Shown: one piece after another, positions 1 to 64,000 of the stretch
Layout: each line of letters starts with the position of its first letter
How positions within the stretch are numbered: position 1 is the first letter of the stretch
Assembly: GCF_002217655.1 (NCBI RefSeq)
Contig: NZ_NEWK01000002.1
Coordinates: 1,551,164 to 1,615,163, forward strand
Reading direction: 5' to 3'
DNA: 64,000 nucleotides
Origin: Geobacillus thermocatenulatus
GTDB lineage: Bacteria > Bacillota > Bacilli > Bacillales > Anoxybacillaceae
Notes under the pieces: generated by a model
Told to the model about the DNA's origin: nothing
Databases searched by the model: none
The model's input: the letters and a program-made list of their open reading frames with translations, nothing else
Made by a program: the position numbers and the translations under genes

Positions 1-602
1 ATCCTAAAAAGACGCCCGAACAAATTTACAACGAAACAAAGAAATTATATAAGGAAAAATACAACATCGCTTGGCTCAAACCACTCGGGTTTAACAACAC
101 CTACGCCTTGGCCATGCGCAGAGACTTGGCGGAAAAGCTCGGGGTAAAAACGTACTCCGATTTGGCGAAACATTCGTCTTCCCTCACCTTTGGGTCAGAC
201 GCCGAGTTTTTTGAGCGAAGCGACGGCTATGACGGGCTTGTTGATACGTACGGGTTTCAGTTCAAGAAAAAAGTGACGATCGACCCAGACTTGCAATACG
301 AAGCAGCGAAAAATGGAGAGATTGACGTCATCACCGCCTACACGACCGATGCCCGGATAAAAAAATATGATTTGGTCGTATTGAAAGATGACAAACAGTA
401 CTTCCCGCCGTACCACGCCGTGCCGATCATCCGCCAGGAAGTGTTGGATGCCAACCCGGATCTCGAAGAAAAACTGAACAAGTTGGCCAACATTTTGACC
501 GATGAAAAAATGATGGAACTAAACGGCGAAGTGAACTTGGAAGGAAAACGGCCGCGTGAAGTGGCGATTGACTTCTTAAAAGCGGAAGGACTGATCGACT
601 AG
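1..602 (+). CDS. Osmoprotectant ABC transporter substrate-binding protein (5' partial)
   Basis: The reading frame is open from base 3, so the N-terminus with its signal peptide lies left of the window; about 199 C-terminal residues are present. The sequence fits the type II periplasmic-binding fold of the OpuBC/OpuCC/ProX family, which captures glycine betaine, carnitine or choline outside the membrane (motifs GFNNTYALAM, GEIDVITAYTTD, YHAVPIIRQEV). It ends 16 bases before the ATPase gene, so the two are co-transcribed. The exact substrate cannot be told from sequence. The binding protein precedes the ATPase here, unlike the CA-CB-CC-CD order of Bacillus subtilis opuC. Confidence 0.88.
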   Translation, partial: PKKTPEQIYNETKKLYKEKYNIAWLKPLGFNNTYALAMRRDLAEKLGVKTYSDLAKHSSSLTFGSDAEFFERSDGYDGLVDTYGFQFKKKVTIDPDLQYEAAKNGEIDVITAYTTDARIKKYDLVVLKDDKQYFPPYHAVPIIRQEVLDANPDLEEKLNKLANILTDEKMMELNGEVNLEGKRPREVAIDFLKAEGLID

Positions 603-618
603 AAAGCGAGGAATTTGG

Positions 619-1746
619 ATGATTCGATTTGAAAACGTCACGAAACAGTATGAGGACGGCTTTGTCGCCTTAAAAAATATCAATCTTGAAATTCGCAAAG
701 GCGAGCTTGTCGCCCTCATCGGGCCGAGCGGCTGCGGGAAAACGACGACAATGCGGATGATCAACCGCTTGATCGAGCCGACATCAGGCAAAGTGTACAT
801 CGATGGGCAAGACATTTCCCAGCTTGACCCGGTTGAGCTGCGGCGCAACATCGGCTACGTCATCCAGCAAATCGGGCTGTTTCCGCATATGACGATCGCA
901 GAAAACATCGCACTTGTGCCGAAACTAAAAAAGTGGGAAAAACACGCCTATGAAAAACGGGTTGACGAATTGCTTGAGCTCGTCGGATTGGATCCAGCGA
1001 CGTTCAAGCATCGCTATCCGTCGGAGCTCAGCGGCGGGCAACAGCAGCGCGTCGGCGTCGTTCGCGCGTTGGCCGCAGAACCGGATATCATTTTGATGGA
1101 TGAGCCGTTCAGCGCTCTTGACCCGATCAGCCGCGAACAGCTGCAAGATGACATCGTCCGCTTGCAAGAGGAGATTCACAAAACGATCGTCTTTGTCACC
1201 CATGATATGGATGAAGCCATTAAAATCGCCGATCGGATTGCGCTCATGAAAGACGGGGAAATCGTCCAGTTTGCGACGCCGGACCAAATGCTTCGGCGGC
1301 CGGCGAACTCCTTTGTCCGCGAGTTTATTGGTGAAGACCGGTTGCGGATCCGCCATACGGCCGTGCCGACGGCGGAGGATTTAATGTCGGCTGACGTCGC
1401 GACGATCTCGCCGCGGCGCGGCTTGGCCGAAGCGTTCCGATTGATGAAAGCGAAAAAGGTCGACAGTTTGGTCGTCGTCGATAAAAAGCAGGTCTTTCTC
1501 GGCATCGTCACCTTAAAACAAATCGAACAGCGCTACCAAGAAGAACATTTATTAGTCGCCGACATCGCCGACTACGATGTGACGACGTTGTCGAAAGAAG
1601 CGGACGTCACCAACGTCGCCGCCCTGTTCCAAGACCCGGATGTGCGCATCATTCCGGTGTTGGACGGCGACCGGCTCGTCGGCGGGATCACGCGCTCGAG
1701 CATGATGCGCGCACTCGCGGAGTGGACGTTCCAGCAACATGCCTAA
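619..1746 (+). CDS. opuCA: Osmoprotectant ABC transporter ATPase with CBS domains
   Basis: 375 residues. It powers uptake of quaternary ammonium osmoprotectants. Walker A GPSGCGKTT lies near residue 35, signature LSGGQQQRVGVVRAL near 135, Walker B IILMDEPFSALDP near 155 and the H-loop THD near 190. Two CBS domains fill residues ~250-372; in the OpuA/OpuC family these sense ionic strength or cyclic di-AMP. Length matches OpuCA (about 380). It follows the binding-protein gene by 16 bases with a modest GCGAGGA ribosome site. The family is clear; the symbol rests on domain layout and neighbours. Confidence 0.88.
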   Translation: MIRFENVTKQYEDGFVALKNINLEIRKGELVALIGPSGCGKTTTMRMINRLIEPTSGKVYIDGQDISQLDPVELRRNIGYVIQQIGLFPHMTIAENIALVPKLKKWEKHAYEKRVDELLELVGLDPATFKHRYPSELSGGQQQRVGVVRALAAEPDIILMDEPFSALDPISREQLQDDIVRLQEEIHKTIVFVTHDMDEAIKIADRIALMKDGEIVQFATPDQMLRRPANSFVREFIGEDRLRIRHTAVPTAEDLMSADVATISPRRGLAEAFRLMKAKKVDSLVVVDKKQVFLGIVTLKQIEQRYQEEHLLVADIADYDVTTLSKEADVTNVAALFQDPDVRIIPVLDGDRLVGGITRSSMMRALAEWTFQQHA

Positions 1747-1955
1747 TGCCAACGAAGACGGGCGAATGGGGGCTTGAAAAAACGATGCCGCCCCGTTTCT
1801 TGTCATCTAGCCAGAAACGTTGCCGCGGCCGTCGCCCCGCCTGAATCACACGTCTCATTTTGAAAAGACAAGGCCGCTCCAAGCGGGCTTGCCGATGGGA
1901 TTCGTTCCGCTAGTGAACCAAAACCTTTTCAAGTTTTCGGTCTCAGCCCATGACC

Positions 1956-1980
1956 AAGCGGCAGCCACCCGCTGCCGCTT
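1956..1980 (+). terminator. GC-rich hairpin between ATPase and permease genes
   Basis: A 9-bp stem (AAGCGGCAG with CTGCCGCTT) around a 7-base loop, followed by TT, ends 20 bases before the permease start and just upstream of its AAGGAGG site. It lies in an unusually long 254-base gap in an otherwise tight operon. It could attenuate or process the transcript between the genes; the U-run is too short to be sure of termination. Bases 1747-1955 hold no gene I can support. Confidence 0.4.
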
Positions 1981-2000
1981 TTCCGCCAAGGAGGGATACG

Positions 2001-2630
2001 ATGGAATTATTGCAGACGTTTATCGAACGAAAGAATGATATTTGGATCGCCTTTCAAGAACATGTGCTCTTATCCGCCATCGCTATGAGCATTGCGATCG
2101 TCATAGCCGTGCCGCTCGGTGTGGTGTTGACGCGGTATCGCAAACTCGCCGAGCCGATTATCGGCATTGCCGCCATCATCCAAACGATTCCGAGCTTGGC
2201 GTTGCTTGGGTTTATGCTGCCGATTTTCGGCATCGGCAAACTGCCGGCGATTATCGCCTTGACGCTTTATGCCCTATTGCCGATTTTGCGTAACACGTAC
2301 ACGGGCATTCTCGGCGTTGACCCGACGCTCGTTGACGCCGGACGAGGGATGGGGATGACATCGCGGCAAATTTTATGGATGGTCGAGCTTCCCCTCTCGC
2401 TTCCCGTCATTATGGCCGGCGTGCGCACCGCGACGGTGCTGACGATCGGCGTCGCCGCCTTAGCGACGTTTATCGGCGCCGGCGGGCTTGGCGACTTGAT
2501 CGACCGCGGTCTGCGCATCGCCGACAAAAACTTAATTTTAGCCGGCGCCATCCCAGCCGCCATGTTGGCGATTGTGTTTGACTGGCTGCTGCGCAAAGTG
2601 GAAAAGAAAGTGACGCCCAAGGGGCTGTAA
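2001..2630 (+). CDS. opuCB: Osmoprotectant ABC transporter permease
   Basis: 209 residues from the ATG at 2001, chosen because AAGGAGG sits 6 bases upstream; an in-frame ATG at 1950 lacks a site. Five or more hydrophobic segments and the binding-protein-dependent permease EAA-type loop (VDAGRGMGMTSRQILWMVELPLSLPVIMAGVRT region, positions ~105-140) match OpuCB/OpuBB. It forms the membrane channel for the ATPase and binding protein encoded upstream. A weak inverted repeat around the stop codon (about 2615-2645) may end the transcript. Confidence 0.87.
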   Translation: MELLQTFIERKNDIWIAFQEHVLLSAIAMSIAIVIAVPLGVVLTRYRKLAEPIIGIAAIIQTIPSLALLGFMLPIFGIGKLPAIIALTLYALLPILRNTYTGILGVDPTLVDAGRGMGMTSRQILWMVELPLSLPVIMAGVRTATVLTIGVAALATFIGAGGLGDLIDRGLRIADKNLILAGAIPAAMLAIVFDWLLRKVEKKVTPKGL

Positions 2631-3232
2631 TCAGCCCTTTGGCGCCACCCCAACAAGAATTTGAACACCACTCTCCCCTGCTTACTCGCCCCGGAGCGGG
2701 CGAGAATATTTATATAGATATAACCCCTGACGTTCGTATTAATCAAAATGAATGCTTGTCAATGATTATTTGAGTAAGGATACAAAACGGAGGAAGTTCA
2801 GTCCAGTTTTTGCTGCCATAAATAAGATTTGAAAATCATTGTGGGTTGGGTGATTCCCACCCCACAAATGATATGTTTTGTTCATTAGTCAACCGCCTCC
2901 CACTCCCTATGTACGAACTACAACATCCCCCTTGACCATTCTGTTTCCTCACCACATGTGACATCAGCTTAACCGCTCAAATCCATCGATATTTCCAATC
3001 ATTTTCATTCACTGATCAATGAAGAACGCTGATCACGGCAACAGCAAACGATAAACCAAGGTACGAAGCCCAATCTGTAAAAAACATCATCCATGTGCTC
3101 ATTTTCTTATAAAAACATTACATTGAGCCATTAATATGAAACACAGCACGGATATCGCCATCGCTCCTTTCGCTAATGCCAGCTAAAAGCAACATCACCA
3201 CCCAATTTTCTATATATAGGAGGAGAATGAAC
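2631..3232. other. Intergenic region between osmoprotectant operon and lantibiotic immunity genes
   Basis: About 600 bases with no convincing gene. A 7-bp GC hairpin (CTCGCCC / GGGCGAG) lies at 2685-2704 and may be a terminator remnant. Base composition drops from here on, marking the left edge of the lantibiotic island. On the minus strand two tiny hydrophobic frames (3161-3099 and 3102-3016) overlap by ATGA, but the first has its GGAG only 2 bases from the ATG, so they are not called as genes. Confidence 0.5.
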
Positions 3233-3922
3233 ATGGGAGAGTATATGTTAGAGACCCATCATGTAAGCAAAGCGTTTGGGAAACAACTCGTCGTAGATGA
3301 TGTATCCATTAAAGTCAAGAAACAGACGGTTTATGGATTGCTCGGACCAAATGGAGCCGGAAAGTCAACCCTTTTAAAAATGCTGACAGGGCTTTTGCGT
3401 CCTACGAAAGGGGAAATCATGATCAACGGCCATCCTTGGAGCAGAAAAGACTTAAAAGATATCGGTGTGCTGATCGAATCCCCTGCTCTTTACGGCAATC
3501 TAACGGCTCATGAAAACTTGCTTGTTCACGCTAAATTGCTTCATTTGCCTGAGTCGCGGATCCAAGAAGTTTTGAACATCGTCGGCTTAGAAAATACAGG
3601 GAAAAAGAAAGCATCTCAATTTTCCCTCGGAATGAAACAGCGATTAGGAATTGCCAAAGCGCTTTTAAACCATCCAAAGCTGCTCATTCTCGACGAACCA
3701 ACAAACGGCTTGGACCCATTAGGCATACAGGACTTGCGAAAACTCATTCAATCGTTTACCGAAAACGGGATCACCGTCATTCTATCGAGCCATATTTTGT
3801 CCGAAGTTAAGCAATTAGCCGATTATATTGGCATTATCCAAAACGGAAAACTCAGGTACGAAGGGAAAATAGACGAAAGCCAAGATCTCGAAAAACTCTT
3901 TGTCGATGTAGTGAACGAGTAA
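3233..3922 (+). CDS. geoF: Lantibiotic immunity ABC transporter ATPase (LanF)
   Basis: 229 residues from ATG 3233, which sits 8 bases after AGGAGG; the frame extends upstream to 3176 but those starts lack a site. It has Walker A GPNGAGKST, signature FSLGMKQRLGIAKA, Walker B LLILDEPTNGLDP and H-loop SSHI, as in the BcrA/SpaF/NisF family. With the two permeases downstream it would expel the mature lantibiotic from the membrane, protecting the producer. It heads a plus-strand geoF-geoE-geoG-geoI operon that converges on geoK. The symbol follows the geobacillin/nisin naming and is inferred from context. Confidence 0.85.
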   Translation: MGEYMLETHHVSKAFGKQLVVDDVSIKVKKQTVYGLLGPNGAGKSTLLKMLTGLLRPTKGEIMINGHPWSRKDLKDIGVLIESPALYGNLTAHENLLVHAKLLHLPESRIQEVLNIVGLENTGKKKASQFSLGMKQRLGIAKALLNHPKLLILDEPTNGLDPLGIQDLRKLIQSFTENGITVILSSHILSEVKQLADYIGIIQNGKLRYEGKIDESQDLEKLFVDVVNE

Positions 3923-3940
3923 TGAAGGAGGATGGAAATC

Positions 3941-4687
3941 ATGCTCAATATGTTCGAGTCAGAACGTTTAAAATATAAGCGGACGTTTGCGAAAAAACTT
4001 GTATTCATCGCTCCGCTTTTCTTTGTCCTGTACGCCATCATCACCATGCCAACTATAAATTCCACACACAATTATTTTGAATATGCCGTATTTAATTGGT
4101 GGCCATTGATTTTTGTTCCGATTGGAACAGCCTTGATCGCTTCCTTGTCAACGGTAAGGGAGAAAAAGTCAGGAAACGATAAAGTGTTGCGTTGTCACGA
4201 CATTAGCATCGTGCGTCTATGGTGGAGCAAAATCACCGTCATCGCCTATTACATGTTGCTCTCAACAATAGAGCTGATCATCTTACTTGTTTTATTGAAA
4301 TGGCTTTTTCCCAACAGCCTCTCATCAGCTACGGTCGCCGTATTCGCCAGCTTGGTCATTTGGTTGACCTCTTTAGCCTATATCCCGATCGGATTATTTG
4401 TGGCCGAGCGGTTCGGGATGGTAGTCTCGATCATTGTCAGTGTCATTGGCCTCGCCTTAGGGGTAGTCATGGCCGCACAACCGTATTGGCTGTTCATCCC
4501 ATGGAGCTGGGGAATGAGGATGATGTGCCCGATCGTCGGGGTTCATCCGAACGGTGTTCCTTTGGAAAAAGGGAGTCCGCTATTGGATCCTTCTGTCATT
4601 CCAATAGGCCTGGCGATCGCCCTTGTCATGTTTCTATTGTTATCTTTTTTAACCGCCGTTTGGTTTGCGCGAAAGGAAGTGTATTGA
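3941..4687 (+). CDS. geoE: Lantibiotic immunity ABC transporter permease (LanE/MutE type)
   Basis: 248 residues. The start at 3941 is preferred because AAGGAGG (3925-3931) directly abuts the earlier ATG at 3932. About six hydrophobic helices are visible, beginning KKLVFIAPLFFVLYAIITM. The family matches NisE/SpaE/MutE ABC-2 permeases, which with LanF and LanG extrude lantibiotic from the producing cell membrane. It lies 18 bases after geoF and ends one base before geoG, so translation is probably coupled. Confidence 0.8.
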   Translation: MLNMFESERLKYKRTFAKKLVFIAPLFFVLYAIITMPTINSTHNYFEYAVFNWWPLIFVPIGTALIASLSTVREKKSGNDKVLRCHDISIVRLWWSKITVIAYYMLLSTIELIILLVLLKWLFPNSLSSATVAVFASLVIWLTSLAYIPIGLFVAERFGMVVSIIVSVIGLALGVVMAAQPYWLFIPWSWGMRMMCPIVGVHPNGVPLEKGSPLLDPSVIPIGLAIALVMFLLLSFLTAVWFARKEVY

Positions 4688-4688
4688 C

Positions 4689-5477
4689 ATGTCGTTTCTT
4701 CGCCTTCTGTCATCCGAATGGATAAAAACAAAACGCACAGCGATTCGGATGATGGTCATCATCACGCCAATCATTTATTCTCTCTTTATGGTATGGTATT
4801 TTTCGCACTACCGTACCTCTACGTTTTGGCAGATGAAAATCTATCAAGGATTTTTTGAAGTAATGGCCGTTTCCTTACCGATCATTATCTCCCTACTGAC
4901 TGGGCTGATGTCCTATCAAGAAGAAAAAGCAGGAAGTTTCATGAACATCTTGACCGGTCCTGTATCCAAAGTTCAATGGTATGTTGGCAAACTCACGCTG
5001 CTCATCTTTATTGCATGCGCGGACATCTTGCTAGCGACGATTCTCATGCTCTTTGGAATGAAATACGTACTCAAAGTGGCGCACATTCATTATCAGTTAT
5101 TTTTGCAAGGAGCCATGCTCTCCATCGTGGGCTCACTCATCCTTTTTTCTTTGCATCTGTTCATCAGCTTTGCCTTTGGAATGGGAGCCTCGATCGCAGT
5201 AGGAAGCGGCGGATTTCTCATTTCTGCCCTGATTGGCGCAACTTCCTTAGGTGATCACGTATGGAGCTATATTCCTTGGGCTTGGGCTGTTCGTCTCTCA
5301 CAATTTCCGATTCTTATGATGCCCGAAGTAAAGCAAACCTTGGGGGCGCAGTTATTAAGTTCCTTTTCGCTATCATTATGGGAAGGAATAGCCTATGCCC
5401 TTCTAAGCTTCATCATCGTCACCATCATCGGTTCGATCTGGTTTCATCGTTGGGAAGGAAATCAACCACATGAATGA
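4689..5477 (+). CDS. geoG: Lantibiotic immunity ABC transporter permease (LanG/MutG type)
   Basis: 262 residues from ATG 4689, with AAAGGAAG about 10 bases upstream; the longer frame from 4665 overlaps geoE and has no site. Roughly six membrane segments, with the family features of MutG/SpaG/NisG permeases: a charged N-terminus SSEWIKTKRTA followed by a hydrophobic helix, and the SYQEEKAGSFMNIL loop. It is the partner of geoE in the immunity pump. It is followed after 54 bases by the immunity lipoprotein. Confidence 0.8.
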   Translation: MSFLRLLSSEWIKTKRTAIRMMVIITPIIYSLFMVWYFSHYRTSTFWQMKIYQGFFEVMAVSLPIIISLLTGLMSYQEEKAGSFMNILTGPVSKVQWYVGKLTLLIFIACADILLATILMLFGMKYVLKVAHIHYQLFLQGAMLSIVGSLILFSLHLFISFAFGMGASIAVGSGGFLISALIGATSLGDHVWSYIPWAWAVRLSQFPILMMPEVKQTLGAQLLSSFSLSLWEGIAYALLSFIIVTIIGSIWFHRWEGNQPHE

Positions 5478-5531
5478 AAGTTCACTGCTCCCTCTCAATG
5501 GGATGGTAAAAAAGGAGGTTTCAGAGTAACG

Positions 5532-5966
5532 ATGAAAAACTCTATCTTACTCCTCATGTTGATTGGAATCCTCTTTATAGCAGGTTGTTCACTTGTCAGT
5601 AACTTAAAAAAGACAGCCACACAAAATATGGAGATCGATCGGAAATTACCAAAATACGAGTTGAACAAAGAAAATTTGCAAGAAATTCACTATCAAGGCC
5701 GAACGTACATGATTCAAGCAGCAAAAGTCGATCGGAATCAATTGAACAAACCGATCGGGAAAGTAGCGGAGACGATTACCATCAATGAGCATCATCAAAT
5801 CTTGAGTAAAAAAGAGCTGCGAAAGATCGAAGTCATTCCCGATCAAACGGATGAAAAACGAACTCACTTGAACTTTGGCTGGGTATACAGCATCAAAGGC
5901 GTAAACCCAGATGAAGAAGTAGCTGTTACGGTGAACCACCAATTTTTGATTGCTAAAAGAAAATAA
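5532..5966 (+). CDS. geoI: Lantibiotic immunity lipoprotein (SpaI/NisI-like)
   Basis: 144 residues with a clear type II signal: a hydrophobic stretch then lipobox IAGC, so cysteine 19 would be lipidated and the protein anchored outside the membrane. The remainder is charged (NLKKTATQNMEIDRK...), in the size range of SpaI (about 165). Such lipoproteins bind lantibiotic or shield lipid II. AAAGGAGG lies 8-10 bases upstream of the start. Similarity to SpaI is judged by size, lipobox and position as last gene of the FEG immunity operon; no sequence search was done. Confidence 0.72.
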   Translation: MKNSILLLMLIGILFIAGCSLVSNLKKTATQNMEIDRKLPKYELNKENLQEIHYQGRTYMIQAAKVDRNQLNKPIGKVAETITINEHHQILSKKELRKIEVIPDQTDEKRTHLNFGWVYSIKGVNPDEEVAVTVNHQFLIAKRK

Positions 5967-5981
5967 AGGCTTAGAGACTGT

Positions 5982-6013
5982 CAGCTAGGGAAAGAGAAAT
6001 TCCTCCCTAGCTG
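5982..6013. terminator. Bidirectional terminator between geoI and geoK
   Basis: A 10-bp perfect stem (CAGCTAGGGA / TCCCTAGCTG) around a 12-base loop lies between the convergent ends of the immunity operon and the two-component pair. No strong U-run follows on either strand, so termination is inferred from position and stem strength. Confidence 0.55.
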
Positions 6014-6059
6014 CATTCTCCACTCTCGATAACGGCGGAAAGCCCATAAGATTGGATGA

Positions 6060-7478
6060 TTAATCAGATAGCTCCTTAATATAAAATTCAACCGTCGCTC
6101 CACCTTTTTCATTGTTGTAGGCCCAAATTTCACCGCCATGATGATTCACAATTCTTTTAGCAATATACAGTCCTAATCCAACATGATTTTTATACTGCTT
6201 ATCCTGGTAAAAAGGCTGGAACAACAAAGACGTATCGTTTTCTTTAAACCCCGTTCCTGTATCTGAACAGCGAAAATAGATTTTACACTCATTCCCCTCT
6301 TTTTCATCATAGACTTCCAACTTAATTTCTCCGCTTTTTGTAAACCTCAGGCTGTTGTATAAAATATTGTCCAACACTCTCATTAACATCGCTTCATCAA
6401 GTATGTAACGTGATTTTTGCAAATTCACATCAAAGCAAATGTTTATCGATTTTTGATGGTAAACCATTGTTGAGATCTCTAGTTTTTTCTCCTCAAGGAT
6501 TTGCCTTACATCCACTTCTTTTCCATTCAATGAGAAGTGGTCATTCTCCACTTTATAGAGCAACGACAAATTATCTGTCAACATGGTCATCTTCCCACAG
6601 TTTTTGCGAATAATCTCTAAATGGGGAGTGACATCAAAGTGGTCCAACTTTCTCAAATCTTGAATCAAATCAATTTGTCCTTGGATGACCGTTAACGGGG
6701 TTCTGATATCATGTGCGATCGATGATACCATCATTTTTCGTTCGTCATCGGTCTTTGCTAAACGTTCCACCATTTCTTTCAGTGCACTGATCATGGTATT
6801 AAAGGAATCCTGGATCTTGATAAACTCTTTTCTTTTCAACCCCGAGACTTGAAAATCAAAATTCCCGCTTGCAATGTGATCAGAAGCCTGGAGCAACAAT
6901 TTGACATTATGAAACAATGATTTGTACAGCCTAGATGTAAAGAAAATCAAATAGACAATAAAAAAGATCAACGGAGAAATAAACATCACAGCATAAATCA
7001 ACACGGCTTCGAAGCGATTTTGATTGTTAATGATGAACCCAAAAGGCGCTTTCAACACATATACCGCCTGAATGGCGTTATCATGCTTCAGGGGAATGAA
7101 CCGATACACATAGCTTCCTTTTACAATCTCACGGTTGATCGATTGACTAATATCCACTTGATCGTCTATAATTTCTCGATCACCATACAGATGCTTACCG
7201 CTGATGTCTACAACTTCTCCCTGTATCTTTTCACTGTAACGATGAATGGGAATTAATCTCCCCTTGAAAATCGCCTCTTCGTTTTCTTTCACCTTTTTTT
7301 CAATCAAATCCAAATCCTTCACGAAATAATTGGTCGGTTTCACCACATCGTTCGTGGTTAATGTCATAATCAAATAGATTACGCATAAATAGGTAACGGC
7401 CGAAGAGATCACTGTTGCCAACACTACCTTCACAACCAACAAGTAAAAATCTCGTTTGATTGTTTTATCGTTTTTCAT
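6060..7478 (-). CDS. geoK: Lantibiotic-responsive sensor histidine kinase (LanK)
   Basis: 472 residues. Two membrane helices (about 11-40 and 157-180) flank an extracellular sensor of ~115 residues, followed by a HAMP-like linker, phospho-acceptor His256 in SSIAHDIRTPLTV, and ATPase motifs (N-box LDNILYNSLRFTKSG, G1 CSDTGTGF, G2 VGLGLYIAKRIV). This is the SpaK/NisK layout, where external mature lantibiotic triggers autophosphorylation. It overlaps the response-regulator gene by 14 bases and is translated after it. Confidence 0.87.
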   Translation of the reverse strand: MKNDKTIKRDFYLLVVKVVLATVISSAVTYLCVIYLIMTLTTNDVVKPTNYFVKDLDLIEKKVKENEEAIFKGRLIPIHRYSEKIQGEVVDISGKHLYGDREIIDDQVDISQSINREIVKGSYVYRFIPLKHDNAIQAVYVLKAPFGFIINNQNRFEAVLIYAVMFISPLIFFIVYLIFFTSRLYKSLFHNVKLLLQASDHIASGNFDFQVSGLKRKEFIKIQDSFNTMISALKEMVERLAKTDDERKMMVSSIAHDIRTPLTVIQGQIDLIQDLRKLDHFDVTPHLEIIRKNCGKMTMLTDNLSLLYKVENDHFSLNGKEVDVRQILEEKKLEISTMVYHQKSINICFDVNLQKSRYILDEAMLMRVLDNILYNSLRFTKSGEIKLEVYDEKEGNECKIYFRCSDTGTGFKENDTSLLFQPFYQDKQYKNHVGLGLYIAKRIVNHHGGEIWAYNNEKGGATVEFYIKELSD

Positions 7479-8163
7479 TGCTCACATCCCATTTATAGCC
7501 GAGCCCATATAATGTTTGAATATAAGAGGTTTCTGGATCGACGTCCTTGATTTTTTTTCGAATATTTTTGATGCTTTCTGTAACCGTGTCTAACTGGCTG
7601 TCGGAGTCAATCCCCCATACTCGTTCAAAGATTCTTTCTTTGGAGAAAACGACCTTTTTATTGAGCATCAACAACTTCACAATCTCATATTCTTTTTTTG
7701 TTAACGGTAATTTCTTTCCTTTACAAAAGACTTCATTAGCCAAAAGATCAATCGTAATATTTTTAGAACTCAAAAGATATCTCTCGTTTGAACGAATCCG
7801 TTCTTCCCTTCTTAAATGAGAATCAATTCTCGCCTTTAACTCCTTTAAGCTGAACGGCTTGGTGATGTAGTCATCCCCACCGATCGCCAGAGCTTGAACC
7901 TTATCTTCCTCCAGCGTTTTAGCACTAACAAATACAATAGGGTAATCAACCCGATCACGAATGATTGTACACAGCTCCATTCCGTCAATTCCTTCCATCA
8001 TGATATCCAACACAATCAAATCAAAATCGTCGTTTATCATCTTCAACGCTTCTACACCGCTGTGGACCGTTTCTACCTGATAATGATGAAGCTCCAAATA
8101 TTGTTTAATGGTGCAGCAAATATCTTCATCATCATCAACGACCAAAATTTTCTTGTTATTCAT
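7465..8163 (-). CDS. geoR: OmpR-type response regulator (LanR)
   Basis: 232 residues from ATG 8163 (MNNKKILVVDDDED), preceded by GGGGGATC at suitable spacing; the frame is open up to 8193. The receiver domain has the acidic pocket DDDED, phospho-acceptor Asp53 in VLDIMM and Lys102 in TKPF; the C-terminal half is a winged-helix OmpR/PhoB DNA-binding domain ending LYGLGYKWD. By analogy with SpaR/NisR it would activate geoA, geoBTC and the immunity genes. A 340-base gap separates it from geoC. Confidence 0.87.
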   Translation of the reverse strand: MNNKKILVVDDDEDICCTIKQYLELHHYQVETVHSGVEALKMINDDFDLIVLDIMMEGIDGMELCTIIRDRVDYPIVFVSAKTLEEDKVQALAIGGDDYITKPFSLKELKARIDSHLRREERIRSNERYLLSSKNITIDLLANEVFCKGKKLPLTKKEYEIVKLLMLNKKVVFSKERIFERVWGIDSDSQLDTVTESIKNIRKKIKDVDPETSYIQTLYGLGYKWDVSNEKR

Positions 8164-8373
8164 CTTTTGATCCCCCATACAGTTGAATCGCATTTTAACC
8201 TATTCCATCCCCATATCATGGGGTAATCTCATAACACCGTTGCGTTGTTCATAGGTGCAATGTGAAGCTTTACTCTTTGTTGCTTTTTACTAAAAAATGC
8301 GCACGTCTTGAGTGACGCCCGGGTGAAAGACACCTCTTGTCTATGAACCTTTTCCAACATATTTGATCGATGA

Positions 8374-8422
8374 CCGGTTGATCGAACAACACCCTTTTTA
8401 GGGAGTTGTTCGACCGATCGGT
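8374..8422. repeat. Long imperfect hairpin between geoC and geoR
   Basis: About 22 base pairs form around a TTTTTA loop, with TCGAACAAC and GTTGTTCGA as the central perfect arms and a flanking ACCGG...CGGT extension with a few mismatches. It lies in the 341-base gap (8164-8504) between geoC and geoR, which otherwise holds no supported gene. It may end the geoBTC transcript or bind a regulator; it lacks a flanking U-run. Confidence 0.5.
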
Positions 8423-8504
8423 ACGCCAAGGTATGATGGAGCCCCCTCTGCGGCTTGCCTCTAACCATCGATCAGTCGGCTTTTCCATTGTATATAAACA
8501 ACAT

Positions 8505-9812
8505 TTAAACTTCAGATAATAAAAATGCACAATCCCAAGGCGTTTTTTTCGAGTTTTGTATAGCTAATATCGTCAATAAAATTCCCGCTGTTCCATCGAT
8601 TAGTCCCACATAATCATAATATTTCGTGCTTCCTTCGCTCTCCTCAATATTTTTAAAGCCAAAAGGGAATTCCTCATTATAAAATTTTATTATATCATCG
8701 ACTAATTTGCAGGCGGCTTCCTTAAAATCGCTGATATTCGTTTCTTCATAAAATCTGTTGCATATATACGCAACTCCCGATAAACCATGACAGAAGGAAG
8801 GAGAAAAAATGTTGTAAAGCCGTTTGCTTGCCAGTTTCATTCCGCTGACAGCACAATCAATGTATGATTGATTATTTAGAGTTTTACCTGCTATAAGTAA
8901 CGAATAAGCAACACCAGGCGTGCCATAACACCAGGCATCCCTTGTATCTTTGTTTAGGACAGAGCCATTTTTGTATTCCTCTAGAGAAACATGAGTCCCC
9001 CAATAAGAGCCATTTTCATCTTTAATTTGAAACTTCATAAGAAAATCAGCTATTCTTTGAATGCATTCATCTTGCCCATCTACGTAAATATTCAGTTTTT
9101 TAGCATTGCACAAGACAATGAGTAAAGCAGGTATACCGTGAGACAACCCAATGTTAAAGAAACCCGATGGCCATTTTCTCCTTTCAGTGTCTGAAAAAGC
9201 ATTCTTTGGGGGAATATACCAGCCAGGAACGTTGATATCCTCCATTTGTTTATCTTGAGATAAATCTATAATGTATTTTAAGATTAACGTAATACTTTTT
9301 TTCATCTCTTGCGGAAATAATAGGCAGTAGCTCGCTATACCCGCTACTCCCGAAATAGCATCGTAATCGTCCATATTCGGATACGGTTTCTGTTTCAAAT
9401 ACTCGATCATTTCTCCGATTCTTTCTTCGATGGCTTGATTAATCGTTGAGATAAAGTTTTGATACCTTTTTCCTCCCTTGGATAAACATACTGCAGCAAG
9501 GCCGATCCCTGCCAATCCGGTAAACATGGATAAAGAAGGGAAGCCGTGTTGATTCATTTGTTCACCGATTTTTTTGATGTATTGATGCCCTAATAAATCC
9601 CAACCTTCATCCGGATATTGTTCGCCCAATTCGCCGTACAGCGCACATAAGGCTGGTAACCCATGGCTTAAACTTAACTCATTAAACGGATTTATCGTCT
9701 TGTTTCCAATTTTAATATAATTACTTGGGTGATTGACGATTCGCTTCATATTCTCATAATCCGACAATTTTTTCGCAAGATTACAAACCAGCGCTTTCAT
9801 TGAGATGCTCAT
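8505..9812 (-). CDS. geoC: Lanthionine synthetase C-like cyclase (LanC)
   Basis: 435 residues, typical of SpaC/NisC. It carries the zinc ligands of the family: Cys295 in AWCYGTPG and Cys341-His342 in SFCHGLSG, with repeated alpha-toroid GxxG motifs such as LSHGLPAL, AGIASY and SHGIPALL. It adds cysteine thiols to dehydrated Ser/Thr of the prepeptide, forming (methyl)lanthionine rings at the membrane. The first codon overlaps the end of geoT by 32 bases; GAGGAG stands just upstream of ATG 9812, with a second ATG at 9800. Confidence 0.92.
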   Translation of the reverse strand: MSISMKALVCNLAKKLSDYENMKRIVNHPSNYIKIGNKTINPFNELSLSHGLPALCALYGELGEQYPDEGWDLLGHQYIKKIGEQMNQHGFPSLSMFTGLAGIGLAAVCLSKGGKRYQNFISTINQAIEERIGEMIEYLKQKPYPNMDDYDAISGVAGIASYCLLFPQEMKKSITLILKYIIDLSQDKQMEDINVPGWYIPPKNAFSDTERRKWPSGFFNIGLSHGIPALLIVLCNAKKLNIYVDGQDECIQRIADFLMKFQIKDENGSYWGTHVSLEEYKNGSVLNKDTRDAWCYGTPGVAYSLLIAGKTLNNQSYIDCAVSGMKLASKRLYNIFSPSFCHGLSGVAYICNRFYEETNISDFKEAACKLVDDIIKFYNEEFPFGFKNIEESEGSTKYYDYVGLIDGTAGILLTILAIQNSKKTPWDCAFLLSEV

Positions 9813-11610
9813 ACTCCTCCTCGTTTTTCAAAGCTTCCAATTCATACATTCTTCTGTATAACTCATTCGTAGCTAACAATTCCCAATGCGTACCTATACC
9901 GACAATTTCACCATCATTCATTACTACGATTTTATCGGCAAGCTTAGCTGTTGATAGACGATGTGAGATAAAGATACCAATTTTATCTTTTGTCATATTG
10001 ATAAACATATCAATGACTTCTTTCTCGGAAATGGGATCCAGTGCCGAGCTAGGTTCATCCAATATATATACGGATGCATCCCGAAATAACGCCCTAGCAA
10101 TCGCTACTTTTTGCCACTGTCCTCCCGAAAGCTGAACACCGTCGACAAACCATAAACCAAGCTGAGTATCTAAATCCTCGATAAAATTTACTCTCGCCCT
10201 CTCCATGGCTTGTTTTAATTCTCCGTCACGATCAATGCGCGTAATATCGCCAAACCCCACGTTTTCCCTTAATTTCAATTCATACTTCACAAAATCTTGG
10301 AACAACACGGCAATGTTTTTTCTCAATTGTTCCGTATCCAAATCATTGATGGACACACCATTATAAAAAATGCTATCCTCATCGTGTTCATACAATTTCA
10401 ATAAAAGTTTTATAAGGGTGCTTTTTCCTGATCCATTTGCACCGACGATGGCTATTCTTTCCCCTTTGTTGATGTCGAGGTTAATATTTTTCAATACTAC
10501 TTTTGGTTTCGTTGGATAACGAAACGTTAAATTTCTTATCTTAATATTTTCGATTTTGTCTATCCCTGATACGAATCGATCTCCTTTGTCCAATACTTCT
10601 TCGTCTAACCCCAAAAATTCAAACAGTTGGTTGATATATAAATTGTTTTTATACAGGGAATGGATGATATTCAATATTTTCTTAGAGTTGCTAGAAATTA
10701 AGTTCAAGGCCTGAATAAGCCCTACGACGTGACCTATAAGGATTTCACCTGCCAACGCCGAAATGATGATGATAACAAGTACGGTATTGATACATATTTG
10801 TTCAACGAGCTCAAAAATAAATGTAAAAACCGTTCTTCTTTTAAAAAGATGGATATCCTGCTCGACGAACGTTTTGTTGATTTCTTTAAATTTGTTCAAA
10901 ATATAGCCTGCCAAGTTATATATTTTGACTTCTTTGAACGTGTTGTCTCTTGTCATTAGGTAAGACAAATACCATGATTTCCTTTTTTCCGGTGCACGCA
11001 ACCAACTAACATTAAACTCTCTTTGGCCAATCTTGAAAAAATAAAAAGAAAAAACGAGTGGTATGAAGATTAATATAATCAACACCCACGGTTTCCAATG
11101 GATCAGAATCATCATCGATGAAAAAAAGGTTACAATCGCCGATATTGCACCTAATATGGATAAAAACACTTCAAATGGTTTATACGGCGTTTCATTCTGT
11201 ACTCTTTGCAACATATCATAAACTTCGGCATCCTCAAAATGCTGTAAAGACAATCTTGTACACTTGTCCATGATTTGCAAATTAAGTTTGTAGTTGATGA
11301 GAGTTTGAAACTTATTTTGGTAATATTCCATGAAACTGCTGATGATCTCGCTGAGTAAAACAGCAGAAATATAAAAGATCAATGCCGATATAATAATATG
11401 AATATTTTGGGACCCGATTGCATTCAACAAGTTTTGCGAACCGAGCAATGTAACAATCGGTGCGCCTCCCATTAATAAGCTTAAGAAAATAATGATAAAA
11501 AAACTTTGTTTGTCGACGTTCTTTATAAGAACAAGCGTCTTGGGAACTATCCTTATTGATTTCACAATATCTTTGATAGTAACGTGATCATCATACTCTT
11601 TTATATTCAT
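9781..11610 (-). CDS. geoT: Lantibiotic exporter, ABC transporter (LanT)
   Basis: 609 residues fusing a six-helix membrane domain (first ~330 residues) to an ATPase domain with Walker A GANGSGKST, signature VQLSGGQWQKVAIARAL, Walker B VYILDEPSSALDP and H-loop ISHR. It lacks the N-terminal C39 peptidase domain seen in class II lantibiotic exporters, as expected for SpaT/NisT, which export leader-bearing peptide. The leader must then be cut by another protease. The ribosome site is weak (GGGGATTGAAA). A 165-base gap from geoB contains short inverted repeats. Confidence 0.92.
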   Translation of the reverse strand: MNIKEYDDHVTIKDIVKSIRIVPKTLVLIKNVDKQSFFIIIFLSLLMGGAPIVTLLGSQNLLNAIGSQNIHIIISALIFYISAVLLSEIISSFMEYYQNKFQTLINYKLNLQIMDKCTRLSLQHFEDAEVYDMLQRVQNETPYKPFEVFLSILGAISAIVTFFSSMMILIHWKPWVLIILIFIPLVFSFYFFKIGQREFNVSWLRAPEKRKSWYLSYLMTRDNTFKEVKIYNLAGYILNKFKEINKTFVEQDIHLFKRRTVFTFIFELVEQICINTVLVIIIISALAGEILIGHVVGLIQALNLISSNSKKILNIIHSLYKNNLYINQLFEFLGLDEEVLDKGDRFVSGIDKIENIKIRNLTFRYPTKPKVVLKNINLDINKGERIAIVGANGSGKSTLIKLLLKLYEHDEDSIFYNGVSINDLDTEQLRKNIAVLFQDFVKYELKLRENVGFGDITRIDRDGELKQAMERARVNFIEDLDTQLGLWFVDGVQLSGGQWQKVAIARALFRDASVYILDEPSSALDPISEKEVIDMFINMTKDKIGIFISHRLSTAKLADKIVVMNDGEIVGIGTHWELLATNELYRRMYELEALKNEEEYEHLNESAGL

Positions 11611-11775
11611 AACATTTTCAATCCCCGCATGCTAAAATGAGATCTTCTTCCCGTCATAAAAGTTTTTTCACCTGAATACACAAAAGAGAGCTTGTCGAGC
11701 TTTTGTTGAAAAAAGTCCAAGTCGTGGGTCCATTATATATCGTCTCCCCAATGCTTGGACAAATGGATAACATCT

Positions 11776-14700
11776 TTAATTTTTTAACACTAATCCATGA
11801 GCTTTAATATACTTTAATGCATATAACGTATGGGCAACTAATGTACGGATTTTCTTTTCAAATTCTCGATCAATGCCGAATAGCCTGTTACAGTGTAAAT
11901 GAATCACACTGTCTAAAATAGATAATTCAGAAGAAGCTTCGAGACCGTCCTGGATCTTGCTTGCATACTCTTTTATGCTTCTGTTTCTTTGGTTCAAAAC
12001 GTTTAATAATAACATCCCCTCATCAGTGTCTCTTAACCCTTGCCAATCATTATCCGTATTACAAACTTTCATGTAAACAGATCGATTCTTTTGAAAATCT
12101 TCACGATAGTCTTGTTTGTTGACTTGCTGTTGCAAGAAATCCAATTGACTTTCATAATTTAGGCCGAACTGTTCCATATAATGAATGATGGAAACCATTC
12201 CGATCACTTCATCGCTAAATTGAATATGTTTCAAACGTTTTAACTTTAATATGTCCTCTACTACTATGCTATCGAAGAAAAATAAGTTTTCTGCAAGATC
12301 GATCAATTCTGTTCCACCATAACGCTCAATTTCTCTTTCATAGCAGTCGATGGAAAAACGACTCACCACTCTTTTGTCGATTAACGTTCGCAGCCATTGT
12401 TTCATATCCGGATAAATCTGCAGAAGTTTCTCTTCACTGGCATTCAGCCTTAATCTTATATGTTGCTCCGGGTCGGCATACCGTATAAAGAAATACTTTT
12501 CAATTTCTCCTTTAGCCAATTTTTCGCGACAATATTCTGAAAGATAAAAGGCGATGAAATCATCCGCTCTAGAATGGACCCCGTACAATTTTAAATAAAG
12601 CCAATTTTCAAAAGGCAACTTGACTCTTATATCTGAAAAACTTGGGATATGATTTGATTTTTTCGCTTTGGCATACCATTGACGATTTTCTTGTTTTACT
12701 TTCACTAGCGGAATGACCAATTCACAAACATACTCTTTTTCGGCATCATCTTTAACTAAATGAAGATCAGCCTCTTCATAAGAACTTAGAATAATGTTTC
12801 CGTATCTATTGTTAAATTCGTGATGAAGAATTCTTAAACAATTTTCATCCTCTGTATTCAACAAAATCCGATTATCTGCAAAAGTCAAATAAACATATTT
12901 CGGCACATCGTAATCAGAACAAAATTTTTTAAAGCGTTTTTCAAATTCCGTAAAACTAATTTTGTCGTTTGTTTTAATAATCTTATTGATCACCCATTTT
13001 CGCGGTGCTATGACGAAATTTTTGTATTCAATTGCCGGTATGTAAGCATAGTCTTGAAAGATTGTATCCCAAGGGAAATTACACCAAATTTTTTTGCCAT
13101 CTAAGCTTATATCATACAAAAAACGAATCGCATTCGGGGCATTTTGGGTATTCAACATATTATTCATAGTAATAATCAACTTTTTATTTAGTGTTTTGCT
13201 TTTGGCATAAAACATATCGTTCTCTATGCCGATCAAAATATCATTTAAGCTCAATCGATGATATTCATCTTTGCTGTTGTTAGTAAACAACGCAAGTTCG
13301 TATTCGCTGTTATGAATATTTCTTGTCACATTGGCATGTCTCGTTTCATTTGGCAAATAAACAAGCTCACAAGTTACATACTCGCCACTATCATTATTCA
13401 AGTTCAACATTTCTTTATTTAACGTTTCGAAGAGTTTCTCTTCCCCTTCCATCATATAAGAAAACCTTCCAAAACTTTTCCCCGCATGGGTCGATCCTAA
13501 ATTAGGACCAATATAGTATTTGAAATGATTGTGCTCAAGATCTTGTTCCGAGTCACATTTTATAATGACGTTAATGTCTAATGAATCCGGGATGCTTTGG
13601 TAATCATAATCATCTAGACCCAATTCTTTTATCTCGTCTTCTGTTATTGTTATACTTTTTTTGTCTTTAACCGCCTCGATATATTTATGAAGAAAATATT
13701 CTCTTAACTGCTCATCAATCAATTGATGGGGTACACCTACAGCGAGTCTTGCGTTTTTCGGGTTTGTATAATCCATAGGTGCTCCTATACCAAGATCATT
13801 ATCAAGCATTTCTAGTAAAGGAACTTCTCTGTCCACCCCATATTTTTCGATAAATTCTTGCTTGTACCTCGAAAGTGGAGAATCTGTTTGTTGATAGGTC
13901 ATCGAAAAAGGTAGAAGTATGTGCATTAGTTCATTTACATCTTTTATCACTTGCTTGTTCAGTTTCTTTTCTTGTAAGTTTAACTTCATATCAACTTGTA
14001 ACACATTTTTGGTATCGGCTAACTTTTTCATTTTTTTATGTAACTCTTTATATATTTGCTCCCCTTCTCCTAACGGAGTCATGGTATATGTGCGAATCTT
14101 TTGTTGAATATCAATTAATTCGTTACTCCACTCTTCTATATGGCTTTCTTTCAATCGCTTTATCAGATAATCAAGCTGATCCATTACTGTTAATGGTGGG
14201 CGGAGATTGGAAATTAAAAATTCGTTTTCTATTAGTTGCTTGAGAAAACGTTCAATTTTTTCCTCACTCGTATTTGGAAATTGTTTTATTAATTCTTTTT
14301 TTAATGTTTGGTAATGGATCAAGTGACGAGCTAATTCACACGTGATTTTAAAAGGAAGGGTGACTCTGACGCTGATTTCATTGACTCGCTTGTCATCGTC
14401 TTTTCGTGTCGAATGTAGTAAATATGCCCGTTCTCCTTTTAAAAATATACTGTCATTCACCGTGAACCATAATTGCTCATATTGTTCTTGTTCCAATTTC
14501 TTTACAATCTTCATCAGCCATTCTAAATCTGGCCTAGCAAATTTCTTATATTTATTCGTTCCATATCTTATTGATGTATTTTCATCCGTGTATTCACCAA
14601 AGTCTACTCCTGCAAAAAGACCAAATGGCGTTGGTCTCGTGCTAATTCTTATCAAATACTTATAAATGGCTTTGATAAAATAATCGTATTTTTTTATTTC

Positions 14701-14916
14701 CTTGCCGTTGCAAAAATCAATCATTTTATTATATAAACTTTTACTCGCTACTAAGATACTCTCTCTAAATACAGGGTTATGACAAATTTCCAACAGACGC
14801 TCTTTCATTTCTCCCTCAGTCAATTTTTGATCAAAAAATCTTAAATAGTTGTCTACTGATAAAACCGGTGTTCGAATCATAAACGTATCGATGTTTTTAA
14901 AGATAAGATCTTTCAT
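11776..14916 (-). CDS. geoB: Lantibiotic dehydratase (LanB)
   Basis: 1046 residues, close to SpaB/NisB. The N-terminal ~700 residues match the glutamylation domain (RPTPFGLFAGV, RKWVINKI) and the C-terminal ~300 residues match the elimination domain (FFIRYADPEQHIRLRLNA, SIDCYEREIERYGG). It dehydrates Ser and Thr of the GeoA core using glutamyl-tRNA. The start at 14916 follows a GGAGGC site. Its neighbour upstream is a 318-base noncoding stretch and an IS630 relic that separates it from geoA. Confidence 0.94.
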   Translation of the reverse strand: MKDLIFKNIDTFMIRTPVLSVDNYLRFFDQKLTEGEMKERLLEICHNPVFRESILVASKSLYNKMIDFCNGKEIKKYDYFIKAIYKYLIRISTRPTPFGLFAGVDFGEYTDENTSIRYGTNKYKKFARPDLEWLMKIVKKLEQEQYEQLWFTVNDSIFLKGERAYLLHSTRKDDDKRVNEISVRVTLPFKITCELARHLIHYQTLKKELIKQFPNTSEEKIERFLKQLIENEFLISNLRPPLTVMDQLDYLIKRLKESHIEEWSNELIDIQQKIRTYTMTPLGEGEQIYKELHKKMKKLADTKNVLQVDMKLNLQEKKLNKQVIKDVNELMHILLPFSMTYQQTDSPLSRYKQEFIEKYGVDREVPLLEMLDNDLGIGAPMDYTNPKNARLAVGVPHQLIDEQLREYFLHKYIEAVKDKKSITITEDEIKELGLDDYDYQSIPDSLDINVIIKCDSEQDLEHNHFKYYIGPNLGSTHAGKSFGRFSYMMEGEEKLFETLNKEMLNLNNDSGEYVTCELVYLPNETRHANVTRNIHNSEYELALFTNNSKDEYHRLSLNDILIGIENDMFYAKSKTLNKKLIITMNNMLNTQNAPNAIRFLYDISLDGKKIWCNFPWDTIFQDYAYIPAIEYKNFVIAPRKWVINKIIKTNDKISFTEFEKRFKKFCSDYDVPKYVYLTFADNRILLNTEDENCLRILHHEFNNRYGNIILSSYEEADLHLVKDDAEKEYVCELVIPLVKVKQENRQWYAKAKKSNHIPSFSDIRVKLPFENWLYLKLYGVHSRADDFIAFYLSEYCREKLAKGEIEKYFFIRYADPEQHIRLRLNASEEKLLQIYPDMKQWLRTLIDKRVVSRFSIDCYEREIERYGGTELIDLAENLFFFDSIVVEDILKLKRLKHIQFSDEVIGMVSIIHYMEQFGLNYESQLDFLQQQVNKQDYREDFQKNRSVYMKVCNTDNDWQGLRDTDEGMLLLNVLNQRNRSIKEYASKIQDGLEASSELSILDSVIHLHCNRLFGIDREFEKKIRTLVAHTLYALKYIKAHGLVLKN

Positions 14917-15234
14917 AAATCAAGCCTCCAACTCAATGATTCTCAATCTTCCGTAAATTGCGTGACTCTTTTTACAAGATCTGCACCCAATTACAGTGCT
15001 GAATTTGTCCTGAACCACGTTGCAAAGTAGGTATGGAGGGACCTGTATTCATGATTTGAGTGATTTCTTCCGAATGTTAACTGTCCTACAGCCGGATAAA
15101 ATGTTTCTCGATTTTTTGACATTGACTGAATTCGTATTCTTTAGTTGATGATGTTGCGCTCACCTCAACACTTATTAGGTTGCTAGTAGTAATTATGATA
15201 TTTATTACAATTTCTTCATTTATATAGTGGGTTC
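14917..15234 (-). other. geoB upstream region without a supported gene
   Basis: This holds the GGAGGC ribosome site of geoB. Several short frames occur, the longest with a start being 25 codons; none has a ribosome site or a recognisable leader. It is the probable remains of the original geoA-geoB junction, now cut off from geoA by the IS630 relic. I cannot identify a promoter with confidence, although geoBTC would need one if read-through from geoA is blocked. Confidence 0.4.
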
Positions 15235-16551
15235 TTAAGCACAAGCTTCACTTGATATTCTAGAGAGCCGGTGTTTTAACTGAAAATACCGCTTTCCAGC
15301 GATATTTTTTAAATTGAGAAACATGCAAAAACGGCTTGGGCGATATCGTTTCGATCTTTGTGAAACACATTGGCAATGACAGTATCTTTCAGCCATTTCC
15401 ACAAGCGTTCGATCGGGTTCCGTTGCGGTGAATACGGAGGAAAGTAAATGAAGTGAAAACACTATCCTTCTTCCCGCAAAAATTCTCTCACCATTTTGGT
15501 GTGATGAATTCGAGCGTTATCCAGCACCAAGACGACGAGTCGGTCCGAGTAACGCTCTTTGAGAACTCGCAGGAAATCTAAAAACGTTGTGGCATTGGCT
15601 GCCCCTGCTTGATGAAGAACCGTTTCGCCATCGTGGACGTTGACCGCGCCAAACAGCGATATGTGAGCATGATGGCCGAACGTAGGCACTTGCTTTTGAC
15701 GGCCAACCTCTGACAATGTCGTACGCAACACATGATACGACCGGATATGCGTTTCATTCGATGTACAACAGGATGAAATCCGAATCCATTAAGTTTTTTT
15801 ATCAGGTCCATTTGTTTCTCGAAGTTTTTTTGCCGGTCCGGATCTCCTTTCGCCAACGTGTAGGTCGTCCGGGTCCAAGAAAGCCCTTTTCGATGCAAGA
15901 GCTTTCGTAATGCTTCGCGGGAAATGGATATGCTGTAATGGTGGTACACATAGAAGGCCGGTGAATTAATGAAAAAGGCAACTCATCCCAACTCTTTTTC
16001 AATTAGAGAAACTTTGTCAGATCTGTTCTCCTTGCTGATCAAATACCGCTGGTTTGAGCAAAAAACTTGTTTTTCACCAGCCTTATAGGATTGAAGGATG
16101 TTCGTATTCCACGCCGAAGCGATGTCCCAGCCCAGCTCCACAGGTGTCGTGGTCAACACGAGGTGTGTTTGATCTCTTCCTGCTGTTCTTCGGTGAGAAA
16201 CGGCTACCAGGGGCAAAATCCCGATGAAGCAGGAGTTCAAGGCCGCCTTCGTTAAAAAGCGACACATAATGGGAAACGGTTGGGCGGCACACATTGACCA
16301 TGGAAGCAACCTCTCTGCCCAAATAGCCTTCCATGACAAGGCGGACTGCCATCACACGTTGGCGGAGATGAGCGTTTTTGATCTTCCGTTCCTGCTTGCG
16401 GAGTTTCCGAGGCGTCCATCCGTGATCATGGGTGATTTTCAGCCGTTTCATGTCTGATTCCGCTCCTTTTCCATGCTTTTCCTTAGGAGCAGTATAACCG
16501 GAGTGGGCACCACTTATGCGAAGGTTAACTTTTCAATGAGCATGTATATAG
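15235..16551 (-). pseudogene. IS630-family transposase, broken by frameshifts and a stop
   Basis: Read from 16451 downwards the protein begins MKRLKITHDHGWTPRKLRKQ, has a helix-turn-helix (YLGREVASMVNVCRPTVSHYV), then continues in shifted frames (LRKLLHRKGLSWTRTTYTLAKGDPDRQ; VVLVLDNARIHHTKMV). After an in-frame stop near 15462 it gives FPPYSPQRNPIERLWKWLKD, the classic IS630 DDE C-terminus. At least three frameshifts and one nonsense codon make it inactive. The right end near 16551 is shared with a second relic at 58278-58406. The left end is not resolved. It lies between geoB and the nearer geoA copy. Confidence 0.85.
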
Positions 16552-16814
16552 CATTTTCAGCTTGTGGTGTATTTCAACTTCCTGCACATGCACAGCGCAC
16601 TCAAGGGCTGGGTTCCGGCGTCATCCTAAAACTCGCCGATCTTCCGCATATGATGGTCCGACGGACAAATCCCCGTCCCTTTGACGCAAGAGTTTCTCCA
16701 ACAAGAAGCGGCTTAGCTTTTTTGTCCTCCCAAGCTCGCTGAGCTAAAGACCTGCCAAATTCGGCGAAGCGAATAATGGACAAGGGCTTCTTCCCGCCCT
16801 TGCCCTTATACTGA
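16552..16814. other. Unassigned stretch between IS630 relic and geoA repeat
   Basis: No gene is supported. A minus-strand frame from 16903 to 16601 contains KGKGGKKPLSIIRFAEFG, which looks protein-like, but it has no ribosome site and runs into the geoA repeat; it may be a fragment of a mobile-element gene. Confidence 0.3.
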
Positions 16815-16963
16815 CTCCTTTTCTCCCTTGACGAGTGTCGATCAAGGGTGAATCCAAGCGTTAAATCCCCTTTATTTTCTTTGGAAAGTTGTCTTGTGAT
16901 CAATTCTCTTGGAATTTTCCAACTCTTCCATGGTTCAATATGGATGTTGAGAATTATAAGTTA

Positions 16964-17135
16964 TTAGCATCGAATGCAAGAGTTACAAGATACACAAGAA
17001 TTTTGCGTTAAGCACATTAAGATGCCTGTGATGCAACCCGGGGTACAAAAGAGATTTACTTGTAATATTAGGTTGTACAATGTTGTCCTGTTTTTTGACA
17101 ACAATGTCCAAATCGAAATCATCCAACTTCGCCAT
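16964..17135 (-). pseudogene. geoA: Geobacillin I-like precursor, frameshifted copy
   Basis: The start ATG (17135-17133), GGAGGG site, leader and downstream sequence equal the intact copy at 22061-22231. One extra T in the core (CTTTTG instead of CTTTG) after residue 29 turns SLCTPGC into SLLYPGL and ends translation early, losing six of seven core cysteines. With the base removed the core would be identical to the intact copy. This is the copy closest to geoB, so the ancestral geoA-geoB neighbour appears to be dead, unless the extra base is a sequencing error in the T-run. Confidence 0.9.
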
Positions 17136-17170
17136 TCTTCATTCCCTCCTTTCCATATGTTGATATTTAT

Positions 17171-17239
17171 CATTAACTACTTGATGAAAGATGTATAAAG
17201 ACATCATAGATTCCATCTTTTTTCACCAAGCAGTTAATG
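17171..17239 (-). promoter_or_regulatory. Leader hairpin upstream of geoA copy 1
   Basis: Same structure as at 22267-22335: two arms of 23 and 26 bases that pair with a three-base bulge and two G-U pairs, enclosing about 20 bases. It lies 36 bases upstream of the geoA start. Confidence 0.65.
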
Positions 17240-17387
17240 TAAAGCTAAAAAGCTCCTTTTTCACATTTAGAATAGATCGAAATTCTAAGATTTTTCTAAT
17301 GTATTGGTATATATTTTTTATAATTTTCTTTAATTTATTGTGATTATAATATGGGATTGCCTCCATAGCCATCAAGTTAAGAAAACA

Positions 17388-17942
17388 GAGTCAGTCAAGA
17401 CTTTGTGGAGAACATTTTTTCGGTTCACTACGGGCGTTGTCAATCACTAGTTAGCGAACCATTTTCAGGAATTAATATCGTAAGCGCTTTCGGACTCTCA
17501 TCCCTTATCTTGAGGCGATGATACGATATTCCATTTTTTTACACCCAACCACCATCCCGGAGCGCCGACAACGCTTGATGGATCGGCGTCCCGGATGACT
17601 GCTGAAGATACGGGATGTTTTGTCGCATCACATCCGCCCACAACCGTCCTGCCTTCCGTTTGGCCTGTTCGATCCGCTTGGACTTTGTTGAGGCCGAGAC
17701 GGCCGACTGGGGCTCTTGCTCCTCCCACCGTCCCTTTCTCCACCCGATCCCGTCGATTCGGGCCGCCATCGCCCTCAGAAACGCCCGAAGCCCTTGGTCT
17801 TTCCAGCTGCGGCGGGATTTCACCCGATGCGCAAACCGGCTCATCACGCTCTCGGCGTGGCCCATCGGACGCATGCCGGTCGTCTCCACCCATCGCTCAA
17901 CACGGAAAAAAATCAAGGCGTTATACAAAAAAGAGCGCTTTA
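17388..17942 (-). pseudogene. ISLre2-family transposase, C-terminal remnant with 3' end
   Basis: The frame from about 17928 to 17539 encodes GMRPMGHAESVMSRFAHRVKS and WKDQGLRAFLRAMAARIDGI, resembling the C-terminus of ISLre2 (UPF0236) transposases; the N-terminal two thirds are absent. The following 17388-17501 is the element's 3' terminal region: the same 114 bases occur at 60016-60129 beside an ISLre2 N-terminal fragment. It lies inside the segment enclosed by the geoA repeats. Family assignment is from recalled motifs. Confidence 0.6.
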
Positions 17943-18003
17943 GACATTATCGAGAGTTTGGTCATCATGCCGGTGTCGTAAGAAATTCCCGCCTCATACC
18001 ATG

Positions 18004-18028
18004 AAAAAAACCTTCTATCGGGAAGGTG
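18004..18028 (-). terminator. Rho-independent terminator (minus strand)
   Basis: On the minus strand the arms ACCTTC and GAAGGT flank a 6-base loop and are followed by a run of seven T. It lies about 370 bases beyond the ABC ATPase gene and is the first strong terminator for the five-gene cassette. Confidence 0.7.
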
Positions 18029-18394
18029 TATTTGGCATGCCTATCTTTATATATTCTCACGGTCACAGCCTCCAAAGATGAAGAGTGAAGCCTTGGAGCT
18101 ACTCGCTCCAAGGCTTCACTTGATGGCTATGGGGATTGCCTCAAAGAGTTGTTGACCCAAGCAAAACACACAACATCTTGGCATTTCCATGGCGGCTCTC
18201 CTGTTCAAGAGTAGGATGGGGGAGTGGCGCAACGAAGAAGAGCTGCTGCACTGAAGCTCCCAGCATCCTCCTCAGATGCAGGAAGCTATTGGTTCACTTT
18301 TGATTGTCCCATGAACACGGAAGCGGCACCTTCGCACAGTTGGTTGTTCAAGATGGCCACCCCCTCGCGAATTTCGACATTACACACATGACAG
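18029..18394. other. Gap with a perfect 15-bp inverted repeat
   Basis: No gene is supported. At 18085-18119 a perfect 15-bp inverted repeat (GTGAAGCCTTGGAGC and its complement) surrounds TACTC; neither strand has a following U-run, so it is probably not a simple terminator. Near 18270-18390 on the minus strand an open stretch lacks a start and site. Confidence 0.45.
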
Positions 18395-19048
18395 TCATTC
18401 TGCCGTAATATGGGTCATACCCGTAATCACCCCTTCATTCATCGAATATACTTCATGGCATAATGACTGAATGTCCACCTTGTTGTGAGACGTCAACAAA
18501 ATGGTGCAGCCTCTTTTGTTTTCCTCCCGAATAATTTGGTACACTTGGTCCACCGATTTTTCATCCAAAGCATTCATCGGTTCATCGAGCAACATCAGCT
18601 GCGGTTTCTCCATGATGCATTGTGCGATGGCCAGTCTTTGTCTCATTCCAAGAGAGTACGCTTTCACCGGCCTTTTATCATGCGGATTCAACCCCACTCG
18701 CTCGATCGCCTCTTTTACCTCACGTTCGCCGATTTTGTTCTGAATCATGGCTAAAAAATGCAAATTATCGAATCCTGAGTATTGTTCAAGGAAACCTGGT
18801 TTTTCCAACAAAACAGAAATATCGCTCGGAAATGATACATCTTGGTGCAACGTCTGGCCAAATACCGCCACCGTGCCGCTGGACGGCTTCACAAGTCCGC
18901 TGATGACTCGGAATAACATCGTTTTTCCCGACCCGTTCGGCCCGACAAATCCATAAATCTTTCCTCTTTCCAACTCTAAGTTGATATTGCGCAAAACTTC
19001 CCTTGCTTTTATCGTTTTGGAAACATTGGATAAGACGATCGCCTTCAT
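18395..19048 (-). CDS. ABC transporter ATPase of the inserted cassette
   Basis: 217 residues: Walker A GPNGSGKTM near residue 38, signature AYSLGMRQRLAIAQ, Walker B LMLLDEPMNALDE and H-loop LTSHN. It belongs to the CcmA/BcrA-like group of small export or immunity ATPases. It is the last gene of a minus-strand run starting at 21872, 13 bases after the third membrane protein. With those proteins it probably forms one transporter. It differs clearly from GeoF, so it is not a duplicate of the immunity pump. Confidence 0.85.
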   Translation of the reverse strand: MKAIVLSNVSKTIKAREVLRNINLELERGKIYGFVGPNGSGKTMLFRVISGLVKPSSGTVAVFGQTLHQDVSFPSDISVLLEKPGFLEQYSGFDNLHFLAMIQNKIGEREVKEAIERVGLNPHDKRPVKAYSLGMRQRLAIAQCIMEKPQLMLLDEPMNALDEKSVDQVYQIIREENKRGCTILLTSHNKVDIQSLCHEVYSMNEGVITGMTHITAE

Positions 19049-19061
19049 AATTGAAAACCTC

Positions 19062-19763
19062 CTACATATAATCCGCGTTCTTCACTCTCTTGATCGTCCA
19101 ATACCCGAACGCAACGATCGACAAGAGCTCCACCATCAACGCCGACCAGAACATCGAGCTGCTCCGCACGAGATCCGCCATGCTGTAGTACAAAGGAATA
19201 AAAGGCGTTGGCATCTTGACACCCACAAAAAACAAAGCGAGAATGACAACATTCGCCAAGTGATGGGTTGCATACACGTTCAACAACATCCACACGCTGG
19301 CGTGCCAATACAAATTCACGGCGATGCCCACGAACATGAGCACGAGCGAACGGTCAAACGAAAACGCCATATGCGACACAAAGAGACCGAAGCCGCCAGC
19401 GATCAAAAACACCGACAAGACATACACCAATGTAAATAGAACACCTGCCAGCAGCCTAGCCATCGTGTACGACGTCGTATCCCTCAACAAAATGAACAGT
19501 TTATGTTCAAAATATTTATCCCGCTTTTTCCAAACGATTTGGAGCAACACCACATAGCCGAAGCAAATCATCAGCCAATACATCCAATTCGAGATCGTCA
19601 CCGCTCCGAATAAGCGGGAGAACAACTCCGATAGGCATTGGGAAGAAAACGCCTCTGACCAGCTGGACATCAAAGTGCCCAACAGTGGGAACAGGAGGCA
19701 GGTGATGACAATTCTTTTGACATCCATTTTGATCAGGGTAAACTCCAAATGCATCGGTTTCAT
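19062..19763 (-). CDS. Cassette membrane protein 3 (ABC-2-like permease)
   Basis: 233 residues, six hydrophobic segments, for example ITCLLFPLLGTLMSS, WLMICFGYVVLLQIVW, LLAGVLFTLVYVLSVFLIAGG and NVVILALFFVGVKM. A cytoplasmic loop KKRDKYFEHKLFILLRDTTSYTMARLL lies between helices, as in ABC-2 permeases. No specific family is recognised. It overlaps the preceding gene by 4 bases (ATGA type), which implies coupled translation with the other cassette genes. Confidence 0.75.
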   Translation of the reverse strand: MKPMHLEFTLIKMDVKRIVITCLLFPLLGTLMSSWSEAFSSQCLSELFSRLFGAVTISNWMYWLMICFGYVVLLQIVWKKRDKYFEHKLFILLRDTTSYTMARLLAGVLFTLVYVLSVFLIAGGFGLFVSHMAFSFDRSLVLMFVGIAVNLYWHASVWMLLNVYATHHLANVVILALFFVGVKMPTPFIPLYYSMADLVRSSSMFWSALMVELLSIVAFGYWTIKRVKNADYM

Positions 19764-20500
19764 AAAAGATCATCCTGAACATAGTAGTTTTTTTGGCTTG
19801 ACGAAAGGCAAATGGTATAGACCAGCACCAGCATCATCGCAATGAGAACTAAGATTGTCCAAACGGGAGCCGTCTGTTCACTTATGTAAAACAAATAAGG
19901 GAGCATGTGCACAGTGAACATATCCAATACAGCCAGTATGATGACGGCAGCGAAGGCGAAAAAGCGGTTCCCCCCAAAATCAATGAATGCGACAAACAAC
20001 AATCCGTATATCGCGGTGACGAAAAAGTACATGACAAGAAAATAGAGAAACGAGCTTTTATCCCCACTATGCGGCACGTACAAAAAAGCCGCATGGGCGT
20101 TTGGCATATTAGGATAGATGACGTATTTCACAAACATTGTACATAATCCGCCTACTGCGGCAACCCAAAGAGACACGCCCCCCGCCAGAACGACGACCAG
20201 CAACGCTTTATGAAGACCGATTTGCCTCCGCGTGCGGTATCTTCTTAGCACCACCCACGCATTGGTTTGAAGCGCGGAACCTAAAAGAAACAAAAAAGCA
20301 GGGAGATGAAAAAATTCATACCGATAAAGCAAGATAAAATCTTTGAGGCTGTGCCACTTCCCCACCACCACCATTCCTAGCGGCAAGATGCCCGCCACCA
20401 TCAACAAAGCCATGACGCCCAAAATCATTTTGATGACGGTTCGATGCAACAGCAAATCTTGCCAAACAAAAAAAACGTTCTGTCTAGAGAACATCTTCAC
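19760..20500 (-). CDS. Cassette membrane protein 2 (ABC-2-like permease)
   Basis: 246 residues with about six membrane helices (MILGVMALLMVAGILPLG, HLPAFLFLLGSALQT, ALLVVVLAGGVSLWVAAVGG, FLVMYFFVTAIYGLLFVAF, FAFAAVIILAVLDMF, ILVLIAMMLVLVYTICL). No conserved catalytic motif. It overlaps the upstream membrane gene by 17 bases and the downstream one by 4. The function is inferred only from its place between another membrane protein and an ABC ATPase. Confidence 0.72.
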   Translation of the reverse strand: MKMFSRQNVFFVWQDLLLHRTVIKMILGVMALLMVAGILPLGMVVVGKWHSLKDFILLYRYEFFHLPAFLFLLGSALQTNAWVVLRRYRTRRQIGLHKALLVVVLAGGVSLWVAAVGGLCTMFVKYVIYPNMPNAHAAFLYVPHSGDKSSFLYFLVMYFFVTAIYGLLFVAFIDFGGNRFFAFAAVIILAVLDMFTVHMLPYLFYISEQTAPVWTILVLIAMMLVLVYTICLSSSQKNYYVQDDLL

Positions 20501-21365
20501 TTTTCTTCACTCCATATGAAAATACCGCTACCGCAATCAACAATTGGAGGACAAACACGATGACGATTTTCCAATAGGACAATCCTTCCACTGGTTGTGA
20601 AGGGATTAAGAAATTAAACGGATCCCAAGCCAATTGGTTGGTGATAGTCAGCGCCGCCCAACAAACCATATAAATGATTTGTGGCATCAAAGTAATCAAA
20701 TACCGATTTTTCAACAACAAGGAAAATCCTAACCCAAGGCAGACGTAGCCGCTGGCAAACAATCCGCCAATGATATAATACGCGAGAACATACCAATAAG
20801 GGGAGATCTCCAATAAAGGAGAAAAAAGGCTTTTCTTTTCCCCTTCAAACGAATTGTCCGGCAACGGCAACGTGCCATTGACCAATTGCCGATATGCCTG
20901 GGAAAAGCTCGAATAATCCCAATGGTTGGTCAAAAGGTTGACGAGCACGACGCCAAAAAGAAGAGGAAGGAGAAACAAGAAAAACGCGCTGATATAAGAA
21001 AACAAAAATTTCCCCCAGTAATAAGCGCTTCTTCCCATCCGTGTCAATTGATAATGAACATTTCCGCTCTTTCGCTCACGATCAATCGAATCCACCAATG
21101 GAATCGACAACAATAATGGAAAAAGGAAGTAATATAGAGATGAAAATACGTTAAAGCGGAAGCCTCCTAGACCAACCCATTCAAGGTGAGGCGATGCCAA
21201 GGCGAAAACATTTGGATTGTCGTGGTAAATTCGTTCAAGCAACTGCACATTTTCACGATAATCTTTCACCCCCAACACGACGGCGCCGATGACAAGCAGC
21301 AACAGGCAGGCTGCGCTGATGTAAAAGTTCCTATTTTTCAAAAGTTTGATCAATTCTATATACAT
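20484..21365 (-). CDS. Cassette membrane protein 1 (ABC-2-like permease)
   Basis: 293 residues. An N-terminal helix (FYISAACLLLLVIGAVVLG) is followed by a large extracytoplasmic loop and five more helices. The stretch SIPLVDSIDRERKSGNVHYQLTRMGRSAYYWGKFL is typical of ABC-2 permeases, where a cytoplasmic loop follows the second helix. It may belong to the DUF2705-type group found beside similar secreted proteins, but that is a recollection. It follows the secreted-protein gene by 117 bases. Confidence 0.75.
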   Translation of the reverse strand: MYIELIKLLKNRNFYISAACLLLLVIGAVVLGVKDYRENVQLLERIYHDNPNVFALASPHLEWVGLGGFRFNVFSSLYYFLFPLLLSIPLVDSIDRERKSGNVHYQLTRMGRSAYYWGKFLFSYISAFFLFLLPLLFGVVLVNLLTNHWDYSSFSQAYRQLVNGTLPLPDNSFEGEKKSLFSPLLEISPYWYVLAYYIIGGLFASGYVCLGLGFSLLLKNRYLITLMPQIIYMVCWAALTITNQLAWDPFNFLIPSQPVEGLSYWKIVIVFVLQLLIAVAVFSYGVKKSEDVL

Positions 21366-21482
21366 ACTATCATCTCCTAATTCTTCTGTTAAGGACGGTC
21401 TTCTTTGTGATATTGAAGAAGACCGCCCCGACCAAGAAAACCTCTTTCTTGTCCAAGTTGACTGAACATACCTATAAATCGA

Positions 21483-21872
21483 TCAATTGTCGGGATAAAA
21501 TTTGCCTGCGATGTCAACTGTAACGTAAGTGAAGGATGCATTTTCCGCCATTAATGAAACTTTTTTGCCAACAGCACTTTGGTCGACAGTGAAATAACGC
21601 GTGTCATTATCGGTTACATTCAGCGCGGTTGGCGACACTTTCGTGGAACCTTGCTGAATCCACATGTTTGCTTTATAATCGGCGCCCACAACCGAATTTT
21701 CCACTTTACTTTTACTGTTTGTCGCTTTATTGGCGCTTGCTAATTCCGTATCGCCTTGAAAACGAGGGAGAACCCCAGCATACGTAACATAAGATGCGGC
21801 GCTGACTCCCCCTACCACAATGAATGAGATAAAAGCAAGCAAAGTAGTAACCATTTTAAGTTTTTCCTTCAT
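21483..21872 (-). CDS. Small secreted protein heading the ABC cassette
   Basis: 129 residues with a Sec signal peptide (KEKLKMVTTLLAFISFIVVGG, cut probably after VSAA). The mature part of about 100 residues has no cysteine and alternates short polar and aromatic strands (YKANMWIQQG, KVSPTALNVTDNDTRYFTV, KKVSLMAENASFTYVTVDI), suggesting a small beta-rich domain. It vaguely resembles DUF2712-type proteins. It could be a secreted effector or bacteriocin whose immunity or export uses the four genes downstream. The geoA copy 2 repeat begins 48 bases upstream. Confidence 0.7.
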   Translation of the reverse strand: MKEKLKMVTTLLAFISFIVVGGVSAASYVTYAGVLPRFQGDTELASANKATNSKSKVENSVVGADYKANMWIQQGSTKVSPTALNVTDNDTRYFTVDQSAVGKKVSLMAENASFTYVTVDIAGKFYPDN

Positions 21873-22060
21873 GATTCGATCCCCTCTCCCCTAATAAATT
21901 TTGAAAACGCAGGATCGTCCTCCTTTTCTCCCTTGACGAGTGTCGATCAAGGGTGGATCCAAGCACTAAATCCCTTTTATTTTCCTTGGAAAGCTGTCTT
22001 GTGATCAATCATCCTAGAATTTTCCAACTCTTCCATATTCCAATTAATAATTATAAGTTA

Positions 22061-22231
22061 TTAGCATCGAATGCAAGAGTTACAAGATACACAAGAATTT
22101 TGCGTTAAGCACATCAAGATTCCTGTGATGCAACCCGGGGTACAAAGAGATTTACTTGTAATATTAGGTTGTACAATGTTGTCCTGTTTTTTGACAACAA
22201 TGTCCAAATCGAAATCATCCAACTTTGCCAT
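22061..22231 (-). CDS. geoA: Geobacillin I-like lantibiotic prepeptide (intact)
   Basis: 56 residues. Leader of about 23 residues MAKLDDFDLDIVVKKQ...QPN contains the F(N/D)LD box recognised by LanB and LanC of the nisin group. The core begins ITSKSLCTPGC, continues ITGILMCLTQNSC and ends VSCNSCIRC: seven cysteines and nine Ser/Thr, room for seven (methyl)lanthionine rings. From memory this differs from geobacillin I only at core residues 1 and 15 (Ile for Val). GGAGGG lies 8 bases before the ATG. Modification by GeoB and GeoC and export by GeoT follow from the cluster. It is 7.1 kb from geoB. Confidence 0.95.
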   Translation of the reverse strand: MAKLDDFDLDIVVKKQDNIVQPNITSKSLCTPGCITGILMCLTQNSCVSCNSCIRC

Positions 22232-22266
22232 TCTTCATTCCCTCCTTTCCATATGTTGATATCTAT

Positions 22267-22335
22267 CATTAACTACTTGATGAAAGATGTATAAAGACAT
22301 CATAGATTCCATCTTTTTTCACCAAGCAGTTAATG
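22267..22335 (-). promoter_or_regulatory. Long hairpin upstream of geoA copy 2
   Basis: On the minus strand, CATTAACTGCTTGGTG plus AAAGATG pairs with CATCTTT plus CATCAAGTAGTTAATG, giving about 23 pairs with a 3-base bulge and two G-U pairs, and a ~20-base loop (TCTATGATGTCTTTATA region). The inner loop carries TCT triplets and a TATACA that might serve as operator and -10 of a GeoR-driven promoter. It could equally be a mRNA leader structure. Both geoA copies keep it. Confidence 0.6.
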
Positions 22336-22413
22336 AGCAAGCTGAAAAACTCCTTTTTCACATTTAGAATAGATTGAAATTCTAAGGTTTTTCTAATGTG
22401 CCGGTATATATTT

Positions 22414-23652
22414 GGTTCATCACCAAAAGATGTACTTGCACCTGTCATGAAAGTATGTTAGCTGTTTCTAGCCGAACCCGCAGTGCAAAACGCTGGATAT
22501 TTCGGTATCCGTATCCCCGACGTTTCATCAGCTTGATCTTGTTATTCGTTCCCTCCATCTTCCCATTCGAATAAGGAGACAATATGCATGAAATGATTTC
22601 ATCTGTTCGTTTGACAAGTGCTTTTGCGATGGCACGAACAGCGGAACAAGGACAAAACAAGTATCGATGAATCCAAGCGTTCTGCCACTTCTGCACCGTT
22701 TGGCGTTCCTCCTCGGTGAGTTTCTCGGGGCACTGGGTCAAGAAGCGGCAAACATACCGAACATGCCCATGTTTCTTGCCCTCTTTTCCTAAGGATTTGC
22801 GGCATCGATCCAACGCTTCTGTAAACAACTGAATCACATGAAAATCATCGACCACATGCTTCGCTTCCGGACACATCCCTTGAATGGCTTTTTTCATCGC
22901 TGGAGCCAAATCGCTCACGACATACTGAACAGAATCAGACACATGAGCCAACGCACGTCCAATGGCTTCCTCGTTCTTTCCTGCTTCAATGGCATACACT
23001 TCTCCCGTTTCGGCATCCATGACCGCCACTCCGTAGTCATGTCCTTTTCGAAACGCAAACTCATCGACACAAACTGCCTTTGGTTGGATGTCATTCGATA
23101 GGAAGGAAGGGGCATGGGTATAAAACCAACGTTCAACGGTCGTGTAAGGAAGCTGGAGCATTCGAGCCACCGCCTGAATGGAGGTTCCGATGCAACATTG
23201 CGCTGCCCATTGCTGAAACGCATCCGTCGCTACACTTCGAGGGGAAATTCCGGGATAAGAAGTGCTGAATGTCATGCCACACGTGCCACAACGTCTACGC
23301 TCCACAGGGAGTTCCACCCAAAAGATGCCGATCCGTTGAGCATACCCATGCATCCATTGCTTCTTTTTGCCTGTCATTTTGATCGTACGCTTCAAGCAGA
23401 CAGGACATAACGGGCATTGTTCGGTGGGAGAAAGTTCGAAAATCCAACGTTCTTCTTCTTTTCGCACCTTTTGAATCAAAACATCTGGTAAATCGATGAG
23501 TTCTTTGATAAACTGAGCGTACATGCGAATTTTCCTCCAATGGGTTGGCTTGGTCACCTTTACCATACAGGAAAATTCGCATTTTTTGTACCCTCTATTT
23601 TCTCTATGCATACCTATCTTAAAATCTCAAGTACAACTTGTGGTGAAGAGCC
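22414..23652 (-). mobile_element. ISL3-family insertion sequence
   Basis: 1239 bp bounded by imperfect inverted repeats: left GGTTCATCACCAAAAGATGT, right (complement) GGCTCTTCACCACAAGTTGT, both continuing with ACTTG. The outer GG(C/T)TC resembles known ISL3 ends. The flanking octamers are ATATATTT and AAAAATTT, so there is no exact 8-bp target duplication, which suggests rearrangement after insertion. It carries a single intact transposase gene. Confidence 0.85.
22445..23524 (-). CDS. ISL3-family transposase
   Basis: 359 residues from ATG 23524 (MYAQFIKELIDLPDV); the frame extends to 23611 without a better site. It has an N-terminal zinc finger (CPLCPVC...CGTCGMTF), a helix-turn-helix region (SIQAVARMLQLPYTTVERW), and the DDE core with VCVDEFAFRKG, VSDLAPAMKKAI and EGTNNKIKLMKRRGYGYRN. 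The family acts by cut and paste. No frame break is visible, so the element may be active. Confidence 0.9.
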   Translation of the reverse strand: MYAQFIKELIDLPDVLIQKVRKEEERWIFELSPTEQCPLCPVCLKRTIKMTGKKKQWMHGYAQRIGIFWVELPVERRRCGTCGMTFSTSYPGISPRSVATDAFQQWAAQCCIGTSIQAVARMLQLPYTTVERWFYTHAPSFLSNDIQPKAVCVDEFAFRKGHDYGVAVMDAETGEVYAIEAGKNEEAIGRALAHVSDSVQYVVSDLAPAMKKAIQGMCPEAKHVVDDFHVIQLFTEALDRCRKSLGKEGKKHGHVRYVCRFLTQCPEKLTEEERQTVQKWQNAWIHRYLFCPCSAVRAIAKALVKRTDEIISCILSPYSNGKMEGTNNKIKLMKRRGYGYRNIQRFALRVRLETANILS

Positions 23653-23965
23653 AAAAATTTCGAACAGAAGATTTTATCCATGCTTATACAAAATCATTGA
23701 CCCGTGATGCTAGTGGAACGCTGCGTTCAACTAGCATCACTATATGCAACTTAAATGCTATCATACGCGTAAGAAAGATCTCGGGCCAAGGCGATGCGGT
23801 TTCTATCAAGGAAGCGGGGGTGATGCCCGCTGCCCGTCGTGTATTCGCTGGCCTCCGCACGATCGTTGCCAGCCAGCTCTCAGGATGCTGCTTTGCGTGC
23901 CGGAATTGCGCAAAAGTGAAAGCCGTGAACAATGGGAAGGAGAAGAACGGTTTGCTCCGCAAATC
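23653..23965. other. Gap with a near-perfect 17-bp hairpin
   Basis: No gene is supported. At 23704-23740 two 17-base arms (GTGATGCTAG followed by TGGAACG, and CGTTCAACTAGCATCAC) pair with one G-U around CTG. No U-run follows. The remainder reads like degraded coding sequence without a start. It is the boundary between the island and the housekeeping genes. Confidence 0.45.
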
Positions 23966-24002
23966 AAAAAAGAGCGCCCTGTTTTTTCGCTTAGGACACT
24001 CT
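23966..24002 (-). terminator. Terminator of the O-acetylhomoserine sulfhydrylase gene
   Basis: On the minus strand AGAGTGTCCT pairs with AGGGCGCTCT (G-U tolerated) and six T follow. It lies 40 bases past the stop codon. Confidence 0.8.
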
Positions 24003-24042
24003 TTATATTTTCTAAATGTTTCCTATATCCGCTTCGCTACTT

Positions 24043-25380
<1,338 letters not shown>

Positions 25381-25482
25381 TCATATCCTACTAAATCAAT
25401 TGGTTTTTTCTTATAAAAAATCTATCATTCGATCACAACGTTTGTCAATTGTATTTTTTTAATAGTGCAAAAATTTTTATTG

Positions 25483-25508
25483 AAAACAGAGCCTGCCGGT
25501 GGGCAGGC
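25483..25508 (-). terminator. Terminator of the gatCAB operon
   Basis: On the minus strand the arms GCCTGCC and GGCAGGC surround a 4-base loop and are followed by TCTGTTTTC. It lies 15 bases past the gatB stop. Confidence 0.8.
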
Positions 25509-25522
25509 CTCCTATTGTTTCA

Positions 25523-26953
25523 TTATCGTTTTCCAATTTCCTCTACTAACAGCTTATTGACAAGCGGCGGATTCGCTTGTCCTTTCGTCGCTTTCATCAC
25601 TTGGCCGACAAGGAAGCCGAGCGCGCGGTCTTTGCCGTTTTTATAGTCTTCGACCGACTGCGGGTTGGCGTCGAGCACTTCGAGCACAATTTTGCGCAAC
25701 GCTCCTTCGTCGGAAATTTGCACGAGCCCTTTTTCTTTGACGATTTTCTCTGGGTCGCCGCCGTGTTCGACGAGTTCTTTGAACACTTTTTTCGCGATTT
25801 TCGACGAAATCGTGCCGTTTTGGATGAGTTTGATCATCCCAGCCAAACTTTCCGGCGTCAACGCGATGTCATGGAGCTCTTTTTGCTCGGCGTTTAAGTA
25901 CCCGGATACTTCGACCATGAGCCAGTTCGACGCCAGTTTCGGATCGGCGCCGTTTGCGACCGTTGCTTCGAAGAAATCCGCCATTTCTTTGGTCAGCGTC
26001 AGCACTTTGGCGTCGTATTCCGGCAAGCCCCACTCCTCGATATACCGCTTCCGGCGGGCGTCAGGCAGCTCCGGAATCGAGGCGCGGACACGCTCTTTCC
26101 ATTCGTCGTCAATATAGAGCATGACCAAGTCCGGCTCCGGGAAGTAGCGGTAGTCTTCCGATCCTTCTTTGACGCGCATGAGGACGGTCGTTTTCGTCGC
26201 TTCGTCAAAGCGCCGCGTTTCTTGGCGGATGACGCCGCCTGAAAGCAAAATTTTCTCCTGCCGCTTCGCTTCGTATTCCAACCCCATGCGGACGAAGTTG
26301 AACGAGTTGAGGTTTTTCAATTCCGTTTTTGTGCCGAACTTGTCCGAACCGAGCGGGCGAAGCGAAATATTGGCGTCGCAGCGAAGCGACCCTTCTTCCA
26401 TTTTGCAGTCGGAAACGCCGGTATATTGGATGATCGCTTTTAATTTTTCCAAGTAGGCGTACGCTTCTTCCGGCGAGCGGATGTCTGGCTCGGAGACGAT
26501 CTCAATGAGCGGCGTCCCTTGACGGTTAAAATCCACGAGCGAATAGCCGTCGCCCGTATGCGTCAGCTTGCCGGCGTCTTCTTCGAGATGGATGCGGGTG
26601 ATGCCGATTTTTTTCTTTTTTCCGTTTACTTCAATTTCAATCCAGCCATTTCGGCCAAGCGGCTGATCGTATTGCGAAATTTGGTACGCTTTCGGGTTGT
26701 CCGGATAAAAGTAGTTTTTGCGGTCGAATTTCGTCTCGGTCGCGATTTCGCAGTTTAACGCCATCGCCGCTTTCATCGCAAACTCGACCGCCTGTCGGTT
26801 CAACACCGGCAGCACGCCTGGATACCCTAAGTCAATGACGTTCGTTTGCGTGTTCGGGGGCGCGCCGAACGCGTTCGGGCTGCTGGAGAAAATTTTCGAT
26901 TTCGTTTTCAGCTCGACGTGCACCTCAAGTCCGATGACCGTTTCAAAGTTCAT
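25523..26953 (-). CDS. gatB: Aspartyl/glutamyl-tRNA amidotransferase subunit B
   Basis: 476 residues from ATG 26953; GGAGG lies 7 bases upstream, while a GTG at 26956 would be too close. Family motifs are [48 protein letters not shown] and a C-terminal YqeY-like tail ending NPPLVNKLL. GatB is the kinase and tRNA-binding part of GatCAB, which converts misacylated Glu-tRNA(Gln) and Asp-tRNA(Asn). It is last in the gatC-gatA-gatB operon. Confidence 0.95.
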
Positions 26954-26966
26954 CACCTAACCTCCC

Positions 26967-28424
26967 TTACAACACCGGTTTTTGCTTATGGTAGTCGGTC
27001 GCTTGTTCAAAAGCGTGGGCGACGCGGTAGACGGTGCTTTCATCAAAGTGCTTGCCGATAATTTGCAAGCCGACCGGCAAGCCATCAACAAAGCCGCACG
27101 GCACAGAAATCGCCGGTACACCCGCAAGGTTGACTGGAATCGTTAAAATGTCGTTCATGTACATCGTCAGCGGATCACTCGTTTTCTCGCCGATTTTAAA
27201 CGCCGGCGTCGGCGTTGTCGGGCCGATGATGACGTCATATCGTTCAAATACGTTTTCGAAGTCGCGCTTGATCAACGTCCGAACTTTTTGCGCTTTTTTG
27301 TAATACGCATCGTAATAGCCCGAGCTTAACGCGAACGTCCCGAGCATAATGCGGCGCTTGACCTCCGCCCCAAACCCTTCGCTTCGCGTCAGTTTATACA
27401 TATCGATCAAGTTTTTCGCGTTGTCCGTCCGATAGCCGTAGCGGACGCCGTCAAAGCGAGCCAAGTTCGCTGATGCCTCGGACGAAGCGAGCAAATAGTA
27501 CGTCGCCAAGGCGTATTTTGAATGCGGCAGCGACACTTCTTCCCACGCCGCGCCAAGCTTCTCAAGCACGGCAAGCGCCGCAAGCACTGACTGGCGCACG
27601 CCTTCATCGACGCCTTCACCTAAATATTCTTTCGGCACAGCGATTTTCAACCCTTTGATATCGCCCGTTAACGCCTCCACATAGTTCGGCACTGGAATGT
27701 TCGCTGAAGTCGAATCCATCGGGTCGACGCCCGCGATCGCTTGCAATACATACGCGTTGTCTTCGACCGTGCGCGTAATCGGGCCGATTTGGTCAAGCGA
27801 CGAGGCAAACGCGACGAGGCCAAAGCGCGAGACGCGTCCGTACGTCGGCTTCAAGCCAACAACCCCGCAAAACGCTGCCGGCTGGCGGATCGAACCGCCC
27901 GTATCAGAACCTAAAGCAAACGGCACTTCGCCGGCCGCCACCGCCGCCGCCGAACCGCCGCTCGAGCCGCCCGGAACGCGCTCTAAGTCCCACGGGTTGC
28001 GCGTCAGCTGAAACCCGGAGTTTTCCGTCGACGAGCCCATGGCGAACTCGTCCATGTTCAACTTCCCGATCGTGATCGTCCCTGCGGCATTCAACCGCTC
28101 CATGACAGTGGCGTCGTAAATCGGGTCAAAGTTGTACAAAATTTTGCTGGCGCATGTCGTACGCAGCCCTTTTGTGACGATGTTGTCTTTAATGCCGATC
28201 GGCAAGCCGAACAGCGGGTTCGTTTCTTCGCCTTTGGCGAGCTGGTTATCCAACTCTTTCGCTTTCGCCCGCGCCTGTTCTTCATTTAATGTTAAAAACG
28301 CTTGCACTTTCTCTTCCACTTCATCGATGCGGCGGTACGATTCGTCGACTAAATCGGAAATCGACACTTCTTTTTTCTTCAGCAACGTATGTAATTCTGA
28401 CACGGAATGGTCAAAAAGCGACAT
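26967..28424 (-). CDS. gatA: Aspartyl/glutamyl-tRNA amidotransferase subunit A
   Basis: 485 residues, an amidase-signature enzyme that releases ammonia from glutamine for GatB. Catalytic Lys is in [10 protein letters not shown], and the Ser-cisSer pair is in [14 protein letters not shown] and [23 protein letters not shown] site stands before the ATG. It is 12 bases from gatC and 13 from gatB. Confidence 0.96.
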
Positions 28425-28436
28425 AAATCCCCCTCC

Positions 28437-28727
28437 TTACTCTAAAATGGCCGGCACACGGAACTGGCCGTCTTGCTGATCTGGCGCGTTTTTCAACACT
28501 TCTTCGCGCGGCAGCCCCGGTTCTGGAATATCCTCGCGCATCACGTTTCTCATATCAAGCACGTGCGAAGTCGGCGGAACGTTCTCCGTATCCAATTCAT
28601 TCAGCTGCTCAGCAAACGTAATAATCGCATCGAGCTGTTTCGTAAACATCTCGGCCTCTTCATCCGTAATCGCCAACCGCGCCAAATCGGCGACATGTTT
28701 CACTTGGTCAATGGAAATTCGCGACAT
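28437..28727 (-). CDS. gatC: Aspartyl/glutamyl-tRNA amidotransferase subunit C
   Basis: 96 residues, the standard length. [20 protein letters not shown] and the C-terminal [21 protein letters not shown] are typical. It wraps around GatA and stabilises the complex. First gene of the operon; GGAGGTG precedes the ATG by 7 bases. Its promoter must lie in 28728-28830, where no unmistakable sigma-A signal is seen. Confidence 0.95.
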
Positions 28728-29093
28728 AGTTTCACCTCCAACGAGTTCGACCTATCACAATACCATGATGATACCAAACTTTTATCCAATGAAGCAACCG
28801 TTGCCACGTGTTCTGGGCGAGAATCAATCTATATATTCACGATGCAAATGAATACAACGTTCCATAACATCTCCCAATAGCGAAGGCAGGCGTGAAACCG
28901 GGAGGATTTGATGTTTGATGTAGGAATATTTCGTTTTCCTGAACAGCGCACGATGGGATGGCACACGCATGAGTAAACGGTTGATGGGAGGAAAAGGACG
29001 AGCTCCTATTTTAGACACAGGAAGGAATCGCTCGTGACGCCTTTTTTTATTCAAAGAAATACGATAAAATGAAAGCACAAGGAGGGAAATTGC
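28728..29093. other. Divergent intergenic region gatC / Uma2 gene
   Basis: No firm gene. A minus-strand frame 29117-28824 contains KYSYIKHQILPVSRLPSLLGDVMERCIHLHREY, which looks like real protein sequence but lacks a ribosome site and overlaps the next gene; it may be the tail of a decayed gene. An AAGGAGGG site for the Uma2 gene lies at 29081-29088. Confidence 0.35.
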
Positions 29094-29669
29094 ATGTCGC
29101 TGCCAAATCAAAATCATCCATGGACGTATGCAGATTACGTAAACTTCCCTGAGGAAAAACGATATGAGGGAACTGACGGCATCCTATTTATGACTCCTTC
29201 ACCTACACCAAGACATCAACGTATCGTGACAGCTTTGTCAGCACAGTTTTTCGACTTTCTACAACATTCCTCGTGTGAAGTATTTGTCGCACCGATCGAT
29301 GTATGTTTATTCGCAACAAAAGATACTCCTCTTCATGACATTAAAGATTGGTATATTCCCGATTTAATTGTTGTTTGTGACAAACAAAAAATTGGTGATG
29401 AGCGAATTTATGGGGCGCCTGATCTTATCGTAGAAATTCTTTCTCCATCTACCGCCAAACACGACCGCATTACGAAATTTCACAAGTACGAACAAGCCGG
29501 TGTCAGAGAATACTGGATTGTCGATCCGGTTCATGAGACCGTCGAAAAATATGCGTTGCAAGATCAAAAGTTTCACCAAGTGCAAGTGCACTATAAAGAT
29601 GAAACGATTTACCCTCATATTTTTCCCAAGCTCTTCATCTCATTGCCAAAAGTATTTGCTTCCATGTGA
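29094..29669 (+). CDS. Uma2-family (DUF820) putative restriction endonuclease-like protein
   Basis: 191 residues. The fold of the Uma2 family (PD-(D/E)XK-like) is suggested by the ordered residues: WYIPDLIVVCDKQK (Asp), GAPDLIVEILSPSTAKHDRITKFHKYEQAGVREYWIVDP (Glu, Lys). These proteins are frequent in thermophiles and cyanobacteria and their role is unsettled. AAGGAGGG lies 5 bases before the ATG. Lower GC than the neighbouring housekeeping genes. No partner gene is evident. Confidence 0.82.
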   Translation: MSLPNQNHPWTYADYVNFPEEKRYEGTDGILFMTPSPTPRHQRIVTALSAQFFDFLQHSSCEVFVAPIDVCLFATKDTPLHDIKDWYIPDLIVVCDKQKIGDERIYGAPDLIVEILSPSTAKHDRITKFHKYEQAGVREYWIVDPVHETVEKYALQDQKFHQVQVHYKDETIYPHIFPKLFISLPKVFASM

Positions 29670-29852
29670 ACATCTCATATTTTGGATGTTTCTGACAAAA
29701 ATCAAGAGGATTGTTGGGCATCGATATGGAATAAACCGTTGACAAACAAGGAATGTGAAGGAGTTTGTCCGCCATGGATGTTCAAATTTTCTCGATTGAC
29801 AGTAACGAACATATGTACTATAATGGCCATAACAGACGAAAAAGGGGGTATC

Positions 29853-30443
29853 ATGACGATGAGTGACGCTTTGCTCGCCCAAGTGCTTGATCGTCTGAAC
29901 ACCATGGACGGCACACTGCAAAAGCTCGTAGAAGGCCAAGAGCGGCTCGAGCGGGAACAAATCGCCATTCGTCAAGAACAAGAAGAAATTCGAAAAGAGC
30001 AACAAGAAATTCGGAGAGAACAGCAAGAAATCCGAAAAGAACAGCAAGAAATCCGAAAAGAACAACAGGAAATCCGTTTGGAACAACAGCGTCTGCGTCA
30101 AGAACAAGATTCGCTTCGCGCTGGGCAAACGGAATTGAACGGCATCGTGGCTGCTCTCCTCCACCGGCAAGATGAAACAGACGCCAAACTGGAAGCTCTC
30201 GCCGCTGACGTCCACCAGCTTCACCGGGAATTTTCCTCATTGAAACAAACGGTGGACCGCCTCGAACAAAAAATGGACTCCCGTTACGAACAATTGTCCG
30301 CCCAAATCGAAGACATCAAGCTCGACTTGAATTTCATCGCCCACCGCACCGTCGACAACGAACGAATCATTTACAGATCAGCGAGCGAGAAAGCCCACTC
30401 CTTGAGGGGTGGGATGAAAGCGAGCCGTTTTCTTCATAATTGA
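29853..30443 (+). CDS. Coiled-coil protein with heptad repeats, C-terminus replaced by IS sequence
   Basis: 196 residues from ATG 29853, preceded by AAAGGGGG; the frame upstream to 29682 lacks a site. After MSDALLAQVLDRLNTMDGTLQKLVEGQ it is nearly all coiled coil: about six tandem heptads of the type EIRKEQQ (residues ~37-85), then a second coil with LHREFSSLKQTVDRLEQKM and DLNFIAHRTVDNERIIYR. The last ~21 residues (SASEKAHSLRGG...) are encoded by an IS left end at 30376-30455, so the native C-terminus is lost. Similar proteins in Bacillaceae have no known function. It may act as a structural or phage-derived factor. Confidence 0.75.
   Translation: MTMSDALLAQVLDRLNTMDGTLQKLVEGQERLEREQIAIRQEQEEIRKEQQEIRREQQEIRKEQQEIRKEQQEIRLEQQRLRQEQDSLRAGQTELNGIVAALLHRQDETDAKLEALAADVHQLHREFSSLKQTVDRLEQKMDSRYEQLSAQIEDIKLDLNFIAHRTVDNERIIYRSASEKAHSLRGGMKASRFLHN
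29961..30110 (+). repeat. 21-bp tandem repeat within the coiled-coil gene
   Basis: Around seven imperfect copies of a 21-base unit (like CAAGAAATTCGAAAAGAGCAA) encode the EIRKEQQ heptads. Copies at 30019-30061 are almost identical, so copy number may vary by slippage. Confidence 0.8.
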
Positions 30444-30455
30444 ATGATGATGAAA
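30376..30455 (+). mobile_element. Solo left end of an IS200/IS605-family (TnpB-type) element
   Basis: 80 bases identical, in inverted orientation, to 58194-58273, where a TnpB gene follows. It holds the hairpin CCCACTCC / GGGGTGGG. Both copies begin just after TTAC plus one base, a target seen for IS605-type insertion. Here the element is cut at 30455 and joined to a truncated glyoxalase-like gene, so the insertion was followed by a deletion. Confidence 0.75.
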
Positions 30456-30843
30456 GTTTATCGAAGACGACACAGACGGCGCGTTTCGCTATCCGTTTTT
30501 CATTCAGTGGGGTGACCGTGATGATGTACGGATGAACGAGCTGGCGCCGCTCATGAGACACCCGATTGGCTCTGTTTCGCTCTCGTCAATTAGCCTCTAC
30601 ACCCTCGATCTGCAGCGGGCGGCCAACGGCTATCGCCGGCTGTTTGACTTGCCCGAACCCGATGTCGGGCGCGATGAGGCGGGAGCATACGCGGAGCTCG
30701 CTGTCGGCGGCATTGCGATTCGGTTCTATGAGGCTGACCGCCGTCATCCATCGACGCGCCCGTTTTCGTGCCGGCTTGTGGGCGTGCAGGAGCAGCGCCG
30801 CATCGAAATCGAGGGCGCCGCGTACATCATATCTGGCCCTTGA
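30456..30843 (+). pseudogene. Glyoxalase-like (VOC) protein, C-terminal fragment
   Basis: The open frame begins without a start exactly at the IS end (FIEDDTDGAFRYPFFIQWGDRDD) and continues MNELAPLMRHPIGSVSLSSISLYT to 30843, about 128 residues. The pattern PFFIQW and the later AELAVGGIAIRFYE suit the Glyoxalase_3 type of the VOC superfamily, missing its first half. An internal ATG at 30532 has no ribosome site, so it is probably not expressed. Confidence 0.65.
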
Positions 30844-31001
30844 CGGCCATTGTATTCCCACATACTGTGCGCCCCTCGCGCTAGGCGCCGCGCCAGCCCT
30901 TGGCGAATGTATTCTCACATACTCCCCTTTGCCGCGGAATAAGATGGAATAACCGCACCTTTATCCTCGCGCGGTGAAAACGGCAAAGGGGGAGTCCAAC
31001 C

Positions 31002-32477
31002 GTGTCCCATCCGTATGTTTCTCCAAAACTTTCAATGGAAACGATGATCTCAATTATTCGCCACGGCTTAAAGAAAACCGCGGCGCCTCAACATATCATC
31101 ATCATCGGCGCCGGGATGGCCGGGCTTGTCGCGGCGTCATTGCTAAAGCAGGCGGGCCATCGCGTCACCATTTTAGAAGCAGCTGAGCGGGTCGGCGGCC
31201 GCATCTACACGCTCCGCTCCAACTTTCGCGACGACCAGTATCTCGAAGCCGGCGCGATGCGCATTCCCCACACCCATCCATTGACGTTGGAATACATCAA
31301 AAAATTCAACTTGCCGCTTCATCCGTTTATCAACAGCACCCAGCGCGACATTCTATATTTCCGCGGCGTGAAGGCGCGTCTTGGTGAATATGAGCGGCAT
31401 CCCGGCCTCTTTGGCTTTCCGGTCGCCCCGCACGAACAGGGCAAAACCGCTTCCCAATTATTGCAAATGGCGATTCGTCCGGTCGTTCAATTCATTGAGC
31501 AAAATCCGGAACAACATTGGCCGATCGTCATCGAACAACTCGACCGCTACTCGCTTGACTCGTATTTGCGTTACAACCCGTTCGGCCTGTCGTTGTCCGT
31601 CGGCGCCATCGATATGATCAAAGCCGTTCTTTCGCTCGGAGGATTGCCAGAACTGTCGTTTTTGGAAATGCTGCGTGAATTGATGGTGCTGTTTACCCCG
31701 AACATCCGTTTTTACGAAATCGTCGGCGGAAACGACCGGCTTCCAAAAGCCTTTTTGCCGCAGCTGAAAGATGATATCCTTTTCAGCCACAAAGTGCAAA
31801 AAATCGTCCAGGATCCCAACGGCGTCACCATCCATGCCACGCACACCAAAATTCTTCAACCGTTTCAAGTCACCGCCGATCGAGCAATCGTCACCATCCC
31901 ATTTTCGATTTTGCAGTTTGTCGACATCGAACCCCGCCATTCATTTTCCGAAAACAAATGGAAAGCCATTCGTGAACTTCATTATGCCGGTTCGACGAAA
32001 ACGGGCATCCAGTTTAAAACGCGGTTTTGGGAAAAGGAAGGCATGTTTGGGGGCAGAACCGTTTCCGATCTGCCGATTACGTATACACAATATCCGAGCC
32101 AAGGCATTGGCACCACGGGGCCAGGCGTCGTACTGGCGAGCTATACGTGGGAAGATGACACCATTCCTTGGGACAGCTTGGGTGATGAAGAGCGACTGGA
32201 ATATACGCTGAAAAATTTAGCGATCCTCCATGGAGAGCAAGTGTACCGTGAATTTGAAACCGGAACAAGCCATAGTTGGGTGCGCTATCCGTACTCCGGC
32301 GGCGCCTTCACGATGATGAAGCCGAATCAAGTGACAGAGCTGTCGCCATACATTGCGTCTCCTGAGGGACGAGTGCATTTTGCCGGGGAACATGCTTCCA
32401 CCCACCACGGTTGGATTCAAGGCGCCATTGAATCCGGCATTCGCGTCGCCCATGAAGTGAACAATGCACAGGCTTGA
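31002..32477 (+). CDS. Flavin-dependent amine/L-amino-acid oxidase
   Basis: 491 residues from GTG 31002, with AAGGGGGAG 7 bases upstream. The FAD fold is shown by GAGMAGLVAASLLKQAG, the ERVGGRIYT motif and EAGAMRIPHTHPLTLEYI; the C-terminal FAD site is VHFAGEHASTHHGWIQGAIESG, as in snake-venom-type L-amino acid oxidases. It would deaminate an amine or amino acid, producing hydrogen peroxide and ammonia. No signal peptide is seen. Single gene; substrate unknown. Confidence 0.87.
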   Translation: MSHPYVSPKLSMETMISIIRHGLKKTAAPQHIIIIGAGMAGLVAASLLKQAGHRVTILEAAERVGGRIYTLRSNFRDDQYLEAGAMRIPHTHPLTLEYIKKFNLPLHPFINSTQRDILYFRGVKARLGEYERHPGLFGFPVAPHEQGKTASQLLQMAIRPVVQFIEQNPEQHWPIVIEQLDRYSLDSYLRYNPFGLSLSVGAIDMIKAVLSLGGLPELSFLEMLRELMVLFTPNIRFYEIVGGNDRLPKAFLPQLKDDILFSHKVQKIVQDPNGVTIHATHTKILQPFQVTADRAIVTIPFSILQFVDIEPRHSFSENKWKAIRELHYAGSTKTGIQFKTRFWEKEGMFGGRTVSDLPITYTQYPSQGIGTTGPGVVLASYTWEDDTIPWDSLGDEERLEYTLKNLAILHGEQVYREFETGTSHSWVRYPYSGGAFTMMKPNQVTELSPYIASPEGRVHFAGEHASTHHGWIQGAIESGIRVAHEVNNAQA

Positions 32478-32561
32478 CGAACCACTGGCAACCGGCACCA
32501 TCGTTTGGATTGGCCATGAACGATCAAATGCACCGTCATGATCGCATAAAAAGACCTCCTG

Positions 32562-33122
32562 TCATCGCCGTTGACGATGATGACGGAACAGGCTCATCCG
32601 CTCATACAGCGTCAGAACGTCTTCGGCGCTGACAATTAGCTTGAGGTCTTCCGGCGCGGCAAATCCGTTTTCGACCGTATGCCGAAGCAAATGAAGAAGG
32701 GGGTCGAAAAACCCGTCCACGTTGAGCAGGCCGATCGGTTTTTGGTGGAGGCCGACGCGCGACCATGAGAGCACTTCAAACAGCTCTTCATACGTCCCGT
32801 ACCCTCCTGGCAGGGCGATAAACCCGTCGGCCGACTCATACATTTTCGCTTTGCGGGTATGCATTGTATCGACGACCAACAGTTCGCTCAACCGATTATG
32901 CGCCACTTCCCGTTCCTTCAAAAATTGCGGAATGATCCCAACCACGCGCCCTTGATGACGCAGCGCCGCCTCAGCAACCTCTCCCATCAAGCCCCGTGTC
33001 CCTCCGCCGTAAATGAGCGTAATGCCGCTTCGGGCTAAAAACGTTCCGAGCGCTTTCGCCGCTTCCTTATATCTCCCATCGTTTCCATTGCTTGATCCGC
33101 AAAACACGCAAATCGCCTTCAA
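32562..33122 (-). CDS. LOG-family protein (cytokinin riboside 5'-monophosphate phosphoribohydrolase-like)
   Basis: 186 residues. The family motif PGGYGTYEE and the nucleotide site (CVFCGSSNG; YGGGTRGLMG) are intact. LOG enzymes cleave the ribosyl-base bond of nucleoside monophosphates; homologues in Bacillus include YvdD. The start is a TTG at 33122, with GGAGG about 12 bases upstream. Position beside DNA metabolism genes is not informative. Confidence 0.85.
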   Translation of the reverse strand: MKAICVFCGSSNGNDGRYKEAAKALGTFLARSGITLIYGGGTRGLMGEVAEAALRHQGRVVGIIPQFLKEREVAHNRLSELLVVDTMHTRKAKMYESADGFIALPGGYGTYEELFEVLSWSRVGLHQKPIGLLNVDGFFDPLLHLLRHTVENGFAAPEDLKLIVSAEDVLTLYERMSLFRHHRQRR

Positions 33123-33255
33123 GTCTCACACCCGCCTCCTGCCATAACCTGTTGCTCGTTTTGCATCCGTTTTCGAGTGCTGCGCTCATTTTCCTACCGT
33201 CATTATACAATGCTCTTCCTGTTCTTTCCACCATCGTTCGGACGGCCTTTTCGCG

Positions 33256-33283
33256 CAAAAAAGGGCCGCTGCTGCAGCCCTTT
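33256..33283 (-). terminator. Terminator after yerH
   Basis: On the minus strand AAGGGC and GCCCTT enclose a 10-base loop and six T follow. It closes the yerA-yerH transcription unit, 80 bases past yerH. Confidence 0.8.
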
Positions 33284-33362
33284 CCGCTTCCTTCATTTTT
33301 GGAGAATCAAATGTTCGGATCACTCCGTTCGCCGTATCCCAAATAACGCGATGATGCCGACC

Positions 33363-36616
<3,254 letters not shown>

Positions 36617-38791
36617 TTACACTTTCTCAATCGGCGCAAATTTAGCGAGCAGACGTTTAATGCCGATCGGGCTCGGGAAGGCGATATCGAGTTCTTGGTC
36701 GTTGCCTTCGCCGCGGACACTGACAACCGTACCGATTCCCCATTTCCGGTGGTTCGCCCGGTCGCCGACTTTCCACGGTCCAACGGCGCCGCTTGCCTGC
36801 GGACGCGAAACGGCCGGACGGGAGGCGGCCGCTTGGCGGCGCGAGGCTGTCTCCAGCAAATGCGCGGGAATCTCCTCTAAAAAGCGCGACGGCGGGTTCA
36901 TTTGGATGTTGCCAAACAGCGTCCGCATTTGTGCGCTCGTCAGCACAAGTTCTTCCTCCGCGCGGGTGATGCCAACGTACGCCAGGCGCCGTTCTTCTTC
37001 CATCTCATCATCATCCTCGAGAGAGCGGTTGTGCGGGAAAATGCCTTCCTCCATGCCGATCAAAAACACGACTGGAAACTCGAGCCCTTTGGCGGCATGC
37101 AACGTCATCAACATGACGGCATCTCCTTCAGCGGCCTGTTCCGTCCCGTTCAGCTCGTCCAAATCAGAAATGAGCGCCAAATCGGTTAAAAAGGCGATGA
37201 GCGATTTATCGTCGCTCACATTTTCAAAATGCTTTGTCACCGACAAAAACTCGTCCAAGTTCTCGAGCCGGCTTTGCGCTTCAATCGTCCGCTCCGCCTT
37301 GAGCATCTCGCGGTAGCCCGATTGGTCGAGCACCTCTTCCACCAGTTCCGTCACCGAAACGTATTCTTGCAGCTGCGTCCATTGTTCAAGTTGTCCGCGA
37401 AACGCGGCGAGCGCACCGGCCGTTTTCGCACTGAAACCGACCATCTCCAGCTCGCCGAGCGCCTCAAACAAGGACAGCTCATGCTCGGCCGCATAGCGGA
37501 CCAATTTGTCGATCGTCGAAGCGCCGATGCCGCGCTTTGGCACGTTGATGATGCGAAGCAAGCTCAAATCGTCATCGGGGTTGGCGATGACGCGCAAGTA
37601 AGCAAGAATGTCTTTAATTTCTTTTCGGTCATAGAACTTTAAGCCGCCGACGATTTGGTACGGAATGTTCGCTTTTAAAAACATTTCCTCGATGACGCGC
37701 GACTGGGCGTTCGTCCGATAAAGCACGGCAAAATCGCGGTAGCGGCGCTCCCCGCTCTCAACCGCCTCTTGAATGCGGCGGGCGACAAATTGCGCTTCGT
37801 CCACCTCGTTCATCGCTTCATAATAGACGATCGGCTTCCCTTCCGGGTTTTCCGTCCACAACCGCTTTGGCTTTCGATTGACATTATGCGCAATGACTTC
37901 ATTGGCCGCCTGCAAAATGCGTTTCGTCGAGCGGTAGTTCTGTTCAAGCAAAATGACTTTCGCGTTCGGGTAGTCGCGCTCAAACGATAAAATGTTGCGA
38001 ATGTCCGCCCCGCGCCACCGGTAAATCGACTGGTCGGCATCGCCGACGGCGCAAATATTTTGGAACCGCTCTGTGAGCTTTTTCACCAGCGTATATTGAG
38101 CGCGGTTCGTATCCTGGTACTCATCGATATGGATGTACTGGAACTTATACTGGTAATATTGAAGCACATCCGGCACGCGGTCAAACAAGTGGATCGTCGT
38201 CATGATCAAATCGTCGAAATCGAGCGAATGATTGCGGAGAAGACGCTGTTGATACTCTTGATACACGTCGCCAACGATCTTTTCGTAGTACGTCGATGCC
38301 CGCTTCGCGAATTGCTCGGGCGTGAGCAAATCGTTTTTCGCCCCGCTGATCGTCGCTAAAATCGTCCGCGGCTCAAATTTTTTTGGATCGATATTTTTGT
38401 CTTTCAAAATCGCTTTGATGACCGAAAGCTGATCCGTCGGGTCAAGGATGGAAAAATTGCGATTGATGCCGATGCGGTCAATGTCGCGGCGCAATATGCG
38501 GACGCACATCGAATGGAACGTTGAAATCCACACGTCTTCCGCCGCCCCGCCTAAGAGCGCCTGCACCCGCTCCCTCATCTCACGCGCCGCTTTGTTCGTA
38601 AACGTAATGGCTAAAATATTCCACGGCGCCACCTGTTTTTCCGCCATCAAATAGGCAATCCGGTGCGTCAGCACGCGCGTTTTTCCGCTGCCCGCTCCCG
38701 CCATGATGAGCAATGGGCCTTCTGTCGTTTTAACGGCTTCTTGCTGCTCTTTGTTTAAATGGGCGAGCAGCTGTTCCGATAAAAAGTTCAT
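36617..38791 (-). CDS. pcrA: ATP-dependent DNA helicase PcrA
   Basis: 724 residues from ATG 38791, the size of Geobacillus stearothermophilus PcrA. Superfamily 1 motifs: Walker [12 protein letters not shown], motif [12 protein letters not shown], motif [17 protein letters not shown], motif [10 protein letters not shown], motif [17 protein letters not shown] and motif [12 protein letters not shown]. It unwinds DNA 3' to 5' in repair and plasmid replication. It lies 28 bases after pcrB. The ribosome site is GGTGGTG. Confidence 0.97.
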
Positions 38792-38819
38792 TGTTTTCAC
38801 CACCAATACACCATATGTT

Positions 38820-39521
38820 CTATTTCGCCTCATTCGCCCGCTTTACGGCGTCCACGGTCAGCAGCGCCTGTTCAAACGATTCGTAAATCGCGTTGCCGAC
38901 GACAACAGTATCCGCCCAGCGCGCCATCTCGGCTGCCTGCTCCGGTGTGGTGATGCCGCCGCCGTAAAACAGCTGCGTCTCGCTGAGCGCCTGCTTCACT
39001 TTTTCCACCAAGGCGGGGTCGCCGTATATGCCGCTGTATTCAAGATAAAAGATCGGCAGCTTGTACAAATGTTGAGCGAGGCGGACGTAGGCCACAACGT
39101 CATCTTCACTCAGTCCGGCGTCGGCTTCGGTGAGCTTCGCCGCCTTGCATTCCGGGTTTAAAATGCAATACCCTTCAGCGAAAATCTCATCCCAGTTCAT
39201 GACATCGCCGTATTGTTTCACCGCCTCGTGATGACGGCCGATGATCCACTCCGCCTGCCGGCTGTTTAACACGATCGGAACCAAATATACGTCAAATCCC
39301 GGCGTCAGCGCTTCGACGTCGGTGACTTCGAGCGCGCATGGCACCGAAAAACGGCGGATGCGAGCCAATAAATCCAGCACGTTGTCGATGGTCACCCCGT
39401 CGGTTCCGCCGACGATGACGGCATCCGTTCCCGACTCGCAAAGGCGCTCAAGGCGCTCATCATCGATCGATTTATTCGGGTCGAGTTTAAACACATGGCG
39501 CCAAGCGCGAATCTCCTCCAT
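38820..39521 (-). CDS. pcrB: Heptaprenylglyceryl phosphate synthase
   Basis: 233 residues from ATG 39521, with GGAGGG 9 bases upstream; the longer frame is not supported. TIM-barrel prenyltransferase with [23 protein letters not shown] and [29 protein letters not shown]. It joins heptaprenyl diphosphate to sn-glycerol-1-phosphate, making an archaeal-type ether lipid found in Bacillales. First of pcrB-pcrA-ligA. Confidence 0.93.
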
Positions 39522-39619
39522 AGCGGTAACCCTCCACTCATTTCTCCATTGTTCCATTATAACAAATCCGCAAAAAGAAAAGGAGTTCCTTTGCAAATGG
39601 AAGGAATCTCCTTGCCGCA

Positions 39620-39955
39620 TCAGTCTGTGACCGCTTCGTTGGCTTCTTTCTCTTCTTGCTGTTGCTCCTCTTTAATGCGATCGAGCGCCATGGCGTAAGC
39701 ATCATTGCCGTAGTTGAGGCAGCGCTTGACGCGCGAAATCGTCGCCGTGCTCGCCCCCGTTTCCGTTTCGATTTTATGGTACGTATATCCTTCGCGCAAC
39801 ATGCGGGCAACCTCAAGCCGCTGGGCGAGCGCCTGGATTTCATTCACGGTGCATAAATCATCAAAAAAACGATAACACTCTTCTAAATCGCGCAGCGATA
39901 AAATCGCTTTAAATAATTGATCCAACTCTCTGCCGCGCAGTTTGTCAATTTGCAT
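39620..39955 (-). CDS. yerC: YerC/YecD family TrpR-related protein
   Basis: 111 residues from ATG 39955 behind AAGGAGG. The TrpR-like helix-turn-helix reads [42 protein letters not shown]. Function in Bacillus is unclear; a DNA-binding role is inferred from the fold. It follows yerB by 97 bases and precedes pcrB. Confidence 0.9.
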
Positions 39956-40052
39956 AGCTGCTTCCTCCTTGCGTTTTGGCGGGAAAATGTTGTAGCCAAC
40001 CAATCTGCGAATCCACCGCCCCTTGCCTTGCAACGGACAAAGCAGAGGGACG

Positions 40053-41069
40053 CTATTTCCATTGAACGATCTCCAAGTTGGGCACGATATTGATCCAGGT
40101 CTTGCCCGGCACAAATCCGATCGGAGCCCCGTTATGGTACGGCAACAGCCGGCCGTCGACGTTTTTCCATTCAATCGGCTGGATGACGCCGTTTTGCAAC
40201 AAGTAGCCTTGACCGCCGGACGTAAGGTCAATGTCGCGCCGCCCGTGGCTGTCGATCACTTGATGGCGGGTGGCGATGATCATGACGTTTTGCACGACAA
40301 CCGGATCGCCCGTATCGTAATCGATCGTCTGCTCGCCGCCGCTGTACCGGTAATACCCCTTTTGTTCCGAAACATATTGGTATTCGACCTGGGCATAGGC
40401 GCGATGCGAATAGGCGATGTGAACCGTCTCGACCTTCTTGCCTCTCGGCTCATCGGTGCGAAACGATAGCGGGGCAACGTTGTCCGTCCAAGCATACCCG
40501 TTTTGTTTCGCTCCTTTTTCGATGTTGGCGAATGAAATGTATGAGTTGTGCGGCGCCCTGCGGAACGAGACACGCTGAAACAGCGTGCCGTCGTAAAACA
40601 ATCCGTTCAAATAGTCGATTCCGCCTCCCTCAAGACGCACTTTCGCCTCCGGACTCCAGCCGTGGCATACATACAGGGCATGGTAGCCTTCACTCAAGTC
40701 AATATAGTAATCACGCGCGCTTCGCACCGGTCCGACCCGCTCCGGCCGTTCGCTTTGGTAAAGCGCCAAAAAGCGGGTGATATCGCCCTCGGCGAGCACC
40801 TCATACACGATATCCGCCTTGCTTAATCCCGACTGTGGGCGCGCCTTCGGGTGGTTGTTGATCATCACGCCGACAACCCGTTGATGGATGTTCCCTTTCG
40901 CCGGCAGCCCCGTCAGCGGGAATGTTTGTTTTTCCTCCGCCGGAGGCTTGGACGGCTGCTCCTGCCGAGGAGCCGGTTCGGCCTGCTTCGGCTCGCTTTT
41001 GGTCGTGCAGCCGCCTAACAACAATGCCGCGCAACTGACAGCGAACAGCCAATGTTTCAATGGACACAC
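40053..41069 (-). CDS. yerB: DUF3048-domain lipoprotein
   Basis: 338 residues from GTG 41069. The lipobox LLLGGC places the lipidated Cys at about residue 21, followed by a Pro/Glu/Gln-rich linker (PKQAEPAPRQEQPSKPPAEE) and the DUF3048 domain (VVGVMINNHPKARPQSGLSKADIVYEVLAEGDITRFLALYQ and YYIDLSEGYHALYVCHGWSPEAK). Exposed on the outer face of the membrane; function unknown. Gap to yerA is 18 bases. Confidence 0.9.
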   Translation of the reverse strand: MCPLKHWLFAVSCAALLLGGCTTKSEPKQAEPAPRQEQPSKPPAEEKQTFPLTGLPAKGNIHQRVVGVMINNHPKARPQSGLSKADIVYEVLAEGDITRFLALYQSERPERVGPVRSARDYYIDLSEGYHALYVCHGWSPEAKVRLEGGGIDYLNGLFYDGTLFQRVSFRRAPHNSYISFANIEKGAKQNGYAWTDNVAPLSFRTDEPRGKKVETVHIAYSHRAYAQVEYQYVSEQKGYYRYSGGEQTIDYDTGDPVVVQNVMIIATRHQVIDSHGRRDIDLTSGGQGYLLQNGVIQPIEWKNVDGRLLPYHNGAPIGFVPGKTWINIVPNLEIVQWK

Positions 41070-41087
41070 AACCTTTTCTTTTTTATT

Positions 41088-42833
41088 TTACCGCATTATC
41101 GAAGGAAAGAGTACCGTTTTGTGCATGACATCATAAATCCCGCGTTGCGTAACGCGCACATACGGCAGGTGGGTTGACTGCAAAAAAAGCAGCGAATACA
41201 CTGGGTCTTCGAATGGATATCCGCGCTCGCGCAGCAAACGGACGAACGTTTTTTCTTCCTTCATCAGTTCGTTCATCTCCACAGAGGACATCATGCCGCC
41301 CAACGGAAGCGGAAGTTCAAACAAAACGTCCCCTCCTTCAGCAAGAACAATGCCGCCGCCGATCTCGTTCATCCGTCGGAAGGCAAGCATCATATCTTCC
41401 TTATGCTTGCCGATCAAAATCAAATCTCCAGTGTTCGAGTAAGAGCTCGCCAGCCCGCCAAGCGCCGATGAAAAACCTTTTAACATCGTATTGACGCGCC
41501 AGCGCCCGTTTCGGTCAAGCAGCACTAAAAAACATTCATCATGATCATGACCTAAACGATCGCGCGACGTATCAATCGACACGGAATACGGTTTTAAAAT
41601 GACGGCGTTTTCCATGCGCAGCCCCATCGGCATCGAAAATTGCAAATCATCCCAGTCAAGCTCCCACGACAACGACAGCGGCCGAATGCCGAACCGAGAC
41701 CATTCTGGCGTCGGCCAGAGAGGCGGCGCTTCTCCATCACGCTTCACCCATTCACCTTTGGCGAGCACTTGCGCCGGCGTCGGATCGTGAGCCGAGCGCA
41801 AAAAGTTGATATGAGCGATGCGGCCGGTGGCAATGCTGCCGTGAAGATGCTCGATGCCGTAGTGGCGAGCGGCGTTGATTGTCGCCATCGCATAGGCGTC
41901 GATCACCGGCACGCCATGCTCGATCGCGATGCGGATCAGCCAATCGATCACCCCATTCTCATAAAACGCCGGCGGCGAGCCATCCGTCGTCAACAAGCAT
42001 TTATCATAATGCCGGATGCCAAGCGCTTTCATCTCTTCAAGCAGCACCGGCAAATCGGGGCGAATCGAGGAATGCCGAAGCGCGACGGTATAGCCGTGCC
42101 AAAGGCGCATGTGCACTTCCTTTCCCGTCATGGCCTCATGATCGCCATCTGCGCCAAAGAGCGCCATCTTGACAAGCGTCTTTTCCGACGCCCCCGGAAA
42201 ATGCCCTTCAATTTTGCGGCGCCGCCGATGCGCTTCTTGCATCCAATACAAGATGATGTCATCGCCGCTCGCCACTTTTGGCCATGAGGTCAACTCACCG
42301 CCTTGAAGCACCGCCTCTTGGTCAAGCCAGCGCTTGATCCGAGCATTGGACACTTGTTCCTCTTCGCGCTCGAGCTCCGTCTGCCCATCAAACCGGCACC
42401 ACCAATACATCGATGTTGGAAGCGCATTCATTTCTTGTAAAAGGAAAAGCGCCTCTTCATCATCGAGCTGCAAAAGCAAAAACAAGTTATCGTTGAGGAG
42501 CGTTGTTGTTCCGTGCGCCGCTGCATAACGGGCAAATGAATGGGGATTATATAATTGAAATGGATGGACATGCGGCTCGATGTAGCCGGGAACGAGCACA
42601 TATCCACGGCAGTCGACGATTTCACACGCCTCGTCGACCTGATCAGGAAGATGCTCTCCGGCATACACGATGCGATCGCCATGGATCCATATGTTTCCTT
42701 TTACCCATTCACGAAAATACGAATGCAAATACGTCGCGTTCACTAATACTTTTGTCGGTGATTGTTTGCCGTCGATGATGGCTGCTTGTTCCCGCAGCTC
42801 ACTGCCTTTCCATCGGTAACGTTGTTCGCCCAT
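41088..42833 (-). CDS. yerA: Adenine deaminase-like amidohydrolase
   Basis: 581 residues from ATG 42833 (GTG 42839 is also possible), with AAGGGAC upstream. Amidohydrolase features: metal site GYIEPHVHPFQLYNP, EGHFPGA, and DGSPPAFYENGVIDWLI; the C-terminal ADE-type domain has SYSNTGDLILIGKH and GGIVLAEG. It resembles the second adenine deaminase of Bacillus (YerA). Position after the purine operon supports purine salvage, but substrate is not proven. Confidence 0.85.
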   Translation of the reverse strand: MGEQRYRWKGSELREQAAIIDGKQSPTKVLVNATYLHSYFREWVKGNIWIHGDRIVYAGEHLPDQVDEACEIVDCRGYVLVPGYIEPHVHPFQLYNPHSFARYAAAHGTTTLLNDNLFLLLQLDDEEALFLLQEMNALPTSMYWWCRFDGQTELEREEEQVSNARIKRWLDQEAVLQGGELTSWPKVASGDDIILYWMQEAHRRRRKIEGHFPGASEKTLVKMALFGADGDHEAMTGKEVHMRLWHGYTVALRHSSIRPDLPVLLEEMKALGIRHYDKCLLTTDGSPPAFYENGVIDWLIRIAIEHGVPVIDAYAMATINAARHYGIEHLHGSIATGRIAHINFLRSAHDPTPAQVLAKGEWVKRDGEAPPLWPTPEWSRFGIRPLSLSWELDWDDLQFSMPMGLRMENAVILKPYSVSIDTSRDRLGHDHDECFLVLLDRNGRWRVNTMLKGFSSALGGLASSYSNTGDLILIGKHKEDMMLAFRRMNEIGGGIVLAEGGDVLFELPLPLGGMMSSVEMNELMKEEKTFVRLLRERGYPFEDPVYSLLFLQSTHLPYVRVTQRGIYDVMHKTVLFPSIMR

Positions 42834-42929
42834 TGACACCCCGTCCCTTGTTTCCTAATCGTTCCATACAACCATTCTAACGCACAAAAGCGACTTTCAC
42901 AATAAAAAATATAAGGAGGGGACAGACCG

Positions 42930-43175
42930 ATGGCGAATATCGGCATTGTGAACGCATTCATTCGCATCACGGTTGGCCTGACTCTCATCGCCTGGGCCAC
43001 CGCCCGCCTAGCTCGGCGGCCTTGGTGCACATCCTATTTGTGGGCCGCTTTGCTTGGGGCGATGAAAGTCGGAGAAGGGATCACCCGTTTTTGTCCGATG
43101 ACCGCCCTGTTTGACAATATGCAGCGCCGACAGCTGCTTGAAGAGGAAAAGGAAGCGGTCGTCAATCCGACATGA
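42930..43175 (+). CDS. Small DUF2892 membrane protein
   Basis: 81 residues. AAGGAGGGG lies 7 bases before the ATG. Two hydrophobic segments (FIRITVGLTLIAWATARLA; SYLWAALLGAMKVGEGITRFCPM) match the inner-membrane DUF2892/YgaP-type family, which often carries the conserved FCPM-type cysteine. The function is not known. It is divergent from yerA and convergent with purD. Confidence 0.85.
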   Translation: MANIGIVNAFIRITVGLTLIAWATARLARRPWCTSYLWAALLGAMKVGEGITRFCPMTALFDNMQRRQLLEEEKEAVVNPT

Positions 43176-43371
43176 GGGAGGACATCCGTCCGACGTTGCA
43201 CACCGCTTTTGCTGATGTCTTCCATTCCACCGTCATTCGGCAACATTTTTCGCATCGTGAGTGATGCGTGCTGTTGCGGTATCGAAGCGGCCAATGAAGA
43301 GTGCCAACTGTCAACGAAAGAGAAGAAAGCAACATGATTCGCGGCTTGGCATTGTGGACTAGCCAAACATC

Positions 43372-43404
43372 ATCAAAAAAGGTGTCCCATACTTGGGACA
43401 CCTT
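43372..43404 (-). terminator. Terminator of the purine operon
   Basis: On the minus strand AAGGTGTCCCA and TGGGACACCTT form an 11-bp stem with a 4-base loop, then TTTT. It is about 80 bases past the purD stop. Bases 43176-43371 contain no firm gene. Confidence 0.88.
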
Positions 43405-43427
43405 CGACTACAAAGGAGTGAACCACC

Positions 43428-46343
<2,916 letters not shown>

Positions 46344-46934
46344 TCTCGATCCTTTCTTCTTGTTGTACCTCATCTTCGGCTAACAGCATGCGCAACACCG
46401 CTGGATACAGCTCATGTTCAACTTGATGGATGCGCGCCTCAAGCGCCTCGATCGGCTCGCCGGGCACGATCGGGACGGCGCGCTGGGCGATGACCGGACC
46501 GGTATCCATCCCTTCATCAACATAATGGACGGTGACGCCTGTTTCCAAAACGCCCGCCCGGTACGCCTGGCCGATCGCATCTTTGCCCGGAAACGCCGGC
46601 AGCAGCGACGGATGAATGTTGACGATTTTCCCTTCATAGGCGGAAAGCAACGTCGGCCCGATCAAACGCATATAGCCGGCGAGCGCAATCCAGTCGATGC
46701 GCCGCTCCTTCAGCTCGCGCAAAATTTCGCTTTCAAACGCCGCCTTCGATGGATACTCTTTCGGCGAAAACACGAACGCCGGCACGTTTTCGCGCGCCGC
46801 CCGTTCAATGACTTTCGCCCCCGGGCGGTCGCACACCAAAAGCGCCACACGAGCCGGCAAATCGCCGCGTTTGGTCGCGTCCACGATCGCTTGAAAATTC
46901 GTGCCGCTTCCGGACGCAAAGACCGCGAGCCGTT

Positions 46935-47975
46935 TCATGCGCCGCTCCCCCTGACAAACGACACGCCTGCTCCTTCGGCCACTTCGCCGATGATGTACGC
47001 CGGTTCGCCTCGTTCCGAAAGCCACTCAACAAGAGGCGCCGCCGTTTCCGGACTGACCGCCATCACAAGGCCGATGCCCATATTAAAGACGGAAAACATC
47101 TCTTCTTCCTCAAGCCCCCCGTTTTGGCGCAACAAGTCAAAAATCGGCAACACTGGCCATGAGCCGCGCTCAATGCGCGCACCAAGCCCAGAAGGCAGCA
47201 TGCGCGGAATGTTTTCGATCAATCCACCGCCGGTAATATGCGCCATCCCTTTGATCGTAAACCGCTCGCGTACAGAGCGCAACAGTTTCGCATAAATGCG
47301 CGTCGGCTTCAATAACTCTTCGCCGAGCGGAACAGCAAGCGGCTCGTAAATCTCATCAAGCGACAATTTCGCCTGTTCAAACACGATGCGGCGCACGAGC
47401 GAGTAGCCGTTGCTGTGAAGACCGCTTGAAGGCAGGCCGACAAGCGCATCGCCTGCTTGAATCGTTTGCCCGGTCACCAATCGGTCTTTTTCCGCAACGC
47501 CGACCGCAAACCCTGCCAAATCATACTCATTTTCATCATACATCCCCGGCATTTCCGCTGTTTCCCCGCCGATCAAGGCGCAGCCGGCCTCCACGCAGCC
47601 GTCAGCCACCCCTTTGACGATGGCGGCGATTTTCTCCGGCACCGCCTTGCCGCAGGCGATATAGTCAAGGAAAAAGAGCGGCTCCGCTCCTTGGACAAGA
47701 ATATCGTTGACACACATAGCGACACAGTCAATGCCGATCGTATCATGCCGGTCAAGCAAAAACGCTAGTTTCAACTTCGTTCCGACACCGTCCGTGCCGG
47801 AGACAAGCACCGGCTGGCGGTAACCAAGCGCGGATAGATCAAACAAGCCGCCAAACCCGCCGATCCCGCCCAGCACTTCGGGACGCATCGTTTTTTGCAC
47901 GTGCTCTTTCATGAGGGCGACGGCCTGATAACCAGCCTCGATGTCGACCCCTGCTTGTTTGTATGCCTTTGCCAC
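46935..47975 (-). CDS. purM: Phosphoribosylformylglycinamidine cyclo-ligase
   Basis: 346 residues from GTG 47975, 6 bases after AAGGAGGA; the longer frame up to 48080 has no site. AIR synthetase motifs: [62 protein letters not shown] and THITGGGL-like [14 protein letters not shown]. It closes the imidazole ring (step 5). A 122-base gap separates it from purF. Confidence 0.96.
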
Positions 47976-48097
47976 GTCAACTCCTCCTTTTCGCCGCCCA
48001 TCACGTTCAGGACGCCAGGCGACCTCATGTTGCGCAGCGTTTCTCTCGCGGAAACGAGCTGCCACACTCGTCAGCTGCACCGGTTATACTTCCTCCA

Positions 48098-49510
48098 TCA
48101 TTTCATCGTCAGACATGGCCGCGCCGCTTGACCGAGGCGGGTCGGATATTGGCCAGTGAAACACGCCAAACATTGCCCACGCTGCGGCGAGACATCCGGA
48201 CGCCCGATGGCCTCAAGCAGCCCTTCTTTGCTGATAAAGGCGAGGGAATCAGCGCCAATCAAGCGCCGAATCTCTTCAACAGTGCGATTCGCCGCGATCA
48301 ATTCTTCCTTTGACGACGTATCAATGCCGTAAAAGCACGGATGGGTGATCGGCGGCGCGCTGATGCGCACGTGCACTTCGACCGCTCCCGCTTCGCGGAG
48401 CATCGAGACGATGCGCCGGCTCGTCGTCCCGCGCACGATCGAATCATCCACCATCACAACACGTTTGCCGGCCACAACCCCGCGCACCGGCGACAGCTTC
48501 ATTTTCACTCCTTGCTCGCGCAACGCCTGCGACGGCTGGATGAACGTCCGCCCGACATATCGGTTTTTAATCAACCCCAATTCGTATGGAATGCCGCTCG
48601 CCTCAGCGTAGCCGATGGCAACAGAGATGCTTGAATCCGGCACGCCGGTGACGATGTCGGCCTCTGCCGGCGCTTCCAAGGCCAGCCGCTTTCCTAAGTT
48701 TTTTCGGGCCGTATGGACATTGATGCCGTCGACATGGCTGTCCGGACGAGCGAAATAAATGTACTCCATGCTGCAAATCGACCGCGGCTGCCTAGAAGCG
48801 AACCGTTCTGAACGCACCCCTTCGCGGCTGATGATGAGCAATTCCCCAGGCGCCACTTCCCGCTCGTATGTGGCGCCGATGACATCAAACGCGCACGTTT
48901 CCGACGCCACGACATACGCCGAACCGAGCCGGCCGAGCGACAGCGGCCGAAACCCGTGCGGATCAAGCGCCGCATAGAGCGCCTTTTCCGTCAGCAGCAA
49001 AAACGCAAACGCCCCTTGGATCTGACTGAGCGCCTCTTTCATTTGCTCGACAAACGTCGGCGCTTGGCTGCGGCGGATGAGATGGGCGAACACTTCCGTA
49101 TCCGATGTCGTCTGAAAAATGCTTCCTTGCCCTTCAAGCGCGAGCTTCAACTCGATGGCGTTTGTCAAGTTGCCGTTATGGGCGAGCGCCATCGCGCCGG
49201 TTTGCGAGCGGAACAAGAGCGGCTGAACGTTTTCATAGCCGCCCCCGCCCGCCGTCGAATAGCGGACATGACCGATGGCGGCCGCCCCTTTGAGCGCATC
49301 GAGCGTACCGCTTTGAAACACATCGGTCACCAGCCCCAGCCCTTTATGACCGGATAAGCTCCCGTTATGCGCGACAACGATGCCGGCCCCTTCCTGCCCA
49401 CGGTGCTGCAGGCTGTGAAGCCCGTAGTATGTGAGCCGGGCGGCGTCTTCATGCCCCCAAATGCCGAAAATGCCGCACTCCTCGTTCAATCCTTTGATTT
49501 CAGCAAGCAT
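48098..49510 (-). CDS. purF: Amidophosphoribosyltransferase
   Basis: 470 residues. It begins with the 11-residue propeptide [11 protein letters not shown] that is removed to expose the catalytic Cys of [10 protein letters not shown] glutamine amidotransferase domain is followed by a PRTase domain with [18 protein letters not shown]; cysteines in HPCFYGID and QCLACFTG belong to the 4Fe-4S cluster of the Bacillus-type enzyme. It starts the pathway from PRPP. It overlaps purL by 25 bases. Confidence 0.97.
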
Positions 49511-51714
49511 GGAATAGCCCCTTTCCAGACGTTTCGCATCTCGTCAACCGAAAGGCGGATGATTGTCTCGCCCTGTCCCCCGTTCACTGTCAAGATGCCG
49601 TCGCCTGTCACTTCGCCGATTTGTTTCGCTTCAACCAGTTGCTCAAACGCCTCTTTTTGCTCTTTTTTCACCGAGACAACAAAGCGTGATTGTGTTTCGC
49701 TGAACAGTTCACTGACGAGGTCACCGCCGATCGTCACCTTGGCGCCAAGCCCTAAAGCTCCCATCAGGCACTCCGCCAACGCGACCGCCAACCCGCCTTC
49801 CGCCACATCATGCGCCGACGCCACGACCCCGGCGCGGATCGCCGCCATCAGCTGGCGTTGGCGTCTCGCTTCGACCGCCAAATCGAGCTCCGGCGCTTTG
49901 CCGAAAATGTAGCCTTCCAGCCATTTTTGCAACTCGCTGCCGCCAAACTCCGGCTTCGCCTCGCCAATGACATAAATCAAGTCGCCCGCTTGCTTAAATG
50001 TTTGGGTGGTAATATGCGAAAGGTCTTCAATGAGCCCGACCATGCCGACGACTGGTGTCGGGTAGACGGCCACACCGTTCGTTTCATTGTACAGTGACAC
50101 GTTGCCGCTCACCACCGGCGTCCCGAGCGCCCGGCACGCTTCGCTCATCCCGTCGACCGCTTTTTCGAGCTGCCAGAAAATCTCCGGTTTTTCCGGGCTG
50201 CCAAAGTTGAGGCAGTCCGTGATGGCGAGCGGCTTCGCTCCAGAGCAGACGACGTTGCGCGCCGCCTCGGCGACGGCGATTTTCCCGCCCACTTCCGGAT
50301 CCAAATACAAGTAGCGTGAATTGCAATCCGTCGTCAGCGCAAGCGCCTTGTTCGTGCCGCGGATGCGCACGACCGCCGCATCCGATCCGGGGGCGACGAC
50401 CGTGTTTGTCCGAACCATGTAGTCATATTGGTCGTACACCCATTCTTTGCTCGCAATCGTCGGCTGGGCGAGTAGCCCAAGCAATGTGGCGTTGTAGTCT
50501 TCGATCACCGGAATGTACGGCGCCATCATCTGAAATTCGCGGTAATAGGCCGGCTCTTTCGACGGCTTATAGTAAACCGGCGCGTCTTTTGCCAGCGCGT
50601 CAACCGGAATTTCTGCCGCCACCTCGCCGCGGAACAAGAGGCGAAGCATTTTGTCATCGGTCACTTTGCCGATTGCTTTGGCCTCAAGGCCGTATTTGGC
50701 AAAAATTGCGGCGATTTCGTCTTCCCGCCCTTGCTTGACGACAAGCAACATCCGTTCCTGTGATTCCGAGAGCATCATTTCGTACGGCGTCATGCCTGCC
50801 TCACGCTGCGGGACGAGATCCAAATTCATTTCAATGCCAAATCCGCCTTTGCTTGCCATCTCGGCGGATGAACTCGTGAGTCCTGCCGCCCCCATATCTT
50901 GAATGCCGACTAACGCATCGGACTTGACTGCTTCAAGACACGCCTCAAGCAGCAGTTTTTCCATAAACGGGTCGCCGACTTGCACAGCCGGACGCTTTGC
51001 TTCCGACTGTTCGCTCAACTCTTCCGAAGCAAACGTCGCCCCATGGATGCCGTCGCGGCCCGTTTTCGCCCCGACGTACATGACCGTGTTGCCGACCCCG
51101 GTCGCAATGCCGCGCTGAATGTCCTCATGGCGGATGATCCCGACACACATGGCGTTGACCAATGGGTTGCCTTCATACGCCGGGTCGAATTGCACCTCGC
51201 CGCCGACGGTCGGGATGCCGACGCAGTTGCCGTACCCAGCAATGCCGGCGACGACCTGCTCAAACAAATATTTGACGCGCGGCGACGTCAATTCGCCAAA
51301 TCGAAGCGAGTTCAGCAGCGCAATCGGCCGCGCCCCCATCGAAAAGACGTCGCGGATGATGCCGCCGACCCCGGTCGCCGCTCCTTGGTACGGCTCGATC
51401 GCTGACGGATGATTATGGCTTTCGATTTTAAACGCCACCGCCAGCCCGTCGCCAATATCGACAATGCCCGCACCCTCACCCGGCCCTTGCAGCACGTGCG
51501 GACCATCAGTCGGGAATTTTTTCAGCACCGGCTTGGAGTTTTTATAGCTGCAATGCTCCGACCACATCACCGAAAAAATGCCGGTTTCCGTGTAGTTCGG
51601 CAGTCTCCCCAAAATCGCTTCAATGCGCGCAAACTCTTCATCAGTTAACCCCATCTCGCGGTACAATTTTTGTTCTTTGATCATCGCCGCGCTCGGCTCA
51701 AGCAGTAACGACAT
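49486..51714 (-). CDS. purL: FGAM synthase large subunit
   Basis: 742 residues, the size of small-type PurL that needs PurS and PurQ. Motifs: [47 protein letters not shown], and [14 protein letters not shown]-dependent amidation of FGAR (step 4). GGAGGGAG precedes the ATG; it overlaps purQ by 17 bases. Confidence 0.97.
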
Positions 51715-52384
51715 GCGTCTCCCTCCAATAGTTGACGATCGATCGGAATAGTTTCAGCCCGTCCGCGCTGCCGAGCAAGGCGTCGACCGCCCGCTCCGGA
51801 TGCGGCATCATGCCGAGCACATTGCCCCGCTCATTGACGATGCCAGCAATATCCATGAGGCTGCCGTTCGGGTTTTCCCCATGGTAGCGGAACACGATTT
51901 GCTTGTTTTCCACTAAGCGCTCGAGCGTCTGTTCATCGCAATAATAATTCCCTTCGCCATGGGCGATCGGAATCGTAATGACTTCGCCTTTTTCGTAGGC
52001 AGACGTAAACATCGTCTCATTGTTTTCCACCGCAAGCTGCACCGGCCGGCAGATGAATTTCAACCCTTGATTGCGGCGCATCGCCCCAGGAAGCAAGCCG
52101 GCTTCGAGCAAAATTTGAAACCCATTGCACACCCCAAGCACCGGTTTTCCCGCTTCGGCGGCTTTTTTTACAGCAGCCATCACCTTGGAGAAACGAGCAA
52201 TGGCTCCGGAACGCAAGTAATCGCCGTACGAAAACCCCCCTGGAAGCAAAATAGCGTCAAAACGGTCTAGATCGTCCTCGTCATGCCAAACGTATTCGAC
52301 CTCTTCGCCAAGTTCATCGGCGATCGCATGGTACATGTCGACGTCGCAATTCGATCCCGGAAACACAATGACGGCAAACTTCAT
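51698..52384 (-). CDS. purQ: FGAM synthase glutaminase subunit
   Basis: 228 residues. Class I glutamine amidotransferase: oxyanion region [15 protein letters not shown], nucleophile Cys in [19 protein letters not shown], and His/Glu in MMPHPERA. It feeds ammonia to PurL. Its ATG overlaps the purS stop. Confidence 0.97.
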
Positions 52385-52635
52385 CGGGCGACGGCCTCCT
52401 CAATCTCATAGCGGTAGTCTTCAATCACCGGATTGGCGAGCAGCTTTTCGCACATCTCGCGAACGAGCTCGTTGATGTCGCGGCCGCTCTCTTCCATCAC
52501 AAGCTCCATGAACTTCCCGATTCGTACATCTTTCACTTCCGTATATGACAAGCTGTGCAGCGCCCCTTTCACCGCGGTCCCTTGCGGATCCAACACACTT
52601 TCGCGCAGCGTCACATATACTTTTACCTTGTACAT
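52381..52635 (-). CDS. purS: FGAM synthase subunit PurS
   Basis: 84 residues, the standard length. [36 protein letters not shown] is characteristic. It bridges PurL and PurQ in the synthase complex. AGGGGGAG precedes the ATG; it overlaps purC by 13 bases. Confidence 0.96.
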
Positions 52636-53351
52636 GCCGATTCTCCCCCTAATCGTTGTAAAATGACTTCGTATGCGTCCGTCAAGCTGCCGAGATCGCG
52701 GCGAAACACGTCTTTATCGAGCTTCGCGTTCGTGTCAGCGTCCCACAGCCGGCACGTATCGGGCGAAATCTCGTCGGCTAAAACAATCGCCCCGTCCGCC
52801 GTGCGGCCGAACTCCAGCTTAAAATCAATTAATCTCACCTTTCGTTCCGCAAAATGGGCGCCCAGCACGTCGTTCACCTTGAGCGCTTCGCGTTTCAACT
52901 GGTCAATCTCCTCGCGGCTGGCAAGTTTTAAAATCGCAATATGGTCTTCCACGAGCAGCGGGTCGCCAAGATCATCGTTTTTGTAGTAAAACTCGACAAG
53001 CGGCGCCTCAAGCGGCGTTCCCTCCGCCAAGCCGATGCGTTTCGCTAAGCTGCCCGCTACAACATTGCGCACGACCACCTCAAGCGGGATGATCGTCACC
53101 TGTTGGACGAGCTGCTCGGTCGGCGACAGCTTTTCAAGAAAATGATTGGCGATCCCGGCTTCGCGCAGCTTCAAAAACAACAAGCTGGAAATCTCGTTAT
53201 TGAGCCGCCCCTTGCCGGCGATCGTCGCCTTTTTCCCGCCGTTAAATGCGGTCGCGCTGTCTTTGTACTCGACCCAAAGCACGCCCGGTGCATCGGTCGC
53301 GTAAATCTTTTTCGCTTTCCCTTCGTACAGCAGCTGTTGTTTTGTCGGCAT
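52623..53351 (-). CDS. purC: SAICAR synthetase
   Basis: 242 residues. Motifs are [37 protein letters not shown] and [12 protein letters not shown] followed by [14 protein letters not shown]. It joins aspartate to CAIR (step 7). GGAGGCG precedes the ATG; 76 bases separate it from purB. Confidence 0.97.
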
Positions 53352-53427
53352 GATGAACGCCTCCGTTATCCAGAAGATTGAAAATTTTTTGTGTAACCGG
53401 CCAGCATGAGGGCCAGCCGGCTTCCAC

Positions 53428-54723
53428 TTACTCTAATCCTAAGCGGGCAAAAATCGTATCGACGTGTTTCAAATGATGGCGATAATCAAAACAATCATCG
53501 AGTTCCTCTTTGGTGAGCCGGCTTGTAATCCGCTCATCCGCCTCAAGCAGCGAGCGGAACGGCACTTGCCGCTCCCACGCTTCCATCGCTTTCGGCTGCA
53601 CCAAATCGTACGCCTCCTCGCGCGTCATTCCCTTGTCGATCAAGGCGAGCAAAACGCGTTGCGAGTAAATAAGCCCGAACGTGCGCTCCATATTTTTCTT
53701 CATATTTTCCGGATAGACGAGCAAGTGTTTCACAATGTTCGCGAACCGATTCAACATATAGTTCAACGCAATCGTCGCATCCGGCAAAATGATGCGCTCA
53801 GCCGACGAATGGGAAATGTCGCGCTCATGCCAAAGCGGCACGTTTTCGTACGCTGTCACCATATAGCCGCGGATGACGCGCGCCATGCCGGTCATATTTT
53901 CCGAACCGATCGGATTGCGCTTATGCGGCATCGCTGATGAGCCTTTTTGTCCTTTGGCAAAAAACTCTTCGACTTCGCGGACTTCGCTTTTTTGCAAGCC
54001 GCGAATCTCAACGGCGAACTTTTCAATCGATGTCGCGATGAGCGCGAGCGTCGCCATATAGTAAGCGTGGCGGTCGCGCTGCAGCGTCTGCGTCGAAATC
54101 GGCGCCGGCGTCAGTCCGAGCTTCTCGCACACATATTGCTCGACAAACGGGTCAATGTTGGCATACGTGCCGACCGCTCCGGAAATTTTCCCGACTTCCA
54201 CCATCTTGGCTGCTTGTTCAAACCGCTCCAAATTCCGGAGCATTTCGGCATACCAAAGCGCCAGCTTCAGCCCGAACGTCGTCGGTTCGGCATGGACGCC
54301 GTGCGTGCGCCCCATCATGACCGTATATTTATGTTCGCGCGCTTTCTCTTTCAATACTTGAATGAAGTTTTCCAAATCGCGCCGCAAAATCGCGTTCGCC
54401 TGCTTTAACAAGTAGCCGAGCGCCGTATCGACGACATCGGTCGACGTGAGACCATAATGCACCCATTTCCGTTCCTCGCCGAGCGTCTCCGAAACCGCCC
54501 GCGTAAACGCTACGACATCATGGCGCGTTTCTTCTTCGATTTCCTTAATGCGGTGGACGTCAAACGACGCGTTTTCCCGCAGGCGGCGGACATCTTCTTT
54601 TGGGATGACGCCAAGCTCGGCCCACGCCTCGCACGCGAGCAGTTCCACCTCAAGCCACGCCTTAAAGCGGTTTTCCTCCGTCCAAATGGCTCCCATTTCC
54701 GGTCTCGTGTAGCGTTCAATCAT
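53428..54723 (-). CDS. purB: Adenylosuccinate lyase
   Basis: 431 residues from ATG 54723, behind GGAGG and overlapping the purK stop by 4 bases; a much longer frame upstream is a shadow of purK. Fumarase/aspartase superfamily signature [17 protein letters not shown] and the catalytic region [15 protein letters not shown]. It acts both in IMP synthesis (step 8) and in AMP formation. Confidence 0.97.
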
Positions 54724-55877
54724 CTTCGTTCCAGCCTCCGATCTTGCCAAATTTGCCACGATTCGATTCGCGCCAACGCCGCCTCGACATCGTCTGCCAG
54801 TACCGTCACATGCCCCATTTTCCGCTTCGGCTTCGCTTCGTGTTTGCCGTACAGATGGACGTAGGCCCCCCCGTCGAACGCACCAATATGCCGAATGACC
54901 GGCTCGACGTGCTCGCCTAAAATATTGACCATCACAGCCGGCTTCAACAACTCCGTCGATCCGAGCGGCCAATTGCAGACGGCGCGGATGTGCTGGGCGA
55001 ACTGCGACGTCGCGCATGCATTGATTGTATAATGACCCGAGTTGTGCGGTCTAGGGGCCAGCTCATTAATATAAATATCCCCGTCCGCCGTCAAAAACAT
55101 TTCCACTGCCAGCGTCCCAACGAGCGAAAACGATGCGGCCAACACTTCCGCGTAGCGAATGGCCCGCTCTTGCACGCTTTCCGGAATTCGGGCCGGAACG
55201 ATCGTTTGATGCAAAATGTTCTCAATATGAATATTTTCCGCCACTGGAAAAACAGCCGTCTCACCATCGAGGTTGCGGGCGACAATGACCGACATTTCCT
55301 TCACAAACGGCACCCAGCCTTCCAAAATGCATGGGCCAAGCCCAAGCAAATCAGCCGCTTTGGCCAGATCGCCTTCGACGCGCAGCACATATTGCCCTTT
55401 TCCATCGTAGCCGCCGCGCCGCGTTTTCAATACGCACGGAAAGCCGATCATGGCAACGGCCTGTTCCAACTCATCCCATCCGTCCACTTCCCTATACGGC
55501 GCCACCGGCAGCCCGGCTTCGACAATCGCCGCTTTCTCCAGCGCCCGGTCTTGCGTCACCGCCAGCAGCCGGCTTCCTTGCGGGACATAGGCGTTTGCCT
55601 CCAGCCATGCAAGCGCCCGCGCATCAATGTTTTCAAACTCGTACGTAATGACATCGCTCACCTGCGCCAGCTCCTCAACGGCATTCAAATCATCGTACGC
55701 CGCCGTGATTTCGACATCTGCCACTTGCCCGCACGGGGAATCAGGCGTCGGATCAAGCACGGCGATGCGAAACCCCATCTCGCGCGCCGCCAAAGCCATC
55801 ATCCGCCCAAGCTGGCCCCCACCGATCATGCCGATCGTCTGTCCAGGAACAATCCGCCGCTTAGCCAAGCTGATCAC
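54720..55877 (-). CDS. purK: N5-carboxyaminoimidazole ribonucleotide synthase
   Basis: 385 residues from GTG 55877, overlapping purE by 17 bases; the ribosome site is poor, so coupling to purE is likely. ATP-grasp enzyme with [32 protein letters not shown] and [19 protein letters not shown]. It carboxylates AIR with bicarbonate. Confidence 0.95.
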
Positions 55878-56349
55878 TGCTTTCTACGATTTGTTTTCGA
55901 ATCGCTTCCCGCCGCGCTTTGAGCGCCTCCATATAGCGCGGCTCAAACAGTCCAACGATCGACACCGCGAGCAGCCCGGCGTTCGTCGCCCCCGCTTGGC
56001 CGATCGCCACCGTCGCCACCGGCACCCCGCCCGGCATTTGCACGATCGACAATAATGAATCCAAACCGTTCAACGCCTTCGACTGCACAGGAACCCCAAT
56101 CACCGGCAGCGTCGTTTTCGCCGCAATCATCCCCGGCAAATGAGCCGCACCGCCGGCCCCGGCAATAATGACTTTGATGCCCCGCTCCTCCGCCGTTTCT
56201 GCATACCGAAACATCTCGTCCGGCGTCCGGTGCGCCGATACGACTTTTTTCTCAAACGGAACCCCCAATTCCTCAAGAACTGCGCAAGCATGCCGCATCG
56301 TTTCCCAATCCGAATGGCTTCCCATCACAACCCCGACGATCGGGCTCAT
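55861..56349 (-). CDS. purE: N5-carboxyaminoimidazole ribonucleotide mutase
   Basis: 162 residues from ATG 56349 ([18 protein letters not shown]), with AAAGGAG 8 bases upstream; the frame extends into the leader but without a site. [15 protein letters not shown] and [12 protein letters not shown] are class I PurE signatures. First gene of the operon, about 125 bases after the riboswitch aptamer. Confidence 0.96.
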
Positions 56350-56474
56350 ATGTTCCACTCCTTTAATCCAAAACAATAAAACCCAGAACATACATTCCTT
56401 CTTATAAACGAGGGAAAGCATCGTTCCGGGCTTTCACATCCACCGAGGAGCAAAAAAGCCAAAACCGATCCTTT

Positions 56475-56545
56475 CCCTCATAGTCCAATCATTTACGGTG
56501 ATTGGGTAGAGACTTTTGGGCCATATTCCCAAAATTATATGAGGG
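56475..56545 (-). promoter_or_regulatory. Guanine-type purine riboswitch of the pur operon
   Basis: On the minus strand P1 is CCCTCATA with TATGAGGG, enclosing P2 (TTTTGGG...CCCAAAA) with loop AATATGG and P3 (CCAATCA...TGATTGG) with loop CCGTAAA. The J3/1 segment reads GACTATG, whose C predicts guanine or hypoxanthine rather than adenine. The expression platform between 56475 and purE was not resolved into a clear terminator. Confidence 0.95.
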
Positions 56546-56574
56546 ACATTGCGATACACTATGAAGTTACTTTT

Positions 56575-56650
56575 ATATTAGCAAGTTTTGAAACAAAGTG
56601 TCAAGGCAAAATCGAACATTTAATGTTTTTGAAAAGGAAATGTTCGTATT
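56575..56650 (-). promoter_or_regulatory. pur operon promoter with PurR box pair
   Basis: On the minus strand TTGACA (56604-56599) and TAATAT (56580-56575) are 18 bases apart, about 30 bases before the riboswitch. Just upstream lie two inverted CGAAC motifs: ATCGAACATT (plus strand 56611-56620) and AAATGTTCGTATT (56638-56650), about 17 bases apart, the arrangement bound by Bacillus PurR. So the operon appears controlled at both initiation and elongation. The boxes also lie upstream of the divergent Hsp20 gene. Confidence 0.85.
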
Positions 56651-56709
56651 TTATAAATCACCAAACAGACGGGACGGCATATGATGAATGAGCAGAGGAG
56701 GGAAACGCC

Positions 56710-57153
56710 ATGGCTGATCAAAACCCGTTCACACCGTTTTCCGATTGGACAAAGCATTGGCAACAGTTTTTCCAAAACGATTTTTGGGGGAGCATTCAAC
56801 CGTTGCTGCCGCCGGCAAACAAACCATCATCCGGCATGAACATTTACAAAAAAGACAACGAGCTGCTCGTTGTCATCAGCCTCCCTGGGCTCGAAAAAAT
56901 CGAAGATGCAGAAGTGTATGTATCATACAAAACGTTGGAAGTGAAGGCAACCATTAATCTAAACTTCAAAGGGTTTGAGCTAGTAGAAGAAGGCCTTTTC
57001 CAAGGCCAATTCCAAAAAACAATCCCACTGCCGTTCGCCGTCAAAGAGGACCGCATCGAAGCAACATACCATAATGGCCTGTTGTTCATCCACCTGCATC
57101 GACTCATCCCTAACGAGCTGAAAAAGAAAATTGTCATCAAAAAAAGCGAATAA
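56710..57153 (+). CDS. Hsp20/alpha-crystallin family small heat shock protein
   Basis: 147 residues. The alpha-crystallin domain runs from about residue 45 to 140 (LLVVISLPGLEKIEDAEVYV, LPFAVKEDRIEATYHNGLLFIHL), with the family's A-x-x-x-N-G-L/I-L motif as ATYHNGLLFI. The N-terminus is aromatic (FSDWTKHWQQFFQNDFWG). It probably acts as an ATP-independent chaperone; spore-associated relatives exist in Bacillus. AGAGGAGGG precedes the ATG. Confidence 0.85.
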   Translation: MADQNPFTPFSDWTKHWQQFFQNDFWGSIQPLLPPANKPSSGMNIYKKDNELLVVISLPGLEKIEDAEVYVSYKTLEVKATINLNFKGFELVEEGLFQGQFQKTIPLPFAVKEDRIEATYHNGLLFIHLHRLIPNELKKKIVIKKSE

Positions 57154-57206
57154 TCTTCTCCCCCACGAGTCCAAAAAAGGAGATATCTGCCTTTCCGAAA
57201 AAAATA

Positions 57207-57240
57207 AAAAAAAGAGGGTGTCCATGCCGTACAGGACACC
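57207..57240. terminator. Terminator between Hsp20 gene and rRNA remnant
   Basis: AGGGTGTCC and GGACACCCT form a 9-bp stem with a 10-base loop. The minus strand continues CTTTTTTTTATTTTTTT, so it is a strong terminator for transcripts leaving the 5S gene; the plus strand has no U-run and could only weakly end the Hsp20 transcript. Confidence 0.75.
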
Positions 57241-57365
57241 CTTACGCGAGTTTCCGTTTCCTATCACTTTTATGAAAAAGGGGGTCTAGGAAACGATGAT
57301 CACGCTTTACATTTTGGGGGAGAGGATTGAAAATGGCGTCATTCAAAATGACTCATTTCCCATTA

Positions 57366-57405
57366 GGCAAAAATAATGAGAGAACCATTCAGCTCCCTCA
57401 TTTTT
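57366..57405 (-). terminator. First terminator after the 5S rRNA gene
   Basis: Minus-strand AATGAGGGAG pairs with CTCTCATT across a ~10-base loop and is followed by ATTTTTG. It begins a few bases after the 5S 3' end. The plus strand also has seven T after the stem, so it may act in both directions. Confidence 0.7.
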
Positions 57406-57411
57406 TTGCCT

Positions 57412-57528
<117 letters not shown>

Positions 57529-57886
57529 CAAGCGATTCAGTTTTGACATCATTTATTATACTTGGAAAACAAACAATGTCAAGAAGGAAATTCATTCCTT
57601 CAAAACTAGATAACCGTTGGAAGAAGCCGCGGCGCTTCCACTTTTTCGCGGTGTCTAGTTCCAGCCGCCATCGGCTCGCGACGCTTCGGTCCTGCTGCGG
57701 CGGGCTAAGCCCGCTCGCAGGCCTCCAGCGCGTTTCGCCGATCAGCGGGCGGCCTCCACTTTTCTGCTGTCCAGCTCCGGCTCGCCGCCGCTCGGGGTCA
57801 AATCACCTTCCCCCTCGGGGTGCCAGCACCCCTCGAGGTGAAGAACATTTGCCCGTCGCGGCGAACCGCTCGCCTGCGCTTTTCTA
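57529..57886 (-). other. 23S-5S spacer
   Basis: About 360 bases without a tRNA. It is GC-rich and holds several hairpins, for example around GCGGGCTAAGCCCGC and the CCCCTCGAGGTGAAG / CACCTTCCCCCTCGGGG pair. Motifs such as TCCAGCTCCGGCTCGCC look like repeats common in Geobacillus intergenic DNA. Confidence 0.6.
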
Positions 57887-57985
57887 GGTTAAGCCCTCGA
57901 TCGATTAGTATCCGTCAGCTCCACGTGTCGCCACGCTTCCACCTCGGACCTATCGACCTCGTCATCTTCGAGGGATCTTACCCGC
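57887..57985 (-). rRNA. rrl: 23S ribosomal RNA, 3'-terminal fragment only
   Basis: On the minus strand, GGTAAGATCCCTCGAAGATG through GGTGGAAGCGTGGCGACACG to GACGGATACTAATCGATCGA and GGGCTTAACC is the conserved last ~100 bases of 23S rRNA. Upstream of about 57985 the sequence is that of a TnpB gene instead. About 2.8 kb of 23S and the 16S gene are missing, so this is the stump of a destroyed rrn operon. Confidence 0.9.
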
Positions 57986-58155
57986 CTAACGCGCGACGAA
58001 AACGCTTTAAATAATTTGCTCGTCGCTTGATTCAGCTTGGGATGATTCAACAGCCAATTCGCAAACGCGGTATTCACTTCTGTCATCCGTTCATACATAT
58101 CTTGTTTCACTTTCGTCGGGTTGTGCAGCTCCAGCTTTAGTGTGATCGTCGGCAT
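57980..58155 (-). pseudogene. tnpB: TnpB (IS200/IS605 family), N-terminal fragment fused to 23S rRNA
   Basis: From ATG 58155, behind a strong AAGGAGGTG, the first ~53 residues MPTITLKLELHNPTKVKQ ... NQATSKLFKAFSS fit the start of a TnpB-type RNA-guided nuclease (full length about 400). The frame then passes into 23S rRNA sequence and encodes no catalytic RuvC residues. The remaining TnpB, its guide-RNA region and right end are missing. Confidence 0.75.
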
Positions 58156-58193
58156 GGATTCACCTCCTTGCGACGATTACATGATATCGTTTT

Positions 58194-58273
58194 TTTCATC
58201 ATCATTCAATTATGAAGAAAACGGCTCGCTTTCATCCCACCCCTCAAGGAGTGGGCTTTCTCGCTCGCTGATC
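58194..58273 (-). mobile_element. Left end of the TnpB element
   Basis: 80 bases identical (inverted) to 30376-30455. On the minus strand it starts one base after TTAC and ends about 40 bases before the TnpB start; it includes the CCCACTCC / GGGGTGGG hairpin. Confidence 0.75.
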
Positions 58274-58277
58274 AGTA

Positions 58278-58406
58278 ATCATTGGTGATGCGCAGACGTT
58301 TCATGAATGACCTCACTCCTTTTTCCGTTATTTTCCTTAGCAACAGGATGACCGGAGTGGACACTGGTTATACGAAAGTTACATCTTTTAATGAGCATGT
58401 ATATAG
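58278..58406 (-). mobile_element. IS630 element end with transposase start (relic)
   Basis: Corresponds to 16428-16551: the transposase start (GGTGAT..CAG.CGTTTCAT on the plus strand), its ribosome-site region and the terminal AATGAGCATGTATATAG. The rest of the IS630 was removed, probably by the TnpB element landing at its TTAC site. It is more diverged than expected for a recent copy. Confidence 0.7.
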
Positions 58407-58418
58407 TAGAACCACGGG

Positions 58419-58982
58419 CTAATAATTATATTTTAAATTACCATGTTTAATTTGTACTGTACCAGAACCGTCATTTTTAAATCTAAATGCATAACTACCG
58501 GGATGCTTTACCAGTGTAGTGTCTCTCCAATCAAGTGCAGCCCAGCCAGCCACATCTCTCCATACAACTTTACCAGTATATACTTGACCTAGTTTATAAA
58601 CTTCTACTGCAACTGCCTCAGGTCTATTAATTAGTTCAAATTCAAAAATCCCAGGATTATAAAAATAGTATCCACCATTAATCCAAACGTAATTTGAAAA
58701 GGTGGTATTGCCAAAAGAGTATTTTTTAACGCTCTGAGCAGTTACTGTTTGTTCTGCTATAATAGATTTTGTTTTAGGGTCATCTGTTTCGATGGATTTC
58801 TCTTCAAGATTAATCGTTTTGATAAGATTATTATTTTCATCATAAATTTCAACTCTTGGAGCTTTATCTCGGTTAATTGCTTGATCATTTACTTGAGCAT
58901 TTACGGTGTTTGATTCGAATATAAACAAAAGAATAGTCGCCAATGTAATTATAATATGATGAATCTTTTTCATCATTCTCAT
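58419..58982 (-). CDS. Secreted protein of unknown function
   Basis: 187 residues. Signal peptide MRMMKKIHHIIITLATILLF...NTVNAQ, cut probably after NAQ. The mature part starts with a charged segment (APRVEIYDENNNLIKTINLEEKS) and ends in an aromatic beta-rich domain (TTFSNYVWINGGYYFYNPGIFEFELINR, GSYAFRFKNDGSGTVQIKHG). No family is recognised. AAAGGATGAG precedes the ATG. A/T-rich codon use suggests horizontal acquisition. Confidence 0.72.
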   Translation of the reverse strand: MRMMKKIHHIIITLATILLFIFESNTVNAQVNDQAINRDKAPRVEIYDENNNLIKTINLEEKSIETDDPKTKSIIAEQTVTAQSVKKYSFGNTTFSNYVWINGGYYFYNPGIFEFELINRPEAVAVEVYKLGQVYTGKVVWRDVAGWAALDWRDTTLVKHPGSYAFRFKNDGSGTVQIKHGNLKYNY

Positions 58983-59120
58983 ATTTTTCTCATCCTTTCA
59001 TGCATCTTTGAACATTTATCTCCACAACATTAGCATTTATTACATATAAAAATTGACTCTTCACCAGGAACATATGCTTGACAAGCAATGCAATTTCCTA
59101 CAGGAGGGTAGGCAAAACCA

Positions 59121-59309
59121 TTAATGCGTAACCAACAAGAACAAATAAATCAACTTGCGCAACGCAAAATTTCGGGCCAAATCACGATCCCTAACCGCTT
59201 CAGCCATCCGTTGAATTTCTTCATCAGAAACAAGTTTTTGCATCAAACTTGGAGGTGTGCTATGCTTTTTTATAGAGCACCGCCTGGGTTTGTTTGAATG
59301 GTTATTCAT
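59121..59309 (-). CDS. Possible small protein
   Basis: 62 residues, basic N-terminus then QKLVSDEEIQRMAEAVRDRDLARNFALRKL, plausibly helical. The ribosome site is weak (AGAAG) and it overlaps the upstream part of the plus-strand DUF4306-like frame. It may be a gene fragment; existence is uncertain. Confidence 0.3.
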   Translation of the reverse strand: MNNHSNKPRRCSIKKHSTPPSLMQKLVSDEEIQRMAEAVRDRDLARNFALRKLIYLFLLVTH

Positions 59310-59394
59310 CTTCTACAGCAAAGGCACTCTTCTGTCTTTTAGATTTTATTGGATAATCAACACGCCTAGCTTGATAAAGGGAGGTATTGTTGTT

Positions 59395-59865
59395 TTGTGG
59401 ATTATTATTCAATTTGGATTAGCCGCTATTTTACTTTTATTTTCTACTCTAGCTGCTTGGTATGAAGGCAGTGCAATATTAGATAATCCTTTGGAATGGA
59501 AGCATTCAACACCGTTTTCCCAAATGATGTATGGTCAAGTACATAGTAAAAGTCATATTTCACAACTTGACTACTTTGTATACTCTGCTAAATTTCACCC
59601 CTTTTTTCCAATTATCATGGCAATAAGCAGTTTATACTTATTAATTCTTATTGGATACTATTTCTTAAAACCACAGAATAAGAAATTTGCTTGTTTTCTA
59701 TTCATTTTAGGAGGAGGCCTATTCCTGCTTGGTTGCTTTTTTATGGATTCTACCACAACAGGTGGAAAAATCTTTTTTTATATTTGGTTAGTGAGTGGCT
59801 CTTTGTGTACTGCAACAGCTATAATAACTTATTTCCAAGTATTAAATCACAACCCGCGGCGCTAG
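59395..59865 (+). CDS. Small membrane protein (DUF4306-like)
   Basis: 156 residues from TTG 59395, with AGGGAGG 10 bases upstream; earlier in-frame ATG at 59257 lacks a site. Four membrane helices: WIIIQFGLAAILLLFSTLAAW, FPIIMAISSLYLLILIGYYFL, FACFLFILGGGLFLLGCFFM and IFFYIWLVSGSLCTATAII. The loop YEGSAILDNPLEWKHSTPFS...LDYFVYSAKF is reminiscent of DUF4306/YjdJ proteins. No function known. Confidence 0.65.
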   Translation: MWIIIQFGLAAILLLFSTLAAWYEGSAILDNPLEWKHSTPFSQMMYGQVHSKSHISQLDYFVYSAKFHPFFPIIMAISSLYLLILIGYYFLKPQNKKFACFLFILGGGLFLLGCFFMDSTTTGGKIFFYIWLVSGSLCTATAIITYFQVLNHNPRR

Positions 59866-59939
59866 ATAAACTCAAACAAGCATAAAATAGCCATTGCTGG
59901 TGAACCCCCTACTAGAATGAAAGTGTCACCCAACATTTA

Positions 59940-60360
59940 TAAAGGAGAGATCACCATGTAAGAGCACTTTCATTTTACTACAGATCGAGCGAAGATTCAA
60001 AAACAATATGCATCGGAGTCAGTCAAGACTTTGTGGAGAACGTTTTTTCGGTTCACTACGGGCGTTGTCAATGACTGGTTAGTAAACCATTTTCAAGAAT
60101 GGATATCGCAAGCGCTTTCGGACTCTCATGTCTTTCAGCTGATACCGGCGCTTGTCCCGTGCTTCCGCCAGTTGTTGATCGATCTCCTCCAAAAGGGCCG
60201 CCAACAAGACAGCGAACACCTTTTGAAGAGTTCTGACGAATTGCTCCTCTAGCTCTTTTAATAAAGGCTATTCTGTGGTAAGATGTTTCATGGACTCTCT
60301 CCCTCCTGTTTTCGGTTGATGTGGTCAATCACCATCATAGCAGGGAGAGAGTCCTTTTTG
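59940..60360 (-). mobile_element. Internally deleted ISLre2 derivative
   Basis: On the minus strand ATG 60291 opens MKHLTTE, a stop, then PLLKELEEQFVRTLQKVFAVLLAALLEEIDQQ ... EARDKRRYQLKDM, similar to the N-terminus of ISLre2 transposases. It then joins, at about 60130, the element's 3' region 60129-60016, which equals 17501-17388. The central and C-terminal coding region is missing. The inverted ACTCTCTCCCT / AGGGAGAGAGT near 60294-60351 may be an element-associated hairpin; true termini are unresolved. Confidence 0.55.
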
Positions 60361-60399
60361 CATGACTTTTGCTTTTTTCTACCGCGCTTCGCTTGGTGG

Positions 60400-60443
60400 C
60401 CCCGACGAGCGTCGCGAACAAAAGTTCTCAACCCTCGTCGGGG
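60400..60443. repeat. 10-bp inverted repeat after the acetyltransferase gene
   Basis: CCCCGACGAG and CTCGTCGGGG flank 24 bases. No U-run. It lies about 70 bases past the stop of the minus-strand acetyltransferase and might end its transcript or belong to the neighbouring IS relic. Confidence 0.4.
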
Positions 60444-60515
60444 ATCATTTCGGAATGTCACCCACAAATATTTTACTCACACTTCAAGATTTTTTTCTTT
60501 CGGCCCCAAACTCCC

Positions 60516-61067
60516 TTATTCACATTTCTTCCATTCTCTCGCTAGCATCCCGTACACAACATGGTCGACAAAATGGTCGTAAAGCCACTCCGCATCTCGA
60601 ATCGTTCCTTCATTTGTAAATCCCAGCCGTTCTGGAATCGCTCTGCTCCGGTGATTTTCTGTTGCACAGCGGATTTCAACGCGATTCATCCCTTGCTGTG
60701 TAAACAAATAGTCGATGCACGCCTTGCATGCTTTCGTCATCAGCCCCATTCCTTGAAACAATTCGCCAAGCCAATAGCCAATGCTCGTTTTTCGATTCGC
60801 TCGATCCATATAATGAATTCCAATGACACCAGCCAATTGGCCGCGATGCCAAATCCCGGCCTCAAAGCCGTTTCCGGCGGCAAACTTCTGCAATCCTTGA
60901 AAGATAAACGCCTTCGAATCCGCTGCCGTTTTTGTCGAATCCACCCAAGGAAGCCATTGACGCAAATGCGGGCGGCATGAATCAATCAACGCAAAAAGCG
61001 ATTCCGCATCTTCCATTGTGAGCAACTTTAGCCATGAATGTTCCTCTAAGCGATGGATAAACATCAT
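60516..61067 (-). CDS. GNAT acetyltransferase (RimL/YdaF-like)
   Basis: 183 residues, common length for ribosomal-protein-type N-acetyltransferases. Acetyl-CoA loop region IGYWLGELFQGMGLMTKACKACIDYLF, then the NRVEIRCATENHRSRAIPERLGFTNEG signature. Substrate unknown; candidates are ribosomal protein or small-molecule amines. AAAGGGG precedes the ATG. Confidence 0.87.
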   Translation of the reverse strand: MMFIHRLEEHSWLKLLTMEDAESLFALIDSCRPHLRQWLPWVDSTKTAADSKAFIFQGLQKFAAGNGFEAGIWHRGQLAGVIGIHYMDRANRKTSIGYWLGELFQGMGLMTKACKACIDYLFTQQGMNRVEIRCATENHRSRAIPERLGFTNEGTIRDAEWLYDHFVDHVVYGMLAREWKKCE

Positions 61068-61142
61068 TCATTCCCCTTTCATCATTTTTTCCATTATAGC
61101 ACATCACCTTCCACACTCTGTCGTCCCCGCTACGCTCTTGTC

Positions 61143-61188
61143 AAAAAAAGGCTGTTCCCACGGCGGCAAATCCGCTTTAGGAACAGCC
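61143..61188 (-). terminator. Terminator of the purine permease gene
   Basis: On the minus strand GGCTGTTCC and GGAACAGCC form a 9-bp stem with a ~20-base loop, followed by seven T. It lies 13 bases past the stop codon. Confidence 0.85.
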
Positions 61189-61200
61189 CTCTATTCCTCT

Positions 61201-62526
61201 CTATTCCCGCAAAAAGACGAAGTAGCAGATAAAGACGAGAAACAACACATACAACAGTGGATGAACATCTTTGCCGCGGCCTTTTAAAATCATCGTGATC
61301 GGATAGAAGATGAAGCCGACGGCGATACCGGTGGCAATGCTATAGGAGAGCGGCATCGTGATCAAGGTGAAGAACGCCGGCACGGCGACTTCGAACTTTT
61401 TCCAGTCAATTTCGCCGATCGACGAAGCCATCAACACCCCGACGATGATGAGCGCTGGTGCGGTGACCGGTGCGGTAATGACGCTCAGGAGCGGGGAGAA
61501 GAACAGCGCCAGCAAGAACAAAATCCCCGTCACGACCGCGGAAAACCCGGAGCGTCCTCCAGCAGCGACGCCGGCCGACGATTCGATATACGATGTCGTC
61601 GTCGATGTGCCAAACACCGCCCCGACCATCACCGCTGTCGCATCGACAAGCAACGCTTTGCCGGCGCGCGGCAGTTTGTTGTTTTTCAGCAGCCCGGCTT
61701 GGTTGGCGACAGCTAGAAGGGTGCCAGTCGCATCGAAAAAGTCAACGATAAAGAATGTCAAAACGACGCCAAGCATTTTCCACGAGAAAATGTCCGGCAA
61801 GTGTTCAATCGCGACGCCGAACGTCGGGGAAATGTCCGGGATCGCGCCGACAATTTGATGCGGCACTTTGATCAATCCGAAAATCATACCGACGACAGCC
61901 GTAATGACCATGCCGTAAAAGACGCCGCCGTTTACCTTTTTCACCATTAAAACAACGGTGATGAACAATCCGAAAATGGCGAGCAGCGTATTGCCGTCTT
62001 TCAAATCGCTCAATCCGACCAGCGTGGCGTCGTTATTCACAATAATGCCGGCGTTTTGCAGGCCGATGAACGTGATGAACAGCCCAATTCCGGCGCTGAC
62101 GGCATATTTCAGTTCAACGGGAATGGCATCGATGATTTTTTCTCGAATGCCAGTGAGCGATAAAATCGTAAAAATGATGCCGGAAACAAACACTCCCGCC
62201 AAGGCCGTTTGCCACGGAATGCCCATATGCAAGACGACCGTGAAGGCGAAGAAAGCGTTCAGCCCCATCCCCGGCGCCAAGGCGATCGGGTAGCGAGCCA
62301 GCACTCCCATCAAAATCGACCCGTATGCCGCCGCCAAGGCCGTGGCGACAAAGACGGCTCCTTGGTCAATGCGCAGTTCGTCCGGAAAATCTTTCACCGC
62401 ACCGAGCGACAACGTAAACGGATTGACGAACAAAATGTACGCCATCGACAAAAATGTCGTCAGCCCGGCGATGATCTCCGTCCGATAATTCGTGCCGAGC
62501 TCATCAAACTGAAAATACTTTTTCAC
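61201..62526 (-). CDS. pbuG: NCS2-family purine permease (hypoxanthine/guanine)
   Basis: 441 residues with about 12-14 membrane helices. Family sites: TEIIAGLTTFLSMAYILFVNP, GMGLNAFFAFTVV, and DFFDATGTLLAVANQAG, VGAVFGTSTTTSYIESSAGVAAGGRSG, matching AzgA/PbuG proton-coupled purine carriers. The guanine-type riboswitch and promoter upstream support uptake of guanine or hypoxanthine. The start follows a GGGGGGAC site. Confidence 0.9.
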   Translation of the reverse strand: MKKYFQFDELGTNYRTEIIAGLTTFLSMAYILFVNPFTLSLGAVKDFPDELRIDQGAVFVATALAAAYGSILMGVLARYPIALAPGMGLNAFFAFTVVLHMGIPWQTALAGVFVSGIIFTILSLTGIREKIIDAIPVELKYAVSAGIGLFITFIGLQNAGIIVNNDATLVGLSDLKDGNTLLAIFGLFITVVLMVKKVNGGVFYGMVITAVVGMIFGLIKVPHQIVGAIPDISPTFGVAIEHLPDIFSWKMLGVVLTFFIVDFFDATGTLLAVANQAGLLKNNKLPRAGKALLVDATAVMVGAVFGTSTTTSYIESSAGVAAGGRSGFSAVVTGILFLLALFFSPLLSVITAPVTAPALIIVGVLMASSIGEIDWKKFEVAVPAFFTLITMPLSYSIATGIAVGFIFYPITMILKGRGKDVHPLLYVLFLVFICYFVFLRE

Positions 62527-62549
62527 GTCTGTCCCCCCTATTAAAAAGA

Positions 62550-62581
62550 ATAAAAACGCTTCTGCTGCTACCAGAAGCGTT
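62550..62581 (-). terminator. Riboswitch expression-platform terminator
   Basis: Minus-strand AACGCTTCTG and CAGAAGCGTT form a 10-bp stem with a 7-base loop, followed by TTTATTC, 24 bases before the permease start and 57 bases after the aptamer. Ligand binding would allow this stem to form and stop transcription. Confidence 0.88.
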
Positions 62582-62637
62582 GACTAGGAGAGAATGGCGA
62601 ACAGAGAGAGGACAAACAGGCGCTCTCCATCCACTTC

Positions 62638-62707
62638 CCTCGTAGTCAAGCTATTTACGGTAGCTTGGTAGAAACTCCCGAGCCATATTCCCGGGATTAT
62701 ACGACGG
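62638..62707 (-). promoter_or_regulatory. Guanine-type purine riboswitch of pbuG
   Basis: On the minus strand P1 pairs CGTCGTA with TACGAGG-side bases, P2 is CCCGGG-type with loop AATATGG, P3 is AAGCTA / TAGCTT with loop CCGTAAA, and J3/1 is GACTACG. The C at the ligand position predicts guanine/hypoxanthine. Confidence 0.95.
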
Positions 62708-62736
62708 AATTCGACAATATTCATGATTCCACGGCT

Positions 62737-62765
62737 ATTGTATCAGCCTGTCGGTTGCTTGTCAA
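62737..62765 (-). promoter_or_regulatory. pbuG promoter
   Basis: Perfect TTGACA (62765-62760) and TACAAT (62742-62737) with 17-base spacing on the minus strand, about 30 bases before the riboswitch. A single ATGTTCG lies just upstream within the guaA terminator and may be a degenerate PurR half site. Confidence 0.88.
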
Positions 62766-62803
62766 GAAAAAAGACGAACATTTCTTTGGAAATGCCCGTC
62801 TTT
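62766..62803 (-). terminator. Terminator of guaA
   Basis: On the minus strand AAAGACGGGCATTTC and GAAATGTTCGTCTTT pair (two internal mismatched bases) around CAAA, followed by TTTC. It lies 10 bases past the guaA stop and ends where the pbuG -35 begins, so the two units are packed tightly. Confidence 0.85.
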
Positions 62804-62813
62804 CGTTCGTTTT

Positions 62814-64000
62814 TTATTCCCACTCGATCGTTGCCGGCGGTTTGCTTGTGATATCGTAGACGACGCGGTTGACGTGCGGCACTTCGTTCACGATGCGCGT
62901 TGAAATACGTTCAAGCACATCCCACGGAATGCGGGCCCAATCGGCGGTCATCCCGTCGATCGAGGTCACGGCGCGGATGGCGACCGTATAATCATACGTG
63001 CGGGCATCGCCCATCACCCCGACGCTGCGGATGTCGGGAAGCACGGTGAAATATTGCCAAATGTCGCGGTCCAGCCCCGCTTTTTTCACTTCTTCGCGCA
63101 AAATCGCATCCGATTCGCGGACGATTTCCAGCTTTTCTTCCGTCACTTCGCCAAGGACGCGGATGCCAAGCCCTGGCCCCGGGAACGGCTGCCGCCAAAC
63201 GATTTCGTCTGGGATTCCTAGTTGCGTGCCAAGTGCACGCACTTCGTCTTTAAACAGCGTATTGAGCGGTTCGATCAGTTCGAATTTCATATCTTCCGGC
63301 AAACCGCCGACATTATGATGCGATTTGATCGTTTGCGCCGTCGCCGTGCCGCTTTCGATAATGTCAGTATAGAGCGTGCCTTGCACTAAAAATTCAATGC
63401 CTTCAAGCTTGGCTGCCTCATCGTCAAACACGTAAATAAATTCGTTGCCGATGATTTTCCGCTTTTGTTCCGGGTCTGTGATCCCTTTTAGTTTCGACAA
63501 AAAGCGCTCTTTCGCATCGACTTTGATGACGTTCATCTGGAATTGCTCACGGAACGTCTTCATGACGCTTTCCGCTTCGCCTTTGCGAAGAAGGCCGTGG
63601 TCAACAAAAATGCAGGTGAGCTGGTCGCCGATGGCGCGATGCACCAATACCGCCGCAACCGACGAGTCAACCCCGCCGCTTAAGGCGCACAACACTTTTT
63701 TGCCGCCCACTTGTTCGCGAATGCGGCGCACCTGCTCATCGATGAAGTTTTCCATCGTCCAGTCGCCGCGGCAGCCGCACACGTCGAAGACAAACCGTTT
63801 CAACACGTCATTTCCGTAAACGGAGTGGCGCACTTCAGGATGAAACTGCACTCCATACCACTTCCGCCGTTCATCGCTCATCGCGGCGATCGGGCACGAA
63901 GGGCTTGTTGCATCTACGACAAAGCCGTCAGGCGGAGCGGTCACCAAATCGCCATGGCTCATCCAGACGACTTGCTCGTCCGGCAAACCGTGGAACAACA
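62814..64000 (-). CDS. guaA: GMP synthase (5' partial)
   Basis: About 395 C-terminal residues; the N-terminal part of the glutamine amidotransferase domain lies right of the window. Seen are the end of that domain with catalytic His in GVQFHPEV, the ATP-pyrophosphatase P-loop [15 protein letters not shown], and the dimerisation domain ending [10 protein letters not shown]. It converts XMP to GMP in the cytosol. Confidence 0.96.

Follow-up and report, generated by a model that had tools for sequence, protein, structure and literature searches.

The 64,000-nucleotide stretch of Geobacillus thermocatenulatus DNA analyzed here (the window) very probably carries a working structural gene for a class I lantibiotic, the peptide predicted as Z-geobacillin. 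This gene, geoA1, is part of a mosaic locus whose second precursor copy, geoA2, is a pseudogene. Chemically, the peptide brings nothing new. Its setting is less expected: a further precursor copy is frameshifted, and the locus includes an additional transporter cassette that many relatives retain alone, although they are not producers. The features of the locus are listed in Table 1.

Table 1. Features of the geo locus (positions in the window)
Feature	Position	Strand	Description
geoF	3176..3922	+	Immunity ABC ATPase; TIGR03740 above cut-off
geoE	3932..4687	+	Immunity permease; TIGR03732 above cut-off
geoG	4665..5477	+	Immunity permease; TIGR03733 above cut-off
geoI	5532..5966	+	Immunity lipoprotein with lipobox, related to NisI/SpaI
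geoK	6060..7478	-	Sensor histidine kinase
geoR	7465..8193	-	Response regulator
geoC	8505..9812	-	LanC cyclase of 435 aa with zinc-site motifs
geoT	9781..11610	-	LanT ABC exporter, 609 aa, intact
geoB	11776..14916	-	LanB dehydratase, 1046 aa, intact
IS630-family element	15200..16460	-	Decayed, between geoA2 and geoB; approximate ends
geoA2	16964..17135	-	Second copy of the precursor gene; one extra T shifts the frame in the core
geoA2 remnant ORF	16983-17135	-	50 aa, one Cys
Direct repeat, geoA2	17283..17299	-	TTAGAA-N5-TTAGAA, upstream of geoA2
c217	18395..19048	-	ABC ATPase; best NCBIfam match a lantibiotic-protection ABC, below cut-off
c233	19062..19763	-	Predicted membrane protein
c246	19760..20500	-	Predicted membrane protein
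c293	20484..21365	-	Membrane protein, weak ABC2_membrane_4
c129	21483..21872	-	Predicted secreted, 129 aa, no Pfam/NCBIfam family
Duplicated geoA unit	21920..22413	-	Promoter region, geoA and 3′ flank; partner 16815-17316, 92.6% identical
geoA1	22061..22231	-	Z-geobacillin / geobacillin I-type precursor, intact; residues 1-23 leader, 24-56 core with seven Cys
5′-UTR hairpin	22252..22336	-	Predicted, before geoA1 ribosome-binding site; geoA2 counterpart 17150-17240
Direct repeat, geoA1	22380..22396	-	TTAGAA-N5-TTAGAA, upstream of geoA1; candidate LanR box
ISL3-family element	22414..23611	-	End ~18 bp upstream of geoA1 direct repeat

The geoA1 precursor and Z-geobacillin

The translation of geoA1, MAKLDDFDLDIVVKKQDNIVQPNITSKSLCTPGCITGILMCLTQNSCVSCNSCIRC, is unbroken over 56 residues plus the stop, and a Shine-Dalgarno-like GGAGGG is located 5′ of the ATG. 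The protein scores 74.6 bits against NCBIfam TIGR03731 (gallidermin/nisin family; cut-off 29.3, E 4.6e-21), 25.9 bits against NCBIfam NF038155 (FDLD; cut-off 20) and 26.2 bits against Pfam Gallidermin (cut-off 21). The core is 33 residues in length; it contains seven cysteines and the CTPGC motif. A preliminary description of the window had proposed an intact 56-codon geobacillin I-like precursor, with both the FDLD-box leader and the seven-cysteine core complete. Translation and family models agree on both points; we observed no frameshift in geoA1, and its similarity to the nisin group is clear. The same description stated that such a short gene would be missed. The 56 codons are right; however, the statement was overstated, because current NCBIfam models catch geoA1 and the HTA426 copy has already been annotated. 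In a tblastn search of the window, the geoA1 protein matched its own copy (56/56) and one further, broken place. Identical 56-residue precursors are present in G. proteiniphilus 1017, Parageobacillus thermantarcticus M1 and Anoxybacillus sp. J5B_2022.

Compared to the geobacillin I-type precursor of G. thermodenitrificans DSM 465 (locus L019), the geoA1 precursor is 91% identical and carries five substitutions: F4L, D18N and V19I in the leader, plus Val-to-Ile changes at core positions 1 and 15. The two core isoleucines had been recognized correctly when the peptide was described as a two-residue variant of geobacillin I, but the three leader differences were left out. Exactly these five differences (L4, N18, I19, core I1 and I15) distinguish Z-geobacillin of Geobacillus sp. 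ZGt-1 from geobacillin I (PMC6165006), and Z-geobacillin is 100% identical to lanthipeptide I of G. kaustophilus HTA426 (PMC6165006). Because the differences match residue for residue, the geoA1 peptide is already known in silico; the deduced peptide is not new, having been predicted as Z-geobacillin in 2010–2018. The identity rests on the residues described in the paper, which indicate no difference in peptide sequence; our paper search found no paper printing the literal peptide strings. Z-geobacillin and HTA426 lanthipeptide I also share the 56-residue precursor, the 33-residue core, the seven cysteines and the lack of LanP (PMC6165006), and their clusters, like that of the window, have transposases between the genes (PMC6165006). 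The computed average mass of the geoA1 core is 3310.0 Da with eight dehydrations and 3292.0 Da with nine, the same two masses that antiSMASH gave for Z-geobacillin (PMC6165006).

Like nisin, subtilin and gallidermin, the system combines an FDLD leader box and a Ser-Leu-Cys-Thr-Pro-Gly-Cys core N-terminus with LanB/C/T, LanRK and LanFEGI. Different from that group, the window cluster encodes no LanP; different from nisin, which has five cysteines, geoA1 has seven, and its C-terminal ring region is not the same.

Machinery and control region

The genes for LanB, LanT, LanC, LanR, LanK, LanFEG and a NisI/SpaI-like LanI are all located at 3.2–14.9 kb of the window. Thus, every modification, export, immunity and sensing class that had been listed as nearby is present, whereas LanP is not nearby. 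We found no LanP-type protease in the 64-kb window, and the only two S8 protease hits of the genome lie outside it. The absence of LanP from Geobacillus clusters has already been published (PMC6160750, PMC6165006); a cluster-encoded LanP is usual for nisin, but since LanP was reported absent for geobacillin I, this absence is not defining for the geobacillin I type. The LanB protein contains the RxTPFG, GRF, RYGG and HxxxNR motifs, aligns end to end with the solved LanB 9g04 and also matches NisB. LanC retains the NisC motifs RDAWCYG, CHG, LSHG and DYD, and the geoI lipoprotein is similar to the NisI and SpaI structures. Truncation or breakage of LanB, LanC or LanT was considered and rejected, all three being full length.

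The family score and FDLD leader, the LanB/LanC motifs, the exporter, the two-component system and LanFEG/LanI are those of a class I lanthipeptide, and the prediction of a complete geobacillin I-like precursor in geoA1, backed by a full set of machinery genes, is supported. The DSM 465 geobacillin I system is of the same class, with the same ring-forming residues and the same machinery, and its LanB, LanT and LanC proteins are 99% identical to those of the window. Different from the window, DSM 465 has a single geoA and lacks the c129–c217 cassette, and no IS separates its geoA from geoB.

The perfect TTAGAA-N5-TTAGAA repeat has two matches in the whole window, one before each geoA copy; it also precedes the intact geoA in DSM 465, P. 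thermantarcticus and genome G002. Between the repeat and the ribosome-binding site of geoA lies one long, conserved predicted hairpin, with z-scores of -5.4 in DSM 465, -3.5 for geoA2 and -2.4 for geoA1. Pairing in the stem is retained at several variable positions, and one pair is altered on both sides. The element may equally be a dyad operator. An Rfam scan of 14.8–25.5 kb gave nothing near the gathering score, the geoA hairpins included.

By homology to the geobacillin I and nisin systems, GeoB would dehydrate the core Ser/Thr residues, GeoC would close up to seven thioether rings and GeoT would export the peptide; the leader would be removed by a protease encoded elsewhere in the genome. 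The product would bind lipid II via its N-terminal rings, GeoI and FEG would protect the producer cell, and GeoRK may autoinduce through the candidate TTAGAA-N5-TTAGAA repeat.

The second precursor copy and the mosaic locus

About 5 kb from geoA1, the second copy, which was absent from the preliminary description, does carry a frameshift. One extra T was inserted within a short T run at codon 29–30; it shifts the frame and leaves only the remnant ORF with a single cysteine. geoA2 is a frameshifted pseudogene. The extra base is absent from its orthologue in G. proteiniphilus 1017, where the gene is intact, and both geoA copies are intact in Anoxybacillus J5B_2022.

For HTA426, Marsh et al. described two precursors, GK0286 and GK0294, which are 91% identical to one another and 79% identical to that of NG80-2 (PMC3091789). 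Alkhalili and Canback listed HTA426 lanthipeptide II with 50 residues and 79% identity to geobacillin I (PMC6165006); GK0294 appears in print as GK0924 (PMC6165006). The geoA2 ORF is identical to geoA1 at 31/33 residues and to the DSM 465 precursor at 27/33, and one added mismatched column would turn these values into 91% and 79%. Judged from the published lengths and identities, HTA426 'lanthipeptide II' is probably the same allele, the geoA2 frameshifted pseudogene. If it is a pseudogene and not a second lantibiotic, the literature would be corrected on this point.

The segment 5695–14959 shares 99.07% DNA identity with G. thermodenitrificans DSM 465, whereas the flanking OAHS–gatB chromosome shares 88.4%. 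The DSM 465 homology breaks off abruptly a short way upstream of geoB; for the geoA unit, identity to DSM 465 is no more than 77–80%. The geoA1–cassette segment is >99.9% identical to that of G. proteiniphilus 1017, where the gatB flank is 96.4% identical, and >99.9% identical to that of Anoxybacillus J5B_2022. As the machinery block stands at 99% against a background of 88%, the cluster is a horizontally assembled mosaic. On these identities, the 5695–14959 block is a recent transfer, and recent horizontal exchange of modules explains the identity pattern. The locus combines a transferred BTCRK block with a geoA-plus-ABC-cassette module.

Across the genus boundary, the geoA–cassette–geoA–geoB region of Anoxybacillus sp. 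J5B_2022 (locus L016) is 99.9% identical to the window; contamination of that assembly is the alternative to transfer. In addition, one ~500-bp insertion at 17389–17890 has no counterpart in G. proteiniphilus 1017 or Anoxybacillus J5B. It resembles part of a region with a transposase-like ORF, which is also found at L053:4779–5811.

The c129–c217 cassette and alternatives to a working geoA1

Between the geoA copies lies one five-gene ABC cassette (18395–21872, minus strand), with the intact geoA1 at its head. Against TIGR03740, c217 scores 159 bits (cut-off 309.75), short of LanFEG-type immunity, and a profile search of c233, c246 and c293 gave no immunity-family match. The cassette was rejected as the canonical LanFEG of the cluster; the FEG genes proper and LanI occupy 3176–5966, with FEG above the cut-offs. 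Because the c129 structure model is weak (mean pLDDT 58.8) and gave no Foldseek match at E ≤ 0.001, we claim no function for c129. One c129 paralogue of 27% identity is encoded elsewhere in the same genome, likewise with an ABC ATPase and membrane proteins nearby. The region L053:5958–11614 of this genome contains a paralogous system, in which a 148-residue secreted c129-like protein is followed by an IS110-like gene, a pair of membrane proteins and an ABC ATPase.

Relatives that have no geoA upstream carry a TATAAT-like / TTATAATAT-like box and a GGACCGGTCC palindrome ahead of c129. In the window, the 3′ flank of geoA1 replaces this native promoter-like region at 21900–21925 (minus strand), joined at the TCC of the palindrome. 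As the junction is inside the native promoter-like region, c129 is left without its own in the window, and it probably depends on transcription from geoA1. Dependence of the cassette on geoA everywhere was rejected, since several relatives carry it behind a different upstream region with the TATAAT-like box and GGACCGGTCC.

Among 14 Geobacillus species genomes, the cassette (marker c293) is present in nine, mostly without lanB/lanC; geoA was found in 4/14, lanB and lanC in 3/14, and full-length LanE in 6/14. None of the compared genomes has a shortened gene between c217 and c293, these two included. Their pairwise dN/dS of about 0.04–0.33 among geoA-less genomes is consistent with purifying selection there. 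In genome G005, the 5′ end of c129 is cut off. Genome G002, without detectable lanB or lanC, contains one intact orphan geoA (L048, 7839–8006) plus the cassette. The distribution of the cassette fits a putative immunity role, and an independent secreted-protein system fits as well. One tentative and rather doubtful reading is that the cassette may be an unrecognized, independently inherited peptide-resistance module, which geoA duplication captured behind a lantibiotic promoter in Z-geobacillin-type strains; it would persist in Geobacillus species whose biosynthetic genes were lost or had never been present, giving resistance without production. With the cassette in 9/14 genomes versus 3/14 for lanB/lanC, such resistance in non-producers can be tested in thermophiles.

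Three observations count against a working geoA1: LanP is missing from the window; geoB is ~7 kb away, with the cassette, the pseudogene and IS remnants in between; and the geoA1 promoter region has one ISL3 element immediately on its upstream side. Owing to the geoA1–geoB separation, expression of the precursor together with its machinery must rely on separate promoters. It is conceivable, though unlikely, that geoA1 is intact but silent, the IS insertions and the separation from geoBTC marking a relic cluster that makes no peptide. The ISL3 end ~18 bp from the geoA1 direct repeat and the IS630 remnant in front of geoB point in that direction, as do the frameshift in geoA2, the copy nearer geoB, the broken lanB of HTA426 in the same arrangement (PMC3091789), and the loss of geoA/B/C altogether in several relatives. 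However, every machinery ORF is full length, LanB and LanC share 99% identity with their DSM 465 counterparts, and geoA1 retains an intact direct repeat and ribosome-binding site; the same ISL3–geoA1 junction is found in G. proteiniphilus 1017, with the genes intact.

There is a somewhat smaller chance that the main role of geoA1 is now to provide the promoter and leader cistron for an immunity-giving c129–c217 cassette, with production secondary or lost. The duplication junction that leaves c129 without its own promoter-like region would suit such a role; genome G018 retains the leader and the cassette although the geoA core is deleted, and the cassette genes are seemingly under purifying selection in geoA-less genomes. 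Yet four genomes share an identical core, which would not be expected of a sequence under no constraint, and the function of the cassette is putative; being absent from DSM 465, the cassette is not needed for geobacillin I. Although the ORF is short, a chance match of the geoA1 reading frame has practically no probability, because 56/56 identical copies occur in other Geobacillaceae genomes, across genera, and the E-value to the curated family is 4.6e-21.

For a working geoA1, the reading that we prefer, the comparison with HTA426 is informative: its lanB was reported to be frameshifted (PMC3091789), whereas that of the window is intact, and the present strain looks like a more complete candidate Z-geobacillin producer than HTA426.
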